Assembly (NCBI GenBank): GCA_916048095.2
Contig: OU696588.1
Location: forward strand, 7,529,501 to 7,593,500
Reading direction: 5' to 3'
Source: Sacculina carcini
Lineage: Eukaryota > Arthropoda > Thecostraca > Sacculinidae
DNA: 64,000 nucleotides
The notes under the pieces were generated by a model that was given only the letters and a program-made list of their open reading frames with translations, was not told the DNA's origin and made no database searches. The translations under genes were made by a program, and so were the position numbers. Shown piece after piece: positions 1 to 64,000 of the stretch (positions are counted from its first letter, which is position 1; every line of letters starts with the position of its first letter).

Positions 1-319
1 ATCAGGCGACGCTCATGACAAACACCACGTTCATAGAGATGCAGAGGGAAACTACGGGATATGGGCCCATTTGGAACAAAGTCTATTCGAGACACTATCC
101 CCTTGCGCTCCCATAAGTTATCTTTGCCGTCCTAATCCAGCTGGCAGCATAAAAGGTTTTATGCCTAAGTGGCAGCTGCTACACGGGAAGAAGCCGAAGC
201 ATATGAGCCCACAGGCGTGCCTCGTGCAGCTCGCTGCCACCGCAGAACCGACCCTTTCCACGATATGGCGCCACAAGGACGTAAAACGTATTAGAGAGGG
301 CCACCTCCCCAGAATGCAT

Positions 320-470
320 GGCACAACTCATGACTGATATCTGGTACCATCATTTTCTGCTGGGTGGACAGGGGCTGTGGGATTGGAGAATTCGCCCAAT
401 GAAATTCTTCTCCGCCGGGTTTCGAACCACGGACCTCCCGCATAGGCGCACACAAGTTACACTAGTGCTG
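320..470 (-). repeat. tRNA-derived SINE fragment
   Basis: Read on the minus strand, this piece has a pol III B-box-like core (GGTTCGAAACC, around 416-427). It is followed by a non-tRNA body with a run meaning 'CCCCTGTCCACCCAGCAG', a body motif I associate with several invertebrate SINE families. The A box is missing or degraded, so the 5' part looks truncated. No clear target duplication was found. A lone decayed tRNA gene is less likely because the similarity continues past the T-arm into the SINE body. Confidence 0.55.
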
Positions 471-879
471 GAGCTGAAAGTGTATATGAAATATACGGCA
501 TCAGTGTTTTGCCTAACCTAACCTAAACTATAGTTGTTGTAGGAAGAGTTTTGTTTTGTATAGAACGTGTAATACCTATTATGACAATGATGTCTATTAT
601 ATTATGACTATTATGATGTTGGTGTAGCCTGGAAGAATATTCTCATTCAGACAGACAAGATTAAACTGGATTGCCGCTTTGCAGTTTTCAGTCTTCTGCT
701 TCGTCGTCTCGATCGCTCGTGCTAGTTTTTGATGGTCGCCGTTGAGCTTGTGCAGTATTTCACCGATGTGTAACGTTTCTGAGAAACCGGTCTCCATCCT
801 CAGACAATGCCGTTTGTTTGTTGTTGATTGTGTGTTTATATATGACGTCGCTTGAATATGCTATTTTCACACCTCGTCT

Positions 880-1436
880 ATGACACCTATGGATCACGCT
901 ACTGCGCGCGGCCGTTTTTGGCACCTCGCGCATGGGCGCGTCCAGATCACTGATTGATGGGGATCTTTTTGCGGGGAGAATACCATTTTCCTCCAATTGC
1001 ATGCTGTTTTTTGGGCGCATTGCTGTGATATAAATCGCTTCCAAAAGCTTCGAGCGCCTGTTGTCCGTTTCAGCGCCAATATATCCGTTCTTGCCACTAT
1101 TTATTCTCGGCTAATCTTTGTGTTATGCGCCGATGCATTGTGGTTTTTGATAGCACCGCTGCTGAGATGGCAGGTCAAACGGCGCGGCATCGCTGTTGTT
1201 GTCATCCAGATGTAGGAATGAGGTCCGCACCCCTCCTCGACAACATGATGTCGCTGCAGCTTGTCTGGCCTGCCATTGCATGCTTTGTTGCGCAATATCA
1301 GATTTGATATTGATGTGAACGATAATAAATGATCAATATTACCTTTTTCTGATTCAGTGGGTCTCACATTCTTCTCGATAATCTCCTTCATGAGGCATAC
1401 GTCGACTTTGTGCGCAGACGACATAAAATCAGCCAT
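880..1436 (-). pseudogene. Penelope-like element, GIY-YIG endonuclease part
   Basis: The minus-strand translation carries the C-terminal part of a Penelope-like retroelement protein. A stretch ending in 'EIIEKNVRPTE' is followed by the endonuclease core with 'SYIWMTTT' and 'RRLTCHL'. A second frame then gives the typical tail 'EAIYITAMRPKNSMQLEENG'. GIY-YIG endonucleases nick the target DNA for target-primed reverse transcription. In families I know, the core reads S-Y-I-G; here the G is a W. The region needs at least one frameshift near 1040-1100. It faces the RT N-terminus on the other strand just to its right. Family assignment rests on these motifs only. Confidence 0.6.
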
Positions 1437-1479
1437 TGCTTATAGCCGAATGAACCAAATCGAGAGGCTCATTTAAGAG

Positions 1480-1760
1480 CAAAATCATGAACAACAGACT
1501 CAAGCAAGCAGCCAAAGAGCTACGCAACAACGACAAAATAGCGATTCGTCGAGCCGACAAAAGCGCTTCATTTGTGGTGCTCAACAAAAACGAGTAGCTC
1601 GACAAAATAAACGCTTTACTCAGCAACAGCAGCAAATTCGAAAAAATTCGCCGGAACCCGACGAAGGCGATCAAAAAAAGTCTGAACAAATTGATAGAAG
1701 AGTTCAACAACGACGATGACACGCAGACACTTTCAAAGATTATAAGAAGGGAAGAAGAAG
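1480..1760 (+). pseudogene. Penelope-like element, RT N-terminal fragment
   Basis: The plus-strand translation from the ATG near 1486 gives 'AIRRADKSASFVVLNKNE', an in-frame TAG, then 'LDKINALLSNSSKFEKIRRN'. This is the segment just before the reverse transcriptase core in Penelope-like elements, where an 'RRADKS..VVLN' motif precedes 'LL.D..KF..I..NP'. The fragment ends without the catalytic palm motifs. It is in opposite orientation to the endonuclease fragment at 880-1436, so the two are either parts of one copy with an inverted 5' end or two separate copies. Confidence 0.6.
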
Positions 1761-2960
1761 GGAAATTGACAATCTGACACGCTATAAGTATAATACACGA
1801 ATTGTATATGATCTATTTGCATTGACATGACTTGCCAAAATGTAAAATTGAGTGATTGTATTATAATATAAAATATAGAACTAAATACATTGCAATTATA
1901 ATAATATGCATACCTTTGTTGAGAGACAGTTCGTGCTTGTTTTCCGCCTTAAAATTGTAACGAGCACACAACTGACGCCTGGAGAAGTAGGTTTTTTGTT
2001 TGTTTCCACGCGCTTCCTCCACCTAGATAATATTGGCACACGCGCTGGTGAATAGATGATACAGACGCTTATATCTATGTACATTTCCTCACAGTGAATA
2101 TGCACACCAATTCACTAAATATTCCGCGATGTTTACACTTGTAAATATTCCATATTCTATATTTATGTTCTTGTACGTACAAACATTGTAGGCGGTTTCC
2201 GGGGTCATACAGAGCATCAAATGGAATTTACAGATATGTAACTAAATATATGAGAACATACTTTCAACGAATGCAATGCATGACATCAGCGTGCAATTTT
2301 GTTATGATAATATTATTGCGGTATAATGGTGAAATTTCATGCGCCATACAGTCTAGCCAGCCGCCCCTAATCAACCAGCACCATTCTCCTTTCTGCTCGT
2401 TGCTTATCAATCAGATTGATAAATAAGTGTCAATATAGGTCAAGATTGATCACATGATTGAATAGGTAATCTGATCAATTGATATGATTCCACCGAAAAT
2501 TGTAATATTCCGTGCAAACTTTGTTCCAATAATGCTTGGATACACTCATGAATCTATAAAGCATGGGTAAATAGTCATCATAACAAATTAAAATAATACA
2601 TTTATGCCTGGTAGAAGTGTGGTATTAATCACGACAACGTGAACACTATTATATGATAATTCAGGAATTGGGTAAGTTAATTAATGAGTGTTATATTCTG
2701 CGCGGGAAAATGATTGCAGAACTGGTATGAAATTATACGAATAAGTGTGAAGAAACGCCAGGTCTAGGACACCGACAAAAATGTGACCCTGATCTTCTTA
2801 AATTTACTTATCAAATTTACTCTGTTCCTCTGATTTCTTTCTAAACATGGACTAATTCAGATATATTCTGTGCTTGATTTTTCATATAATATCTCTTTTC
2901 CAATGAAAGTGTATGAAAGTCGAAATGTGTATGAAAGTGTATGAAAGTCGAAGTGTATAT
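1761..2960. other. AT-rich non-coding stretch
   Basis: I see no supportable gene, RNA or element with recognisable ends here. I looked on the minus strand for further SH3 exons of the SORBS-like gene and found none. A short direct repeat 'gtgtatgaaagtcgaa' occurs at about 2910-2955. Confidence 0.5.
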
Positions 2961-2965
2961 TGGAA

Positions 2966-3137
2966 TTAAAATGACGGAGAAATATGTGTTAGATATACGA
3001 GTGCGTGTGTATGAAGAGGCACCGCAATGTAGCAGCGTGGCACAATGCCGATTCGGGACCCTCTCTGCACCTCGAACCATTCCGAATTCACTTGTCGCCG
3101 AACCCTCACGATGTCTCCCTTTTTCACGCCAAGTTCC
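2966..3137 (-). CDS. SORBS: SORBS-like gene, exon 8: second half of an SH3 domain
   Basis: This exon completes the SH3 domain begun at 12003-12179. The acceptor is 'CCAACAG' just above 3137. The phase-2 junction rebuilds an Arg codon, and the frame then reads 'ELGVKKGDIVRV', 'EWFEV' and 'RIGIVPRCYI'. These are the diverging turn (KKGD), the ligand-groove Trp, and the G-x-x-P-x-x-Y element of SH3 domains. The order K-G-D-I-V...W-x-E...R-x-G-I-x-P-R-x-Y-I is closest to the first SH3 of SORBS/CAP/ArgBP2 proteins, which bind proline-rich partners at focal adhesions. The frame stays open to a TAA at 2966-2968, so this may be the last exon. A weaker donor (GTGCCT) just after 'CYIA' near 3022 is the alternative. 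The usual second and third SH3 domains were not found in the window. Confidence 0.75.
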
Positions 3138-3679
3138 CTGTTGGTGTTTGTATTCAAAACACTTTAACACAGTTACCAAACAACTCAATAATATTTCTGG
3201 CAGACAAGAATTAAGCTAATTTGTTAGCATTTCAGCGCAAACACTTGAGATTTCGACGCAAAGTCTAGTCAAGATTTCGACGCAAAGACATATGTGAAAA
3301 GCGTATCTCTTTTTCTTATTATAGATTCCAAGATTGAAAATGCTGAGTTTAAGTTTATCAAAGCTCATTGATCATTGGACCACGTGTCGTGTCAAGAAGA
3401 GACGTATACACTGCAGTTGGCTACAGTCCGGGCGGTTGAAACATGTTGTGTTGATAAATTTAAAATACACAACCATTGGGTTGTCGCGTAGCCTGCAATA
3501 TTCAGATGTTATCATATACTGTGTTTTCATTATTCACGATGCCAAGGTACCCACCTCAGTGGATGATATAATGTAGGTATTCATTCAATTCGGTTACACG
3601 CTATATATTAACTATTCGGTTACATGCTATCTTCGGTTATATATGCCACCTCTGCTACAGGGTACAGGGTACAGTCCTA

Positions 3680-4233
3680 CAGGGTGGGGCAGAACCGATT
3701 GAGCAGGTTTGAGAAGATATAAAAGTAATGGAGGTACATAGATAAGAAGGTTGATTATTCGAGGTTAGCATAACACACCATTTATAATCCTTATGTTCTG
3801 AAAATAATGTCAGTAAGATGGCGGCCGTTAGATGCAACAAACTGTAAGAGTCGTTCTCTGAAGTTTTCAACATCACGTTCACACATACTGCGGGGTATGG
3901 CGTTAACCTCTTCAATAATCCGATCCCTTAGCTGTGGTAGGGTGAGAGGGCGCCTTTTGAACACCCTTTCTTTCATATGTCCCCAAAGAAAGAAGTCGCA
4001 AATGCTCATATCAGGTGACCGCGCAGGCCACCCTAAATCACCCCTCAGAGACACCAGACGGCCGGGAAACATGTGTCTCAAAACATTGATTGAAATTCGG
4101 GCTGTGTGAGGTGTAGCCCCATCCTGCTGGAACCACACATTCCCCAATCCTTCATTTTCAACAATCTCTTCCATTCTGGGCTGCAGGAAATTTTGCAGCA
4201 TTGCAAAATTGCCAAATTGTGAGATGGCACACC
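3680..4233 (-). pseudogene. Tc1/mariner-superfamily transposase, C-terminal part
   Basis: The minus-strand frame contains 'VWFQQDGATPHTA', then 'WPARSPDMSICDFFLWGHMK' and 'HLTDIIF'. These are the second catalytic Asp block (QQDGAxxH) and third catalytic block (WPARSPDxxxxDFFLWG) of a mariner-superfamily DDE transposase. The protein would nick and join transposon ends. A terminal repeat 'TACAGGGTGGGGCAGAACCG' lies near 3678, marking the 3' end of the element. The N-terminal half is at 5772-6362, beyond an inserted element. Joining the two halves across the duplicated target gives continuous homology with 'CAISQFG'. An in-frame stop lies in the other half, so the gene is dead. Confidence 0.8.
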
Positions 4234-5779
4234 TAGAGATGCGACCTAAAAAGACCGCCGTTTTTTTAAATCGTTTTTTTGCCGAAAAAACATCGAGCAA
4301 AAAAACACGTTTTCTTGTTTTTTTAAGAGTCATGCAAAGAATTCAAATGATGGAAATGATACATTTGGGATGTTAAATGAATTTTTTTATCAACACATGA
4401 GTTATTTATGCTATTAGTGACCTTATAAAATTGAATTATCATTAAATATACACAATACAATTGTTATAATGTGTCTGAAAGTCCTAATATCATTGTTTGC
4501 ACGGTAATGTGCGGAACTTCTATGTACAGTACAGTTTTGCATTCAATTATTGAGTTTATCATTGTGTAAGAAAGCAGGGTTTCGGTTTTCCGTTTTTTCT
4601 GATAAAAACTGAAACTGTTTTAAAAAAACAACAGGTGGCATTATTTATTTTCACTTTTTCCATATTACCTTTTTCCTACCAGAAATGAACTACGTTAATT
4701 TTAATAAGCTTCATCATTTCATTCAGCAAATCAATTAATTGCAAATATAAAAGTACAAACACTGCAAATATAAAAGTACAAACACTGCAAATATTTACAC
4801 AAAGACTACAAATATACACACAAACTTAGTGTCCCTAATGAGACTACGAATAAAAGCGGGTCGAATTATTTAAAATATTTGTAAAACGCTGAGGAAATAT
4901 ATTTAAGGTACAAAAAGTTATTTGAACACAAATAACTACATCAAAGAAACCATCATCCATAAAACCAATTCTAAAAACAGGTTACTAATAAAAAAACAAT
5001 TTATTTTGTTCAACTTTCTTTGATCTGCCGCCAATTTTTTACATAATCTCCACATCTACGAGAACCGTTTAAAAAAAATAAGTTTTGAAACAACCATGGT
5101 TAAAAAACACTTTAAATCAAGTGGTTTAACCAGCCGCTGATACCAGCAGGCAACTTGCTATACAAAAGGTATTTGAACGTACATCAATCAAATCTAGTTT
5201 CCATAAAGACTGTTTTAGAAAGTATTGTTTCATTAAACAAATGTTAGTTTAAATGAAAGTTTGTCGAAAAAAACACTTGAACAACCAATTTACTTGTCTG
5301 GTTATGCTGTCAACATTTTCTGAATCTGTACATTAATAAAACGAATTTAAAACCAGTTTGAAAAAAAGCATTGCATTTTTCAATAAAAAAATATGGCTTC
5401 TTCAAAAAAACACATGATTACTCAATGAATTTGTTTTGTTCTGCTGACAAATTAGTTCAAATGTCCACATCATTAAAACCATCTTCAAAAACATGGGTTT
5501 TCTCAATGAAAAAAACCTAAACCACCGGACGAGGATGCATTTTCAAGCAGTCTCCTGAGGTATTTATTGATAAACATTTTTGTTTTTTATACTATTATCA
5601 AATTATCTTTGAAATAGGACACGTAAAGATGTACAAAACATCAATTAAACACGTTTATATGTACTAAAATCCAACATCCGATGACAATTGGGGATAATTC
5701 TGAAAAAAAAACTATGAAAACAAGTTTTTGCAAACAAAACCGCAACAAGAAAACGGTTCTTTGCATCACTAGGCACACC
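4226..5779. mobile_element. Non-autonomous hAT-like element with perfect 8-bp target duplication
   Basis: The element spans 4234-5771 (1538 bp). Its ends are TAGAGATGC and GCATCACTA, which match as imperfect inverted repeats. They are flanked by identical 8-bp direct repeats GGCACACC at 4226-4233 and 5772-5779. Short TIRs of this type with an 8-bp duplication are the signature of the hAT superfamily. Subterminal inverted similarity is also visible (CGTTTTCTTGTT near 4305 and its complement near 5745). No open frame of note lies inside. The interior is AT-rich with a 22-23-bp tandem duplication around 4740-4790. It must have been mobilised by a transposase supplied elsewhere. Confidence 0.85.
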
Positions 5780-6362
5780 ACACCGTACGTTTAGGGTAAT
5801 GTAGCGGTCTTTCCTGGATAATTTAGGGGTTATTTTCAGCCCAGTAACGGAAATTTTGCATATTTACCGCTCCACAGAGGTGAAAATGTGTCTCATTACT
5901 ACTGAAGAACGCTGCCTCGTGAGCAATCTGTTCAAGCATGCTCTCACATAGATTTTGGCGGTTGGCAAAGTCATCTTGATTCAATTATTGAGCCATCATC
6001 ATTTTGTAGGCATGGAAATTCAAATCCATATGCAGAATCCTCCTCAAACTGCGTGAGGAGATTCCCAGAGCAACGGCATTTCTTCGTGCAGAACGTCTTG
6101 GCGACTGGATGATTGCTGCTCTCACCCTCTCGAAATTTGCTTGTGTTCTGATGAACCTACGTCGGCCATGTGTATATCTTATCAGTGTGCTGCCAGTGGC
6201 CTCCAACTGCATAACCCAGGACCGAATTGTTTTCGTCTGAGGAACAACATTGTTCCGTGGAATATTGAACCGTCGCCGAAAAGGTCGTTGTGTTGCAATA
6301 ACAGATTGATTGCTCCCAAAATATTTGCACACACAGCAAAGCCACGATGTACTCCCGTCCAC
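5772..6362 (-). pseudogene. Tc1/mariner-superfamily transposase, N-terminal and central part
   Basis: The minus-strand translation shows 'FRRRFNIPRNNVVPQTKTIR', 'RSARRNAVALGISSRSLRRI' and 'DLNFHAYKM', the paired helix-turn-helix DNA-binding region found in this transposase group. Past the stop at the edge of this frame the homology continues with 'AAFFSSNETHFHL' and 'NFRYWAENNP', the first catalytic block (normally D-E-x-H-F), up to 5780. The first catalytic Asp is here Asn (S-N-E), and a TAA follows 'AENNP'. These changes mean the copy is inactive. The extreme N-terminus and the 5' TIR were not found. Confidence 0.75.
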
Positions 6363-6509
6363 ACCTACTGAAATGCAATTGAAAATTTTGAGCTACCTAA
6401 GAGACCTATTACATAAAACATATATTAATGACGCTTTTATATTTATTTAACGATGTTTGCCTCAGATTAACCATTGTACACATTGGGTGTGTTATTATTT
6501 CTATTATTA

Positions 6510-6768
6510 ATTAGAGGCAAATCCAGTAGCATGGTAAGAGTGCAAGCACTATTACCACCCTAAGGTGGCCCCATGTACCGGAAGCGCCCAAAAGATTCAG
6601 AGAGAAAGAGAGTTCGAAATGAAACAATTCTAGAAAGAGAGTCGGAAAAGAAACTAATAAATAAATAAAAATAAATAATAAACCATCATCCGATAACACT
6701 CCATAATGTCACTCCGCCCAAGTTCCTAAATAAATAACAACAATCAATAATAAATAAGAATAAATAAG
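6510..6768 (+). repeat. Dispersed repeat R1, copy 1 (conserved core)
   Basis: About 230 bp here recur at 24780-25000 (inverted) and 27878-28115 (direct). The core begins 'GGCAAATCCAGTAGCATGG' and contains 'CACCCTAAGGTGGCCCCATG' and 'CCATCATCCGATAACA'. It ends near 'CCGCCCAAGTTCCT'. After the core each copy passes into AT-rich tandem tails based on 'aataaatatgattcaataa'. No pol III box and no open frame are evident, so I cannot say whether it is a SINE, a MITE or a fragment of a larger element. The tail of this copy resumes at 11211, on the far side of a LINE insertion. Confidence 0.8.
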
Positions 6769-6869
6769 AGTCTTGTGCCAGTGGTCGACGTGAGTGGACG
6801 TGCTTTTGTGTTTCTTCCCTGGTGTTGGTCCTTGTTTCCCATTTCTGGCTTACGTTCAGTGTTTGTGTC

Positions 6870-8012
6870 ATGTCGACGAAACCCTCTGCTATTGTGCAGC
6901 CGTGTAACTGTGGTGAGAGTGTAAACTCTGGCGCGCGCATCTATTGTGCAGGATGCCAGCGCACTTTCCACCCCTCGTGTGCCGCTCTTTCTTCAGCGGC
7001 ACACACGGCCGTCAAGAAGCACAAGTTGTTTTGGCTCTGCCCGAACTGTGTGAGTGATTACGCGGCGACCAAGCGCGACCAAAGCAAGGTGTCGATTGAC
7101 AAGCTTTCTTCCACCCTGGAATGTCATCTGGCTCAGCTGAAGTCCGACCTCTTGAATGAGATGAAGCCATCCCATAAGTCACCGTCATCTGCTCCGCATT
7201 CTGAGACATCTACTTCATATTCGACCGTCCCCCGTCACTCCTACGCCGTCGTCCTGAAGCCTACCAACGCCACTGTGAAGACCGACACAGTTGAAAAGCT
7301 ACTGGACGCTGTTCCGGTGGCACAGGCGCGACCAACGTCGGCAGGCGGGGTAGTCATCACCTGCCACACGGAGGACGCTGCGAATCAAGCCGCCAAAAAA
7401 CTTGAGGACGGCTTGGATGACGTAAGACTGAGTGTCCACCAGCGCTCTCCCTCACTTCTACCGAAGATTACGCTGACAAATGTGCCTCCAACTTCTCCCG
7501 AGAAATTGATATCCTCTCTACGCCTGAAAAACCCCATCGTTTCGTCCGCCCCTGCCTCGCAGCTCAAAGTAATGTTCATTTACACTGCAAAAACGGGTTT
7601 GTCGCATGCAGTGCTGGCGGTTTCTCCGGAAGTTCGACGTGCAATCAAGTCTGTCGGTGATCGGCTCTTCGTTGGCCTCCGCTGTTGTGTGGTGTACGAC
7701 CGCTTCTGGGTTGTGCATTGCAGTCGGTGTGCTGGCCTGGGTCACCGTGCTGATCGCTGTCCGGTAGAAAACACCGTGACTTGTGGCTACTGTGCGGGCG
7801 CACATCAATCGTCGGCCTGTCAAAACCGCGATAGGGTCAAATGTGCAAACTGTTCCCGCCATTCGCGTCCATGTGACCACTCCTCTTTCTCATCGACCTG
7901 CCCCTCTTTCCTCGCTGTACGTGAATCGCTCCGTGCGCGCACCATTGTCGCCCCTCTCTCCTCACCCTCATCCAGTAATCTTCCCCTCTGCAACTCTTCC
8001 ACTGCGTTTTGA
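6870..8012 (+). CDS. LINE ORF1 protein with PHD finger and zinc knuckles
   Basis: A 380-residue frame from the ATG at 6870. The N-terminus has a PHD-type zinc finger (CNCGE...CAGC...H..C...W.CPNC, roughly residues 10-60). The C-terminal third has clustered CCHC/CCCH knuckles ('HCSRCAGLGHRADRC' and 'CGYCAGAHQSSAC'). ORF1 proteins of this kind bind the LINE RNA and form the ribonucleoprotein that carries ORF2. PHD-bearing ORF1 is known in CR1/L2-type elements. The reading frame extends upstream of the ATG to 6822, but without an earlier ATG. ORF2 starts 40 bp downstream in another frame. Intact and free of stops. Confidence 0.85.
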   Translation: MSTKPSAIVQPCNCGESVNSGARIYCAGCQRTFHPSCAALSSAAHTAVKKHKLFWLCPNCVSDYAATKRDQSKVSIDKLSSTLECHLAQLKSDLLNEMKPSHKSPSSAPHSETSTSYSTVPRHSYAVVLKPTNATVKTDTVEKLLDAVPVAQARPTSAGGVVITCHTEDAANQAAKKLEDGLDDVRLSVHQRSPSLLPKITLTNVPPTSPEKLISSLRLKNPIVSSAPASQLKVMFIYTAKTGLSHAVLAVSPEVRRAIKSVGDRLFVGLRCCVVYDRFWVVHCSRCAGLGHRADRCPVENTVTCGYCAGAHQSSACQNRDRVKCANCSRHSRPCDHSSFSSTCPSFLAVRESLRARTIVAPLSSPSSSNLPLCNSSTAF

Positions 8013-8051
8013 CTAACTGACCGTCCTCCGCCATTTATCCCTCCCACTGTA

Positions 8052-10937
8052 TTGTCTACCACTCTCTCTTCTCCTCCGCTTGCCTCCACTTCTCTTTCCA
8101 CCGTTCCTTCAATTTCTATTGGCCTACAAAACATTCGCTCAGCCCGCAACAAATCCTCACTAATTTCTGATCTCTTGTCTCGCCACAACCTTTCTATTCT
8201 GTTTCTCACTGAGACATGGCTACTTCAATGCGATGTGCCAGTGTTTTTGGCCCAACTCCCATCATCCTACAACCTAATGCATGTCTGTCGCTCCTCCTCA
8301 AATTCTTCTAAAACTTCGGGTGGCGGTGTCGGCGTTATTTTTAATTCTTCTCTAGGTATTTCCTTACTTTCTGATCTTTCATTCACATCAATGTCATTTG
8401 AGTACATCGCTACTTCTCTGTTTCTGCCTGCGTCGCCTAAGCTGGGCCTACTGCTTGCCTACCGCCATAATAACCCAGGCTCATCTTCTCAATTTATCTC
8501 TGACTTTGACACCCTTATTTCGTATTTTTTCCAACATTTTCACGATAATTTTATTATTCTTGGGGACTTTAATTTCTGGGTGGACTGTCCCCTATCACAG
8601 CCCTATGCTTCTGATTTTCTTTCTTTACTTGAATCTTGGGGTCTTTCTGTTATAAATTCGGGTATTACTCATACTTCAGGCCACACTCTCGATCTTCTCA
8701 TTTGTACAGCTTCATCCGCAAATTTAATTCTTCCCGGTCTGCTTACTTTCCCACCTGATGCCACCACATCCGATCATAGCTTCATCTCATTTGCTTTAAA
8801 ACATCACAAACTGGCTTCTACACACTCACCAAAAACCTACTATGCACGTGATTACAGTAACTTCGACTCTTCCTATTTCTCTCTCCTCGTTTCTTCTTCT
8901 CTCTCTCCCACTATTTACAATTTTATTCCCCCTTCATCCATCTCACACTTCATAAATGAATCTTTGTGTGATATTAATGAGGTTCTGTTCCCACTGCGCC
9001 GCCGCGTGATAAAGTCCTCTGTCTCGCCACTTCCGTGGTTAAATTCGGACTTACGCCACTTACGTGCAGAGACCCGTGCCCATGAACGACGTTGGCGCCG
9101 ATTTCGCACTGAGTCCAACTGGCTATCTTTTTGCGACTCTCGCAATAGTTTTCTTTCCTCTCTCGATCTTGCAAAATCTGTATATTATAAAGATAAGCTT
9201 TCATCCCGCTCAAATTCCTCTGACTCCAGGTGGCACACCCTGAAATCTATCACCGGTTTTTCCAAATCGGCTCCTTGCTCTATTTCTGCGTCATGTTTTT
9301 CATCTTTTTTCTGCGATAAACTTATCTTCGCCAGATCAAAGCTTCCTTCATCCTCCCTTCCTCTAACTTTTTCGTCCTCAAATACTTCCCTCGATGCCTT
9401 CTCACCTATCACACCTGCGATGACAATCAAGCTTCTAACTAAGCTACAAAAATCCAGGTGCCCCTCTGATCCAATCAACTTTCGTGTTCTCTCTGACTCC
9501 ATCTTTCTGCTTGCTCCTGTGCTTACCCATCTTGTAAATACTTCTTTTCTTCATGGAAATTTCCTAGCATCTAAACACGCCATTGTCTCACCTATTCTAA
9601 AAAAACCTTCCCTTGACTCCTCCATCCCCAGCAATTTCAGACCTATTTCTTTGCTTCCTCTTCCCTCCAAGCTTCTTGAGGCTGCCATTCTTCCTCAGCT
9701 CCGTCCTTGCATATATTCGGCCCTAGATCCATGTCAATCTGGTTTCGTTTCCGGGCACTCAACTGAAACTCTGCTCCTCTCTCTGCTTAATGATATACTT
9801 GCTTCTTTTTCCGTGGGTAATTCTGTGCTTTTCATTTCGCTTGACTTTTCTTCCGCTTTTGACCTTGTGAACCACTCCATCCTCCGCCAGGATCTACGGC
9901 ATGCCGGTCTTTCTTCCTCCGCGCTGTCTCTATTGTCATCCTATCTTGCTGATCGGTCATTTTCGGTACGCTGTAACTCCGAATATTCATCTTCTTCTCC
10001 TATTATTTCGGGTGTTCCCCAAGACTCTCTTCTCGGTCCTCTTTTGTTTAATCTTTATGTTTCTTCTCTTTGTCCGATCCTCCGCACCTATCCTATATCT
10101 TTCCACATTTATGCGGATGATATCCAAATTTATTTCCCTTTTTCGTCCTCTAACAGTTATCTCATCGACCAACTTCTATCCAACATTGCTGCCTGGGCGA
10201 CCTCCAGAGATCTCCTCTTGAATCCCGATAAGACAGAGTATATTTTATTTCACCCTCCTAGGATATCTCCGAACTGTCTTCATTTGTCCCTCTCCTCTCA
10301 TATTCGTAGTTTGGGCATTGTCTTTGATCCTTCACTTGATTTCTCCAAACATCTTTCAAACCTTACTCGATCCTGTCGATTCATCCTGCGCCAACTCTAC
10401 CCTATACGCCGACACATCGACGAATCCTCTGCACTGCTTCTTGTTAATTCCTATATCTTCTCCCGTCTCGACTATTGCAATTCTCTATTTTTTCACCTAC
10501 CTCAAAAATCTCTTCGATCCCTTCAGTCAATCATTAACCTTTCCTGTCGATTCGTTTTGCGTCTTCCACCTAGGACACCAACCTCTGTACATATTCGGCA
10601 ACTAGGCTGGCTGGCAGTCCCTTCGAGGATCCATCATAAGCTCTGCTGTCTTGTATATAAACTTCTTCACTCGCCTTCTCCCCCTTCCTACTTACTTACC
10701 CTCCTACAGTGTAACGAGCGACCTTCCAGTCGTCGTCCTGTACCTCTTGTTTCTCCTCCTGCTCTTCATGAGTCAAACTGGTCAGCCAAGTCTTTCTACT
10801 TTTCTGCTCCCCGTCTTTACAATCAACTTCCTCCTCATGTCCTGGAGCAAAAATCATACTCCTCATTCTCTTCTGCTCTGCAAAAATTTTTGCTATCTTT
10901 GCCCACACCTCTAACTCCTCCATTCCGAAAGCACTAA
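8052..10937 (+). CDS. LINE ORF2: AP-like endonuclease plus reverse transcriptase
   Basis: An uninterrupted frame of 961 codons. The apurinic-type endonuclease occupies roughly residues 20-260, with 'LTETWL', 'LGDFNFWVD' and 'TSDHSFISF' as its catalytic E, D-x-N and S-D-H motifs. The reverse transcriptase occupies roughly residues 470-730, with 'FRPISLLP', 'SLDFSSAFD', 'GVPQDSLLGPLLFNLY' and the catalytic 'YADD' near 10110. A CR1-type C-terminal region follows ('LDYCNSLF'). The protein would nick DNA and copy the LINE RNA at the nick. There is no early ATG: the frame opens with TTG at 8052, the first ATG is about 75 codons in (near 8277), inside the endonuclease domain, and the next is near 8391. 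ORF2 may therefore be made by reinitiation or another non-standard route. Confidence 0.88.
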   Translation: MSTTLSSPPLASTSLSTVPSISIGLQNIRSARNKSSLISDLLSRHNLSILFLTETWLLQCDVPVFLAQLPSSYNLMHVCRSSSNSSKTSGGGVGVIFNSSLGISLLSDLSFTSMSFEYIATSLFLPASPKLGLLLAYRHNNPGSSSQFISDFDTLISYFFQHFHDNFIILGDFNFWVDCPLSQPYASDFLSLLESWGLSVINSGITHTSGHTLDLLICTASSANLILPGLLTFPPDATTSDHSFISFALKHHKLASTHSPKTYYARDYSNFDSSYFSLLVSSSLSPTIYNFIPPSSISHFINESLCDINEVLFPLRRRVIKSSVSPLPWLNSDLRHLRAETRAHERRWRRFRTESNWLSFCDSRNSFLSSLDLAKSVYYKDKLSSRSNSSDSRWHTLKSITGFSKSAPCSISASCFSSFFCDKLIFARSKLPSSSLPLTFSSSNTSLDAFSPITPAMTIKLLTKLQKSRCPSDPINFRVLSDSIFLLAPVLTHLVNTSFLHGNFLASKHAIVSPILKKPSLDSSIPSNFRPISLLPLPSKLLEAAILPQLRPCIYSALDPCQSGFVSGHSTETLLLSLLNDILASFSVGNSVLFISLDFSSAFDLVNHSILRQDLRHAGLSSSALSLLSSYLADRSFSVRCNSEYSSSSPIISGVPQDSLLGPLLFNLYVSSLCPILRTYPISFHIYADDIQIYFPFSSSNSYLIDQLLSNIAAWATSRDLLLNPDKTEYILFHPPRISPNCLHLSLSSHIRSLGIVFDPSLDFSKHLSNLTRSCRFILRQLYPIRRHIDESSALLLVNSYIFSRLDYCNSLFFHLPQKSLRSLQSIINLSCRFVLRLPPRTPTSVHIRQLGWLAVPSRIHHKLCCLVYKLLHSPSPPSYLLTLLQCNERPSSRRPVPLVSPPALHESNWSAKSFYFSAPRLYNQLPPHVLEQKSYSSFSSALQKFLLSLPTPLTPPFRKH

Positions 10938-11210
10938 ATCTTGTTCTCTCTACATTCGTTTTTCTTGGTTACCAGTGTTAATCTATGATGTGATGTGTCA
11001 TGTGATGTTTGTTACTGTGTAAGATATTTCTTTTGCTGTTTTATACTCGTTTTTCTCTTATTTATCATGTGTGTTATTTTTGCTGGCTCATGTATTTTCC
11101 CTCTATGAGCTAATTCTCCTTTATATTGTTCGCACCAGTTTATCTCTTTTACGCGCCTCTGCTCTACTTGGCGCTATATCAAATACATGTTTGTTTGTTT
11201 GTTTGTTTAT

Positions 11211-11510
11211 AAGAATAAATAAGAATAAATGAGAATAAATAGGAATAAATAAGAATAAATAAGAATAAATAAGAATAAATAGGAATAAATAAGAATAAAT
11301 AAGAATAAATAAGAATAAATAAGAATAAATAAGAATAAATAAGAATAAATAAGAATAAATAAAAATAAATAAGAATAAATAAGAATAAATAAGAATAAAT
11401 AAGAATAAATAAGAATAAATAAGAATAAATAAGAATAAATAAGAATAAATAAGAATAAATAAGAATAAATAAGAATAAATAAGAATAAATAAGAATAAAT
11501 AAGAATAAAT
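11211..11510 (+). repeat. Decanucleotide array (aagaataaat), about 30 copies
   Basis: Thirty near-identical 10-bp units in perfect register, with only a few single-base variants (gagaataaat, aggaataaat, aaaaataaat). The same decamer flanks the LINE on its 5' side in one or two copies. The array is thus an expansion of the R1 tail, next to the LINE 3' end. Confidence 0.95.
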
Positions 11511-11650
11511 ATTAATAAATAAGTAATAAATAACAATCAACAACAATAAAAATGATTCAATAAGAAACAACAATAAAAATGATTCAATAAGAAACAACAA
11601 TAAATATGATTTAATAAACAACAGCACAAATAAATATGTTTCAATATACA
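11511..11650 (+). repeat. R1 tail: minisatellite of 'caacaataaatatgattcaataag' type
   Basis: After the decamer array come 'attaataaataagtaataaa' and 3-4 degenerate copies of a ~27-bp AT-rich unit. The same order (decamer, then attaataaataag, then the 27-bp units) follows the R1 core at 28150-28400. This shows that the tail here belongs to the R1 copy that begins at 6510. Confidence 0.75.
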
Positions 11651-12000
11651 AGAGCCAACACTGAGTAAAACTGACAACACAGTTGGCAACAAGGGCCAAC
11701 ACTTTTGTGGGTTTTTATGAGCAGTTCTGTTTCCGTTTTAGCTTATATAAATTCCATTTTTTCTTTCATTTTTAAGGTTTTCGTTCTTCCTATTGGTCAT
11801 CTGTTGATTACCAAGGTGCATGGGGGTTGCAGTCATGTAATTTACAACGTTCGCGTATTCCTCATTTCACCTTGATAATTTATTTTAATAGTAATAATAA
11901 TAATGATAACAATAATAATGTTGTATTTTCATATATGGCGTGTAACGATATAAATGCATGATAGGGCAGCGAGTTTGTTGTGTGGTGTCATGATGTGTTC
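11650..12000. other. Host intron, no recognised element
   Basis: AT-rich intron sequence of the SORBS-like gene between the R1 tail and exon 7. It contains an imperfect (AAT)n run near 11890-11920. I see no gene here. Confidence 0.5.
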
Positions 12001-12002
12001 AC

Positions 12003-12179
12003 CTGCCACTGAGAGGCTGGAAGTCGTAGAGAACAGTTGCTAGCGCTGGTTGAACGTTGTCTGCTTGGGAATTGACATCTGTCACGTTGATGTGGTCATA
12101 GCGGTCTAGTGAAACAGGAGACTTCTGGTGCGGTCTGTCAATCATGTAAGAATACAGTTTATGTTTGCCGTCGTCAGTG
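12003..12179 (-). CDS. SORBS: SORBS-like gene, exon 7: start of SH3 domain
   Basis: The minus-strand frame ends with 'ATVLYDFQPLSG', the classic ALYDF opening of an SH3 domain, and stops at a strong donor (CAG/GTGAAC) at 12003/12002 in phase 2. The next exon, starting at 3137, supplies the rest of the domain in the same phase, so an intron of about 8.9 kb interrupts the SH3. Upstream of the SH3 are about 45 linker residues. The 5' border is less certain. An acceptor ending 'GAATAG' gives 12179 and fits the phase of exon 6. Another ('AATTCAG', about 12206) would not. Confidence 0.75.
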
Positions 12180-12576
12180 CTATTCAGTGAAGCGTTGGCT
12201 GAATTTGCACGCATGTAAAAATACTTATATTTACAGAATAGCACATGTATGTGAATGCCTTAGTCTTATATGGAGTACATTTCTTGTTATATGCATGCTG
12301 ATTGATTGACATTCCGCTTTGTTCTCAAGCTCCCATTTAGATATTGGTTCCCATTTAGACCAGTTGTAACACTATTGCATAATAACAATATAAAATATAG
12401 CAATACGATTTGCATTTGAAATGATTTTTTAACTGTATTATTCTGCTTGTGAGAAATGCGTGGAAAGCACCGACAGTAGTTGAACATTGAAATATGTAAA
12501 ATAACAATACTAATTTTGATAAGTGTTACACACTGCGTGGCATCTCAAACATGAAATGCTTGTAATCTGAACTAAC
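12180..12576. other. Host intron 6
   Basis: Short intron of the SORBS-like gene between exons 6 and 7. It contains no recognisable repeat. Confidence 0.5.
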
Positions 12577-12781
12577 AGGAAAAAGTCGCCATGTCTTCTT
12601 CGATTCCTGTCTTCGGCAGAAACTAGTTGTTTCCTCTGCGACTCGAGCTGGTAGAATGTTTTCATGTTGAGTTGTTGTTGATGCTGGAGCTGGTGTTGCG
12701 GTATGTGTGCCAGTTGACGCCATCGCACTGGGCTCGGGTAGTGAATATGCACGTTTCTCTGGTTATATTCAGCATCATCCA
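12577..12781 (-). CDS. SORBS: SORBS-like gene, exon 6
   Basis: The acceptor 'TTTTCAAG' precedes 12781 and the donor CCT/GTTAGT lies at 12577/12576. Entering in phase 1 after the large exon, the frame reads 'VDDAEYNQRNVHIHYPSPVR', then a Gln/His-rich run and 'YQLESQRKQLVSAEDRNRRR'. The exon leaves in phase 2, matching exon 7. The Arg/Lys/Glu-rich end recalls the basic helical segment that precedes the first SH3 in SORBS proteins. No catalytic or binding motif is visible, so function is inferred only from position. Confidence 0.65.
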
Positions 12782-12942
12782 CTTGAAAACATACAAACAC
12801 GCATACACACACGTATATACCATCACGCGCGCGTAACATGAACATATGAATACTCAATATATGACTGAATATGTAACTATGAGCGAGCACACATTTTCGG
12901 TGCGTCATAATGTATGTGAGAAATGAACTTGTGAATCCTTAC

Positions 12943-15900
12943 CGCTTGATAAGTGAGAGCTTGTTGTCGTTGTTGTTGAAGGTGTAGCTTGATGGCCTAG
13001 TTCGCCTGGTTGAGAGATGATGTAGCCCGGAGAGCAGGTGGTCTGGCCATCCCGCTGTATCAAAAGATGTCGTCTTAGAGGAGGGCGCGGGGCGGTGACT
13101 ACTCCACATCTCCCTCCTCCGCTATCCGGCACATAACGACCGATCGGTCGGTGAATTGCCCAGTCAAGATGTGCTGTGGAATACTGCTTGTTTGCCGTCT
13201 TTCCGAAGTCGTGACCGACGCCCTCAGTGGAATTACTGCGAGGACTTGATGACGACAGAGGGCCAGTGTATTGCGACTGTGGCTGAGCACTGATATTGCG
13301 AGCAGTGGTGGTGTTCAGAGGCCCGAATTCTAATGTCTGGGGTGGAATCGGTCTGGGAAGCGCAACCAATAATAAAGGATTTTTTCCAGCGCGTGACCAC
13401 GGTGTTGTATATGGTGTCATCTCACGCGTTGTACCTAGGTCTGGACTAGAGATGGACAGGGACCCTAGAGTAGGCAATTTTGCACAGCGGTCGTATAATT
13501 TGGATACTTGGCCGATTGTTCCTATACGAGACTTTGCATTGTGCGCGTGTGGGGTACTTCTATATGCACTATCTCGAACGGCATTATCCTGATGAATGTT
13601 CTTGATAACCGTCTCAACACCTGCTAGGGGTTTTCCGTTTGACCCTTTGGCTTTATATTTAACTTTGCGTCTGATACTGTTTAAACTTGAAATGACTATG
13701 CGTTTGAGCGTTTTATGATATTGTGTGCCGTTTTCTACCATGCGCGAGCGATAAAAGGGGCTGCTAGTTATCACGGTATTGTCATCGTGTTTCTCTACGA
13801 GGAATGAATTTGTTTGTCTGGGGGTTGGAAGGGGTCTTTTTTGTGAAACATTCAAGTCAATTTTAGAAGAAGAATTGATAAACGATGGAGAACATTCTGA
13901 TACAGGGTAGTTGCCATCAATGATGTCGTATCTGTAAGAACTGTAGCGTTGCCGTCTATTGTGTGGAAGAGAATGAAACCTGTTTTGTATTCCATGTTTA
14001 GCATCGTACATTCTAGGAGGTTTCTGGACCTGGTTGGGAACACAGGCCGCTGATGGCTCAGTATTTTGATAGTCTGAGAAATAAAACGGTCTGTCAATGC
14101 GCTCTTGGCGAGATCTAAGAAGCTTCGTAGATCGAATCGCCAAACTTGTGCTGCGCGTTGATACAAGGTCACGCACCGGTAACAAAAACTCGTTTTTTTC
14201 TCCTAAATCATTTAGGTCGGTTACATCAACACTGTAGCACGTACGAGGAGATATTCTGTCGGCCACAGTTCGGATTTTACAATTCAATTTGCTTGTATGT
14301 TCCATTTCCCCGGAAAAAACTCTCCGCAAATCCTCGACAGAGTGTCTGCGACATTGAAGAGCAATATCTCCTCGCCAATTGGAAACGAGTTTACCACGGG
14401 TTTGTATGACAGCATCGAAACTTTCATACACGCGTAACATCTCTAGAAGAATACGCACTTTATCCATGACTTCTTTAAAATCTTTTTCATCGGATGATAA
14501 TCCAGATTGTGTCAACTGTTGTAATCTAATATAGTGCGGTTTCAGCTTTTGAAAGTGCTGTGAGCGGCGGCTAATTCGCAGCAGTTGTTGTATTTTATCG
14601 AGGAACACTTCGTGTTTGAAATCACCTTTCTCAGCAGAAGAATGCCATTCTCTAAGGGTGTTCAACTCTGCCGTTATTGAAGTCAATTGATCGGTAGATG
14701 ACTTTGTGTCTTCCGACATTGTTGATTTGATGCTCAGGGGAATACTTAGTAATGTGTCGTACTTTTGATGATCGTCATTGCAAAACGAATCTCCGTAATC
14801 TTTTACACTTGAATGATACTGCCAACTTCTAGTAATGCTATTCTTAACACCTTGATCACTCCGTAAATTTCTGCACATTGGTGATTGGTCATCGGTCATG
14901 TGGTCCTGCAGTAATCCAAACTGCTTCTTCGATATTTCATTGTCAGTGTGTCTTTGCTCAAGGTGTGATTCTGAGCTGATATAGCCGGTTTCCTCACTAG
15001 CAGAGGTTGCATGACTGACATTGTGGCGACTGTTTGAATCAGCTGATGACCTGGCAGAGTCCATGTTTGTATAAGAATGGCTACGGTTCAGTTCCGTTTT
15101 CAGACTATTGACTGTCTTGTTTTTTGTTTTTACCTTTGATGGAACTACGTGAGGCGTCAATGTTTCTTTTTTATTCAGTTTTTCCGCCTTTTTGCAGCTT
15201 GCAATGATATCCAATGAAGGACCTACTCTGATGCTGCTTGTATTACTGTTTTTCTGCGTGATGAGAATGATTTTCGTTGGCTGAACCACTTTGGAGACAC
15301 CATCTGTTGTTGTTTTTACTGCAGTAGAACACAAGCGACTGTTTGGTCTTTTCTGTAGTAAGGACGCCGTTGATGATGGTCTAGTCAGGTTTCTGGTCTT
15401 GACTGCTTGCTGTTTGGCTTTACTATTCGCAATATCTGAAGTTGATCTAGAAGCAGTCATTCTTGGATGTGTTCCATGATTTTGTTGTGATATAGGTGAT
15501 TTTACTTGAGTAGAAATTCGTGATTTTGTAATAGGATTTATTTTCTGGCGCAGCTTGGGGTTATTCCAGCATTTTTCACGCATACGTTTTTCATCTTCAG
15601 ACATAACTGAGCGTATGTTGCGTCGAACACTAGCTCTACTCTGTTTGATTGGTGAAACTGGTGCTGAATGCTGAGAACACGGTTTATCGATGATTTTGTT
15701 TTCTGTAGTACCTTGCCTAGTGTTTAGTTCAGATACGGATGACGCATTTCTCTCAATGACTGTTGGGTCTAAACTAACTTCGTATGTATGACAGAGATTG
15801 TTCTCAGAACGAGACATAGATAGTTCTTTAGTGATTGTTGAGTTTGCAGCAGTAATTTGAATAGTTCCTGAGGCACCCAGCGTGGAGGCAGGCAGTGTGG

Positions 15901-16272
15901 TTTCCCAGCTTGAAAATGTACGTGACCGTTGCCTTTTTTTCGTTGGCTTGATTTGCTTTTCGAATGCTGATTTCTCCATTGTGTTAACTGCGCGATTTTG
16001 ACATGCCGACTGACTGCGCTTGCATTGACCGTTCATTCCCAGGCGCATTTCTCGATCTGACTGGGGATAGCTGCGGTGTTCTTGTATATCGCCTTGACGT
16101 TCATATAGCAATGTAATGCCCGCGAGGTTTGATGCAAGAATGGAGTTTTTCAATTTTTCTGGTTGTTCTCTGCTCAATGATTCTGCGGATGTCGTTCCAC
16201 TTAGACTGTTTTCATATTCTCTGGGCTCTGCAAAATCACCAAATAAACACAGTTTCATGTTTTTGTAATCCA
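12943..16272 (-). CDS. SORBS: SORBS-like gene, exon 5: giant 3.33-kb exon
   Basis: An open frame of 1109 codons with an acceptor (CCAG/TGGAT) at 16272 and a donor (AGCG/GTAAGG) at 12943/12942, phase 1 at both ends. The product is Ser, Thr, Arg and Lys rich and mostly without domain signatures, as expected of a disordered scaffold linker. A helical segment lies near residues 540-600 ('FLDKIQQLLRISRRSQHF'). Possible SH3 or WW ligands include 'RPLPTPRQ', 'LPRPIPPQ' and 'APRPPLRR'. It sits between the GGDIP-motif exon and the SH3 exons. In vertebrate SORBS genes this interval is much shorter, so the expansion is lineage specific. Codon use is balanced and there is no stop, so it is under selection or very young. 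I favour selection because the splice phases match on both sides. Confidence 0.85.
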
Positions 16273-17400
16273 CTGGCGATTTAATAGTCGGTCACAAATT
16301 TCATCTTGACTGGTAACGCAGACGAAAGATCAGAGTGCACATGTGCAATTGCAGTAGTTTTCTTCATGCGGATTTTGTTCATTTTGCCCGCGCATGCTTT
16401 CAGTCACTGAAGTAACCTCCACCACTTGAGTTTCACGAGTCCAGAAAAACGAGACCATACCAGAACAGAAGTGACGACGGCATCATAAACCAATAGTGAA
16501 ACGGTACAATATATCCCTCATGCGTCTAAATAGTTTCAAAATAGAAGATGTCATCATTGTTCCGATGTTATTGGAAAACACAATGTGGTCTAAACAGGCA
16601 ATGTGCCAAAATACCTGTTTCAAGGTGCATACATTGAATTCACAATCACATGATATGCAATTGCCCAGGATAGCAAACCAGATCACGCAGAGACAAAGTG
16701 TATACAGCATGCATTTCCACGGTGTGACTGATATATGAAGCAGTGCACAATGTGACACACCGTAGTGTCAGGTGTGTGTGTGTGTGTGTGTGTTACGTTG
16801 TTGTCAAGTACGTATTGGGACTCTGAATGTTGAATATATGTATGAATATAACCGGAAAATGTATCAGCTATATAACGTGTTGAATCAAATGTCATAAATT
16901 GTTGCAAATCTCAGTCAACGGCCACCCAGCAGCATTATTGAGTTTGTGTTGAAAATGTGTGTCTGCTTTTGACACAGTTTAGGTTTCTAAATTTCCTACT
17001 CGCTTTGTTTTACGTACCTTCAGTAATATTTTTGAGCAATAGTAAACGCAATTCGTGGTTGAGTTTTGTTGATATACAGGAGATTTAAACGTCATATAAT
17101 TGATAGTTATGACAATTGATGCACATTAGGGTTACCACAAATTTTTTTTTATTCCTGCTATTCAATGAGATGAGTGTTTAGTAAATAGTTATAAAAATCA
17201 CAATTGTTGGAGTTTTGGGTGAAAAGGTCCCCACTAAAGCTATTATAAATACCGAGTTCTCATAATATATGAAATTTCTGTGTATTTTGTGATATTAAAC
17301 GTTTAATAATAAGTAATTTTTATTCTAGCAGTGTGATTAATATATTGCTGACAATTTAGGGTTCAGGAGTGTGATGATAATTATGATTGGTGTTTGAGGG
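16273..17400. other. Host intron 4, 5'-of-exon part
   Basis: Non-coding intron sequence with a (GT)n microsatellite at about 16769-16792 and AT-rich stretches. I find no element ends and no further exon. Confidence 0.5.
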
Positions 17401-17421
17401 GCTACCAGCCTGTCAGACCAT

Positions 17422-17969
17422 ATGGCGCCTCCAGTTAATGATAATATGGAAAGTAAATCTGGTTCCCTGAGTGATGATGCCAGTAGTGGATGGATGCTAA
17501 TAGATGGTTCTAATGAGCCAGAACCAGGGCCATCCGCAAGAAAACCCCATCAGCCACATACCAGGTCACAACATTAGAGTCACCAGAATTTGTCTACCAA
17601 CGAGGCATCTCAATCATGTGCAAGTCTGCAGATGACAATGTGCTTTTTCAAGGACCTACACAATCAGGAATATGGCGAAGAATCATTAGAATGAGAGAGG
17701 AGATGAATTTATTATTTCCTCCTTTCATCGTGGCGTATCATGTTGAAACACCCGCTTATTTTTATTTCACAGTTGGCACTAACCATGGTTTGTCAGTCAA
17801 AATTTCAAATAAACCAGCTATACGAGGATATATAATCAGCTATACGAGTAATCATATCTTTTTTGGCATTAATAAGCTGGCATATACTGGTGTTCTGAAA
17901 TGTTTGAAAAATTATCGGAACACGTCAACACCTGTGCTGGATATTCCACGCTCAAGCCTAATAGTTTAG
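17422..17969 (+). pseudogene. Unrecognised coding remnant
   Basis: An ATG at 17422 opens a 51-codon frame ('GSLSDDASSGWMLIDGSNEP', then a Pro/Ser-rich stretch) ending in TAG at 17575. A second frame at 17616-17969 is open for 117 codons ('RRIIRMREEMNLLFPPFI'). The first has the acidic, Ser-rich look of the N-terminus of a transposase or regulatory protein. I cannot name a family. It lies inside host intron 4 on the strand opposite to the host gene, so it is probably transposon derived. Confidence 0.3.
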
Positions 17970-18434
17970 AGCTATGAAGTGATGGAAGGAATGAGTAAAT
18001 TATGCAAAAATACAAGCATTCACGTGATCGGTTTGTTGTCATCAACAACACTGGTCAACACGATTTTTCTGGTCTGAGGTTTTAAAACAAATTATAACTA
18101 AATTTGGGCTGCTGATTACGAAAATGATCTCAGGTTTTTTCTATCACATTAGGATTTGAAGCTATATCAGTATCTATTTTTATGAAAATTACTCATCAGC
18201 CAATATATCGAAGGTGTCGTGATCAAAGCACATGATGTTGGTATTATATTTTGTGCATCCATAGTAAAGAAAAAACAAAGGTTACAAGGTTCATGGACAA
18301 TAAATGAAATACAGTGACAAAATTCCCCAAAAAAAACATAAAAATACATACATATATATGTATATATATGATGCAAAAGATCACCGGCAAATCACAGTTA
18401 TTTGAATTTTATTTTATTGACTGATTGGCTGATG

Positions 18435-19250
18435 TACAGCTTCTGGATTCTCTCTCATCAAGTTCCAGCAATAATCGCCATCATATTTGGGTCTCATCGG
18501 CCTTGGTACCGATCTTCCATTGTTTTAATGTCCTGATGGAGCCGTTCTGCTGTTTCCTCGCTCACAACCCGATGGATCACCGCAAAATTGTCAAAGTAGC
18601 TGTATATATAGTGAATTTCGATACTCATCCTACACCCAAGATCTCACAGGCTCATTAGTAGTAATTTATTCCACAATTAGTTCATAATTGCCTGCTTTCT
18701 TATTCTCTATGAAATTCTGTACCACATTACAATATGCATTCCAAGCTCTCACTTCTGTCTCATTCATCGACTATTCTGATTCCTTCATGAGTGTTCTAAT
18801 TTGAAGTTCATAAAACATTCCAGCCTTTTTGGGTTTTTTCTCCAAGATCAGGAAAACCTGAACAAAGATATCTAAAACATTCTCCACTTTGATCAAGAGC
18901 TCTAACGATCTGTTTCATCAATGCAAGTTTTATGTGCAAGCGAGGAAAGACAACTGTTTTCCTATCCACTAGAGCATCATTGATGACATTCTTATCCACA
19001 GATACCAGATTCTGTAGTTGAGAGAATCAATTTATCCACCCAATGCGTTGCTGTTGCTCTACTGTCCCAATATGACATTCGAGAATTTCGTGAAAAAAGA
19101 TACCCATAGTGAAAAAACGTGGCGTGATGGAGACAATGTAAGAACAGATTTGATTTCAGCACACTCAAATTAGTCTTAATCTGTTCTGATACTTTGTTCC
19201 AGAAAACAATTTTGGCTTGTAGACCAGTGCAACCTAATTTCATATATTGT
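18435..19250 (-). pseudogene. Transposon-associated conserved protein remnant
   Basis: The minus-strand frames contain, in order, 'DRKTVVFPRLHIKLALMKQI' and 'GECFRYLCSGFPDL', then (other frames) 'NETEVRAWNAYCNVVQNFIE' and finally 'VSEETAERLHQDIKTMEDRY' plus 'QGR'. This order, LHIKL..MK, then F..L, then W...V..F, then S-E-x-x-E-R-x-H-Q-D-I, is one I associate with a group of uncharacterised multi-copy proteins in invertebrate genomes that behave like transposon products. I do not know the enzyme activity. Several frameshifts and stops break it. It lies within host intron 4, in the same direction as the host gene. Confidence 0.5.
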
Positions 19251-19510
19251 CATACATGTCGACACCGGATTCATTCTCATGCTCCGTTGGATTCCATTTA
19301 ATTTACATTGATCTACCTATATCAATGTACTCTTAATTTTCAATTGTGTTCACTGTTCAATGTGATCATTTTCGGTGTATTTTGTTTGCGTGTTTATTCA
19401 TATGGCTGTGTTGACTGACTCACTTGATCGTGTGTTTGTAGCTATACTTGGCCTTTTTTCTTGTTTTCATACCAATTGTTACTTATGTGTTTGTGTTAAT
19501 TCAATGAGCA

Positions 19511-19831
19511 TGTGACTGTGATTTTTATTGGTATATGTCATTAAGTGTGTCGGTGTGAATGAGTGAGATGCGGCGAACAGCGGGGAGAAGGTGTGATGGT
19601 TCTTGCTGTGCGGTGCTGTGCCGGATGTTTTATGGCGTTTTATGGTGTTATAGTTAGTGTTTAAGTTTGGAGGATTTTTTGATGTTATTTGTTCAAGTAT
19701 CTATTTACTATTGTGAAAATTATCATCAATAATACAATTATCGCGCGGTTTGTTTGCTTGCTGTTTCGGGATATTTTGCTGTCGTTTTTCTTGAGTTTTC
19801 GGAGTTAACAACTTAGAATTCTTATTTGTCA
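19511..19831 (+). repeat. 5' LTR of LTR element I
   Basis: About 320 bp beginning TGTGACTGTGATTT and ending TTTGTCA. They match the split copy at 22785-22820 plus 25404-25686 over their whole length with scattered differences. The shared segments include 'CTTGCTGTGCGGTGCTGTGC' and 'TTTCGGGATATT'. The gag region starts 30 bp downstream. The two LTRs differ at many sites, so the insertion is old. Confidence 0.8.
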
Positions 19832-19861
19832 AAAGCTAACAGGCCGTGTCTAATATAAAAT

Positions 19862-20655
19862 ATGTCAAACGAACGCCAATCCAGTGAGGAACCACCCGTA
19901 AGGAATGAAGTGCGGGGCGATTTCGATGCGCGGCTCATACCGGAATTTGACGGGTCAGGCGACGTTGCACAGTTGTGTCTCAGGTGCAAAATGGTGTGCT
20001 CATTGAAAGGTGTGGACGTGATGGCTGTTCTGCCGTTGAGGCTAGCCGGCGGGCATTCACTGTATGGTCTCAGTTGCAGTCAGCAGACAGACTGAACGCT
20101 CAAAGGACAAAGTCTGCTTTGTACACTGCATTCGGCAAGGACAAGTATGCAGCTTGGTCTGAATTTCGTAATCGCTTACTGCGGTCTAATGAGTCCCCAG
20201 ATGTTTTTCTCGCAGAACTGCGCAAACTGGCAGAATCAGTCGGTAATGTCACGGAAGATTATCTGGAGTATGCCTTCGTGACCGAACTACCGAGCGAAAT
20301 ATCAGAAGATGTTCAAGCAAGAGCGACCGCGGAAAAGCTGGATATCGATGGGATGGTGGCGATGACGCGGATGATTATGAAGCGGAAACAGGGTGAAGTG
20401 TGTTGTCAGGCGAGCATCGGGCGCAAGACGGTTGGCGACGACAATGTTAGTGGGAGTTAACGGCGCCCAAGAGAGAGGGGAGTAAGATGTTTTGTGTGTG
20501 GGCAGACGGGACACATTTGCCGATCGTGCCCGCAAAAATTGTCATCAGTAAAGTGTTTCTCCTGCTCTAAGCTGGGCCACTATGCGAAGGATTGTCCGGA
20601 AAACTGCTATCGAGAGGGTGCTTCAGCGCCGGCGCTCTCTCGGTCTCAGCATTAG
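19862..20655 (+). pseudogene. LTR element I gag with two CCHC knuckles
   Basis: The frame opens with an ATG at 19862 ('LIPEFDGSGDVAQ'), shifts frame near 20000-20050, and runs on to 'EFRNRLLRSNESPDVFLAEL'. A TAA at 20458 interrupts it, and two zinc knuckles follow: 'CFVCGQTGHICRSC' and 'CFSCSKLGHYAKDC'. Gag proteins form the particle and bind RNA through such knuckles. The opening 'F-D-G-S-G-D' is shared with the gag at 57166 (Y-D-G-S-G-D), so both LTR elements belong to one lineage. At least one frameshift and one stop make it defective. Confidence 0.75.
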
Positions 20656-21119
20656 GGGCGTTTCCCCGAGTGAGTGTCTGTGTCAACGGCCGGACCTGAG
20701 TGGCGTTGGTTGACAGCTGATGCTCGTGATGCATAATGTCGTCTGCGTTGTGTGACAGTTGGACTCGACAAAAAACGTAGTGAACACGCTCGGTGGTGCT
20801 TTGACCTGCGTGGGTGTGAGTAGCTGTGGTGGTGGAAAATAAGTCTGCAGTCTTTAAGGGGTTGGATGCGAATGAAAAACCATGGGAATTTGACCTCGAA
20901 AAGATGTTGACCGCGAAAGATGACCGCAAAAAGATGTTGCGCCGCACTTCCAGCGGTGAAAAGTGAAGGTCATGGTCACGTAGCTCTTTTCGACAAAGAA
21001 GGCAATGTCGTGGGCATGTCGGTGGAAGTGAAAAAATGACAAAGAGCCGGAGGTTTTCAAGAAAACCGCTCCTCTGTGTCATGCCCCGGTCAGTGCACAG
21101 AGCGAGTTCAACGAAGAGG

Positions 21120-21490
21120 TGGAGTAGTGGATCAAGAATGGTTGGCTGCGACCATACGACGAACAGAAATTCGGTCGACCTCGCTATATGAGCCCCTCGA
21201 TGGCTGTCAAGCAGGCTAACAAGAACAAGATAAGGCTTGTCTTAGACTTCAGGGAGCTGAACGAATATATCCATGCCTACTCAGGAGAAGCTGACGTGTG
21301 TCGTGAGAGGTTGCGGAATTGGAGGAGAAGAAGTTATAACGTGTACGTCGTGGATTTGAAGGAGGCTTACCTTCAAATTTCGGTGGATCGTAGTTTGTGG
21401 CCATTCCAGACGATTAAATCCCGAGATAAGCTTTATTGTTTGACAAGGCTAGATTTCGGCCTAAACGGAGCACCGTCAATCGTGTTATGA
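21120..21490 (+). pseudogene. LTR element I reverse transcriptase fragment
   Basis: The translation reads 'WIKNGWLRPYDEQKFG', 'MSPSMAVKQANKNKIRLVLD', then 'RLRNWRRRSYNVYVVDLKEA' and 'LTRLDFGLNGAPSI'. These are RT blocks 1-4 of the same lineage as the pol at 58389 (there 'RVRPVMDYRPLN'-like and 'LTRLGFGL' equivalents). The catalytic Y-x-D-D block and everything after it are missing, because about 590 bp of non-coding sequence follows directly. The element is therefore internally deleted. Confidence 0.7.
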
Positions 21491-22080
21491 TGTTTAACGT
21501 TGTATTTATTATCACTGTATACACGCACAAACATACATGTCTATATTTGTGGCATGTATGTTATTGAGTGTGTTGTGCATTGCTTTATGCGTGCAATTCT
21601 TGTCTCGCGTCGCGTTCCCTGTAAATTATATCATTCTGTGCATTGCGCAAGTAGACCCATTCAGCGCGGATTTATGTGAGTATCGGACAACTTCCGGTGA
21701 GCGCGCTCATTGTCCGATACTGACATAAATCCAAAATACACTTGGGCACACGCATAGCGCCGTGAGGGACCGCTCATCGCTCACTGTTAAAGTGTCTCAA
21801 GATATCGCCCTATTCGGCTCGCTCATTTTGTTGTGTGCATCATCGGCCTGTGTGTGTGTCATCGACGACTATTTGTATTGTTTGCGGACGGCGCCAATAT
21901 AGCATTCGGTAAAACTTGTGTCTTCCGCTAATCGGTCAAATACGTCAAGTTGCTCTTTTAAGAGCATTTAATTAGCGAGAAATTTAACCACCGCTATTTT
22001 TAAGGCGAATTTCCATTTGCGAATTCAACGCATTGTCCAGTCTTTGTAAAGAGTAAGCGAATTTAACGCAATTTACCGAG
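21491..22080. other. Non-coding insert between RT and integrase remnants
   Basis: About 590 bp without coding similarity replace the rest of RT and RNase H. A strong inverted repeat lies at 21668-21690 and 21710-21732: 23 bp with one mismatch around a 19-nt loop. The origin is unknown. It could be an inserted element or a deletion scar filled with foreign sequence. Confidence 0.5.
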
Positions 22081-22081
22081 C

Positions 22082-22762
22082 GTGTCCGGTGTCGTTGACA
22101 AACGCGTGTTTGTCAACCTTGGCGTAACAATGTCTACCAACAAAGTCATGAAGAAGTGGAATGTTTCTATCAGATATCGATGTGTCTACCGCGCTGAAGG
22201 TAACGGTATTATAGAGAGTTCACAAAACGGTGAAGGTGATTGCAGCGCGCAAGAGCTGCAGCGTCCGGTAGGCAGTCAGCCTATACAACATGTCGCCATC
22301 AGATAGTGGAAAAGAAGCGCGTCCGGTCAACTTGTTGTACAGGTATGATGCCAGGATGGCGGATGAAGTCATGGTGCAGACGCCCGAGGTTGTCGAGAGC
22401 AGATTTCGTGTCGGGGACAAAGTGTGGACGAGAAGGCCCGGTGATAGGTGCGACAGCGCGAGCAGAGCGGAGACGGTGACGTCTGTAGTGTCGAGTGCAG
22501 TAGCGGTGGTAGATGACCTGAACCATCATGCGAGAGAAGTGCGACGACGGTGTGCTTCAGAAGAAACATCACCAGAGCCGACTGGAGGAGAATTGGACAA
22601 TGTCGACTGCCAAATGATGATCACGGCAGGGAGGAACAGCGAGACGGAGACGAATCCATCGGAGGCTGTGGTTATTGACGGAGAAGCGGAAAGGCCGCGT
22701 CGAGAGATTACCAGCCAGACAACCAGCGTGATTGGAGGATTACTCCGTGTACGGGGATGATT
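22082..22762 (+). pseudogene. LTR element I integrase C-terminal remnant
   Basis: Near 22170 the frame has 'YRAEGNGIIESS', the G-N-G-I-x-E block that holds the catalytic Glu of retroviral-type integrases. A second frame from 22290 follows with 'LLYRYDARMADEVMVQTPEV' and 'FRVGDKVWTRRPGDRCDS'. The last part corresponds to the C-terminal tail seen in the sister element near 60400-60560. The frames are shifted and the two other catalytic Asp residues are absent. Confidence 0.65.
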
Positions 22763-22784
22763 TGAATGGTTCTTTAGAATCAGA

Positions 22785-22820
22785 TGTGACTTTGTGATTT
22801 GTATTGGTATGTGTCATTAA
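22785..22820 (+). repeat. 3' LTR of element I, first 36 bp before piggyBac-like insertion
   Basis: It starts TGTGACTTTGTGATTT, matching the start of the 5' LTR, and runs to the TTAA at 22817-22820. The LTR resumes after the second TTAA at 25400-25403. Confidence 0.75.
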
Positions 22821-23127
22821 CCCATTAATGCCCAAAGTTAACCAAAATAGGTAGATGAATGATTTTCAAAGGAAGGCCTATCTATGGCACACTCAACATT
22901 TGTAGTGAATTTCACAGAAAAATATTTAATAGTTTTTAAGATATGAGCTGTCCAGTTTTCTGGACGCTGGGCACCTAACAGTAACATTATTCCATTACAT
23001 GATAAGAAAACACTTTCAGCATGTATGCTCCATTTTATTACGAGTTTTAGGTTAAACTACCACGACTCAGAGCGGATAAATGGTCTTATGTCCACCTCCC
23101 GAAGGCAATAATTTTGACCCCCATTAT

Positions 23128-23330
23128 CAGTGGCGGCGTCCAGAATTTGACGATGGGGGGCTGAGCGGGGTAAGGACAAATATGATTACTGTAGGCGGTA
23201 AAGCTTCATTTACAGTGGAAAGAAATTTGATGTCTATGATTATGATTTTGGGGGAGGCTTAGGGGGGCTTGACATATTTTAGGGGGAAGAGGTAGCCCCC
23301 AAGACCCCCCTTGGCGCCGCGACTTCCCAT
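23128..23330. repeat. G-rich MITE-like repeat
   Basis: The left end 'CAGTGGCGGCGTCCAGAATT' and the complement of the right end ('GTCGCGGCGCCAAGGGGGG') are imperfect inverted repeats around runs of G. A related left end occurs at 49867 ('CAGTGGCGTCGCCAGGATTT'). Target duplication was not resolved. Confidence 0.45.
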
Positions 23331-24029
23331 TATAAATACAGCAGCATTATAATAGAGATACAGCTTTGGGAAAATGCAGTTTCGAGCAGCCCCTCGGTAT
23401 CCTGGAGACTTACGATACCTTTATACAATATTTTAGAATATATTTCAATAGCAAATGTCAACGAGGCTCCTCAACACTCGGGCCGCCCCGGTGGGGGGTG
23501 CTGGGGTTGCGGCTACGGTTCAGCCAGGACTATCATCTTTACGACTCCAATACAACCTATTGTATGGATATTTAGCATATCCACTCAACATGAATCCTCC
23601 AAACATTACTAAAATATCATCTGCTGTCACATTCAGCGATCTATCTTGTTGGACTACATACAAATCTGTCTGTGCAGTAAGGTTTCAATGAACTTTTGAT
23701 CCAAAACAATCTGCATAGCTCACACTATTTAGCAGTTGATACGACTTCATCAGTAAGAACAGAGCTACGGTTGATTGCTGTATATAAGAAATTCAGGACA
23801 ATATGGATGAACATCAGATTTCATACTCATCTTCAAAAATCAACACAGAAGCAGTAAGTTATCGATTTGCTGAGTCCTTCTTTTGATTGTTACAATATAT
23901 AAGCATATCATAAGCAATCAATAAGCAATCAATTGATCAGTATAAGCCCTAAATGATTTCAATTATAAAAAATAAAAGTATTGATTCTTGTTAAATAATA
24001 CGTAAACTTGTAATAATGTCTTGTAATGA

Positions 24030-24035
<6 letters not shown>

Positions 24036-24111
<76 letters not shown>
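24036..24111. repeat. (TA)n microsatellite
   Basis: An uninterrupted TA run of about 38 dinucleotides. It borders the MITE that starts at 24112 and may be its insertion target. Confidence 0.95.
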
Positions 24112-24113
<2 letters not shown>

Positions 24114-24458
24114 GGGCGTAAATCCTGGGGGGTTTGGGGGTATATATACCCCCCGACAAATGGGCTGGGGTATGAATATGCAATTATACCCCTGATAATT
24201 CTGCTGAGTTCAGTTCATTGGGTATATTATCATCAGAATCAGCATAGAAGGCAAATGACAATAGGCCAGCAATGCAAGAAATTCTAAATATGTGAAGAAT
24301 TATATTAAGCAATACAATTTTCATTGGGGTATGTGTGTTGTAATTGAATAGACTGAAAAAAGTTTAGGGTACCATGCAATTGACCAACTGAGTCAACTTG
24401 GAACACTGATGCATGATGGCTGTCATCTCCCCGAGCCTCGACACAAATCTACGCCGAT
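24112..24458. repeat. MITE-like element in TA tract
   Basis: The left end 'CATGGGCGTAAATCCTGGGG' and the complement of the right end ('TCGGCGTAGATTTGTG') are imperfect inverted repeats. Both sides are flanked by TATATATA, which would fit an 8-bp duplication of the TA tract. The flanks are low complexity, so the duplication is not proof. Confidence 0.45.
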
Positions 24459-24614
24459 ATATATATCCAGATCATTATTCCCAATGAACCTAGGTAATGG
24501 ATGCCCAGCGTCCAGAAAAATGGACACCCATAAGTGAACTGTTATAACTCAAAACCATATCATATGCGATACATATTTATGATTTAAATGCATATCTACA
24601 ACACTCATGTACGT

Positions 24615-25000
24615 GCTGTTACTTATTGAATCATATTTATATTTATTGTTGGATTTTTCTTATTTAATCATATTTATTGTTCTTGATTGTTATTTATTAC
24701 TAATTTATTAATATTTATTCTTATTTATTGATGGCTGTTATATATTGAATCACATATTTATTGTTGATTGTTATTATTTATTGAGGAACGTGGGCGGAGT
24801 GACATTATGGATTGTTATCGGATGATGGTTTATTATTTATTGTTATTTATTTATTATTTTCTTTCCAACTCTCTTTCTAGACTTTTTTCTTTTTGAACTC
24901 TCTTTCTCTCTGAATCTTTTGGGCGCTTCCGGTACATGGGGTCATCTTAGGGTGGTAATAGTGCTTGCACTCTTCCCATGCTACTGGATTTGCCTGTAAT
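24615..25000 (-). repeat. Dispersed repeat R1, copy 2 (inverted)
   Basis: The core is at 24780-25000 in reverse orientation ('CATGCTACTGGATTTGCC' at the right end, 'GAGGAACGTGGGCGG' at the left). The tail of 'aatcatatttattgttgatt' units runs leftwards to about 24615. It lies inside the piggyBac-like element, so it inserted after that one. Confidence 0.8.
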
Positions 25001-25071
25001 TATTAATAATAATAATAATTATTCTTATTATTATTATAATAATTAAAACAGTTGTATGTAAATATAATTAA

Positions 25072-25168
25072 GTAAATGTAAGTAAAGAAAATGTAAGTAA
25101 AGAAAATGTAAGTAAAGAAAATGTAAGTAAAGAAAATGCAAGTAAAGAAAATGTAAGTAAAGAAATTA
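25072..25168 (+). repeat. Tandem 15-bp repeat (aagtaaagaaaatgt)
   Basis: Six to seven near-perfect head-to-tail copies with a single c/t variant. It lies inside the piggyBac-like element. Confidence 0.9.
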
Positions 25169-25403
25169 GGGCAATATGACTGAAACGGAGCGACGCCGTG
25201 CAGCCGCCATGGTGCAGCTCTGCAGTGTACCGGTTCACAACACGTACTAAATATGTTTGGCTGCGCTACCCGTTTTATGGCAGACAGGCTGATGTTCAGG
25301 GTCTCTCCTCATCATATTATTACACTTCAATACTGCCAGGTAAGATCACTATGGCGGTTTTCCTAGCTTCCATTTTTCTGGACGCCAGGTATTAATGGGT
25401 TAA

Positions 25404-25686
25404 GCATGTCGGTGTGAATGAGTGAGGTACGCCGATAAGGTGTGAGGGTTCTTGCTGTGCGGTGCTGTGCTGGATGTTTCATGGTGTTTTATGGTGCTTT
25501 ATGAAGTTTTAGTTAGTGTTTAAGCTTGGAGAATTTTTCGTATTATTTGTCCAAGTCTCTATTTACTATTGAGAAAATTATCATCAATAATACAATCGTG
25601 TTGTTTGTTTGAATGCTGTTTCGGGATATTGTGCTGTCGTTTTTCTGGAGTTTTTGGAGTTCACAACTTGGAGTTTTTATTTGCCA
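25404..25686 (+). repeat. 3' LTR of element I, remainder
   Basis: Resumes the LTR after the piggyBac-like insertion ('GCATGTCGGTGTGAATGAG' onward) and ends TTTGCCA. Counted together with 22785-22820 it matches the 5' LTR end to end. No matching 5-bp target duplication was seen at the outer borders. Confidence 0.8.
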
Positions 25687-26149
25687 CAGAATATATCACA
25701 AATGATTGCATGAATGAATAAATACGCTAGCATTAATTTTTACACTGATGGAAGACAAGGCAAGGAAGTGCTTCACATACGGTGCCGGATAATGAAACAA
25801 TTAAAACAATATCCAGCCTAGGTGGGGAAACGTTTTCAGATTTTAATTAAATGGATTTGCTTTTTTGTGTGATAAGCAACCAATTGCTCATTAAAATTCA
25901 TAGCAGAAGTCTTTTATTTTTGTCATAACTCTAATGCACATCGTTCGATCTTATGATACAGTCACAATTCATTCCAGTTTTCCATTGACTTTATGTCATC
26001 TCACATATCAATTATACGCTTTTGTGTATTTAAGCCTTTTTATATTGATATAGTACGCTTTGGACAGCTTACTGTTGTTTCTTGAAGATATGCTGCATAT
26101 TTGTGACAATTCGATGTGGTCCACCAAATAAAAATCTAGATTCGTGCAC

Positions 26150-26305
26150 TACAACCAATATATTACGACACCACAACCAATATATTACGACACCACAACC
26201 AATATTACGACACCACAACCAATATATTACGACACCACAACCAATATATTACGACACCACAACCAATATATTACGACACCACAACCAATATATTACGACA
26301 CCATA
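26150..26305 (+). repeat. Tandem 22-bp repeat (acaaccaatatattacgacacc)
   Basis: About seven direct copies of a 22-bp unit, one shortened by three bases. The units are contiguous with no spacers, so this is a minisatellite and not a CRISPR-type array. It lies inside host intron 4. The flanks at 25690-26140 and 26310-26680 show no other recognisable feature. Confidence 0.92.
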
Positions 26306-26689
26306 ACCGACTCGGCGCTGAGGCAATGCATCAGTTTTCGACATGCACTACTGATATAGTACAAGAAGCCTGCATGATTGAGTCAGTGCATGCAATTATA
26401 TGGCAGTATAAGGCCTACCCACTATTTTCCGTCACCTATAGGAATAGGCAGTTTCTTGTGAAAAGTTACACGTGAGTCATAGGAAGCACCAGATACTGAT
26501 ACACTTAAGTTTCAGTTTAGATTTATTGGCACTTTAATTTTCGTTTGGTAGTCATGCATAAGGCGCAGCAGAAATCAAGTACTGAAACGACAGCAGAAAC
26601 ATGATCAAGTTTATCATGAAAATATATAATAAATAGTAAGCACTGATATTTGGAAAATGAGACTCAGGCCTTGCTGGTTTATTGTTTAC

Positions 26690-26872
26690 CGAATTGAATC
26701 AAACCTTTTGGCTTGTCGTGCGCAGTTTTTCGCAGTCCGCAAGCTGGTATGTCACCTCCACGCTGTATCTGACTGTATACTCCTTTTTGCAGTTCTGGGG
26801 AGGGGTCAGTGATGACTGAAGGTGAGCGCCGGTTGTACTTGAAACACGGATCAGATCGGCACTCCGACAATA
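26690..26872 (-). CDS. SORBS: SORBS-like gene, exon 4 with GGDIP motif
   Basis: The minus-strand frame reads 'SPELQKGVYSQIQRGGDIPA' followed by 'CGLRK'. SORBS1, SORBS2 and vinexin share a short conserved element, (I/V)Y-x-x-(V/I)-x-x-GGDIP-x-x-GL, between the SoHo and SH3 regions, and this matches it closely. That match is the strongest single pointer to the family. The donor TTCG/GTAAAC at 26690/26689 is in phase 1 and joins the 16272 acceptor to rebuild a Val codon. At the 5' side two overlapping acceptors, ACACAG and ACACAGAG, give 26874 or 26872. The second keeps the frame through exons 2 and 3. Confidence 0.8.
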
Positions 26873-26879
26873 CTCTGTG

Positions 26880-27210
26880 TCATTGAGAACAATAATAATT
26901 AGCGGAAAGATACATCATCGAACACATTGCGTCCACCCCACATCAACATAACTAAGATAGAAATATAATATGAAACCGCTTCCCACTAACCTTCGTATTG
27001 TTCTTGTACAAATTTTCTCATTGTCAATCAAATAATACCTACAGCTAATTTTTACGTTGTTTTGTATATAATAGACTAAAATAATAATTTCAATTACACT
27101 CTCATTTAGCGAATATTTAGTGGTAGACCAGTGTAACCAATCACTCACGCATTTGTAAACGAGTTTGATTTCAGAAGCAGCTGTCTGAAAGCTGATTTCT
27201 GCTAGAAAAT

Positions 27211-27282
<72 letters not shown>

Positions 27283-27480
27283 TGTACGTTAAAACACAAG
27301 TATGCACTCAGACAGGATGCGATCATTCATCCGCATTTGTCGGTCGATTCTGTGTGTATCTCTTCTGATTTTTCTTCCATTTTACGAGCGTGTGTCGATA
27401 TTTACTTGCGCTATTAACGATCAAGTCAATATTAGGTACGCTATAGTGAATATACGTTGTTGTTGTTGTTGTTAAACACT
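26880..27480. other. Host intron 3 with (CA)n tract
   Basis: Intron sequence with a (CA)n microsatellite at about 27213-27281 and a (GTT)n run at about 27453-27473. No element or exon was recognised. Confidence 0.6.
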
Positions 27481-27487
27481 ACCTCAC

Positions 27488-27585
27488 AGCTGACATGTGT
27501 TGATGCTGAACTTTTTGACTGAGTGAAATTATCAATCCGACGGGGCCGATGGTTGTTTTCCTCAAGATCCGGTAACGCTGATCCA
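27488..27585 (-). CDS. SORBS: SORBS-like gene, exon 3
   Basis: The acceptor TTTTCCAG is just above 27585. The frame 'GSALPDLEENNHRPRRIDNF' plus 'TQSKSSASTHVS' follows in phase 2 from exon 2. The donor AGCT/GTGAGG at 27488/27487 leaves in phase 1 and fits exon 4 at 26872. A second possible donor (GAG/GTAGTG at 27483) fits only a different, less protein-like frame that would not accept exon 2. No domain is recognised. It is polar and presumably disordered. Confidence 0.6.
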
Positions 27586-27877
27586 CTGGAAAACACAAAT
27601 TCGTGAAAATGAAGCAAACAAGTACATATTAAGGCACGATCATAATACAACGCTAGCCATAGTTTTTAGTTGCAGGGTAAATTGCTCATATTGTATACCT
27701 GTACTCATGTTAAATACTTCTCAAGTTTGTCTCTGGTCTTTCGTTGTCACCGAGTCTCTGCTGATTGGTTGAAGTAAACAGCAATGCATTTGTGTGTGTT
27801 CCCTGCCTGACACTCTGCGAGTGTTGTCTGCAGGAATCAGCAGGTGACAATTTCATCATTTATTATTATTAGTATTA

Positions 27878-28403
27878 TTATTATTAATTACAGGCAAATC
27901 CAGTAGCATGGGAAGAGTGCAAGCATTATTACCACCCTAAGGTGGCCCCATGTACCAGAAGCGCCCAAAAGATTCAGAGAAAAAGAGAGTTCGAAAAGAA
28001 AAAAAGTCTAGAAAGAGAGTTGGAAAGAAAATAATAAATAAATAACAATAAATAATAAACCATCATCCGATAACAATCCATAATGTCACCCCGCCCACGT
28101 TCCTCAATAAATAATAACAATCAACAATAAATATGTGATTCCGTAAATATCAGCCATCAATAAATAAGAATAAATATTAATAAATAAGTAACAAATAACA
28201 ATCAAGAACAATAAATATGATTCAATAAGAAACACCCAACAATAAATATAAATATGATTCAATAAGTAACAACAACACAAATAAATATGATTCAATAAAC
28301 AACAACACCAATAAATATGATTCAATATACAATAACAACAATAAATATGATTCAATAAACAACAACAACAATAAATATGATTCAATAAACAGCAACAACA
28401 ACC
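27878..28403 (+). repeat. Dispersed repeat R1, copy 3 with long tail
   Basis: The core at 27878-28115 is nearly identical to copy 1. It is followed by decamer-type sequence near 28158 and then about seven 27-30-bp units of the form 'aacaacaacaataaatatga' 'ttcaataa' up to 28403. This uninterrupted copy shows the native order core, decamer, 27-bp units, and so proves that the LINE at 6769 inserted into a tail. Confidence 0.85.
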
Positions 28404-28523
28404 ATTGCACCTTTCATCTTGTGGGTGCGTACCTACGCTCTGCAATCATTCCTGCTGCTGTAAATAACTTATTGTCTTATTTCGGTAAATCAGACGGATT
28501 TATACGTCCTATCAGCTTTTTGA

Positions 28524-28828
28524 CTAACCTCCATTGGCGAATCCAGAGGGGGACTCAGGGAGCTATACCCCCCCCCCCCCAACCAAAAAAAGTTTCCAGC
28601 AACTCCTCAAAACCAAGAGGTTTACTATAATAAGTCAATAAATATATCCTTCTGTAGAATTTGTTGATATAAGCATTATCGTAAAACATTTTTGCACATT
28701 ATTATGTGTGTAAATATGTGTATATATAATTGAAAAATGCTCCAGGTGATGACCTTAGCACCTACCTAATCACTTATACATAGTTCAGCCCCCCCCCATT
28801 GCTCTCTGGATCCGCTACTGCTTACCAC
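28524..28828. repeat. MITE-like element with G/C runs (hAT-like ends)
   Basis: The ends at 28532 ('CATTGGCGAATCCAGAGG') and 28820 (complement 'CAGTAGCGGATCCAGAG') form an imperfect inverted repeat of about 17 bp. The flanking octamers CTAACCTC (28524-28531) and CTTACCAC (28821-28828) agree at six of eight positions, compatible with a decayed 8-bp duplication. A C14 run lies next to the left end and a C9 run next to the right end. Confidence 0.55.
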
Positions 28829-28927
28829 GTAAATATAAGCGGTACATGTATGCATACCGATCACCTGCATAGGTCGTGTGTTAGTTTTAGTTCAGGTGAA
28901 TGTGCCTTCAGGATGCATGTGGCTCAC

Positions 28928-29036
28928 CTGCAAATTATGCCTGTATCATCATCCTCTTGATCAACGCCCAAGGTGCGTAACTCAGGTTCGCTGAAGTACT
29001 CTTCCACTTGCTTCCACTTGTCCGTGTATATTTCGT
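28928..29036 (-). CDS. SORBS: SORBS-like gene, exon 2
   Basis: The frame 'EIYTDKWKQVEEYFSEPEL' then 'GVDQEDDDTGIIC' ends at a strong donor (TGCAG/GTGAGC) at 28928/28927 in phase 2. The acceptor 'GAATCAG' puts the start at 29036 in phase 1, which fits exon 1. The frame is also open further upstream with plausible residues ('SIQLKRALSDHSNNHLFYHD'), so an earlier acceptor cannot be excluded. An ATG at 29052 could be mistaken for a gene start, but the SoHo exon lies upstream. The product is acidic with no named domain. Confidence 0.6.
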
Positions 29037-29351
29037 CTGATTCGGATGTCATATCATGATAAAATAGATGATTATTCGAGTGGTCACTCAGTGCACGTTT
29101 TAACTGAATACTGAATCGGTCAACGGTGATTCGTAATTTTTGTCAAAGACTACTCTTTAAGAATATATATTATATATCGATTAGCCACGATTCAATTATA
29201 GTTTTAGTGGCAATTCAGTTCAGATTGGTTACAATTCAGTTGATTGGTCGCAATTAATTATATATCGATTGATCACAATTCAGCAAAATGATAGTAATTT
29301 CGTGAAGTGATTTTAGCTGGTGCTGCTGTATTGTAATTATCATTTAACAAG

Positions 29352-30278
29352 TACTAGAGTCTTTCCAAAAGTAATGCTTCCTCGTATTTTTCAACTCTGC
29401 GCCAAATAATAGGAGGAAGTTGAAATTCACACCATATTATGATTTACCTGTAACCAGCATATGCTAAAATTTTCATTTCTTTATTGCAAATATTAACGAC
29501 GTGACGTTTTGACAAAAATAGTTTCTCATGGTGACTCGTTAGAAGCAGATATGTGTCATTTAATTTCTTCACTATGAAGCGAATGCACCCATTGAAATAC
29601 ACTGATGCCTGAAAAAACTCTATGAAGCAGACACGGTGGATAAGAGCACAATGAGGAGATGGGTCCGTCGTTTTCATAGCTGTGAAAATGATGCCAAGAA
29701 AGACGGTCCCAACGACAATGTACATCACTTTTCCCGCTGATGTTGGTGACTTGAATTTCCTCTATGCTGGAGAGTTCGCGACCGTATCATCACCAGTGAC
29801 GACGCGTGGTGTCACCACTACGAGCCAGAGCCCAAAAAGCAGTCGATGGAATGCCAGCACTCGAACTCTCCAGCAGGAAATTCAGGACACCAACATCAGC
29901 GGTAAAAGTGATGTGCACTGTCTTTGGGACCGCCTTACTTGGTATCACTTTCACCGCTATGAGAACGACTGACCCATTTCCTCACTGTGCTCTTATCCAC
30001 CGTGTCTGCTTCATAGAGTTTTTTCAGGCATCGGTGGATGTCAATGGGTGCATTCGCTTCAGAGGGAAGAAATCCAATGACATAACTCTGTTTCTGACGA
30101 GTCACCATGAAAAACTATTTTCAAGACGTCACGTCGTGAATATTTGCAATAGAGAAATGGAAATGTTAGCATATGCTGGTAACAGGTGAATCATAATACG
30201 GTATAAATTTCAGCTTCCTCCAAATATTTCGGGCGGACTTTAAAAATAGGAGGCATTACTTTTGGAACGACCCTAGTA
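29352..30278. mobile_element. Fold-back mariner-like element
   Basis: The element spans 29354-30276 and is flanked by TA. Both ends carry the same mariner terminus ('CTAGRGTCKTTCCAAAAGTA' consensus) in opposite orientation, and the similarity continues inwards for about 400 bp on each arm. Each arm, read from its outer end, encodes the transposase N-terminus ('LKKLYEADTVDKSTVR'). The central 29765-29875 segment encodes 'IITSDDAWCHHYEPEPKKQS', the first catalytic block of mariner transposases. Two 5' halves joined head to head cannot encode a full transposase. The whole would fold into a long hairpin. Confidence 0.85.
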
Positions 30279-30357
30279 GACTGACTGTGTTTGTGCAAAA
30301 CAATCGCCAAGCGGTTCATGTAAGGGCTCGTATCCTCAAATCTGTACCAATGCTCAC

Positions 30358-30423
30358 CTTGTGGATGTCTGTGAAGGCTGTCGTACACGTTCTTGTACCA
30401 TTCACGTTTGTTTTCAGCTTTCA
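30358..30423 (-). CDS. SORBS: SORBS-like gene, exon 1 in window: SoHo-type exon
   Basis: The minus-strand frame reads 'KAENKREWYKNVYDSLHRHP' and ends at the strong donor CACAAG/GTGAGC (30358/30357) in phase 1. The sorbin homology (SoHo) region of CAP/SORBS proteins contains D-W-Y-K-x-M-(F/Y)-x-x-(I/L)-H, matched here as E-W-Y-K-x-V-Y-x-x-L-H. SoHo binds flotillin in the vertebrate proteins. Two nearby acceptors (GGCAG, GCAG) allow a start at 30427 or 30423; the latter, in phase 1, gives the same G/TG junction style as exon 5. Upstream exons must lie beyond the Gypsy element that begins 59 bp away. Confidence 0.7.
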
Positions 30424-30481
30424 CTGCCTGCCATTATTTGAAAAGGCATAGGTTTTCGTTATTCATAGATAAGTTGAAATG

Positions 30482-30644
30482 TGTAATGTCTGGTGTTTGT
30501 ACATTATGTATACTGTGTGTAAGCCCGAAGTGTATGTGGCGCTTTGGTGGGAATGATGGCGGACGGCGGTACGAGGGGTGGAGCGGCCGGGGAAATATAT
30601 CGGTGTTTCGGTTTAGTGCGGCTATTATAATTCAATACGTTACA
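30482..30644 (+). repeat. 5' LTR of Gypsy element II
   Basis: A 163-bp LTR, TGTAATGTC...ATACGTTACA, with 5-bp inverted ends TGTAA/TTACA. It is matched by 35092-35254 with five differences by eye (about 3%). The sequence after it, 'TTTTGGCGACGAGG', is in the primer-binding position. The flanking pentamers aaatg (5') and aaata (3') agree at four of five bases. Confidence 0.9.
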
Positions 30645-30718
30645 TTTTGGCGACGAGGTATTCGTTCCTACGTATTTTGCGCATTGTTTCAACAAATTGT
30701 ATTGAATTTTTTGTTGAT

Positions 30719-31550
30719 ATGGAAGGTGTCACACCTCCTCCGTTTTTTCTGGATCGACACGGGAAGCCGTCGATACCGTGGTCGAATTGGGTTTTTGCGT
30801 TCGAGACGTACTTGTCAGCAATGGGGGGGGGGGATGAATTCCCTGACAAGAGGCGGTGTAATTTGATTTTACATTGCATTGGGTCCGAGGCGCAGGCAGT
30901 CTACCTGTCCTTGCCGCCTTCGCCGAAGAGGGAAGGGGAATGGGACTACGATCGCGCAAAACGGCTCCTGACACTATTACTCACCAAAAGTCAATGTCAC
31001 ATCAGAGCGGTACGTTTTCCGACAGAGACGACAGCGTCAAGGCAAGTCAACTGCGGACTACGTGTCGGTTCTTCGAGGACTGGCTAGAACGTGCAGGTTC
31101 GGAGAACTCACTGACGAATTGATCTGCGACCAGGTGATCGAGCACACGCTCCACCCACGACTCAGGGAGAGAATATTGACCATTGACCGCATGACACTGG
31201 ATATTCTTCTTTCCACAGCGGAATCGTACGAGCTGTCACTGGAACAGTCGGCGCTGATGACGGGGCCCAGTCAAGCACAACCGTTGGACGAGGCTCTGAA
31301 AGATTCGTCATCTCGGAAAAAACCGGACAAGAGAACCGGCCAACCAGAGCCAAGACCTCGATGTAGCTATTGTGGCACGCAGCACAAGGAGTCCAGGTCG
31401 CAATTTTGCACTGCTCGCGATTCATCATGCCATTTCTTCTCCCGCAAAGGTCATTGGGCATCTGTGTGTCGCTCCAAGAAAGCCGAGCAGCAACCCTCAA
31501 CGTCAAAAAACGTCCGAAACATCACCATCATGTCATGTGGAGATACTTCA
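30719..31550 (+). pseudogene. Gypsy II gag
   Basis: The ATG at 30719 opens 'MEGVTPPPFFLDRHGKPSIP', then 'WSNWVFAFETYLSAMG', the usual start of gag in this Gypsy group. A frameshift near 31015 moves the frame. It then reads 'STADYVSVLRGLARTCRFGE' and 'LRERILTIDRMTLDILLSTA', the retrotransposon-gag core. A Cys/His-rich segment follows ('CSYCGTQHKESRSQFC' and 'CHFFSRKGHWASVC'). It stands where the zinc knuckle belongs, although one expected Cys is Phe. The protein would form the capsid and bind genomic RNA. Confidence 0.8.
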
Positions 31551-31559
31551 CATGAACGC

Positions 31560-31960
31560 CTTACTTGTGCAGCAACTGTGTCAGTGGCGTCAGGTCGGTC
31601 AGCGGAGTGCGACATTCAAGTGGACACCGGAGCTACAGTTTCTGTTCTCAGCCTTTCACTAGCTCGTAAGCACTTTAAGGGCGCTCAGGTAATCGGCACC
31701 AAATCAGACCACAAATTGTTTGGCGTTGAACGTCAACCGCTCAAGGTAGTGGGCACACTGTCTACGTCTGTCGTTGTCAAACACCATCAGGCTGATGTAG
31801 ACTTTTTTGTCATAGACACTCCAGTGATGGAAGGTCTTCTGGGACTTGACGCTCTCAATCGGTCTCACAATTCATCCAGATATCGGCATTGTGTCGACTG
31901 TGTCGATGGATGCATGCGACGATTCAGCTGTGCTACCTGCGATTGTCGGTTATCAGCACA
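31560..31960 (+). pseudogene. Gypsy II aspartic protease
   Basis: Contains 'DIQVDTGATVSVLSLSLARK', the D-T-G-A active site of the retroviral-type protease, and 'VMEGLLGLDAL', the G-L-L-G-x-D flap-distal motif. It is in the same frame as the downstream half of gag. The frame changes before RT begins near 31930. Confidence 0.8.
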
Positions 31961-33240
31961 GAATTAATCTGAAGGCGGGCGCGAAGCCGGTGAATTTTCC
32001 GCTCTGTCGGTTGCCTCTGTCAGTACGAGACGAGTTTTCGGCCGAGATTCGTAAATTACAGCAAGAGGGCACCATTGAGTCAATCGATTCTTCCGAGTGG
32101 GTGAGCCCAATAGTTGTGGCGCGCAAGAAGACCGGAGCCATTTGACTCTGCGTTGACCTCCGCGGCGTAAATCAACAGATCGTGGTGGATGCGCATCCTC
32201 TTCCCACCATCCAAGGCTACAGACACAACTCGATGGAGAGGTTTTTTCGCAGCTGGATCATCGATCAGCCTACCATCAGCTGGAACTGGAGCCTTCGAGT
32301 CGTCAATACACCGCATTTCTTACGCAAGACGGCTTATTTCAATTCAAGAGGCTACCATATGGATTAGAATCCGCGGGTGCCGCAATTCAAAGGCTACTCG
32401 ACAATGTCCTGCGAGGAGTCCACGGGTGCATCAAGTACATGGACGACATCGTCATTTGCGGACCAGACAAACGTGTGCACGACGAGCGGCTCTCTAAGGT
32501 GATGAGTCTACTTCGCCGCGCCAACATCACACTCAACCGTGATAAATGTGTCTTTTCCAGACCGGAAGTCCGTTTTTGTGGCTTCATCGTGTCCAGCGGC
32601 GTCATTCGCCCCGCTGAGGATCATTTGAGAGCAGTACGCGACACGCCCATCCCGACAAACGCCAAGGAGCTGAAGAGTTTCTTGGGCTAATGTTCGTGGC
32701 TTTCGCAATTCGTGGCCGGCTAGGCTAACGTTGCTGCCCCACTCTACGAACTGCTGAAAAAGGGGGTGACTTTCACGTGGGAGACGCAGCACACTGAGGC
32801 GTGCCGCACGCTGAAGCAGCTCATCATAAGCGCTCAGCCACTGCAGCGTTTCGACTCTCGACGAACGACGCTGCTGACGTCTGATGCCAGTGAGAAGGGC
32901 GCGGGAGCAGTTCTCTCACAGCTCGATGCGTCGGGCAAGGAACATATAATTGCGTTCTGGAGTCGCCGTTTCTCAGCGAGCGAAGTAAAATATTCCGGGA
33001 CCGAGCGGGAGGCACTCGCTGCCGTTCTCGCTATCGAAAGATGAAAAATGTTTCTATGGGGTTGTCCGTTCAAACTGAGAACAGATCATTCAGCACTTCA
33101 GTCCATCCTCTCGGCGAACTTCAGTGACAGAAATGGAGCAAGAATCGCCCGTTGGCAAGCGCAACTGCTGCCATATTCTTACACGATTGAGTATGTGCCT
33201 AGAGACCGCATTCCTGGTGTAGACGCGCTCTCACGACTCC
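31940..33240 (+). pseudogene. Gypsy II reverse transcriptase and RNase H
   Basis: RT begins with 'LRKLQQEGTIESID'-like sequence and 'SSEWVSPIVVARKKTGAI', is cut by TGA at 32143, and resumes 'LCVDLRGVNQQIV'. The region 32180-32440 is frame-scrambled. The catalytic 'YMDDIVICGP' follows at about 32439, then 'FCGFIVSSGVIRP'. RNase H includes 'LTSDASEKGAGAVLSQ' and 'AFWSRRFSASEVKYSGTERE'. In-frame stops fall at about 32688, 32730 and 33042. From 32439 onwards the frame is otherwise single. Confidence 0.88.
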
Positions 33241-33249
33241 CGTCAGGAG

Positions 33250-34760
33250 AGTCAGGTGACGATGAGGCGAATATCAGCGAGGCTGATATTGTCGAGCAGC
33301 TGTGTATCGACAGAGGTGTCATCACACGCACCGAGCTAGACAGTGCATCTAGAGACTATGAACAACTGACATCGCTTCGCAAGGCTCTGCGGGAGGGATT
33401 TCCACAGTCCGTCAAACATTGCGAGCCCGCCATTCGTCCCTTTTTTCACGTGAGTCGAGAGTTGTGCATCATCGACAACATCGTGGTTCGAGAAGATGAC
33501 CAGGTAGTTGTGCCTGCACCGTTACGTCAAGCATATTTGTCACGCGCTCACGCTGCACATGACGGCGTAGTGCGCACAAAGCAGCACATACGCACACTGG
33601 CGTGGTGGCAAGAAGTCGATAATGATGTCGAGAAGATGGTGGCTGACTGCTTAAGCTGCCAAACGAGCGACAAAGTCAACTGCAGCAGGTCTCGTCCGGT
33701 GCCGTTGAAGCCCGTAGATCACCCGCCTCAGCCGTAGTCTAAACTGGGACTAGACATTGTCGGCCCGATCGTTTGTCTACCACCAGAGTGCAGGTTTGCA
33801 TTCACACTTATCGACTATCAGTCCAAGTGGGCGGAGAACGGATTCTCGCCAACGATCGAATCCAAAAACGTCATTGACTTTTTCAGCGCCATTTGGTCGA
33901 GAGGGGGATTCCCTGAAGAGATTGTCACAGACAATGGCCGTCAATTTATAAGCAAGAAGTTCGAGACATATCTCGAGGACCGTGGCATCCAGCACCGTCG
34001 ATGTTCGGCATACTGGCCTCGAGGTAATGGAACAATCGAGCGATTTAACAGAGCAGTCAAGGCGTGGTTAAAACAATATCACCAAGATCGCTCCGCAAAT
34101 TCAATCATTCATCATTTCCACAGTATGCTGGCCATGTACCGGTCAACACCCCACACCACCACTGGTGAGGCGCCGTCACAGCTGCTTCACGGACGTCGAA
34201 TGCTGTTGTCGCTGCCATTGGCGAGCATACACACCTGTAGGGGATATGTCGCTGCCCGTGTTCGTCGACACCATTCGCGCAACAAACGTCACTACGATCG
34301 TCGCATGGGAGTACGTGAGCCATTGATTGACGTCGGAGACATGGTGATGGTTCGAGTGACGAGGTGCACGGGTAAGAGTGGTGGAAGATTCACAGGTCCA
34401 GTTCGTGTCGTTCGACGCCGCGTCCATGCCTCTCAGCTAGAAGACGGTTCGTTGAGGAACGCTGCCCACCTCTCCGTTGTTCCGCTAGGAGGGATGTCGG
34501 CCACTTCACGTGGAGAAGACGAATATCACCATATACCGATATCTTGTCCTCATGACAAGACTGTAGATGACACTCACGCCAGTTCGGAGGGTTTGTCGCT
34601 AGATCAAGAGGAGTTGCGAGGTTCAACCGAACTTACGTCGGGCGAGGTGCGGCGTCCGGCAGAATCGGACCCTGCTGAAGAAACGAGCCGTTCATCGCTT
34701 CGCGAGCTGACGCCGTCGTCTCGAGGAAGGCGTCGCTGGTTGCCGGCTCGTCTGTACTAG
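33250..34760 (+). pseudogene. Gypsy II integrase and C-terminal tail
   Basis: The HHCC zinc domain has 'RAHAAHDGVVRTKQHIR' and 'CLSCQ'. After a TAG at 33735 the DDE core shows 'LDIVGPI', 'EIVTDNGRQF' and 'RGNGTIERFNRAVK', with both Asp residues and the Glu present. 'MYRSTPHTTTGEAPSQLLHG' follows. The tail has 'VDVGDMVMVRV'-like and 'GRFTGPVRVVRRRV' sequence, a GPY/F-type module, and a Ser/Thr/Glu-rich end. Apart from the TAG the frame is continuous to 34758. Confidence 0.88.
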
Positions 34761-34772
34761 ATTTGTCTTTTC

Positions 34773-35080
34773 CGCCTCATAGCCGAGTGGCTAAGACGCA
34801 CGCTCTAAGCACAGAGGTCCAGGTTTCGATTCCCTGGCGAGGTGAGACGGATGGGTTCGTTTCTTAAAGTGATAGCCCAAATGCTGCAAGGCGGGTTTCG
34901 TGTGCTCGCAGCCGTACAGTCTTCTGTGCTGGCCGTGACTGCCAAACCCCGTGTGGCGGCTGGACCTGCGGTTGGCCAGCCGGGGCCGTGAAGCTGTGCC
35001 CCGCAAAATTACACGCGAACACAGCCTTATTTACTGCTGTGTTTAAATGCGTAATTATTATATTATTATTATTATTTATA
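34773..35080 (+). repeat. tRNA-derived SINE nested in Gypsy II
   Basis: The head resembles a tRNA of the Leu/Ser type: A box TAGCCGAGTGG (34781-34791), B box GGTTTCGATTCC (about 34822-34833), and a perfect T-stem CCAGG/CCTGG. A non-tRNA body follows, and a tail of 'attattatt' units sits at about 35055-35080, just before the polypurine tract. The long body and the repeat tail argue for a SINE and not a working tRNA gene. Confidence 0.75.
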
Positions 35081-35091
35081 GGGAGGGGAGA

Positions 35092-35254
35092 TGTAATGTC
35101 TGGTGTTTGTACATTATGTATACTGTGTGTAAGCCCGAAGTGTAAGTGGCGCTTTGGTGGGAATGATGGCGGACGGCGGCACGAGGGATGGAGCGGCCGG
35201 GGGAATATATCGGTGTTTCGGTTTAGTGCGGTTATTATAATTCAATACGTTACA
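35092..35254 (+). repeat. 3' LTR of Gypsy element II
   Basis: 163 bp, identical in length to the 5' LTR and ending GTTACA at 35254. It is preceded by the polypurine tract gggaggggaga. See the 5' LTR for divergence. Confidence 0.9.
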
Positions 35255-35289
35255 AAATATATATCACGGTGACAGCCGAGATACTGATG

Positions 35290-35676
35290 ATGGCAGGAAG
35301 TATATGAGACTTCTGCGCCAGAGTGGTCTCAAAAAGGAGAAAACACGACCACATATCAGAGATTTTCCCAAGGCTGTGTTGGCTCAACGCCAAAGAACTG
35401 GTTGAATATCACAGAGTATCTTTGGTTCGGGATATACAGGTTTTCGGTGTGCCCTCGAAACTCGCAGATCAAGTGTGTGCAGCTGCGGACCATTGCTACG
35501 GCACCAGAGCAGCTGGAAAACTACGTCTTCTTAAAATTCGCAGCGAAACTGGTCGCCGGAGGCTGCTCTACAGTGGCATGCAGCTATACAACAGGGCAAA
35601 GAGCGATATTCAGATGGTGGGATTCAGAAAGAAACTCCGTAGAGAAATTCTCGACAGAAGATCATTTATATTATAA
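35290..35676 (+). pseudogene. LINE reverse transcriptase, C-terminal fragment
   Basis: The frame at 35323-35676 reads 'RLCWLNAKELVEYHRVSLVR', then 'YGTRAAGKLRLLKIRSETGR' and 'LYSGMQLYNRAKSDIQ'. The layout L-x-W-L-x-x-x-x...Y-x-T-R...G-x-x-x-x-x-x-x-x-x-x-Y-N is the thumb-side tail of CR1/Jockey/RTE-like LINE proteins. No endonuclease or palm motif is present, so this is a 5'-truncated copy. It starts within 40 bp of the Gypsy II 3' LTR, so the Gypsy element may have inserted into or next to it. Confidence 0.55.
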
Positions 35677-37560
35677 TTCCCTTTGACACTCGTTTTTTTA
35701 AACTTACTTTAACACCATTTTTAGCCTTTCCAATCTTCGATTCCTTTTAACATCATTATAAAATCCATAACCATTTTTTATTCGATTAAATGGTTGACCA
35801 AATTTTAGCGTTTGCATTGTTTTTACATGTCAAATGTGTTGAATGTATTGAGTGTGTTAAATTCGAAAGAAGGAGATGAATGTGTGAGAGTGTGTCGAAC
35901 ATGTGAGTGTGCTCGTGTGTGTGTGTGTGTGCGCTTATGTGTGAATTCCTTTGTAAAGCCATTTGAAAAGCCAACAATTACTTGGAAATGGAAATGAAAT
36001 ACAAGTCAATGAGTACACGATGAAGATTGAAACACGGAACCCAAATCTAGATCATTTAGCAGATTTAGAACCACAAGTATGGTAATAAGAAAAATGAACG
36101 ATAAACGTACCAAAATAAGAAGGAAAACTTATATCTTCACGTAATTATCCAGTACCAACCTATTTCAATTAGTATAGTCTAATGGTGGTGGAGATCTTGA
36201 GAATACTACAGCAACAATTAATGATGATAAAGATTATGATGGGCTTTGTTATGCCACACCACTGTTGTTACGCCCCATTGTTATGCCCCACTAAGTTGAA
36301 GACCACTGGCCGGCTCGACTAGCTGTTTGTGCGTGCGGAAAAGTGTGTGTTACGAGTGTTCTGTTCTTTTCTTTGTCTACTTGCATTCATTGCCTTGCTT
36401 GTGTCGTCTCATCGCAATACATCGCTACAATTCAACTGCGTATCTATTGCTGCTACTGGCTCCAAAACGGAAATTTTGTTTGCTTCAATTTACTTTTGGT
36501 AAATTGAGCCGTGTGGAAATGTTGAAGTTAGATTCGTTATAGCTTGATCATTTTAATTATTGTTTCAACATTTATCAAAAAAATACTCATATATAATATT
36601 TCTGATTTTTTGGACATTTTAACATGATTATATGGAAGTGTTGATCGAAAAAGGTGTTGAATATATTAGACGTCTCTCAATAAACACACAACTGGGCAAC
36701 GACAACTTGAATTAGCTAAAAATTAGATTATTTAGAACATTTAGTACATAGAATATATAGAACATAGAATATTTAGAACATTTGAATACGTTTATACCGT
36801 TATGCAGTGCAGCTTTACTGCTGAAAGCGCATGTGGAACACTTATGCGGTCGAACTAAAACTTGACTACGTCTTCAAAAATTTGGCAATATGTGATATAA
36901 TTTCATGGAACAAATACCATATATGCCGGTCATTAAGCTCATATATTAAATTATATGAGCAATTATATGATAACATATTAATATGAATTATGTAATTAAT
37001 TTATATTAAATAATTTGAATATCATACTTCATATTTTTGAATGGGGCTTAATGGCCACAACTATTTAAGGGTAAAAATTCAATCTGCCAAATTTGTTATC
37101 TATCCAAGGAAAAAGCTTTATTATAGTATGAATTGTATCAGTGCAGATAAAGCACACAAATGTGCAATGGTTTGATGAAAAACATAAATTAACACGTACA
37201 TTATACAAAAGGAGGGATATTTCATAACATGCTGCATATGCAGACTAAGCAGATCAATTAAAACACTATCGCAGAAAACTTCAAACTGGGCTGGGCATAT
37301 TGGAGCGTACTGAGCGTACTAGAAGCCTAGTATTCCAGGCCTGAAAAGTGACATGGGCCGAATGGACAGATGGACTTAATGCTCGGGAACTACGGTCAAA
37401 AAACTTGCAATCTTTAACAATTTAAATCAAAACTAAAAATCAATCCAATTTTAATTTGTCTTCCAGAGAAAAAAACATTATAAATATTCAGAGTTAATAG
37501 ATACGGAGCAAATATTTGGAATTGCTACAAAAAAACAAGAAAAAATCAACTGAATCCCTG
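35677..37560. other. AT-rich stretch without recognised genes
   Basis: No supportable coding region, LTR or TIR. A short GT-rich tract lies at 35880-35935. I saw no further minus-strand exon of the SORBS-like gene, although a short one could escape notice. Confidence 0.5.
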
Positions 37561-37562
37561 AT

Positions 37563-39208
37563 TACCGTAAATGCTCTATTCATCCGACAAGCTCTAATAA
37601 TCCGGCACCCTCAGGTATGGGGTGGAAAATAATCCGGCAGGCTCTAATATTCCGGCACTTCCTGGAAATGCTAATTGAAACTGCAACCACGATTGAGTTA
37701 TAGTTCTGTAATATATTAGTGCTGGATATTGTGTATGAATGACTATTTTGTATGAGCGTGAGTGAAGGTGCTGTATGTGTATATGAAAGTGCGTTTGAAT
37801 GGTGGATTGTCCGGTTTGCTGACTGCGCGTGCCACGTGGTGGCGCCATGTTTCGGGAGTCGTTGTGTGAGCGTCGTGGAGTGTGTGTCGGTGTGCGGTGT
37901 CTTGTGGGCTCGCGTGGGGCTGCAATGCCCCCGAGCGCCAGTCTTCTAATACACCTTTTGTTTTTACACTTTATGTTTGCTTTTTCAAGCTAACCGGCCT
38001 GTAACAAGCTATTTCGGCTATTCTATTTCGGTTTGTATGAAGTTTTGGTGAAATTTAAATTCGTTGAAAATTTGGTTCCGGCTTCAGCAGCAGTGGTGAT
38101 GCCTTCAGCACCAGGGGAGGACAGCAGCAGTGGAGGTTCTCAGTGGCGTGTCAGAAGCGTGTTGTAGGGACGGCGGTGAGGCATGGTGCCAGCTGGAGGC
38201 AGCGGGTAAGCTGTGGCGGATCATGCTCACTCCGTCCGTATTGGAGCTGGACACGTCGCTGAGCTGGCGGTGGAAGCTGCTGGTGATGGAGGGCTGGTGA
38301 GTGAGGGATGCTGAAGCCGGGGATCTGGAAGATAGGAAGGCGAGACGGCGTGGTCTGTGTGGACGGCGGTCTCGGCTAGCTGCGGCAGGGTGCTGAAGAG
38401 CACTGGGGTCGAGGTGTTGTGCCCTGTCGCGGCAGCCGTTGATGTAGAAGACGGCAGGCTGCGGCGGAGCACTGAAGAGCACGGGCGGAAGCGGTAGCGC
38501 GGTGGACGCTGGGGCTAGCCGTGTTGTGCTTCGCCGCAGTCATGGTGTGCGTCTGATGGAGGTCGTGGAGTCGAAAGTCTTTGTCCTGCTTATTCCTGGT
38601 TTAATTTTATTCCGCGTTTTATTTTTCGGCTTGTGTTTTCAGTTCAACTTTCAGTTTTGCTTCTTGAGAAACAGGGGGAGATGTAATATACTCGTATTAG
38701 TGCTGGATATTTTGAATGAATGACTATTTTGTATGAGCGTGAGTGAAGGTGCTGTATGTGTATATGAGAGTGCGTTTGAATGGTGGATTGTCCTGTTTGC
38801 TGACTGCGCGTGCCACGTGGTGGCGTCATGTTTCGGGAGTCGTTGTGTGAGCGTCGTGGAGTGTGTGTCGGTGTGCGGTGTCTTGTGGGCTCGCGTGGGG
38901 CTGCAATGCCCCCGCGCGCCAGTCTTCTAATACACCTTTTGTTTTTACACTTAATGTTTCTTTCACAAGTTCAGCAACAGTTTATTTAGCTCTCCTCTTA
39001 TAAGCCTTTTAAAAATATCTTATACATCTCTCGTCCCTGTTATCAGTGCACTATTTTTGTCATGCAGTTTTTGCGCAATCCTACCGCGCGAAGTGACCAA
39101 AAATAATGCGACAGGCTCTAATAATCCGGCAGGCTCTTATAATCCGCCACCATACGCAGGGGGTCGAAAAATAATCCAGCATGTCGAATAAAAAGAGCAT
39201 TTACGGTA
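37563..39208. mobile_element. pogo/Tigger-like MITE split by an LTR element
   Basis: The element spans 37565-39206 with TA on both sides. Its ends are CCGTAAATGCTC and GAGCATTTACGG. The inverted repeat continues for about 55 bp through 'TAATCCGGCA'-type sequence. Ends with repeated 'ATAATCCGGCA' and TA duplication are typical of pogo/Tigger transposons. Without the inserted LTR element the MITE would be about 380 bp. It carries no transposase. Confidence 0.75.
37702..38972 (+). mobile_element. Short non-autonomous LTR element (TRIM-like, 1.26 kb)
   Basis: Two direct repeats of about 281-286 bp (37707-37987 and 38682-38967) start TGTAATATA and share nearly all bases, including 'GTGAAGGTGCTGTATGTG' and 'TTGTGGGCTCGCGTGGGG'. 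A polypurine tract (acagggggaga) precedes the second. A perfect 5-bp target duplication AGTTC lies at 37702-37706 and 38968-38972. The 694-bp interior has no gag or pol similarity. It must borrow enzymes from an autonomous LTR element. Confidence 0.88.
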
Positions 39209-39355
39209 AAATACTTGTTCAGTGGAAATATACAATTATTGTAGTTTACCGAGCGAAGCGCCACTGGCATTCCATTGGCAGTTTTTTGTCCGATGCCGTC
39301 CACTTGTCGAATCGGCTCAGGTCGCGATGACTGTTCTTTGTTGTCACACTGGTCT

Positions 39356-39356
<1 letters not shown>

Positions 39357-39406
<50 letters not shown>
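39357..39406. repeat. (CA)n microsatellite
   Basis: An uninterrupted CA run of about 24 dinucleotides. A second shorter CA-rich tract lies at about 39656-39715. The 39410-39890 stretch shows nothing else. Confidence 0.95.
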
Positions 39407-39407
<1 letters not shown>

Positions 39408-39890
39408 TTTATTTTCATTTATTGAAACATTTATATGGCGCAATCTCTACACAATGTCTCAGATGCGCAGACAGTACAATATTTAAAATGCAGCATTGTA
39501 CAAACGGACACATACATGTACCACACGCACATATATATAGGTATAAGCAGACAGGCAGGTCGAAAAACAAGGCTGGCAGTCACTAATCCTTCTTCATTTC
39601 AAAACAGGTGATACTTTCACCATGTGCGACCAAAATATCACACCAGCACAACCATACACACACAAGCATAAAACCAACCCTCTCACACACACACAGTCAC
39701 ACACACACACACACAAATTTTTAAACTTGCCCGTGATGTTTTGTCAGTGTCCGGTCACGTGTTTAAACGTTCGCCCGCGACACTTGTCATAATCGATCAT
39801 CGCGGCGGCGGTTGAGTTGTCTGTGTCTTTATATAGACGTGTGTGTGTGTATTTATCCCATTGCGACCGTGTATAGTGTGCGCGTGTATA

Positions 39891-40062
39891 TCTTTGCGTA
39901 TATGTGCATATATATGCTTATATGTGCATATATATGCGTATATGTGCATATATATGCGTATATGTGCATATATATGCGTATATGTGCATATATATGCGTA
40001 TATGTGCATATATATGCGTATATGTGCATATATATGCGTATATGTGCATATATATGCGTATA
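39891..40062 (+). repeat. Tandem 18-bp repeat (atatatgcgtatatgtgc)
   Basis: About nine perfect or near-perfect head-to-tail units alternating 'atatatgcgt' and 'atatgtgc'. It ends about 130 bp before the Cys-rich start of the LINE protein at 40164 and is in frame with it, but the translated repeat is unlikely to be meaningful. Confidence 0.92.
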
Positions 40063-40163
40063 TAGCAGTTTGTGGCGTCGTCCAGTTAGCGCTAGTGTGG
40101 CATCGGCCACAGGTTCAAGCGCTTGAGATGAGACGTCGTGAAGAAGAGTGCACGCGGGACACC

Positions 40164-40675
40164 GTAGTGATGCCAACAGGTGAAAGTGTGTGCCAGGTTT
40201 GTGGCGACACGCGCGGTACCAGACACCGTCACGGCGCCGATTCTTGCCGGGCCTGCTGCGTCATTTTCCTTTGGCATCTTCACGATGACCGCAGCACCAC
40301 CACGTGCAGGCGCGGAAAGGTTGCACCTTGACAGCTTGTGTCCGTTCCTGCGCACCATGCCGTCTGCAACGATGTTTTGCCGTCGGTGTGCAGGCTGATT
40401 TTCGTGTGGACCAAACACCATCTGATGAAGATGTATCTCAGCCAGCCATGCAAGTTCACCGATGCGAAAATTCGCTAACCTGTAATATCTGCGACATCTC
40501 TAACGGCGTAGGAAGCGGATCATAATGTGTGACCGGTGCCAGTTGTATTCCCAACTAACCTGCGTGGGACTGACACGCGCCCAGGCTTATGAGCTGTCTC
40601 TGTGGCACTGTGACCGCTGTCTTCAGGACGACGCAACACGCAGTGGAGGGAGAGAAGACAACTGCCGATACTGAG
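40164..40675 (+). pseudogene. LINE N-terminal region: nuclear-receptor-like Cys cluster plus PHD finger
   Basis: The frame at 40164 reads 'GESVCQVCGDTRGTRHRHGA' then 'DSCRACC', with Cys codons at 40191, 40200, 40245 and 40254. After the Cys at 40305 a frameshift leads to 'KGCTLTACVRSCAPCRLQRC' then 'FAVGV' (Cys at 40322, 40349, 40358). This follows the layout of the two C4 fingers of a nuclear-receptor DNA-binding domain (CxVCGD...SCRAC... then C-x5-C-x8-C-x2-C-RLxxC). Spacing deviates by one residue in each finger. A PHD-type finger follows at about 40465-40640 ('MCDRCQLYSQLTCVGLTRAQ' and 'LWHCDRC'), after another frameshift. DNA or target binding is inferred. Confidence 0.6.
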
Positions 40676-40719
40676 ACACCAGCGGACGCGTTCGACAGCA
40701 CGTTCCGCGCAAGCTTCGA

Positions 40720-42260
40720 CACCGTATGACTATTGATATAGCATCCGCTATTAACACGGTTCTGCAGAAGTGCTCATTGATTTCATGGTGGCGTACCTTG
40801 TCCTACGCATACACCAGCCCACTGGCCACAGCCATGGCTACAATTGACGAGACAACCGGAACCGGGATCTTTACAGACCGACCGGACCTCAAAGACGCAC
40901 TGGCTCGTCGGGTGAGAAGCAAGTGTGCAGATGGCGACATTCAAGGCGCACTTCGTCTCCTCACCACCACTGACAGCGTCGCATCCCCAAGTTCAGAAGT
41001 GGCTCAATCTCTTCGATCCAAGCACCCGCCAGCCCCCGAGGACGAAAACCTTGCTTTCACATAGGATGTTCATCGTTGCCTAACCGAGAGCGAAGACGAC
41101 GTCATGCAGGCCATCTATGGCTTCCCTAACGCTTCTTCTGCTGGTCTTGATGGTATCCGACCACTCCACCTAAGCCAGATGTTATCTATGAGGACAGCGG
41201 AGGCGGGTCGGTAGCTGCTCACGGTGCTGACCAGGCAATGCAGTTGCGCCATAGCCGGTAACATCCCCAACTTCGCAAGGTCTGCTTTTTACGGCGCGAG
41301 GCTGATTGTCCTACGAAAGAAGACCGACGGCCTGAGACCAATCGCCGTAGGTAGCACTTACCGCCGGCTGGCGAGCAAACTGGTCGTGAGACTACTGTCA
41401 AATGAAGATGGCGCGCAGTTTCGTCCAGTGCAGCTGGGCGTTGGCACCCCACTCGGTTGTGAGGCGGCCGTCCACGCCACGCGATAATTTGTCGAAGCAC
41501 ACTCTATGCGTGAGGACCACGTCATCGTGAACGTGGACACCAACGCATTTAACACGGTGACAAGGACGGCAGTGCTGGATGCGGTTTGCAGGTGTTTCCC
41601 GTAGCTGCGCCGCTCGCCGTCCAGGCATACTCCCAACGGACGCTAATATATCCTTGCTCCACCAAGATCTGGTCCTCTCGTAGAGTACAGCAAGGCAATC
41701 TTCTAGGCCCCCTCTTGTTTGCTCTCGCTATAGACCATGTGATAATGCTGGTGAGCGCACCACTCAACCTGTGGTACCTGGATGACGCAACACTCGGGAA
41801 CCTGCAAATGTCATCGCTGCGGACGTAGCGCGTCTCATACTGGCTCTCCGTGTCATCGTATTAGAGCTTAATCAGACAAAGTGCGAACGCATCTGCCTGG
41901 CACCAACTACCACCAACCAGCACCACGTTGAAGGTGAGGAGTTTCATCATTGCAACGAAAACGGCAGTGTAGACTCTGACACTGCAAGTACCGCATATAC
42001 TGAGACGATAAATCTGACCAGTGCCGTCAAGTCAATCCCGTTGCCACTTATGACGCTGCTCGGTGCGCCCATTCAGGATGGCGGCATCAGCAAAGCCCTT
42101 GCAGCCATCAAGACAACGGCACAGCTATTGATTGACAGAACAGCTGATATTGACAGTCATGCGGCACTGTTCTTTCTGGCTGGAAACGTGTCTGTACCAC
42201 GGGCCACTTACTTGTTGAGAGCTGCACCCGTCTACTCGGCAGAAGATTAACTAACAGAAA
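40720..42260 (+). pseudogene. LINE reverse transcriptase (restriction-like-endonuclease type)
   Basis: In-frame pieces read 'FPNASSAGLDGIRPLHLSQM', 'LRKKTDGLRPIAVGSTYRRL', 'GVGTPLGCEAAVHATR', 'NVDTNAFNTV', 'QQGNLLGPLLFALAIDHVIM' and 'LWYLDDATLG'. These are RT blocks 0 to 5, with the catalytic Y-L-D-D near 41772. The G-x-x-x-G-C-E-A-A-V-H-A-x-R block between fingers and palm is shared by a group of animal LINEs whose protein ends in a restriction-like endonuclease. Stops at about 41062, 41212, 41486 and 41602 and several frameshifts make the copy inactive. Confidence 0.8.
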
Positions 42261-43260
42261 TTGATAAGTTGTTACGTGCCGCAATGTCCCGCGGTTGCAA
42301 CGTGCAGCTAAGTGAAGCGAGTTGGATGCAGGCGTCACTACCCGTGCGCCTGGGGACCATCGGTGCGTGGCGTCTTGTGGATGTATTTTTTCCTGCACAA
42401 ATTTCCTCCCTGGAGGCTACCAGGAGGCTGGTAAGTCTTATAAACAGCTGTGACAGCAGCGACAGACCAGCTTTCCTGGTGTCCGCCGTCAGGTAATTTC
42501 TTAAGAGAACACCGGTGTCCCGAATTCAGCAACGATGTGCCACTCAACCAGCGTCGCCTAGACGAGCTAGCATCCACCTGTCGATATCAGAGCTTGCTGT
42601 CCCAGTCAAACCAGGTGGACCATGCCAGACTTCTTGCTTCCGCCGCTCCGCAGAGCGGTGCCTGGTTGTCCGCGTTACCGGTGGCTAGCCTGGGTTTGTC
42701 GCTGCCTGACGATGCCGCTAGGATCGGTGTGGCGTTCCGACTGGGAGCGCCCGTACAGCAGCCGCACAGGCGCGCCTGTGCGGTGTCATGACCGACAAAT
42801 TTGGACACCTGTCTTGTCACCGTGATCCTGGTCGTTTGCCACACCACCGCGCCTTGAATGACGTGGTTTTTCGGAGTTTAGCATCGGCGGGACTTGTCGC
42901 CGTCCTGGAACCCCGAGGACTGGACCGAAGCGATGGGAGACGTCCATACGGCATTACCTGCTTCTCTTTCAGGAGAGGTCGGATCATGTGCTGGGATGCG
43001 ACGTGCAGCAACATATTCGGCAGGTCACATCTGGTTGAGTGTGCTTTGAGTCCGGAAGCTGCCGCTCAAGCGGCCTAGGAGCACATTCACAGAAAATACG
43101 CCGCTCTCAGCCGTCAGTACGAATTCGTCCCTCTCGCTGTAGACGCAACAGGAGTTCTTGGGGCCGCATTCAGCGAGTTGCTGACTGCGGTCGGTCGTCG
43201 GTTGAAGGAACGATAGGGTGAGGCACGGGAGACCGCCTGGCTCCGACAGCGTGTGAGCCT
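42260..43260 (+). pseudogene. LINE C-terminal zinc/restriction-like endonuclease region
   Basis: After 'SAAPQSGAWLSALPVASLGL' and 'GVAFRLGAPVQQPH' the frame at 42788 shows 'LNDVVFRSLASAGLVAVLEP', 'RGLDRSDGRRPYGIT' and 'GRIMCWDATCSN'. The pattern ...E-P-x-G-L-x-R-x-D-G-x-R-P-D-G...W-D-x-T is the catalytic PD-(D/E)xK-like core of these LINEs. Here the Asp of R-P-D-G is Tyr, so the nuclease would be impaired. A stop at 43076 is followed by weakly conserved tail sequence to about 43260. Such an endonuclease normally gives some target preference. Confidence 0.7.
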
Positions 43261-44395
43261 GACGGTAGTACGTAGCAATGCTGCTGCTGTTTGCTTGTAA
43301 TGTTTGTTCATATTCATATTTATGTATGTTTGTTTGGTATATAATAGAGTATGTGTGTGTAAATAAACAAAACACACACGCACACACACACGTCCAATCA
43401 TTTAATTGCGTTTCATACGCTTTGAAACATTGATATCCATGTTTGTTGTTGTTCAAGTTTTCCGCTTGAACAGCACCGAAAACATCAACAGAAACAATCA
43501 TTTTGGGTTCAACCGTTGGTCTTTTATGGGGTGTATGTCGTGCTGTGTTCGAACACCTGCGTATGTGCCGGACATTTTTCCATGATGTGTGATTTTGGGT
43601 GGGAAAGCGTCGCATTCCAGACAGACGTTATTCATGGAGTTTTAGAGCCCTTCAGGTAGCTGAGAAGAGCTGCATGATGGTGATACCTCCGTCTATAGTC
43701 AGATATATTTTGTTCTCGCGTTTGTGCATTACTTCAACGCTATATTTCTGGTGTTTGTTCTTGCAAAATTGTGTTCCGTAGTAATTATTCTTTACTAAAT
43801 TCAATATATTATATGTCCGGTATATGTGCTGGATATATTTGAAGATATCTCAAATAAACACTAGACGATTATCAGGAATTATATAGGAATTGAGGCTATA
43901 ATCCAAGAGTTCGTGCATTACCTTGGGGTATAGACGTGGACACTTGCAACTGCTTGCGATGTCTAGCTTGTTGAAGCAAGGTGACAGTGGCACTTTGCGT
44001 TTGCGGCAAGGAAATCACCCTGCTAGCTGCAGCTTTCACAGCCCAGTCCTGTGAGGAGTGTTCTCTCCCGATCGGACGAGTTACAAGCGATGTCGGTGCA
44101 GCAGTCCATGTAGCGGTACCCTGACCGTCTTCCTTGCACGACCGCTGCCAACATGATACACTGAGTTATGTGTGTGTGTCAACATGATACGCTGAGTTAT
44201 GTGTGCGTGCGTGCGTGCGTGCTTGCGTGCGTGCGTGCGTGCGTGTGTTGGTCAATTGTCAGTATTGCTGGTCCTGTGATACCCAATAGTTCCTTGTTTT
44301 TGCCTTTGTGCCTTTTAACTTGCTCAATTTAAACCTTGTTAACTCTGTGTCACTTCGCTTTATGCAGGGCACATGTGATGCGCGGGTGATGAATT
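43260..44395. other. LINE 3' flank and repeats
   Basis: Probable LINE 3' UTR to about 43395, where a CA-rich tract occurs. Further on lie a 37-bp imperfect tandem duplication ('CATGATACRCTGAGTTATGT' at about 44152 and 44183) and a (GTGC)n tract at about 44203-44246. No gene is supported. Confidence 0.55.
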
Positions 44396-44614
44396 ATGTC
44401 CGTGTATACGAGTAGCAATAGCAGTAATAATAACACCAAATTGGCTCTTATGCTCACTGATATTGCTGCTGCTTCTGACAAGCTTGTTGAAGATGCTCGC
44501 GAAATGGTTGGACTTGCTGTTTTTCTCTCCGAACTTCCAGGCTTGAACCTGACCGATGTAAATCGTCTTTTTACAGCTTGTGGATCACCTAGAAATAGAA
44601 GGAATATATATTAA
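44396..44614 (+). CDS. Short hypothetical ORF
   Basis: An ATG-initiated frame of 72 codons with a Ser/Asn run, then 'LALMLTDIAAASDKLVEDAR' and 'LAVFLSELPGLNLTDVNRLF'. The second half looks helical and unlike the simple-sequence frames nearby. I do not recognise a family. It could be a host exon or a gag-like start, or chance. Confidence 0.25.
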   Translation: MSVYTSSNSSNNNTKLALMLTDIAAASDKLVEDAREMVGLAVFLSELPGLNLTDVNRLFTACGSPRNRRNIY

Positions 44615-45085
44615 TGCTTACATAGAAAATTATTTGAACATAAACAACATTGTTGTGCACTGCATAGTGAAGCAACTCTCTGACACACACACACACACAA
44701 CTATGTTGGAAATTGTACAGTGGCCAATATTTCAACGTAAACATTATTCGATTGGACGAAATGGCATGACATTTAACTATTGATATTATTAATTTTCTTT
44801 ATTGTGTTCTGTGCCTTGCCAAATAGCATGGTATGTAGTGTGCATGTGAGTGTCTGAATGTTTGTGTATTTGTATTGTAGCCACACACATCAATTCTGTT
44901 CCATGTATGTCAAATGTGTACACTGTTTTATTGTATTTGCATTTGCCAATTATATGAATGCCACTATATCACTGTCACTGTATTACAGCGAGTGTCATTA
45001 CGTATTAATTCCGATATATAGCAATTATGTGTGCACGGTGTTTGTATATGGTTTTGATTGTTATTGCTGTTTTATTTATCACAAA

Positions 45086-45480
45086 ATGTCAGACGCGCAT
45101 GCGCGTCAGACAAACACACACACACACATTCGTCATGTTGCACACGGTAGCAGTGACGTCACGTGTAACACTACACCGTACGGTTACAACGTGCGGTATA
45201 TAAAGCGTGCACTTTCGGCAATAAAGGTCTCTTTCACGTCGTCGGCTCTGAGTTTGACTGGTCTCCACGGTACCGCTCCCACTCCCTGTAAAATTAGCGA
45301 ATTAACCTACGCAATATACGTTTCGGTCTTTTTAAAGACCACATCGCCCTCACAGCGTTTTGCCAAGGATAGATTGTGCTCTGCCGCCTGCCTTGGACTG
45401 AATACCGCAGCCGGTTATTCCTCCGAGACAGACACCCATAGAGGTGGGCTTGAGCACATTTGATTCTGAGACATCAGACG
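45086..45480 (+). promoter_or_regulatory. Probable 5' LTR/promoter region of CsRn1-like Gypsy element III
   Basis: It starts at or near TGTCAGACGCGCATGCGCGTCAGACA, a palindromic LTR-like start (given here by position 45086-45111). It contains a TATA box (TATATAAAG, about 45197) and an AATAAA (about 45219) before the gag leader. No second copy occurs in the window, so the LTR borders are inferred from TG...CA ends only. Confidence 0.5.
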
Positions 45481-45753
45481 TTCGCTTTAAACCGTCGAGT
45501 CTGGCTAGTGTCACTTAGCGGTGCACTCCCAGCTCGGACGTCTCTTAGCAAGACGGAAGGTTTTTATACCGAGCGTCGCGCTGTCGGGTAGTCGATTTCG
45601 GGTCGACAGACAGGGCACACCCTGTCGTTCCAGTGCGCTGCAGTTGGCGTTAGTGAGTGACTGGGTCTCACACCCTCCGTCACTCGTACACTACGCCACT
45701 GGTTCACGGCACACCTGCTGCCACAGCCACTGGGACTAATCGCTAGCGGCATC

Positions 45754-46704
45754 ATGCCCATCAGCGACACTGGTGACCCCGTGCAGAGCACGGGAGCGCA
45801 TGGCGCTCAGCCTCATGGCTCCGAGCAAGCGGTACCCAGACCCAGCACCACATTCCGACTGCCAGTGTTCCTACCGGAGGATCCTGAAGTCTGGTTGGTA
45901 CAAGTGGAGTGTGCATTTGATGTGGCCTGCATAGAGAGCGACGAGACGCGCTTCAAACTTGTTGTGGCAAACTTACCGCCACACATCGCCACGCAATTGA
46001 AGGACGTGCTACGTGGACCCAAATCGTTCGCTGCCTTGAGCACCGCCCTGCAGGAACGGCTTGCGCAGTCAAACGCCAGTCGACTGGATGCGTTACTGTC
46101 CAGCCAACAACTGGGCGACCAGAAGCCCACCGCCCTGCTGAGCTCAATGCGGCATGAGCTACGTTCAGCTGGTGATGTACCTGCAGACACAGGCCTTCTC
46201 CGCACACTGTTTCTTCAGCGCTTACCACAGGAAGCACGTGCTGCTCTGGCATTACTGCCAGCTTCTAGCACACTGGACGAGCTCGCCGGCGCCGCCGATC
46301 GATACCTGGAGGCCAGCGGTCTTTCATCTCGACCCACAGCAGCTCAGCACGTCACGGCCATCCAGCAGCAACACCCACCTGCTTTGGAGCAAGTGCTTTC
46401 TTCACTCGTGGAAGCAGTGCAACGACTGGAGACGTCCAACAAGGAGCTACGCACAGCGCTGCATGACCGCCCGACGTCACGTGATCGGCAGCAGTACGTC
46501 GCGTACAACAATCGCCGGCGATCACCGTCACCACGACCTACACGGCATCGTCAATCCTTCAGTAGAGGTGAGACGCACCACAGTGCATCACGCTCACCAC
46601 AACAGCCAGCACATTCACAGCGGCGGCGGATCTGCCATTGCCACGCGCGCTTCGGTGCCGATGCTCGTAAATGCTCACCTCCGTGCTCATGGGCGTTAAA
46701 CTGA
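45754..46704 (+). CDS. CsRn1-like Gypsy gag
   Basis: An intact 316-codon frame from the ATG at 45754. It contains '[20 protein letters not shown]', '[13 protein letters not shown]' and '[20 protein letters not shown]', the conserved gag core of the CsRn1 group of Gypsy elements. The C-terminal '[20 protein letters not shown]' is the unusual CHCC-type knuckle of that group, in place of the usual CCHC. The product would form the particle. Pol starts in another frame and overlaps the last 34 bp. GC content is visibly higher than in the flanks. Confidence 0.85.
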
Positions 46705-48056
46705 AGAGCCCCCAGCACGTGGCGCAGTGTTTGGGAGGCAATGCAAGGTTAGTACCATTATTTTTCGTGAGTGATAGGGCAACACATGAAAACTATCTCA
46801 TAGACACCGGCGCACAAGTGAGTGTCTTGCCATACAAAAGCAACAAAAATTGTTTTTCACGCACCGCAAATCAGACACGACTACGAGCCGCCAACGGGTC
46901 TGCCATTGAGATGTACGGCACCAGACACCACACTGTTACCTTCGGCAACGGCGCAACGTGTCCGTGGACATTTCGGGTCGCTGACGTAAATATGCCTATT
47001 ATCGGCGCGGATTTTCTGCGAGCACACAGATTGGTCGTGGACATCAACCAGCAACCGCTACTACGAGATGGCGTCGTCCTGAATGCGGGCTCGATTCTAC
47101 AGCTGACAGCACCAGGCATTCAGGTGATTGCAATGCCGCGCACCGCCTACCAACACGTCCTGGACGAGGTTACGGACCTGACAGCTCCTCCCACTGCGCC
47201 GTCACAGGTGAAGCATTCAGTCACACACCACATCGTGACCACCGGTCAGCCAGTGTTCTTCAGACCCAGACGTCTGCCACAGGGTCGCGATGTCATTGCC
47301 AGACGCGAATTCGACAAGATGTTGAAACTCGGCATCATACGCCAATCGTCCAGCAGCTGGGCATCACCACTGCATCTCGTGCCGAAGAAAACACCAGGTG
47401 AGTGGCGCCCATGCGGCGATTACCGTGGGTTTAACGCACGCACAGTGCCTGACACGTACCCGCTGCCGTACCTCAGAGATTTTTCAACGCACCTGCACGG
47501 CTGCACGTTATTTTCTACGCTGGATTTGGTACGCGCTTACAATCAGATTCCTGTCGAACCGGCGGACATTCCAAAAACCGCAATAACAACGCCGTTTGGG
47601 CTTTACGAAATGGTGCGTATGCCATTTGGCCTTCGCAACGCGGGACAAACTTTTCAACGGTTCATCGACGAGGTGTTGCGCGGAGTTCCTCATTGTTTTG
47701 CATACCTGGATGATATTTTACTGGCCAGCCCGTCCGAAACACATCATGAGAACCTCCTGCGAGCCGTTTTCACTCGACTTCAACAGTACGGCATTGTCGT
47801 AAACAAGGACAAGTGCGTACTCGGTGCCGAACGCGTCAACTTCCTGGGACACATGGTAGACTCTGGCGGTGTCCACCCACTTCCTGAGAGAGTGGACGCC
47901 ATACGTCACTACCCATTGCCATCCAGCCAGTCCGGACTACGACGCTTCTTGGGTATGGTAGCGTACTACCACAGATTCATTCCGAACGCCGCCCATATGC
48001 TTCAGCCCCTCCATGCGCTCATCACACATCGTGCTCCGCAGCAACGTGGTGTGTAG
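46671..48056 (+). CDS. CsRn1-like Gypsy pol: protease and reverse transcriptase (truncated)
   Basis: A 461-codon frame overlapping gag. The protease has '[13 protein letters not shown]' (D-T-G-A) and 'IIGADFLR'. RT shows '[20 protein letters not shown]', '[20 protein letters not shown]', '[10 protein letters not shown]', '[20 protein letters not shown]', the catalytic '[10 protein letters not shown]' near 47700, and '[20 protein letters not shown]'. It stops at 48054 just after 'LQPLHALI', before RNase H. There is no RNase H, integrase or 3' LTR downstream, so the element is 3' truncated even though gag and this part of pol are open. Confidence 0.88.
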
Positions 48057-48331
48057 GCAGCGGTGCCTTGCTGATACACCGCGCTACAGTATGCCTTAAG
48101 GTGCATATGTGTGCAATCAGTTTGTGAAATCTTCAATATTGGTCTTGATTGAGCTATATTCTTATAATATGCTCATTTTGTTCTTATACACAAACATTTA
48201 CTGCGGTAATACCCAGGTATGCCTTGATCCCATGAACGAAATTTCGATTTAACATTCACCAGCATGTTTGTAGTATTCCTGGCATGCTTGAAATACTCAA
48301 GATATACATATATATGTACATTTTATAATAT

Positions 48332-48540
48332 ACAGTGTACCCTCCAAGTAGCGGAACTCCAAATAGTGGAATGCTGCTTTGGTCTCGATCAAAACCTTAT
48401 GAAATACATAGTAATTACACCTCCAAATAGCGGATTTCAAACCCCCGAATGGCGATAACTTCCAAATAACGGAATGATCTATTGGTCCCCACACATATAG
48501 CACATCTCCAAATATCGGAAAACGGGATTTTTGTGTGATA
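48332..48540. repeat. Tigger/pogo-like terminal fragment
   Basis: It begins 'CAGTGTACCCTCCAAGTAGC' and repeats 'CTCCAAATAGCGGA'-type units four to five times. CAGT...-start ends with 'ccctc..ata.cgga' repeats are typical of Tigger/pogo termini. Only one end is seen, so borders and orientation are uncertain. Confidence 0.5.
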
Positions 48541-48683
48541 CTTAGATGGAGGATGTATGGAATATATTGACTCCAGCATGTCGACAGACAACCGTTGACT
48601 GTTGCAAGCTGATTTATATAAACGAGTGACTTAATAGGGCCGACTATAGGCATAAACATATGCACAGACATATTATTAGTAGG

Positions 48684-48960
48684 GTGACCTTTTGGTGCGC
48701 TAAAAATCAAGACATGTTTCGCTAAAAAATCCTAAAAGTTGCGCTAAAAAGTTGCACTTAAATTTTTACAAAAATTAAACTAAAACCCGTAAAAGGGTAG
48801 TGAAAATCACTTAATTATGAGAAGCATACTTTTTGCGAGGAGAATTTGTTTCATTTACATTCGATAACAATTACCACAATACGTTTTGAGCACTCGCGGT
48901 TGTGCTAGGATTGCATGCTACACGAGCTTCAAATGTCACCTCACTGGCGATTTGGAAGCG

Positions 48961-49047
<87 letters not shown>

Positions 49048-49462
49048 GAAAGAAAAGAAAACACAAATGACTGCCACTGCCAAATGTGTGTGTGTGTGTG
49101 TGTGTCCGTATGCGGTGCTATGCACACTCAGGGTGTCTAGCACCACACACGGACACAATGTTCACACGTTTTCCAAAAACATGTTTACCGAGTTTATGTT
49201 GACAATACATGAACATATGCTGCATTGTACTCCTTTACAGCTGATAATTTTCCTGGATAGTTTGAAACAATTGTTCTAAAAGTTCAAAATTGTTATAAAT
49301 CTAAGTAGTTGCTCTGATAAATGAGAACATTGCGCCAAAAACAAAAAGTTGCATTTTTAACTTACTTAATACCTATCTCAGATCAATAAAATATTAATTT
49401 CTGGGCTCCTTATAATGAACAGACTCTTTGATAAAAAAATTGCATTTGCAACAAAAGGTCAC
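48684..49462. mobile_element. MITE with TIR GGTGACCTTTTG, containing a TA tract
   Basis: The left end 'GGTGACCTTTTGGTGC' and the complement of the right end ('GGTGACCTTTTGTTGC') match at 15 of 16 positions. The spacing is about 780 bp with no coding capacity. It contains a (TA)n tract at about 48963-49044 and a GT run at about 49086-49104. Several 'TTGCGCTAAAAA' motifs repeat near the left end. Superfamily not assigned, because the target duplication is unclear. Confidence 0.65.
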
Positions 49463-50987
49463 CATAATTATAAGGCATAGGCAAACTAGGTGGCCGCATA
49501 GGACCACATATTGGTGAAGGTGGAATCATGTAATCATGCTGGAATTTATAGCTTCGTATAACTTGGACAATTCCGATTACTATTGCATTGGAGACTAATG
49601 ATTAGAGCTGGTAATTTTATGTGATAATTTCCGGCATTTAATGTTTTTATTATGCGACAAAAAATGCCAAAATATGTTGTCAAAAACCCCAAAATATGTT
49701 ATTAAATTTTCATACAAGATTTGAATTTTGGACTGTTTCATAGATTATTTGTATTTTCAGCATGCATCTAGCGACATTCTATTGGGAAGCCACCTTTAGG
49801 GACTCGAAACTTTTGCAGTGCGTGGCGAAAATTTTACCTTGATTGGGTCCTTCCGATAAGGTATGGGTGCAGTGGCGTCGCCAGGATTTCTCCGGTGGGG
49901 GGCTGAGGTGTGCTAAGGTAAAATATACGGGGCTCTGTGAATCATGAGGAACTACACTCGAGATGTTCATGATAGGGTGCCATTTTGGTCTGCTGCTTCG
50001 GGGCACAATGATCCCATGACTCAATTCTGCATTGATATTTTTATTTAATGTTTTTCTAATGTGCAGCCAATTTGTTGTGTCGATCGAGATGCGACTTCTG
50101 ACCAGCGGACACGTTTTTCTTACATGCAGCACAACACACACTGCTCCCACCAGACATGTTTTTCTAGGAAAATTCGACTTTACATTGAATTCCTTCAACC
50201 CCTTTGAGCGTGACAACACAAACACCATGTGAGCAATTTGTGTTGAATATTTCCCGAAAAAGTAAATATTCATTACATGTATGTATAGCCCTTCACTTAC
50301 AAGAAGCCAATGCCACGTACACCAAGCTTGGAGCGATTTGATCTGATACCCGTTGCCACGTTGTCGGACTTAAGAATCTATCAAGAACGTTGCTATATAC
50401 GGGGTTGCGACCGTTTTAGCCAACGAACCATTTTGGCCAAACGCTCAGCGGACGAAATACGATGCGATGAATATCGATGAATATCGACGTTGGCTAAAAT
50501 GGTACATGTTGTGAGTGCATCTGACATCTAGTGACTGAAAGTTAAGCGAGTGACCATCTTGGCCAATCTTTCCTCAGCTGTATGTAGTTCGGTGGTTCTC
50601 AAACTTGAACGATTAAACAAATCGTTAGGTTGGGTAAGGTTTGGTTAGGTTGGGTTAGGTTAGGAAACTATAAAGAACGTGCGAAAATTGTCAATGCAAA
50701 TTTGCTACCCATTGTTAGCGTTTCTGGCGTAAATGCAGTAAATATTGTACCTAAATGCAGTGTTCGAGTGTATCCTAACATGTTTAATCTGTGATATGTG
50801 TAACTACAATTATTAACATAATTAACAATTATTAATTCCAGGCTCAACCTATAACAAGTAAAAATAACCTATAACCTATAACCTATAACAAGTTAAAATT
50901 ACATTTTATGTTTTTTTACTTAAAAATCACATTTTATGTTGAAAAATATGTTTTGTGATCACATAAATTTCCCAACTCTAGTGATAA
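49463..50987. other. Intergenic stretch with a MITE end and GGTTA-type repeats
   Basis: No gene seen. At 49867 lies a MITE-like end 'CAGTGGCGTCGCCAGGATTT' with a G-run, related to 23128. At about 50628-50668 several GGTTA/GGTTGG units occur, and at about 50850-50890 'aacctata' repeats occur. A short Alu-like or rRNA-like feature was not found. Confidence 0.5.
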
Positions 50988-51650
50988 TTGATGAAACGGG
51001 TATCTCCTGCCTTACTGTGTCTTACTGTGACTTACTTACTGCCTTACTGTGTGTTGAACAGCCTTACTGTCAAAGTGGAAGGTCTCGAAACGAGAGCTAA
51101 TAAAGCTGAAGACCACAGTCGGAGAATGAACGTCCGCATCACGGGACTAAAAGAAGTGGTCATGAAAACTGGGAGCAGACGGCTACATCTGTGAAAAGCT
51201 TCCTCACTGAGAAAATGCAGCTGAGCAATTGTAATGTAGAAAGAGCCTACATAATCGGCAGCAGAGTTGGCACGAAGCCGAGAAGTGTTGTTGCAACATT
51301 TAATAATTACTCAGAGCGAGAGGCAGCAATGAGAAACGCGAAAAAATTAAAAGGTACCGGTATATACCTAAGTGATGATCTATGTGCTGCCTCTCAGGAG
51401 GAGAAGGCTAAAAAATGCCTCTCTTAAAACCAGCAAAGGAGGAGGGCAAAATCGCTTTTTTCCGTGGTACGAGACTGATCGTCAAAGAAAGAGCTCAGCA
51501 GACACCGAATCTAACGACAATTTCAACAGCGACAGCACAAGCTAACCAAGACATCCGACAAAAACTGCTGCCGAAACAGAGACAAGTCAAACTGTTCCAG
51601 CGGACAATAATAATACCAGCATCAATGAGCGTGCAAGTCAACAGGTGACC
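50988..51650 (+). pseudogene. LINE A ORF1 (RRM-like) remnant
   Basis: Three frames in succession read 'LETRANKAEDHSRRMNVRIT', 'NVERAYIIGSRVGTKPRSVV' and 'LKGTGIYLSDDLCAASQEEK'. This matches the coiled-coil plus RRM-like layout of LINE ORF1 proteins (V-x-R-A-x-R-x-G...P-R-x-x-x-x-x-F...I-Y-x-x-x-D-L). Two frameshifts are needed. Its role would be RNA binding in the retrotransposition particle. Confidence 0.65.
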
Positions 51651-51745
51651 AAGAGGATCCAACTTCGCACTCGTAATAAGTAAGACTGTATCAATTTCTC
51701 TAGTGTAATTTATCTAGCAAGTTTATAAATATATAGCATTAAAAC

Positions 51746-53030
51746 ATGGATACAGGAAACAATGAAGTGACTAGCAATTTTAACACTGTCAGCGAAACTG
51801 TCATTTTCAATGATGATTTCGACGTCGACACAAAATACACAAACACAATTAATATACCAGACTCCAATTATTTATTTGCGTGCGATTTTCCAATTAGACG
51901 GGCAAACTGTTTCACAATATGTAGTATGAATATACGTAGTATACCAAAAAATTCCAAACATTCTGTGACGATATTATCTCTACCATTGGTCTAGATCTTG
52001 ATGTCATAAGTTTAATGGAGACAAGATTAGATGCAATGATCACGAAATTATACACTCTTCCTGCTTATAATATGTTTACTGAATGTAGGAACAGATTCGG
52101 CGGTGGAATAGCTGTTTATATCAATAGTAAAATTATAGCAACAAAAAAGATAATATGTCTTTTCATTATCCTTGTATTGAGTGTTTAAGTGTAGAAATAG
52201 AATATAACAATATGCATTATTTGATTATTTGCGTTTACAGGACGCCAAATTCTGATTATCAAATGTTTCTTGAAAAAATTCATGAAAATTTAGATATAGC
52301 TTACCGGAAAAAATACTCTGATATTTATGTGTTTGGCGATTTTAATATGGACCTATTAAGTAATGGCAATATGACAACTGAATTCAAAAATTGCATGCAT
52401 TCATTCTCTTTATATCCTCTGACATCAAAGCCCACTAGATTGACAAACACAACAGCCACACTACTTGACCAAATATGGACAACAAATACACACTCAAACT
52501 CAGCCAACTACATAATTCAAAATGTTATTTCAGACCATTGTCCCATTTTGTCATTTTTAAAAAATAGTAATAATGACAAGGGCAGGATGAAATATTTATA
52601 TAGATTCTATATATATAGAAGATTATATATATAGAAGATTCTATATATTCATATATTATAGAAGAAGTTTTTGCAAACAAATAATAGAACAATTTAGACA
52701 AGACATATCCACCACTGATTGGTCAGCAGTAATGGAGTGTTCAGATAATGAAGTGTATAATATAGCGTACGATTTATTCATTATGATATTTCACAAAAAA
52801 TTTCCTAGGAAAACTTAAAGGAAAGGAAAACTTAAAGAAAAGGAAAACTTTCCTCTTTATATCCAAAAAATAAAACCGAAACAAAATTTAAATCTTTATT
52901 TAACAAAAAGTCTAAAGGATTGTATACGTGAAAAACATAAACTTGAGGAACTATCAAAAATATGGCCAATCACGTTCAAAGAAGAATACAAAAAATACAG
53001 AAACACCTTAACTCGAACACAGTGTTAAAG
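51746..53030 (+). pseudogene. LINE A ORF2, endonuclease and linker (5' part)
   Basis: It begins 'MDTGNNEVTSNFNTVSE' and reaches 'CSMNIRSIPKN', the N-terminal S-x-N-I-R-S block of AP-type endonucleases. After a frameshift near 51985 come 'ICVYRTPN', 'VFGDFNMDLL' and 'ISDHCPILSF', the catalytic blocks. Near 52840-53025 the frame reads 'LYLTKSLKDCIREKHKLEEL' and 'EEYKKYRNTLTRT', the pre-RT linker of CR1/Jockey-like LINEs. It breaks off at about 53025, and the next part of the same protein is found at 62290. Confidence 0.8.
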
Positions 53031-53480
53031 TAGCTGTGATAGTGTGTGGACGTTTTTTCACTGCTGCCAGTTTTTTCAATGCTTTCCAGTGGTTTTTCTT
53101 GGCAGACAGAATTAATTTTTCGTTAGTGAGTAGAACCAGTCCATTGCATCAAAATCACCAAAATTTCGTTTCAGCAAATTTTCGGATTTGGCCGTGAGAG
53201 TGTCGAGAAGATTAACCGTTTTATTCGAATCGTTCGCCAACCAGCCAATCAAAATTACTTAAAAACGCTGATTAATCATTTTCAGCGTAAATTACGTGCT
53301 GTGTTTCATTCGGACCCTCAGCTGACTAAAATTATTTTCTAAGGATTTTAATAGCGATTCATTTATTTTTGTGAAATTCGACCTACAATCAACAGTCAGT
53401 GGTTGCCTGACTGGTTGAGTGAAGACGTGTTAGTTGTGCTTGAGTTTATGTTTTTGTAATTGTCCTTCAACTGTGCGGCA

Positions 53481-54245
53481 ATGCCAAACATTGGTGAATT
53501 TTCAGAGGCGTTGAAAGAATGTCTGATGAGTCCGGGAGTTTTGGATGCAATCAAAGAGAAATTGGTGGCACCAGCGATAAAGGCTGCAGTGGAGGAGGCT
53601 CTGTCCGCCAAGGATATAGAACTGGTGGAGATGAAGAACGAGCTTCGAGAAGCTCACGCAAAAATAAATCTCCTCGAGCAACAAATGCTGCGCAAGCACC
53701 TGTTCGTATCAGGAATAGAAGAGGTGCGTGGAGAAGATACTCAAAAGATCGTGCAAAGCCTATCTGCAACACTAAATACAGATATATCAACCGAAGATGT
53801 TGAAGAGGCTTACAGAATCGGTCAGCCAAAAGATGGTCAACACCGCACCATACTGGTCAAATTCGAAAACCTCCGCAAAAGACAGCAAGTGTTTGAAGCG
53901 AGGAAGCATCTGAAAAGTGACAAGAAGACACAAAAAGTGTATGTTAACGACCACATGACCAGAAAGAACAGCAGTACTATGTACGAGCTCAGAAAGATGA
54001 AACGGGAGGGCAAGATTTACTCTGCTTGGACAGTAAACGGCCAAATATATATGCGACTCACCGAGAACGCCCGTGTGGTCAATGTATACAGTACGGAAGA
54101 CGTTATTGCACAAACTGGCCCGGCTGGACTAGTGTCAAGTGCGCCGGTTGTGTCCAACCAAGCTGTGGCATCGACTGAGTCGCCGAACAAGGACCGCCAC
54201 CAATGGAGAACTGTCACTAGACGGGTAACCAGATATCATAAGTGA
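53481..54245 (+). CDS. LINE B ORF1 (coiled coil plus RRM-like)
   Basis: A 254-codon frame from the ATG at 53481, uninterrupted. 'SAKDIELVEMKNELREAHAK' and 'INLLEQQML' form a coiled coil (residues about 50-80). 'LFVSGIEEVRGEDTQKIVQS' then 'VEEAYRIGQPKDGQHRTILV' and 'KKTQKVYVNDHM' fit the RRM-like and C-terminal domains of ORF1p. It would coat the LINE RNA. ORF2 follows after about 560 bp that contain GT-rich simple repeats. Confidence 0.8.
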   Translation: MPNIGEFSEALKECLMSPGVLDAIKEKLVAPAIKAAVEEALSAKDIELVEMKNELREAHAKINLLEQQMLRKHLFVSGIEEVRGEDTQKIVQSLSATLNTDISTEDVEEAYRIGQPKDGQHRTILVKFENLRKRQQVFEARKHLKSDKKTQKVYVNDHMTRKNSSTMYELRKMKREGKIYSAWTVNGQIYMRLTENARVVNVYSTEDVIAQTGPAGLVSSAPVVSNQAVASTESPNKDRHQWRTVTRRVTRYHK

Positions 54246-54809
54246 ATTTGTTTAGCATTGCATCTCATCCGTGGAGCATTGCTTTGCTTATAATTGTCTT
54301 GTCTAGTACTAAATATTGAGCATATATAATATTTCAATTTATCAATCCGTATTGATCATTGATTGTTTCTCTAACTCATTGGAGGATGTATAGCCATATT
54401 AATTCATCATTAGGCTATTGTCTGATTATAAGATACGCGATTTATATGATGTCTCTACTGAAAATTTGAATGCCGCACAGTAATATATTCTGTGTTGTGT
54501 GCTGTGTGTTCGTGTGTGTGTGTGTGTGTGTGTGTGTGTATTTTGCTTGTGAGTGCGTACTTGTGTGTGTGTGTGTGTACTTGCTTATGTGTGTGTGCGT
54601 AGTTGCGCTTATGCAGGTGTGTAGTTGTGTGTGTGTGTGCGTGTGGTTCAATGAGTGCGCTGATATGAAAGCAAGTGATAATTCAAGGGCAATATGCATG
54701 CATACAGAACCGCTATCCTTTGAGTGACTCGATATTTTTCTTTCGTATGAAAGCTATAAAAGTTACCAAATCGTATTTTGTTGCTATATGTTGTTCTTAT
54801 ACGCTGTGA
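54246..54809. repeat. Inter-ORF region of LINE B with GT-rich simple repeats
   Basis: GT-rich tracts at about 54508-54540 and 54555-54645. No coding signal otherwise. Confidence 0.8.
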
Positions 54810-56730
54810 ATGGGTGTTCCTTTACGCTGTTTAGCAATCAGCAGTATTACCAGTATGAAAATGATTAACGAGGAAACATTCAAAGCTGACATTGATGATA
54901 CAGAAAACAGTAATAACAGCTTTGCTGTGTACACGGTGGACACATTTAATGACGCATTCAAAAACTCGCAAGGCTTCAGTATGTTACATATAAATGCACG
55001 CAGTCTCAACAAGCACATAGATGACTTGACAACGTTGATGAGGGAGTTAGAGGTGAATTTCGATGTCATCGCTGTTTGTGAGACATGGGTCAATTACAGC
55101 ACAATTGACTTATGCCAAATAGACGAGTTTGAAGCCTTCCATCAAATGAGGCATGATAAGAGAGGCGGTGGTGTTGCAATATTTGTCAACAAGAAACACC
55201 CATCACAATAAGTGCCTCGTCTCAGTGTAAATGTGACGGATGTCATGGAAATGATTACAGTCGAAATAACCATTGATCGGCGTAAAATACGAACGTCGTG
55301 CATTTACCGACCACCAGACACAATGGTGCATACATTTTCTGAGGAAACAAATAAATTGACTGAATATTCAAGCAACAACTATTGGCTGCTGATGGATGAT
55401 TTCAACATAAATTTGTTGAACACTGAAGGCCACGCGCCAACGCAAAACTTCTTTATGAACATGACCAATAATGGCTTTTATCCCTTAATAAAGTCAGCGA
55501 CCAGAGAAATTCATCGCTCAAGCACCTCGATTGATAATATATTTACCAATTGTGTTTCTAGTACATTGACGAGTGGTGTAATATGCGAGGATATCTCCGA
55601 CCATTTCCCAATTTTTACAAGACTCAATATTACTCAATCTGCAGGAGAAGAACATCTCTTGCTGAAAAGGAAATATTCACCTAAGCGATTACTACGACTC
55701 AAGCAGGAGCTGGAGCAGATAAACTGGGAAATGATAGGTGATAATGTGAATACGACATACGAGCGATTCCTTGAATTATATATGCGAGCAGTAGATAATC
55801 ACATGCCGCTACAAACAGTGAAAAAGAGAGAAGTACAGAAAAGGCCGTGGATAACAAAAGGCATCAGAATATCTAGTCGCACCAAACGCCAATTGTACAC
55901 GAAATTTCTTATAACTAAAGATGAAGACCACAGGAAGTTGTATTTATCCTATGAAAATATGTTGTCCAAGGTGGTGATTCAGAGCAAAAGACTATACTAT
56001 CGTGAGTTTTTCGCGGATAGAACGGTTTCAGCCAAGGAAAAGTGGACAAAAATAAAAAATGAAATTAAGATGACATCTCGGAAAAAGGAGCGCATTCATA
56101 AACTAAGAGACGACGGGGGCACTTCAGATGTGGTCCGTACTATATCAGACCTATTGAATGACTACTTTGTTGATGTCGGAGTGGACCTGTCAAGCAAATT
56201 ACCAGTGTCTGACGTGAATCCTCTAGAGCATGTTGAAAAAGTGAACGACTCAATATTCATTAGTCCAGCAACGGAGTGGGAGGTATTCAACGTTATTGGA
56301 CGTAGTAAGAGTAAACTTTCTACAGATTGCAATAAAATTAGTATGAGCCTGTTGAAAAGTTGTTCCAGATATATTTCCAGACCACTTGCGTACACATTCA
56401 ACCTATCTATCACAACAGGTATTTTTCCGACGCTGATGAAAACAGCTAAAGTAATTCCTCTTTTTAAATCAGGAGATAGGTCTGACAAAGGAAATTATCG
56501 TCCAATATCGATTGTAGACACATTTTCGAAAATATTTGAAAAGTTGTTCAATGACAGACTGAAGAAATTCTTATGCAAACATCACATAATCACTGAAAAT
56601 CAATACGGCTTTCAATCAAACAAGGATACATCACACGCCATTCTAGACATGATCAATGAAATTACAGAGTGTTTTGATAAAAAAGAAAATGCTGCTGGTG
56701 TATTCCTCGATCTAAAAAGCGTTTGACACC
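54810..56730 (+). pseudogene. LINE B ORF2: endonuclease and RT, N-terminal part
   Basis: From the ATG at 54810: 'MLHINARSLNKHIDDLTTLM', 'VCETWV', then a TAA at 55209, after which the same frame continues with 'SCIYRPPDT', 'LLMDDFNINLL' and 'ISDHFPIF', the endonuclease motifs. RT starts with 'VIPLFKSGDRSDKGNYRPIS' and 'ITENQYGFQSNKDTSHAILD'. At 'FLDLK' (56705-56722) a one-base deletion puts TGA in frame where the first catalytic Asp block (A-F-D) belongs. The other frame then gives 'FDTVNHDLL'. So one stop and one frameshift inactivate it. Confidence 0.88.
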
Positions 56731-56823
56731 GTCAATCACGATTTACTGATAAAGAAATGTCAATGTTATGGAATTCGAGGCAATGCACATGACTGGCTAT
56801 CAACTTACCTTTCCGAAGGAAAG

Positions 56824-57150
56824 TGTGATGTAAAATTATTATGTGCGTTATTTGTTGTATGAATGTCATTTGTTGTATACTGGTTAGTTTGCGTGATTGT
56901 CTGATGTAGTGTAACAGGTGACCTTGAAGTTGGTGTTCAAGGTTATGCGTCATGGAGTGTTAACGCGATTTGATTGGCTGTATGACTTGTGACGTAATGA
57001 ATATTGATTTTTGTGTTTAATCGATGAAGTATGTTTGGGAGAAATATGGCAGTGTCGTGAGGAGAGTGACTGTGAATGGAAGTGTGCTGTTAGGATAATT
57101 TGTGTACTGAGTTTCATTGTTTTATGTTATTTTAATACAGTTTTATCACA
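56824..57150 (+). repeat. 5' LTR of element IV
   Basis: 327 bp, TGTGATGTAAAA...TTTTATCACA. The gag ATG follows 15 bp after its end, leaving almost no leader. The following 'AGCTATTTCGG' resembles sequence at 38011 after the TRIM-like element's first LTR ('CAAGCTATTTCGG'), which may mean a shared primer-binding site. Confidence 0.95.
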
Positions 57151-57165
57151 AGCTATTTCGGCAAA

Positions 57166-57873
57166 ATGGATACCATGAAAATAACGGATATTGTTGGAAG
57201 ATATGACGGCTCTGGAGATTTTCAGATATGGTTGGATAAATTCAAATTAGCCGCCAAACTGAAAGAAGTTGATGAATTGGCCACGTTGCTGCCACTCTTT
57301 TTGGAAGGACGAGCATTTAAAGTTTACCAGCAGATACCGGAAGAAGGTAGGAAAGAATTTCCGATAATTGTGGACTCGTTGCGGAAAACATTCGGAGTAA
57401 CGCCAGCTGCTGCATATTCTACATTCATCAACCGCAAACTTAGAGATGACGAAACGTTGGAGGATTTTCTGGCCGACCTAAAGTGTATGGCGACATGTGT
57501 AGCAACTGGACAGAATGATGCGTGGATTGCTTGCCAGTTTATGAATGGACTACCCCATGATATACAAGACACAGTGCGGGCAATGCATGGGGCGGAGTTG
57601 AGTTTAGAAAATATTCTCAATTGCGCTAAACAAGTCCAGGCTGGGCTTCAATCGAAACCGAATAGTTTGGGTTATGCCGCAAGTGTGAAATGTTATCGCT
57701 GTGGATCCTTTGGTCATATTTCTCGTCACTGCAGAAAACAACCAAACGTTCAATCAGATCGACTATGTTTTCTGTGTAATAAGCCTGGACATATCGCTCG
57801 TTTCTGCCAGGGAAACGCACAGCGGGGAGAGGTTACATCTGCAGCGCCGTCCGCCTCTCCCCGCGAGCAGTAA
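57166..57873 (+). CDS. LTR element IV gag
   Basis: An intact 235-codon frame: 'IVGRYDGSGDFQIWLDKFKL' and 'TLLPLFLEGRAFKVYQQIPE' (capsid-like region), 'TLEDFLADLKCMA', then two CCHC knuckles 'CYRCGSFGHISRHC' and 'CFLCNKPGHIARFC' at residues about 176-215. It forms the particle and binds RNA. Pol opens in another frame within a few bases of the gag stop. The Y-D-G-S-G-D start and knuckle pair resemble the decayed gag at 19862. Confidence 0.9.
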   Translation: MDTMKITDIVGRYDGSGDFQIWLDKFKLAAKLKEVDELATLLPLFLEGRAFKVYQQIPEEGRKEFPIIVDSLRKTFGVTPAAAYSTFINRKLRDDETLEDFLADLKCMATCVATGQNDAWIACQFMNGLPHDIQDTVRAMHGAELSLENILNCAKQVQAGLQSKPNSLGYAASVKCYRCGSFGHISRHCRKQPNVQSDRLCFLCNKPGHIARFCQGNAQRGEVTSAAPSASPREQ

Positions 57874-57878
57874 TCAAT

Positions 57879-58386
57879 GTGTGGATGGACGGCAGGCATG
57901 GACGCGCACTAATCGATACAGGTAGTAGTCATTCAATAGTGAACCGAGCAATGATACGAAGATGCAGAAAAAACGTGGAGAAAAATAATCTTCCACTACA
58001 AATAATGGATGGAGCTACCTATATGCTTGAAGAATGTGTTCATTGGGATTCAGTTTGTGTAGATGATGGTCGGTGTGTTGCTACTGCTTGTACTTGGGTG
58101 TGCAACAACAATCACTTGCCCAGTGGAGTTGATGTCATTCTCGGAATGGACACAATAGTCGCTCTTGGTGGCGTTATGATCATGCCAAATGGTGAAATAA
58201 AATTTCTGGGTATGTCACATGCTGGAAGTATGGTGAAAAATGTGGGTAGAATTTCAATTAAAGAAAATGATTTTGACGCTTCATTTGAAAATGGTCGTTG
58301 GACGGTGAGTTGGAAGTGGAAAGAGAAACTACCGCAAAATACTGGATTCAGGCAGAATTATCAGGTGAGGGAAAGTGACAAAGAAT
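57879..58386 (+). pseudogene. LTR element IV protease
   Basis: 'RALIDTGSSHSIVNRAMIRR' holds the D-T-G-S active site, and 'GVDVILGMDTIVALGG' the I-L-G-M-D motif of retroviral-type aspartic proteases. It ends at a TAA (58386) that separates it from RT in the same frame, so pol cannot be read through without suppression. Confidence 0.85.
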
Positions 58387-58388
58387 AA

Positions 58389-59748
58389 TTCGAAGACGAA
58401 GTCAAACGTTGGATTGCCGACGGTATATTGCAAGAATATGACAGACAGAAGCACGGTGAAATTAGAGGTAGGATCCCGCTGATGGCAGTACGCCAAGTGA
58501 AGAAAAATAAAGTGCGACCAGTTATGGACTATAGACCGCTGAATGACCACATACTGAGTTCTCCTGGATTAGACAGCGCCGTGTGCGATGAAAAAATGCG
58601 AAAATGGAGGCGTCTGGGAACGTCTATCAAGCTCCTGGACCTTCGCAACGCGTATTTGCAAATATACGTTGATCCATCGCTATGGTGCTATCAAGTGGTG
58701 AAATTCCAAAGAAAGCAGTATGTGATGACTCGACTCGGGTTTGGCTTAAGCATCAGGCCTAAGGTAATGACGAAAGTACTGGATTACGTGTTGAAAGGAT
58801 GTGATGCGAAAGAAGCTGTGGACCATTATATAGATGATATCGTTATTGATACAGATCGAATTGATGTGTCGAATGTTCAAAAACACCTCAAGTCTTTTGG
58901 ACTAGTAACCAAACAGCCTGAAGAACTGGATGGTGCTAGTGTTTTAGGTTTGCGTGTTACCGATGATCATGGTCAATATCGATGGGTCAGAGACGGCAGT
59001 CCCACCAATTCCTGAAAAACTTACGAAGCGTGAACTCTACTCGCTGTGTGGCCAGTGGCTGGGTCACTTCCCAGTTGCTGGGTGGTTGAGGGTTGTTTGT
59101 AACTGGCTGAGACGTGAATCATGCGACGAGAGTACGGTGATGGGGTGCGAAAATATTGTAAGGCCGGATATACGTCGAGTTGTGGAATTAATATCCAAGA
59201 GATTGCTCACGGATGACCCAGTGACAGGTGTGTGGACAGTTAATGGAAGTAGAGGGATCATTTGGACAGATGCGAGCAATACGGCGTTAGGTGTAGTGGT
59301 GACTATTGATGGAGTGGTGGTGGAAGATGGTTCGTGGTTGAGAAAGAATCAAGACTCTGCTCACGTTAACGTAGCAGAATTGGATGCGGCAATTAAAGGC
59401 ATCAACATGGCCTTAAAGTGGAAATTAGAAGAAGTTGAAATTGTGACAGACTCTTCTACGGTAAAAGGTTGGCTGAGTAATATTGTGAACAACACCCATC
59501 GGCCAAGAACGCATGGAATGTCGGAGATGATAGTTCGCCGACGTCTTGATGTCGTCAAAGAATTGATAGACACTTATCACTTGAGTGTGACTGTAAGATT
59601 GCTTCCATCCCAAGACAATCTGGCAGATAAAATGTCACGGATTCCAAAGGATCTAATTAAAGGATTCGACCGTGGAATGTGCTTTTCCGGTACATCGGAA
59701 ACGGTTGCTAGACTACATCATGAAACTGGTCATATGGGAGTGGATTGA
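58389..59748 (+). pseudogene. LTR element IV reverse transcriptase and RNase H
   Basis: RT: 'IPLMAVRQVKKNKVRPVMDY', 'MRKWRRLGTSIKLLDLRNAY', 'VMTRLGFGLSIRP' and the catalytic 'HYIDDIVID' near 58827. A frameshift lies in the overlap at 58954-59015. The next frame has 'LTKRELYSLCGQWLGHFPVA' and an RNase H of cellular type, 'GIIWTDASNTALGVVV', 'NVAELDAAIKGI', 'EIVTDSSTVKGWL' and 'DNLADKMSRI'. The R-K-W-R-R insertion and Y-I-D-D box mark a distinct Gypsy-related lineage. TGA at 59746 ends the frame. Confidence 0.88.
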
Positions 59749-60747
59749 ACGAGTGAAATGCTAGAAGCTAATGGAAAGTCAGTTCCGAAGTCGGTGATTA
59801 ATAAGGTGATAAAAAAATGTGAGCGATGCAGCAGAATTGACCCTGCACCACGAGAAAGGTGGTCAAAAGGGGAAGTATCGTGCGATCAAGTGTGGTTACG
59901 TCTTGCGACAGATATAACGTACGTGCATAGACAACCTTTTCTGACTGTCGTTGACTGTGCGTCACGCTTTAACATCTGGCGAAGATTGGCAGGAGAGACA
60001 GCAAATTCGGTATCTGTTGCATTGGAAAGCATCTTTTCGGAATTCGGACCCCCTCATGTGTTGTTGTTTGATAATAGTCCAACATTTTTGAGTGCCACAA
60101 TCAGTCAGCTTTTGTCTAGATGGGCGGTGAAACCTCTACAATGTTGTGCATACCGCCATCAAGGCAATGGCATTGTAGAGCGCGCACATAGAACAATAAA
60201 GCGCATGGTGGAACGATCGGAAAAATGTGTTGCTGAGATGGTTTTTTGGTATAACGCAACCACCAACAGTGTAACTGGTGAAGCTCCCTTCGTGAGTGTT
60301 TTTGGAGCTGTGCCGAAGATGCCTACCATAACAACCAGTAGACGAGTGAAGGCCTCCGGTATTCAACAAGAGTGGACTGGTGAAGAAGACGACACTAACC
60401 TGAACCCGCTACAAGTCGGAGATTCTGTGTTCTTGAAACCTAGACAACCATCATGTACATCTCACTGGACTGGACCCTTTCAGGTGTCTCGTGTTCCTAA
60501 CAACTGGTCTGTTGATATTGGTGATGGAGTAAACAGGCATGTCAGTCATGTGCGACGTGTGTGCGAGGATGACAGTGATCAGGACAACGGAGATGATTCA
60601 GATGACAATGATCGTGATAGCAGCACGCGTGTTGACGGTGGTGATAACGGAACAACCGATTCTGATCATGCTAATGATTCTGATCCATGGCAGAATAGAT
60701 TGCGTGATAGATCCAGATTACAAGTTCCAATGCGCTATAGAGACTAG
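59749..60747 (+). pseudogene. LTR element IV integrase
   Basis: After the TGA at 59746 the same frame continues 329 codons. The zinc domain is split by that stop ('HHETGHMG' before, 'CERCSRID' after). The DDE core has 'LATDITYVHRQPFLTVVDCA', 'LLFDNSPTFL' and 'QGNGIVERAHRTIKRM', so all three acidic residues are present. The C-terminal tail 'QVGDSVFLKPRQPS' and 'HWTGPFQVSRVPNNWSVDIG' matches the decayed tail at 22410-22540. It ends in an Asp/Ser-rich stretch and TAG at 60745. Confidence 0.88.
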
Positions 60748-60772
60748 AGCAGTCGGAACTGACTTGGGGCGG

Positions 60773-61099
60773 TGTGATGTAAAATTATTATTGCGTTATT
60801 TGTTGTATGAATGTCATTTGTTGTATACTGGTTAGTTTGCGTGATTGTCTGATGTAGTGTAACAGGTGAACTTGAAGTTGGTGTTCAAGGTTATGCGTCA
60901 TGGAGTGTTAACGCGATTTGATTGGCTGTATGACTTGTGACGTAATGAATATTGATTTTTGTGCTTAATCGATGAAGTATGTTTGGGAGAAATATGGCAG
61001 TGTCGTGAGGAGAGTGACTGTGAATGGAAGTGTGCTGTTAGGATAATTTGTGTACTAAGTTTCATTGTTCTTATGTTATTTTAATACAGTTTTATCACA
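60773..61099 (+). repeat. 3' LTR of element IV
   Basis: 327 bp matching the 5' LTR. Visible differences are single-base changes or one-base indels near 60792, 60868, 60963, 61055 and 61070. It is preceded by 'GACTTGGGGCGG', a weak polypurine tract. Confidence 0.95.
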
Positions 61100-61104
61100 G
61101 AAAG

Positions 61105-62275
61105 CAATATGTTGAATTAGATAATGAACGGTCAACACTGCGAACAATACAATGTGGAGTGCCCCAGGGTTCTGTATTAGGTCCTACTCTCTTCTTGATA
61201 TATATAAATGATATCTTCCGTGTGGCAAAAAATTGCAAAATAATAGTATTCGCTGACGATACAAATTTGTTTTTCAAGGACAAATGTGCCAATAATTTGT
61301 ACGGAAAAATCAATTCAGAAGTAGAAAGCATACACAATTGGTTCATCTCCAACAAACACACAGTGAACATTGCAAAATCCTGTCATGTATTATTTAATAG
61401 AAGGGCTCGCTGTCAAGTCGGTACCGTAAAATTAGGGAGCTCAGTCATCGAGAAAAGTGAAAAAACAAAATTTCTAGGAGTCATCCTTGATAGCTGTCTG
61501 AACTGGAAAGAACAAATACATAAAGTGTCTTCTAATCTGAGCAAAATCAATTTTATATTGAGTAAAACTAGGAATATATTCGATAAAAAAATGAATATAC
61601 AGTTATACAACACGCTGTTTAAACCACATATGCAATACTGTTGCGAAACATTGGGAAATACGTTCAAAACAAACTTGGAACCAATAAGAATCGCCCAAAG
61701 AAGAGCATTGAGAATAATAATGAATAAGCCCTTACATGAGCGTTCTACTCCATTGTTCAAACAACTGAACATTATGAAACTTGACGACCTGATCAAATAC
61801 AATACTTTAATGAAAATGTGCAATGCATTCAAAACTCGTCTTCCGAAGAATATACAAAATAACTTCGAAGTAAATCCCAGGCATGTGGACAAATTTGCGG
61901 TTCCTTTTGTACGCACAAAAACAAGAGACCTGACACTTTTTCATCAAGGAATCCGACTTTGGAACCAATTAGCAAGTCCAATCAAAATGTCACAATCGAT
62001 GTCAGCTTTCAAGAAAATAGTAAGAACACAATATATTCAAACTTATGATTGATACACATGTTGCTTATGCGTATGGGAACATCTTAACAGTGTGGCATGA
62101 TGAAAAAGCTTTCATTTTTATTATTAGTTGTATATGTTATATATGTTAATGTATATTGTATGTTGAAAAAGGGCAGTACAAGCCTCCAGGCTTCTTATGC
62201 CCGGCCATCCTACATTGCAAATTATCATATATTTTGTGAGTGAATGTTTGTGTTATGTTGGGTTTGGCAAATATA
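61105..62275 (+). pseudogene. LINE B ORF2 C-terminal part and 3' UTR
   Basis: It continues the RT right after the duplicated GAAAG: 'CGVPQGSVLGPTLFLIYIND', the catalytic 'FADDTNLFF', 'KSEKTKFLGVILDSCLNWKE' and 'AQRRALRIIM', ending at TGA 62050. The F-A-D-D box near 61254 and the C-terminal layout fit a CR1/Jockey-like LINE. The 3' UTR runs to about 62275 ('CTTCTTATGCCCGGCCATCC'). There is no poly(A); a short 'atgatgatga' run precedes the LINE A junction. Confidence 0.88.
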
Positions 62276-64000
62276 TGATGATGACTGAGAGCAGCAAAAA
62301 ATATATTTTACAAAGATCAACTGAAAGAATTTCAAGGAAATCCGAAACAACATTGGCGTATAATAAACACTATCCTAGGGAGAAACATAGTAGAGAAAAA
62401 CGATCTTTCGGCGATAGGTGGTACTGATCTGGAGATTGCTAATAAGTTTAATGATCATTTTCTCACGGCTGGACACTCTATCAATGACGTATCACGCAAC
62501 AATAGCTATATGAAACACCTGAACGAGCCGGCAAACACTTCGTTGTACTTATATCCAACTGATCCAATGGAAACAAGTGAATGTTTAAAAATCCTCAACA
62601 AAAATTCTGCAGGTTGTGATGACATTCCGCCTAGAATAATACGCGAAGTACGAGCGTTCATAAGTACTCCTTTATCTCACATTATAAATCTATCTTTCTC
62701 GACCGGTGTTTTTCCAGACAATTTAAAAATAGCTAAGGAAGTGCCCGTGTTTAAAACAGGAGATAAAAGCAACATTAATAACTACCGACCAATCTCTCTA
62801 TTACCGGCAGTAAGCAAAATAATTGAAAAGTTAATCTCAAGAAGACTAAATAAATACCTAGAAATAATACCTTATTACATGAAAATCAATTCGGATTCAG
62901 GCTCAAACTTTCCACAGAAACTGCTATTCTAAAATTTACTTCAGAAATTTACAAAAAATTAGACGAAGGAGCATCTGTAATAGGAATGTTCTTAGACCTC
63001 TCTAAAGCGTTTGATTCATAAGACCATGAGATATTAATAAATAAAAACTTGAAAACATTGGAATTAGGGGACTTTGTTTAAAGCTATTTAAGAGCTACAT
63101 CGAAAACAGATTACAAACAGTATTTTATAATAACCGTTACTCTAAAAATATATTCAAACAAGGGTGTACCCCAGGGGTCGATTCTGGGGCCCATTCTTTT
63201 TCATATATATGTGAATGACCTTTCTAATTCTAGCAAAAAACTAGGCTTCACCCTTTATGCAGATGATACAAATGCAATTTTGGCTAATAATAAAATTGAC
63301 GATTTACGTAGAGAAATACAAGAAAAATTATAACATATACATGAATGGATAATACATAATCAATTGAAACTAAATACTAAAAAATCTAACTTTATACTGT
63401 TCCAAAACAGGTCAAGACCGCACACTCTTCCGACTGTTTATCTAAATGATCAAAAATGGATAGAGTTGGAAAAACAAAGTTCTTCGGCGTTACTATCGAC
63501 GAAAATATAAATTGGAAAGACCATATTGAGCATGTATTTGACAAAATTTCCAAAATTTGTGGTGTTTTATATAAATTAAGATACCAGTTAACGACAGAAG
63601 CCTTAATTAGTATCTACTATACTCTTATATATCCTCATCTAATATATTGTAGCGCAAATTGGTCTTGCACATGGCCGTCCTTCCTTCTTAGAATCAAACT
63701 TATCCAAAACAGAGTTTTACGATGCATTGCTCACAAAAATAAATTCGGATCTATCAGCGATATTTACCAAAATTTAAAAATTCAACAATTCCACACAATT
63801 CGGAACAAATTCTTGATCTTACTCATCATTAAAAATCTAAAATGCAAAAAGTGTAAACACAACATATTCACTCGGGAAAACACTGTAATTAGTACTCGAA
63901 GTAGTTATAATTTAACTCCACCAATATTTTGAACAATGTTATTCAAGTACAGTATTCTGTATTACGGGCCGCAGTTGTGGAATGGTTTGCCGATGTCTGT
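62276..64000 (+). pseudogene. LINE A ORF2, RT part (resumes after LINE B)
   Basis: From about 62285 the frame reads 'NIFYKDQLKEFQGNPKQHWR', the direct continuation of the linker that stops at 53025. RT blocks follow: 'NINNYRPISLLPAVSKIIEK', 'GMFLDLSKAFDS', 'GVPQGSILGPILFHIYVNDL'-type sequence near 63165-63230 and the catalytic 'YADDTNAIL' near 63258. The tail has 'KTKFFGVTIDENINWKDHIE' and 'YPHLIYCSANW'. Frameshifts lie near 62880, 63050, 63165 and 63455, with stops at about 63021 and 63333. The element runs off the end of the window. Confidence 0.85.

Follow-up and report, generated by a model that had tools for sequence, protein, structure and literature searches.

A predicted nuclear-receptor-type zinc-finger domain in a restriction-like-endonuclease LINE: a decayed copy in Sacculina carcini and two unbroken relatives

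The window analysed here, a stretch of 64,000 nucleotides from the forward strand of contig OU696588.1 of Sacculina carcini, holds a single LINE reading frame whose N-terminus resembles the DNA-binding domain of nuclear receptors (Table 1). The original prediction had proposed a cysteine cluster followed by a PHD-type finger, a reverse transcriptase and a restriction-like endonuclease on one strand. These parts are indeed found in that order on the + strand, in a read-through that extends to the stop at 43298. The copy is dead, as it carries eight internal in-frame stops and six frame changes and the RPDG of its relatives is read as RPYG. The read-through was composed from seven segments of our own placement, with 12 and 31 bases omitted at two joints, and in a protein search it proved colinear with a protein designated P0001 (50% identity, 98% of the query covered). 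When the LINE was compared with the whole window (blastn, E 1e-3), no second copy was detected; only the self match and one 22-base match inside the element were returned.

Other repeats are also found in the window. Another LINE occupies 6768-10937 and consists of two long adjoining frames, with a PHD finger and with an endonuclease/phosphatase plus reverse transcriptase. Frames that look like the gag and pol of LTR retrotransposons were recognized by eye from the translations at 45661-48056, 30972-34760 and 57136-60747, and the stretch 29352-30278 aligns with its own reverse complement (82.9% identity, 946 columns).

Table 1. Features of the LINE copy and its flanks (positions within the window).
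Feature	Position	Strand	Remarks
CA microsatellite, 5' side, candidate insertion-site sequence	39684..39715		element boundary unproven
Putative 5' untranslated region	39716..40127	+	extent inferred
20-bp repeat, 9 copies	39884-40063		immediately 5' of the LINE reading frame, within the putative 5' untranslated region
LINE reading frame, single	40128..43300	+	about 1047 residues; ATG at 40128, terminal stop at 43298
Nuclear-receptor-type zf-C4 domain (predicted), two C4 fingers	40188..40390	+	Pfam, solved-structure matches, shuffles
PHD-type finger	40481..40620	+	one frame change; as cut-out piece 17.6 bits, E=0.0041, below the cutoff of 24
Reverse transcriptase (RVT_1)	41314..41896	+	36.0 bits against a cutoff of 29.6, read-through
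Predicted zinc knuckle and restriction-like endonuclease region	42776..43297	+	alignment with relatives; no Pfam family matched
Putative 3' untranslated region	43301..43371	+	A+T-rich, 22.5% G+C; extent inferred
Interrupted CA microsatellite, 3' side	43372..43391		

The stretch that encodes the zf-C4 domain contains one frame change, located between 40319 and 40322. The first frame reads CQVCGD...DSCRACC...CRRGK, and the next frame continues with CTLTACVRSCAPCRLQRCFAVGV. When the two frames were scored singly against Pfam, the first piece matched no family and the second gave a zf-C4 score of 15.7 bits (E=0.021). Joined with an X, they reached 29.1 bits (E=1.4e-6, profile positions 2-69 of 70), a score that holds only for the joined frames and that lies above the curated cutoff for zf-C4 (PF00105), 21.1 bits. 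Inside the whole 1047-residue read-through the domain scored 25.2 bits (E=2.3e-5). Comparison of the window N-terminus with the sequences of solved structures yielded 113 distinct matches at E values up to 10, headed by RAR-gamma (1.8e-8). Among the best 60 of these 113 matches, 58 were chains of nuclear receptors or of constructs based on such receptors, and the other two were PHD-finger chains.

The spacing of cysteines in the window is C-x2-C-x14-C-x2-C-x16-C-x5-C-x8-C-x2-C-x4-C, with one additional Cys right behind the fourth and another inside the x8 interval. In AR, as counted on the sequence used in our alignment, the spacing is 2,13,2,15,5,9,2,4, and the earlier remark that each finger is off by one residue is thus correct for the window copy. 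All eight zinc-ligand cysteines are present in the three carriers of the domain detected in this work, namely the window copy, P0001 and another relative, P0009. Compared with the receptor spacing 2,13,2,15,5,9,2, the three carriers are off by one in the first finger, which is one residue longer than that of receptors, and also between the fingers. The second finger has the exact spacing in P0009 (2,14,2,14,5,9,2,4, canonical in the second finger and not in the first) and x8 in place of x9 in both P0001 and the window.

The PHD-type finger fell below the cutoff as a cut-out piece (Table 1), and Pfam listed no PHD in the whole read-through. Among relatives, P0001, P0002, P0003, P0006, P0007 and, barely, P0010 scored above the PHD cutoff, and P0004 and P0005 below it. 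No Pfam match to PHD was obtained in P0009, where the finger was read from the Cys pattern and from an alignment with P0010. A profile made of 51 relatives matched R2 proteins (8.3e-26) and, at about 1e-5, PHD chains that include those of PHF2, BPTF and TAF3. In PHD readers of trimethylated H3K4, a Trp forms part of the cage that holds the ligand. This Trp is absent in P0001 and P0009 and a Tyr is found in the window; hence, we do not claim that the finger reads trimethylated H3K4.

At the C-terminal end, a CxC...H...C motif is invariant among 51 aligned relatives and an RPDG...WDxT motif is invariant or nearly so. We take these motifs to be the zinc knuckle and the nuclease. This reading leans in part on a published account (PMC5678591). 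The protein therefore shows the marks of a restriction-like-endonuclease LINE: a LINE-type reverse transcriptase followed by a C-terminal predicted zinc knuckle and nuclease. An AlphaFold model of P0009 had a mean confidence of 85.5, and 727 of its 1045 residues reached at least 90; a fold search with this model returned R2 structures as its best seven matches (best, 7.5e-25; TM by query length, 0.48-0.52). A second AlphaFold run was worse overall (mean 51.6 vs 85.5). Over the whole chain, the similarity in fold between the first model of P0009 and R2 is moderate.

The protein search carried out with the read-through returned 199 proteins, and domain labels and Cys patterns were taken from the 120 that were listed. 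Among these 120 of 199, precomputed Pfam labels assign zf-C4 to at least two relatives (P0001 and P0009) and PHD (PF00628) to at least 16, and a scan for the two-finger Cys pattern detected P0001 and P0009 only. Each of these two proteins is encoded on one contig, in two differently sourced assemblies that are also different from that of the window. Pfam scans placed zf-C4 at residues 3-71 of P0001 (34.3 bits) and at residues 13-80 of P0009 (56.3 bits, 4.4e-15), and RVT_1 was found in the same protein in both cases. With the window score, all three values exceed the zf-C4 cutoff, and the similarity to PF00105 suspected at the outset is borne out. P0009 is 44% identical to the read-through over 98% of the query. 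No Pfam match to a ligand-binding domain was obtained in P0001, P0009 or the read-through. Searches with shorter queries were less productive: a short N-terminal query gave eight candidates, all with E values above 0.01, and residues 1-160 of P0009 gave 189 candidates from which P0009 alone was returned and P0001 was missed. At the DNA level, no relative was found in the viral contigs or the prokaryote genome contigs searched.

Additional modules were observed among the relatives. A ubiquitin carboxyl-terminal hydrolase (PF00443) follows the reverse transcriptase, towards the C-terminus, in proteins such as P0012, P0024 (residues 1175-1499) and P0025, and its label is carried by at least 18 relatives among the 120 of 199 listed. 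A SAP label is found, within the same 120, on at least two (P0096 and P0104), and was confirmed at N-terminal residues 8-42 of P0096. Variants of the 2A-like motif GDVExNPGP occur in 9 of 121 sequences (P0023, P0025, P0028, P0030, P0031, P0043, P0044, P0051 and P0055), and in P0023, P0028, P0043, P0044 and P0055 they lie within the first 110 residues.

In P0001 and P0009, one unbroken chain extends from zf-C4 through the nuclease region, with the PHD-type finger between zf-C4 and the reverse transcriptase. As judged from these two predicted proteins, the zf-C4 domain is linked to the reverse transcriptase and to the nuclease region. The original prediction had considered a neighbouring host exon as the source of the cysteine cluster; more generally, the LINE might have entered, or lie beside, a nuclear-receptor gene or pseudogene of the host. 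This would fit the window taken alone and the frame changes inside and behind the domain, but it is hardly credible. A host exon was rejected as the source because each of the two unbroken proteins combines zf-C4 with the reverse transcriptase and the nuclease region in a single chain, and because 98% of the window read-through is colinear with P0001.

Resemblance to nuclear receptors might also be fortuitous, a possibility that had been raised for the window cluster. The window domain aligned with that of P0001 at 54.3 bits and with that of P0009 at 28.7 bits, and none of 2000 full shuffles of the window domain reached the real score with either protein. When the cysteines were kept fixed, none of 2000 shuffles of the window domain did so against P0009, P0001, RAR-gamma, RXR-alpha or AR. 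The same test, applied to the window, P0001 and P0009 with each of the three receptors, gave 0/2000 in nine of nine comparisons. The narrowest margins involved P0001 (30.7 bits with AR, against a shuffle maximum of 27.5, and 22.5 with RAR-gamma, against 18.5). A profile made of the three domains had RXR-alpha as its best match (1.6e-15), the best 60 of its 116 matches all bore nuclear-receptor names, and matching residues other than Cys were found across both fingers. Among the receptors compared, which included few from invertebrates, the best single match was RAR-gamma for the window and P0009, and RXR-alpha for the joint profile.

If the Cys-rich N-terminus of a PHD-bearing LINE had come to resemble a nuclear-receptor domain by convergence, one could understand why the first finger of each of the three carriers exceeds the receptor length by one residue and why P0001 surpasses its Cys-fixed shuffles by small margins (those with AR and RAR-gamma). 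However, no shuffle reached the real score in any comparison, P0009 scores well above the zf-C4 cutoff, and both fingers match at non-Cys residues as well. Convergence is therefore very improbable, and coincidence of cysteines alone was rejected on the grounds that Cys-fixed shuffles never attain the real score and that P0001 and P0009 both match the HMM. On sequence evidence, the domain is homologous to the DNA-binding domains of nuclear receptors. Its fold contributes little to this conclusion: residues 11-80 of P0009 were modelled by AlphaFold with low confidence (block means of 26-43 in the first model and 29-59 in the second). The receptor domain folds as two helices packed into one unit. 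In the second run, which included 11 sequences, helices were placed at residues 33-43, 58-62 and 73-80 of P0009 with confidence under 60; at this low confidence, their order is the one expected for a receptor domain. The homology hence rests on sequence, not on fold. Together with the linkage in P0001 and P0009, the HMM match supports the original suggestion that the element captured a nuclear-receptor domain.

The age of the fusion was considered using a FastTree phylogeny built from 747 columns that span the reverse transcriptase to the nuclease (121 rows, none dropped; midpoint rooting; FastTree's own supports). The window falls in a clade of 13 members that also contains P0001-P0011 and P0029 (support 1.0). 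One subclade includes the window and P0001 (0.985; their pairing, 0.838; one node within, 0.157), and the other is formed by P0009, P0010, P0011 and P0029 (1.0). P0029, from the crab Chionoecetes opilio, aligns with P0009 at 74% identity. A whole zf-C4 is found in three of the 13 members, the window, P0001 and P0009. Nine others are uninformative as to its presence, as their predicted proteins start inside or downstream of the domain: P0002 opens within the second finger, where its RRC and GM residues can be aligned; P0004, P0006, P0007 and P0010 begin at the same Met, the one that ends the second finger; P0005 begins inside the PHD; and P0008, P0011 and P0029 begin after it. The remaining member, P0003, has an upstream stretch, but no zf-C4 in it. 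An out-of-frame remnant of the domain upstream in P0003 was sought and is not supported (49 of 300 shuffles were as good). The concern that other copies of the element might lack the Cys cluster is thus justified for P0003 and dispelled for P0001 and P0009, and the nine predicted proteins that start inside or behind the domain do not bear on it.

Judging by these sequences, both of the lineages that the deepest split of the clade separates contain the domain. Because the three carriers are so distributed, a single old gain that predates the split explains them most simply and is likely. An alternative is that the fusion is recent in separate elements, or an assembly artefact, and not ancestral. 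P0001 and P0009 rest on one contig each, P0003 shows no domain, and the Met shared by P0004, P0006, P0007 and P0010 could be the start of a genuinely shorter protein. Still, the order and position of the domain are the same in the window and in two assemblies of different source, its carriers lie on either side of the split, and the start of P0002 falls within the second finger, its RRC and GM being in register. A recent or artefactual origin is, on balance, improbable.

The flanks of the window copy offer a hint about insertion. A CA microsatellite is found on each side of the element, the one at the 3' side being interrupted and located 71 bases from the end of the reading frame. The window contains 13 pure CA or TG tracts of at least 12 bp, a count that leaves out the interrupted 3' tract. 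The frequency of random point pairs with tracts on both sides was 5e-6, a figure that overstates the case as the ends of the element were chosen after seeing the tracts. Some restriction-like-endonuclease LINEs are reported to insert into microsatellites, Togen in (TG)n being an example (PMC4640811). As they come from one copy whose ends are unproven, the flanking CA repeats are no more than a lead to a candidate target.

Altogether, these observations suggest that a lineage of restriction-like-endonuclease LINEs in animals acquired a complete nuclear-receptor-type domain at the extreme N-terminus of its single protein, probably once and before the clade split, and that the domain works as a target reader in the manner of R2. 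We consider this interpretation somewhat better than an even bet. The protein would act by target-primed reverse transcription, as R2 does, with zf-C4 in place of the N-terminal target reader of R2-type elements. The helix of the first finger would recognize a short DNA word close to where the element inserts and would thereby position the nuclease, the PHD-type finger might contact a histone tail or other chromatin, and the CA repeats at the ends of the window copy would be a candidate target. The functional part of this proposal is an argument by analogy: zf-C4 and the PHD-type finger occupy the place that corresponds to the target reader of R2. In R2, mutation of the upstream region is reported to have abolished cleavage, and the motif by itself brought activity back to nearly that of the wild type (PMC10499050).

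A different role is rather unlikely, yet it is the alternative that fares best. A genuine zf-C4 of nuclear-receptor origin might bind the RNA or promoter of the element itself, assist nuclear entry or engage host transcription complexes, and the evidence for homology and linkage would apply equally well. Receptors read DNA with residues around the fourth Cys, and these residues differ among carriers (RACCV in the window, RSCQV in P0001 and ASCRE in P0009), which would be odd for one conserved target. The differences fit different targets or relaxed constraint equally. Also, relatives bear further modules, SAP and ubiquitin hydrolase among them. On the other side, R2 has its target reader at the place in the protein that zf-C4 occupies here (PMC10499050), and P0009 retains FFRR behind the fourth Cys.

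An extended version of the target-reader interpretation can be proposed, albeit tentatively and with more doubt than belief: the LINE may have swapped an older reader for that of a nuclear receptor and kept it as a site-choosing module through deep divergence, with the residues of the first finger altered in each branch. The DNA reader of a nuclear receptor would then operate with no receptor attached and guide insertion, perhaps into CA repeats or receptor response elements. No published fusion of a LINE with a nuclear-receptor domain was found in the open-licence literature searched with the terms used. To our knowledge, nuclear-receptor DNA-binding domains are an animal invention and are otherwise found in receptors. 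If a retrotransposon does carry one, the suggestion is that the target readers of endonuclease-type LINEs can be exchanged for a well-studied domain, and the choice of insertion site would be tied to one of the best-charted DNA-recognition codes of animals. The case is directly testable, zf-C4 being a small domain whose DNA preference is open to measurement.

Comparison with known systems places the element closest to R2, the best match of its catalytic body in both profile and fold. Like R2Bm and R2Tg, it would encode a single protein in which N-terminal zinc-binding domain(s) precede a reverse transcriptase, a zinc knuckle and a restriction-like endonuclease. In contrast, the N-terminus of R2 consists of C2H2 finger(s) and Myb (PMC10499050, PMC5678591), and here zf-C4 and a PHD-type finger are found; Pfam matched no Myb family in P0001, P0009 or the read-through, which therefore differ from the C2H2 and Myb arrangement of the R2 clade. 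A connection with the CRE/SLACS group comes from the name given to P0029 by its source, 'Retrotransposable element SLACS protein', a label of the source's own. PHD fingers are also present in the ORF1 of CR1 and L2 LINEs, for which domain shuffling has been suggested (PMC4120745). There, however, the PHD belongs to a separate ORF1 in elements of the Jockey superfamily, whereas here a PHD-type finger and zf-C4 share a single protein with the reverse transcriptase. With the DNA-binding domain of nuclear receptors (PF00105), the element has in common both C4 fingers, the profile match at 1.6e-15 and, in P0009, a canonical spacing of the second finger; unlike receptors, it shows no Pfam match to a ligand-binding domain, has one extra residue in the first finger and carries a reverse transcriptase fused to the domain.
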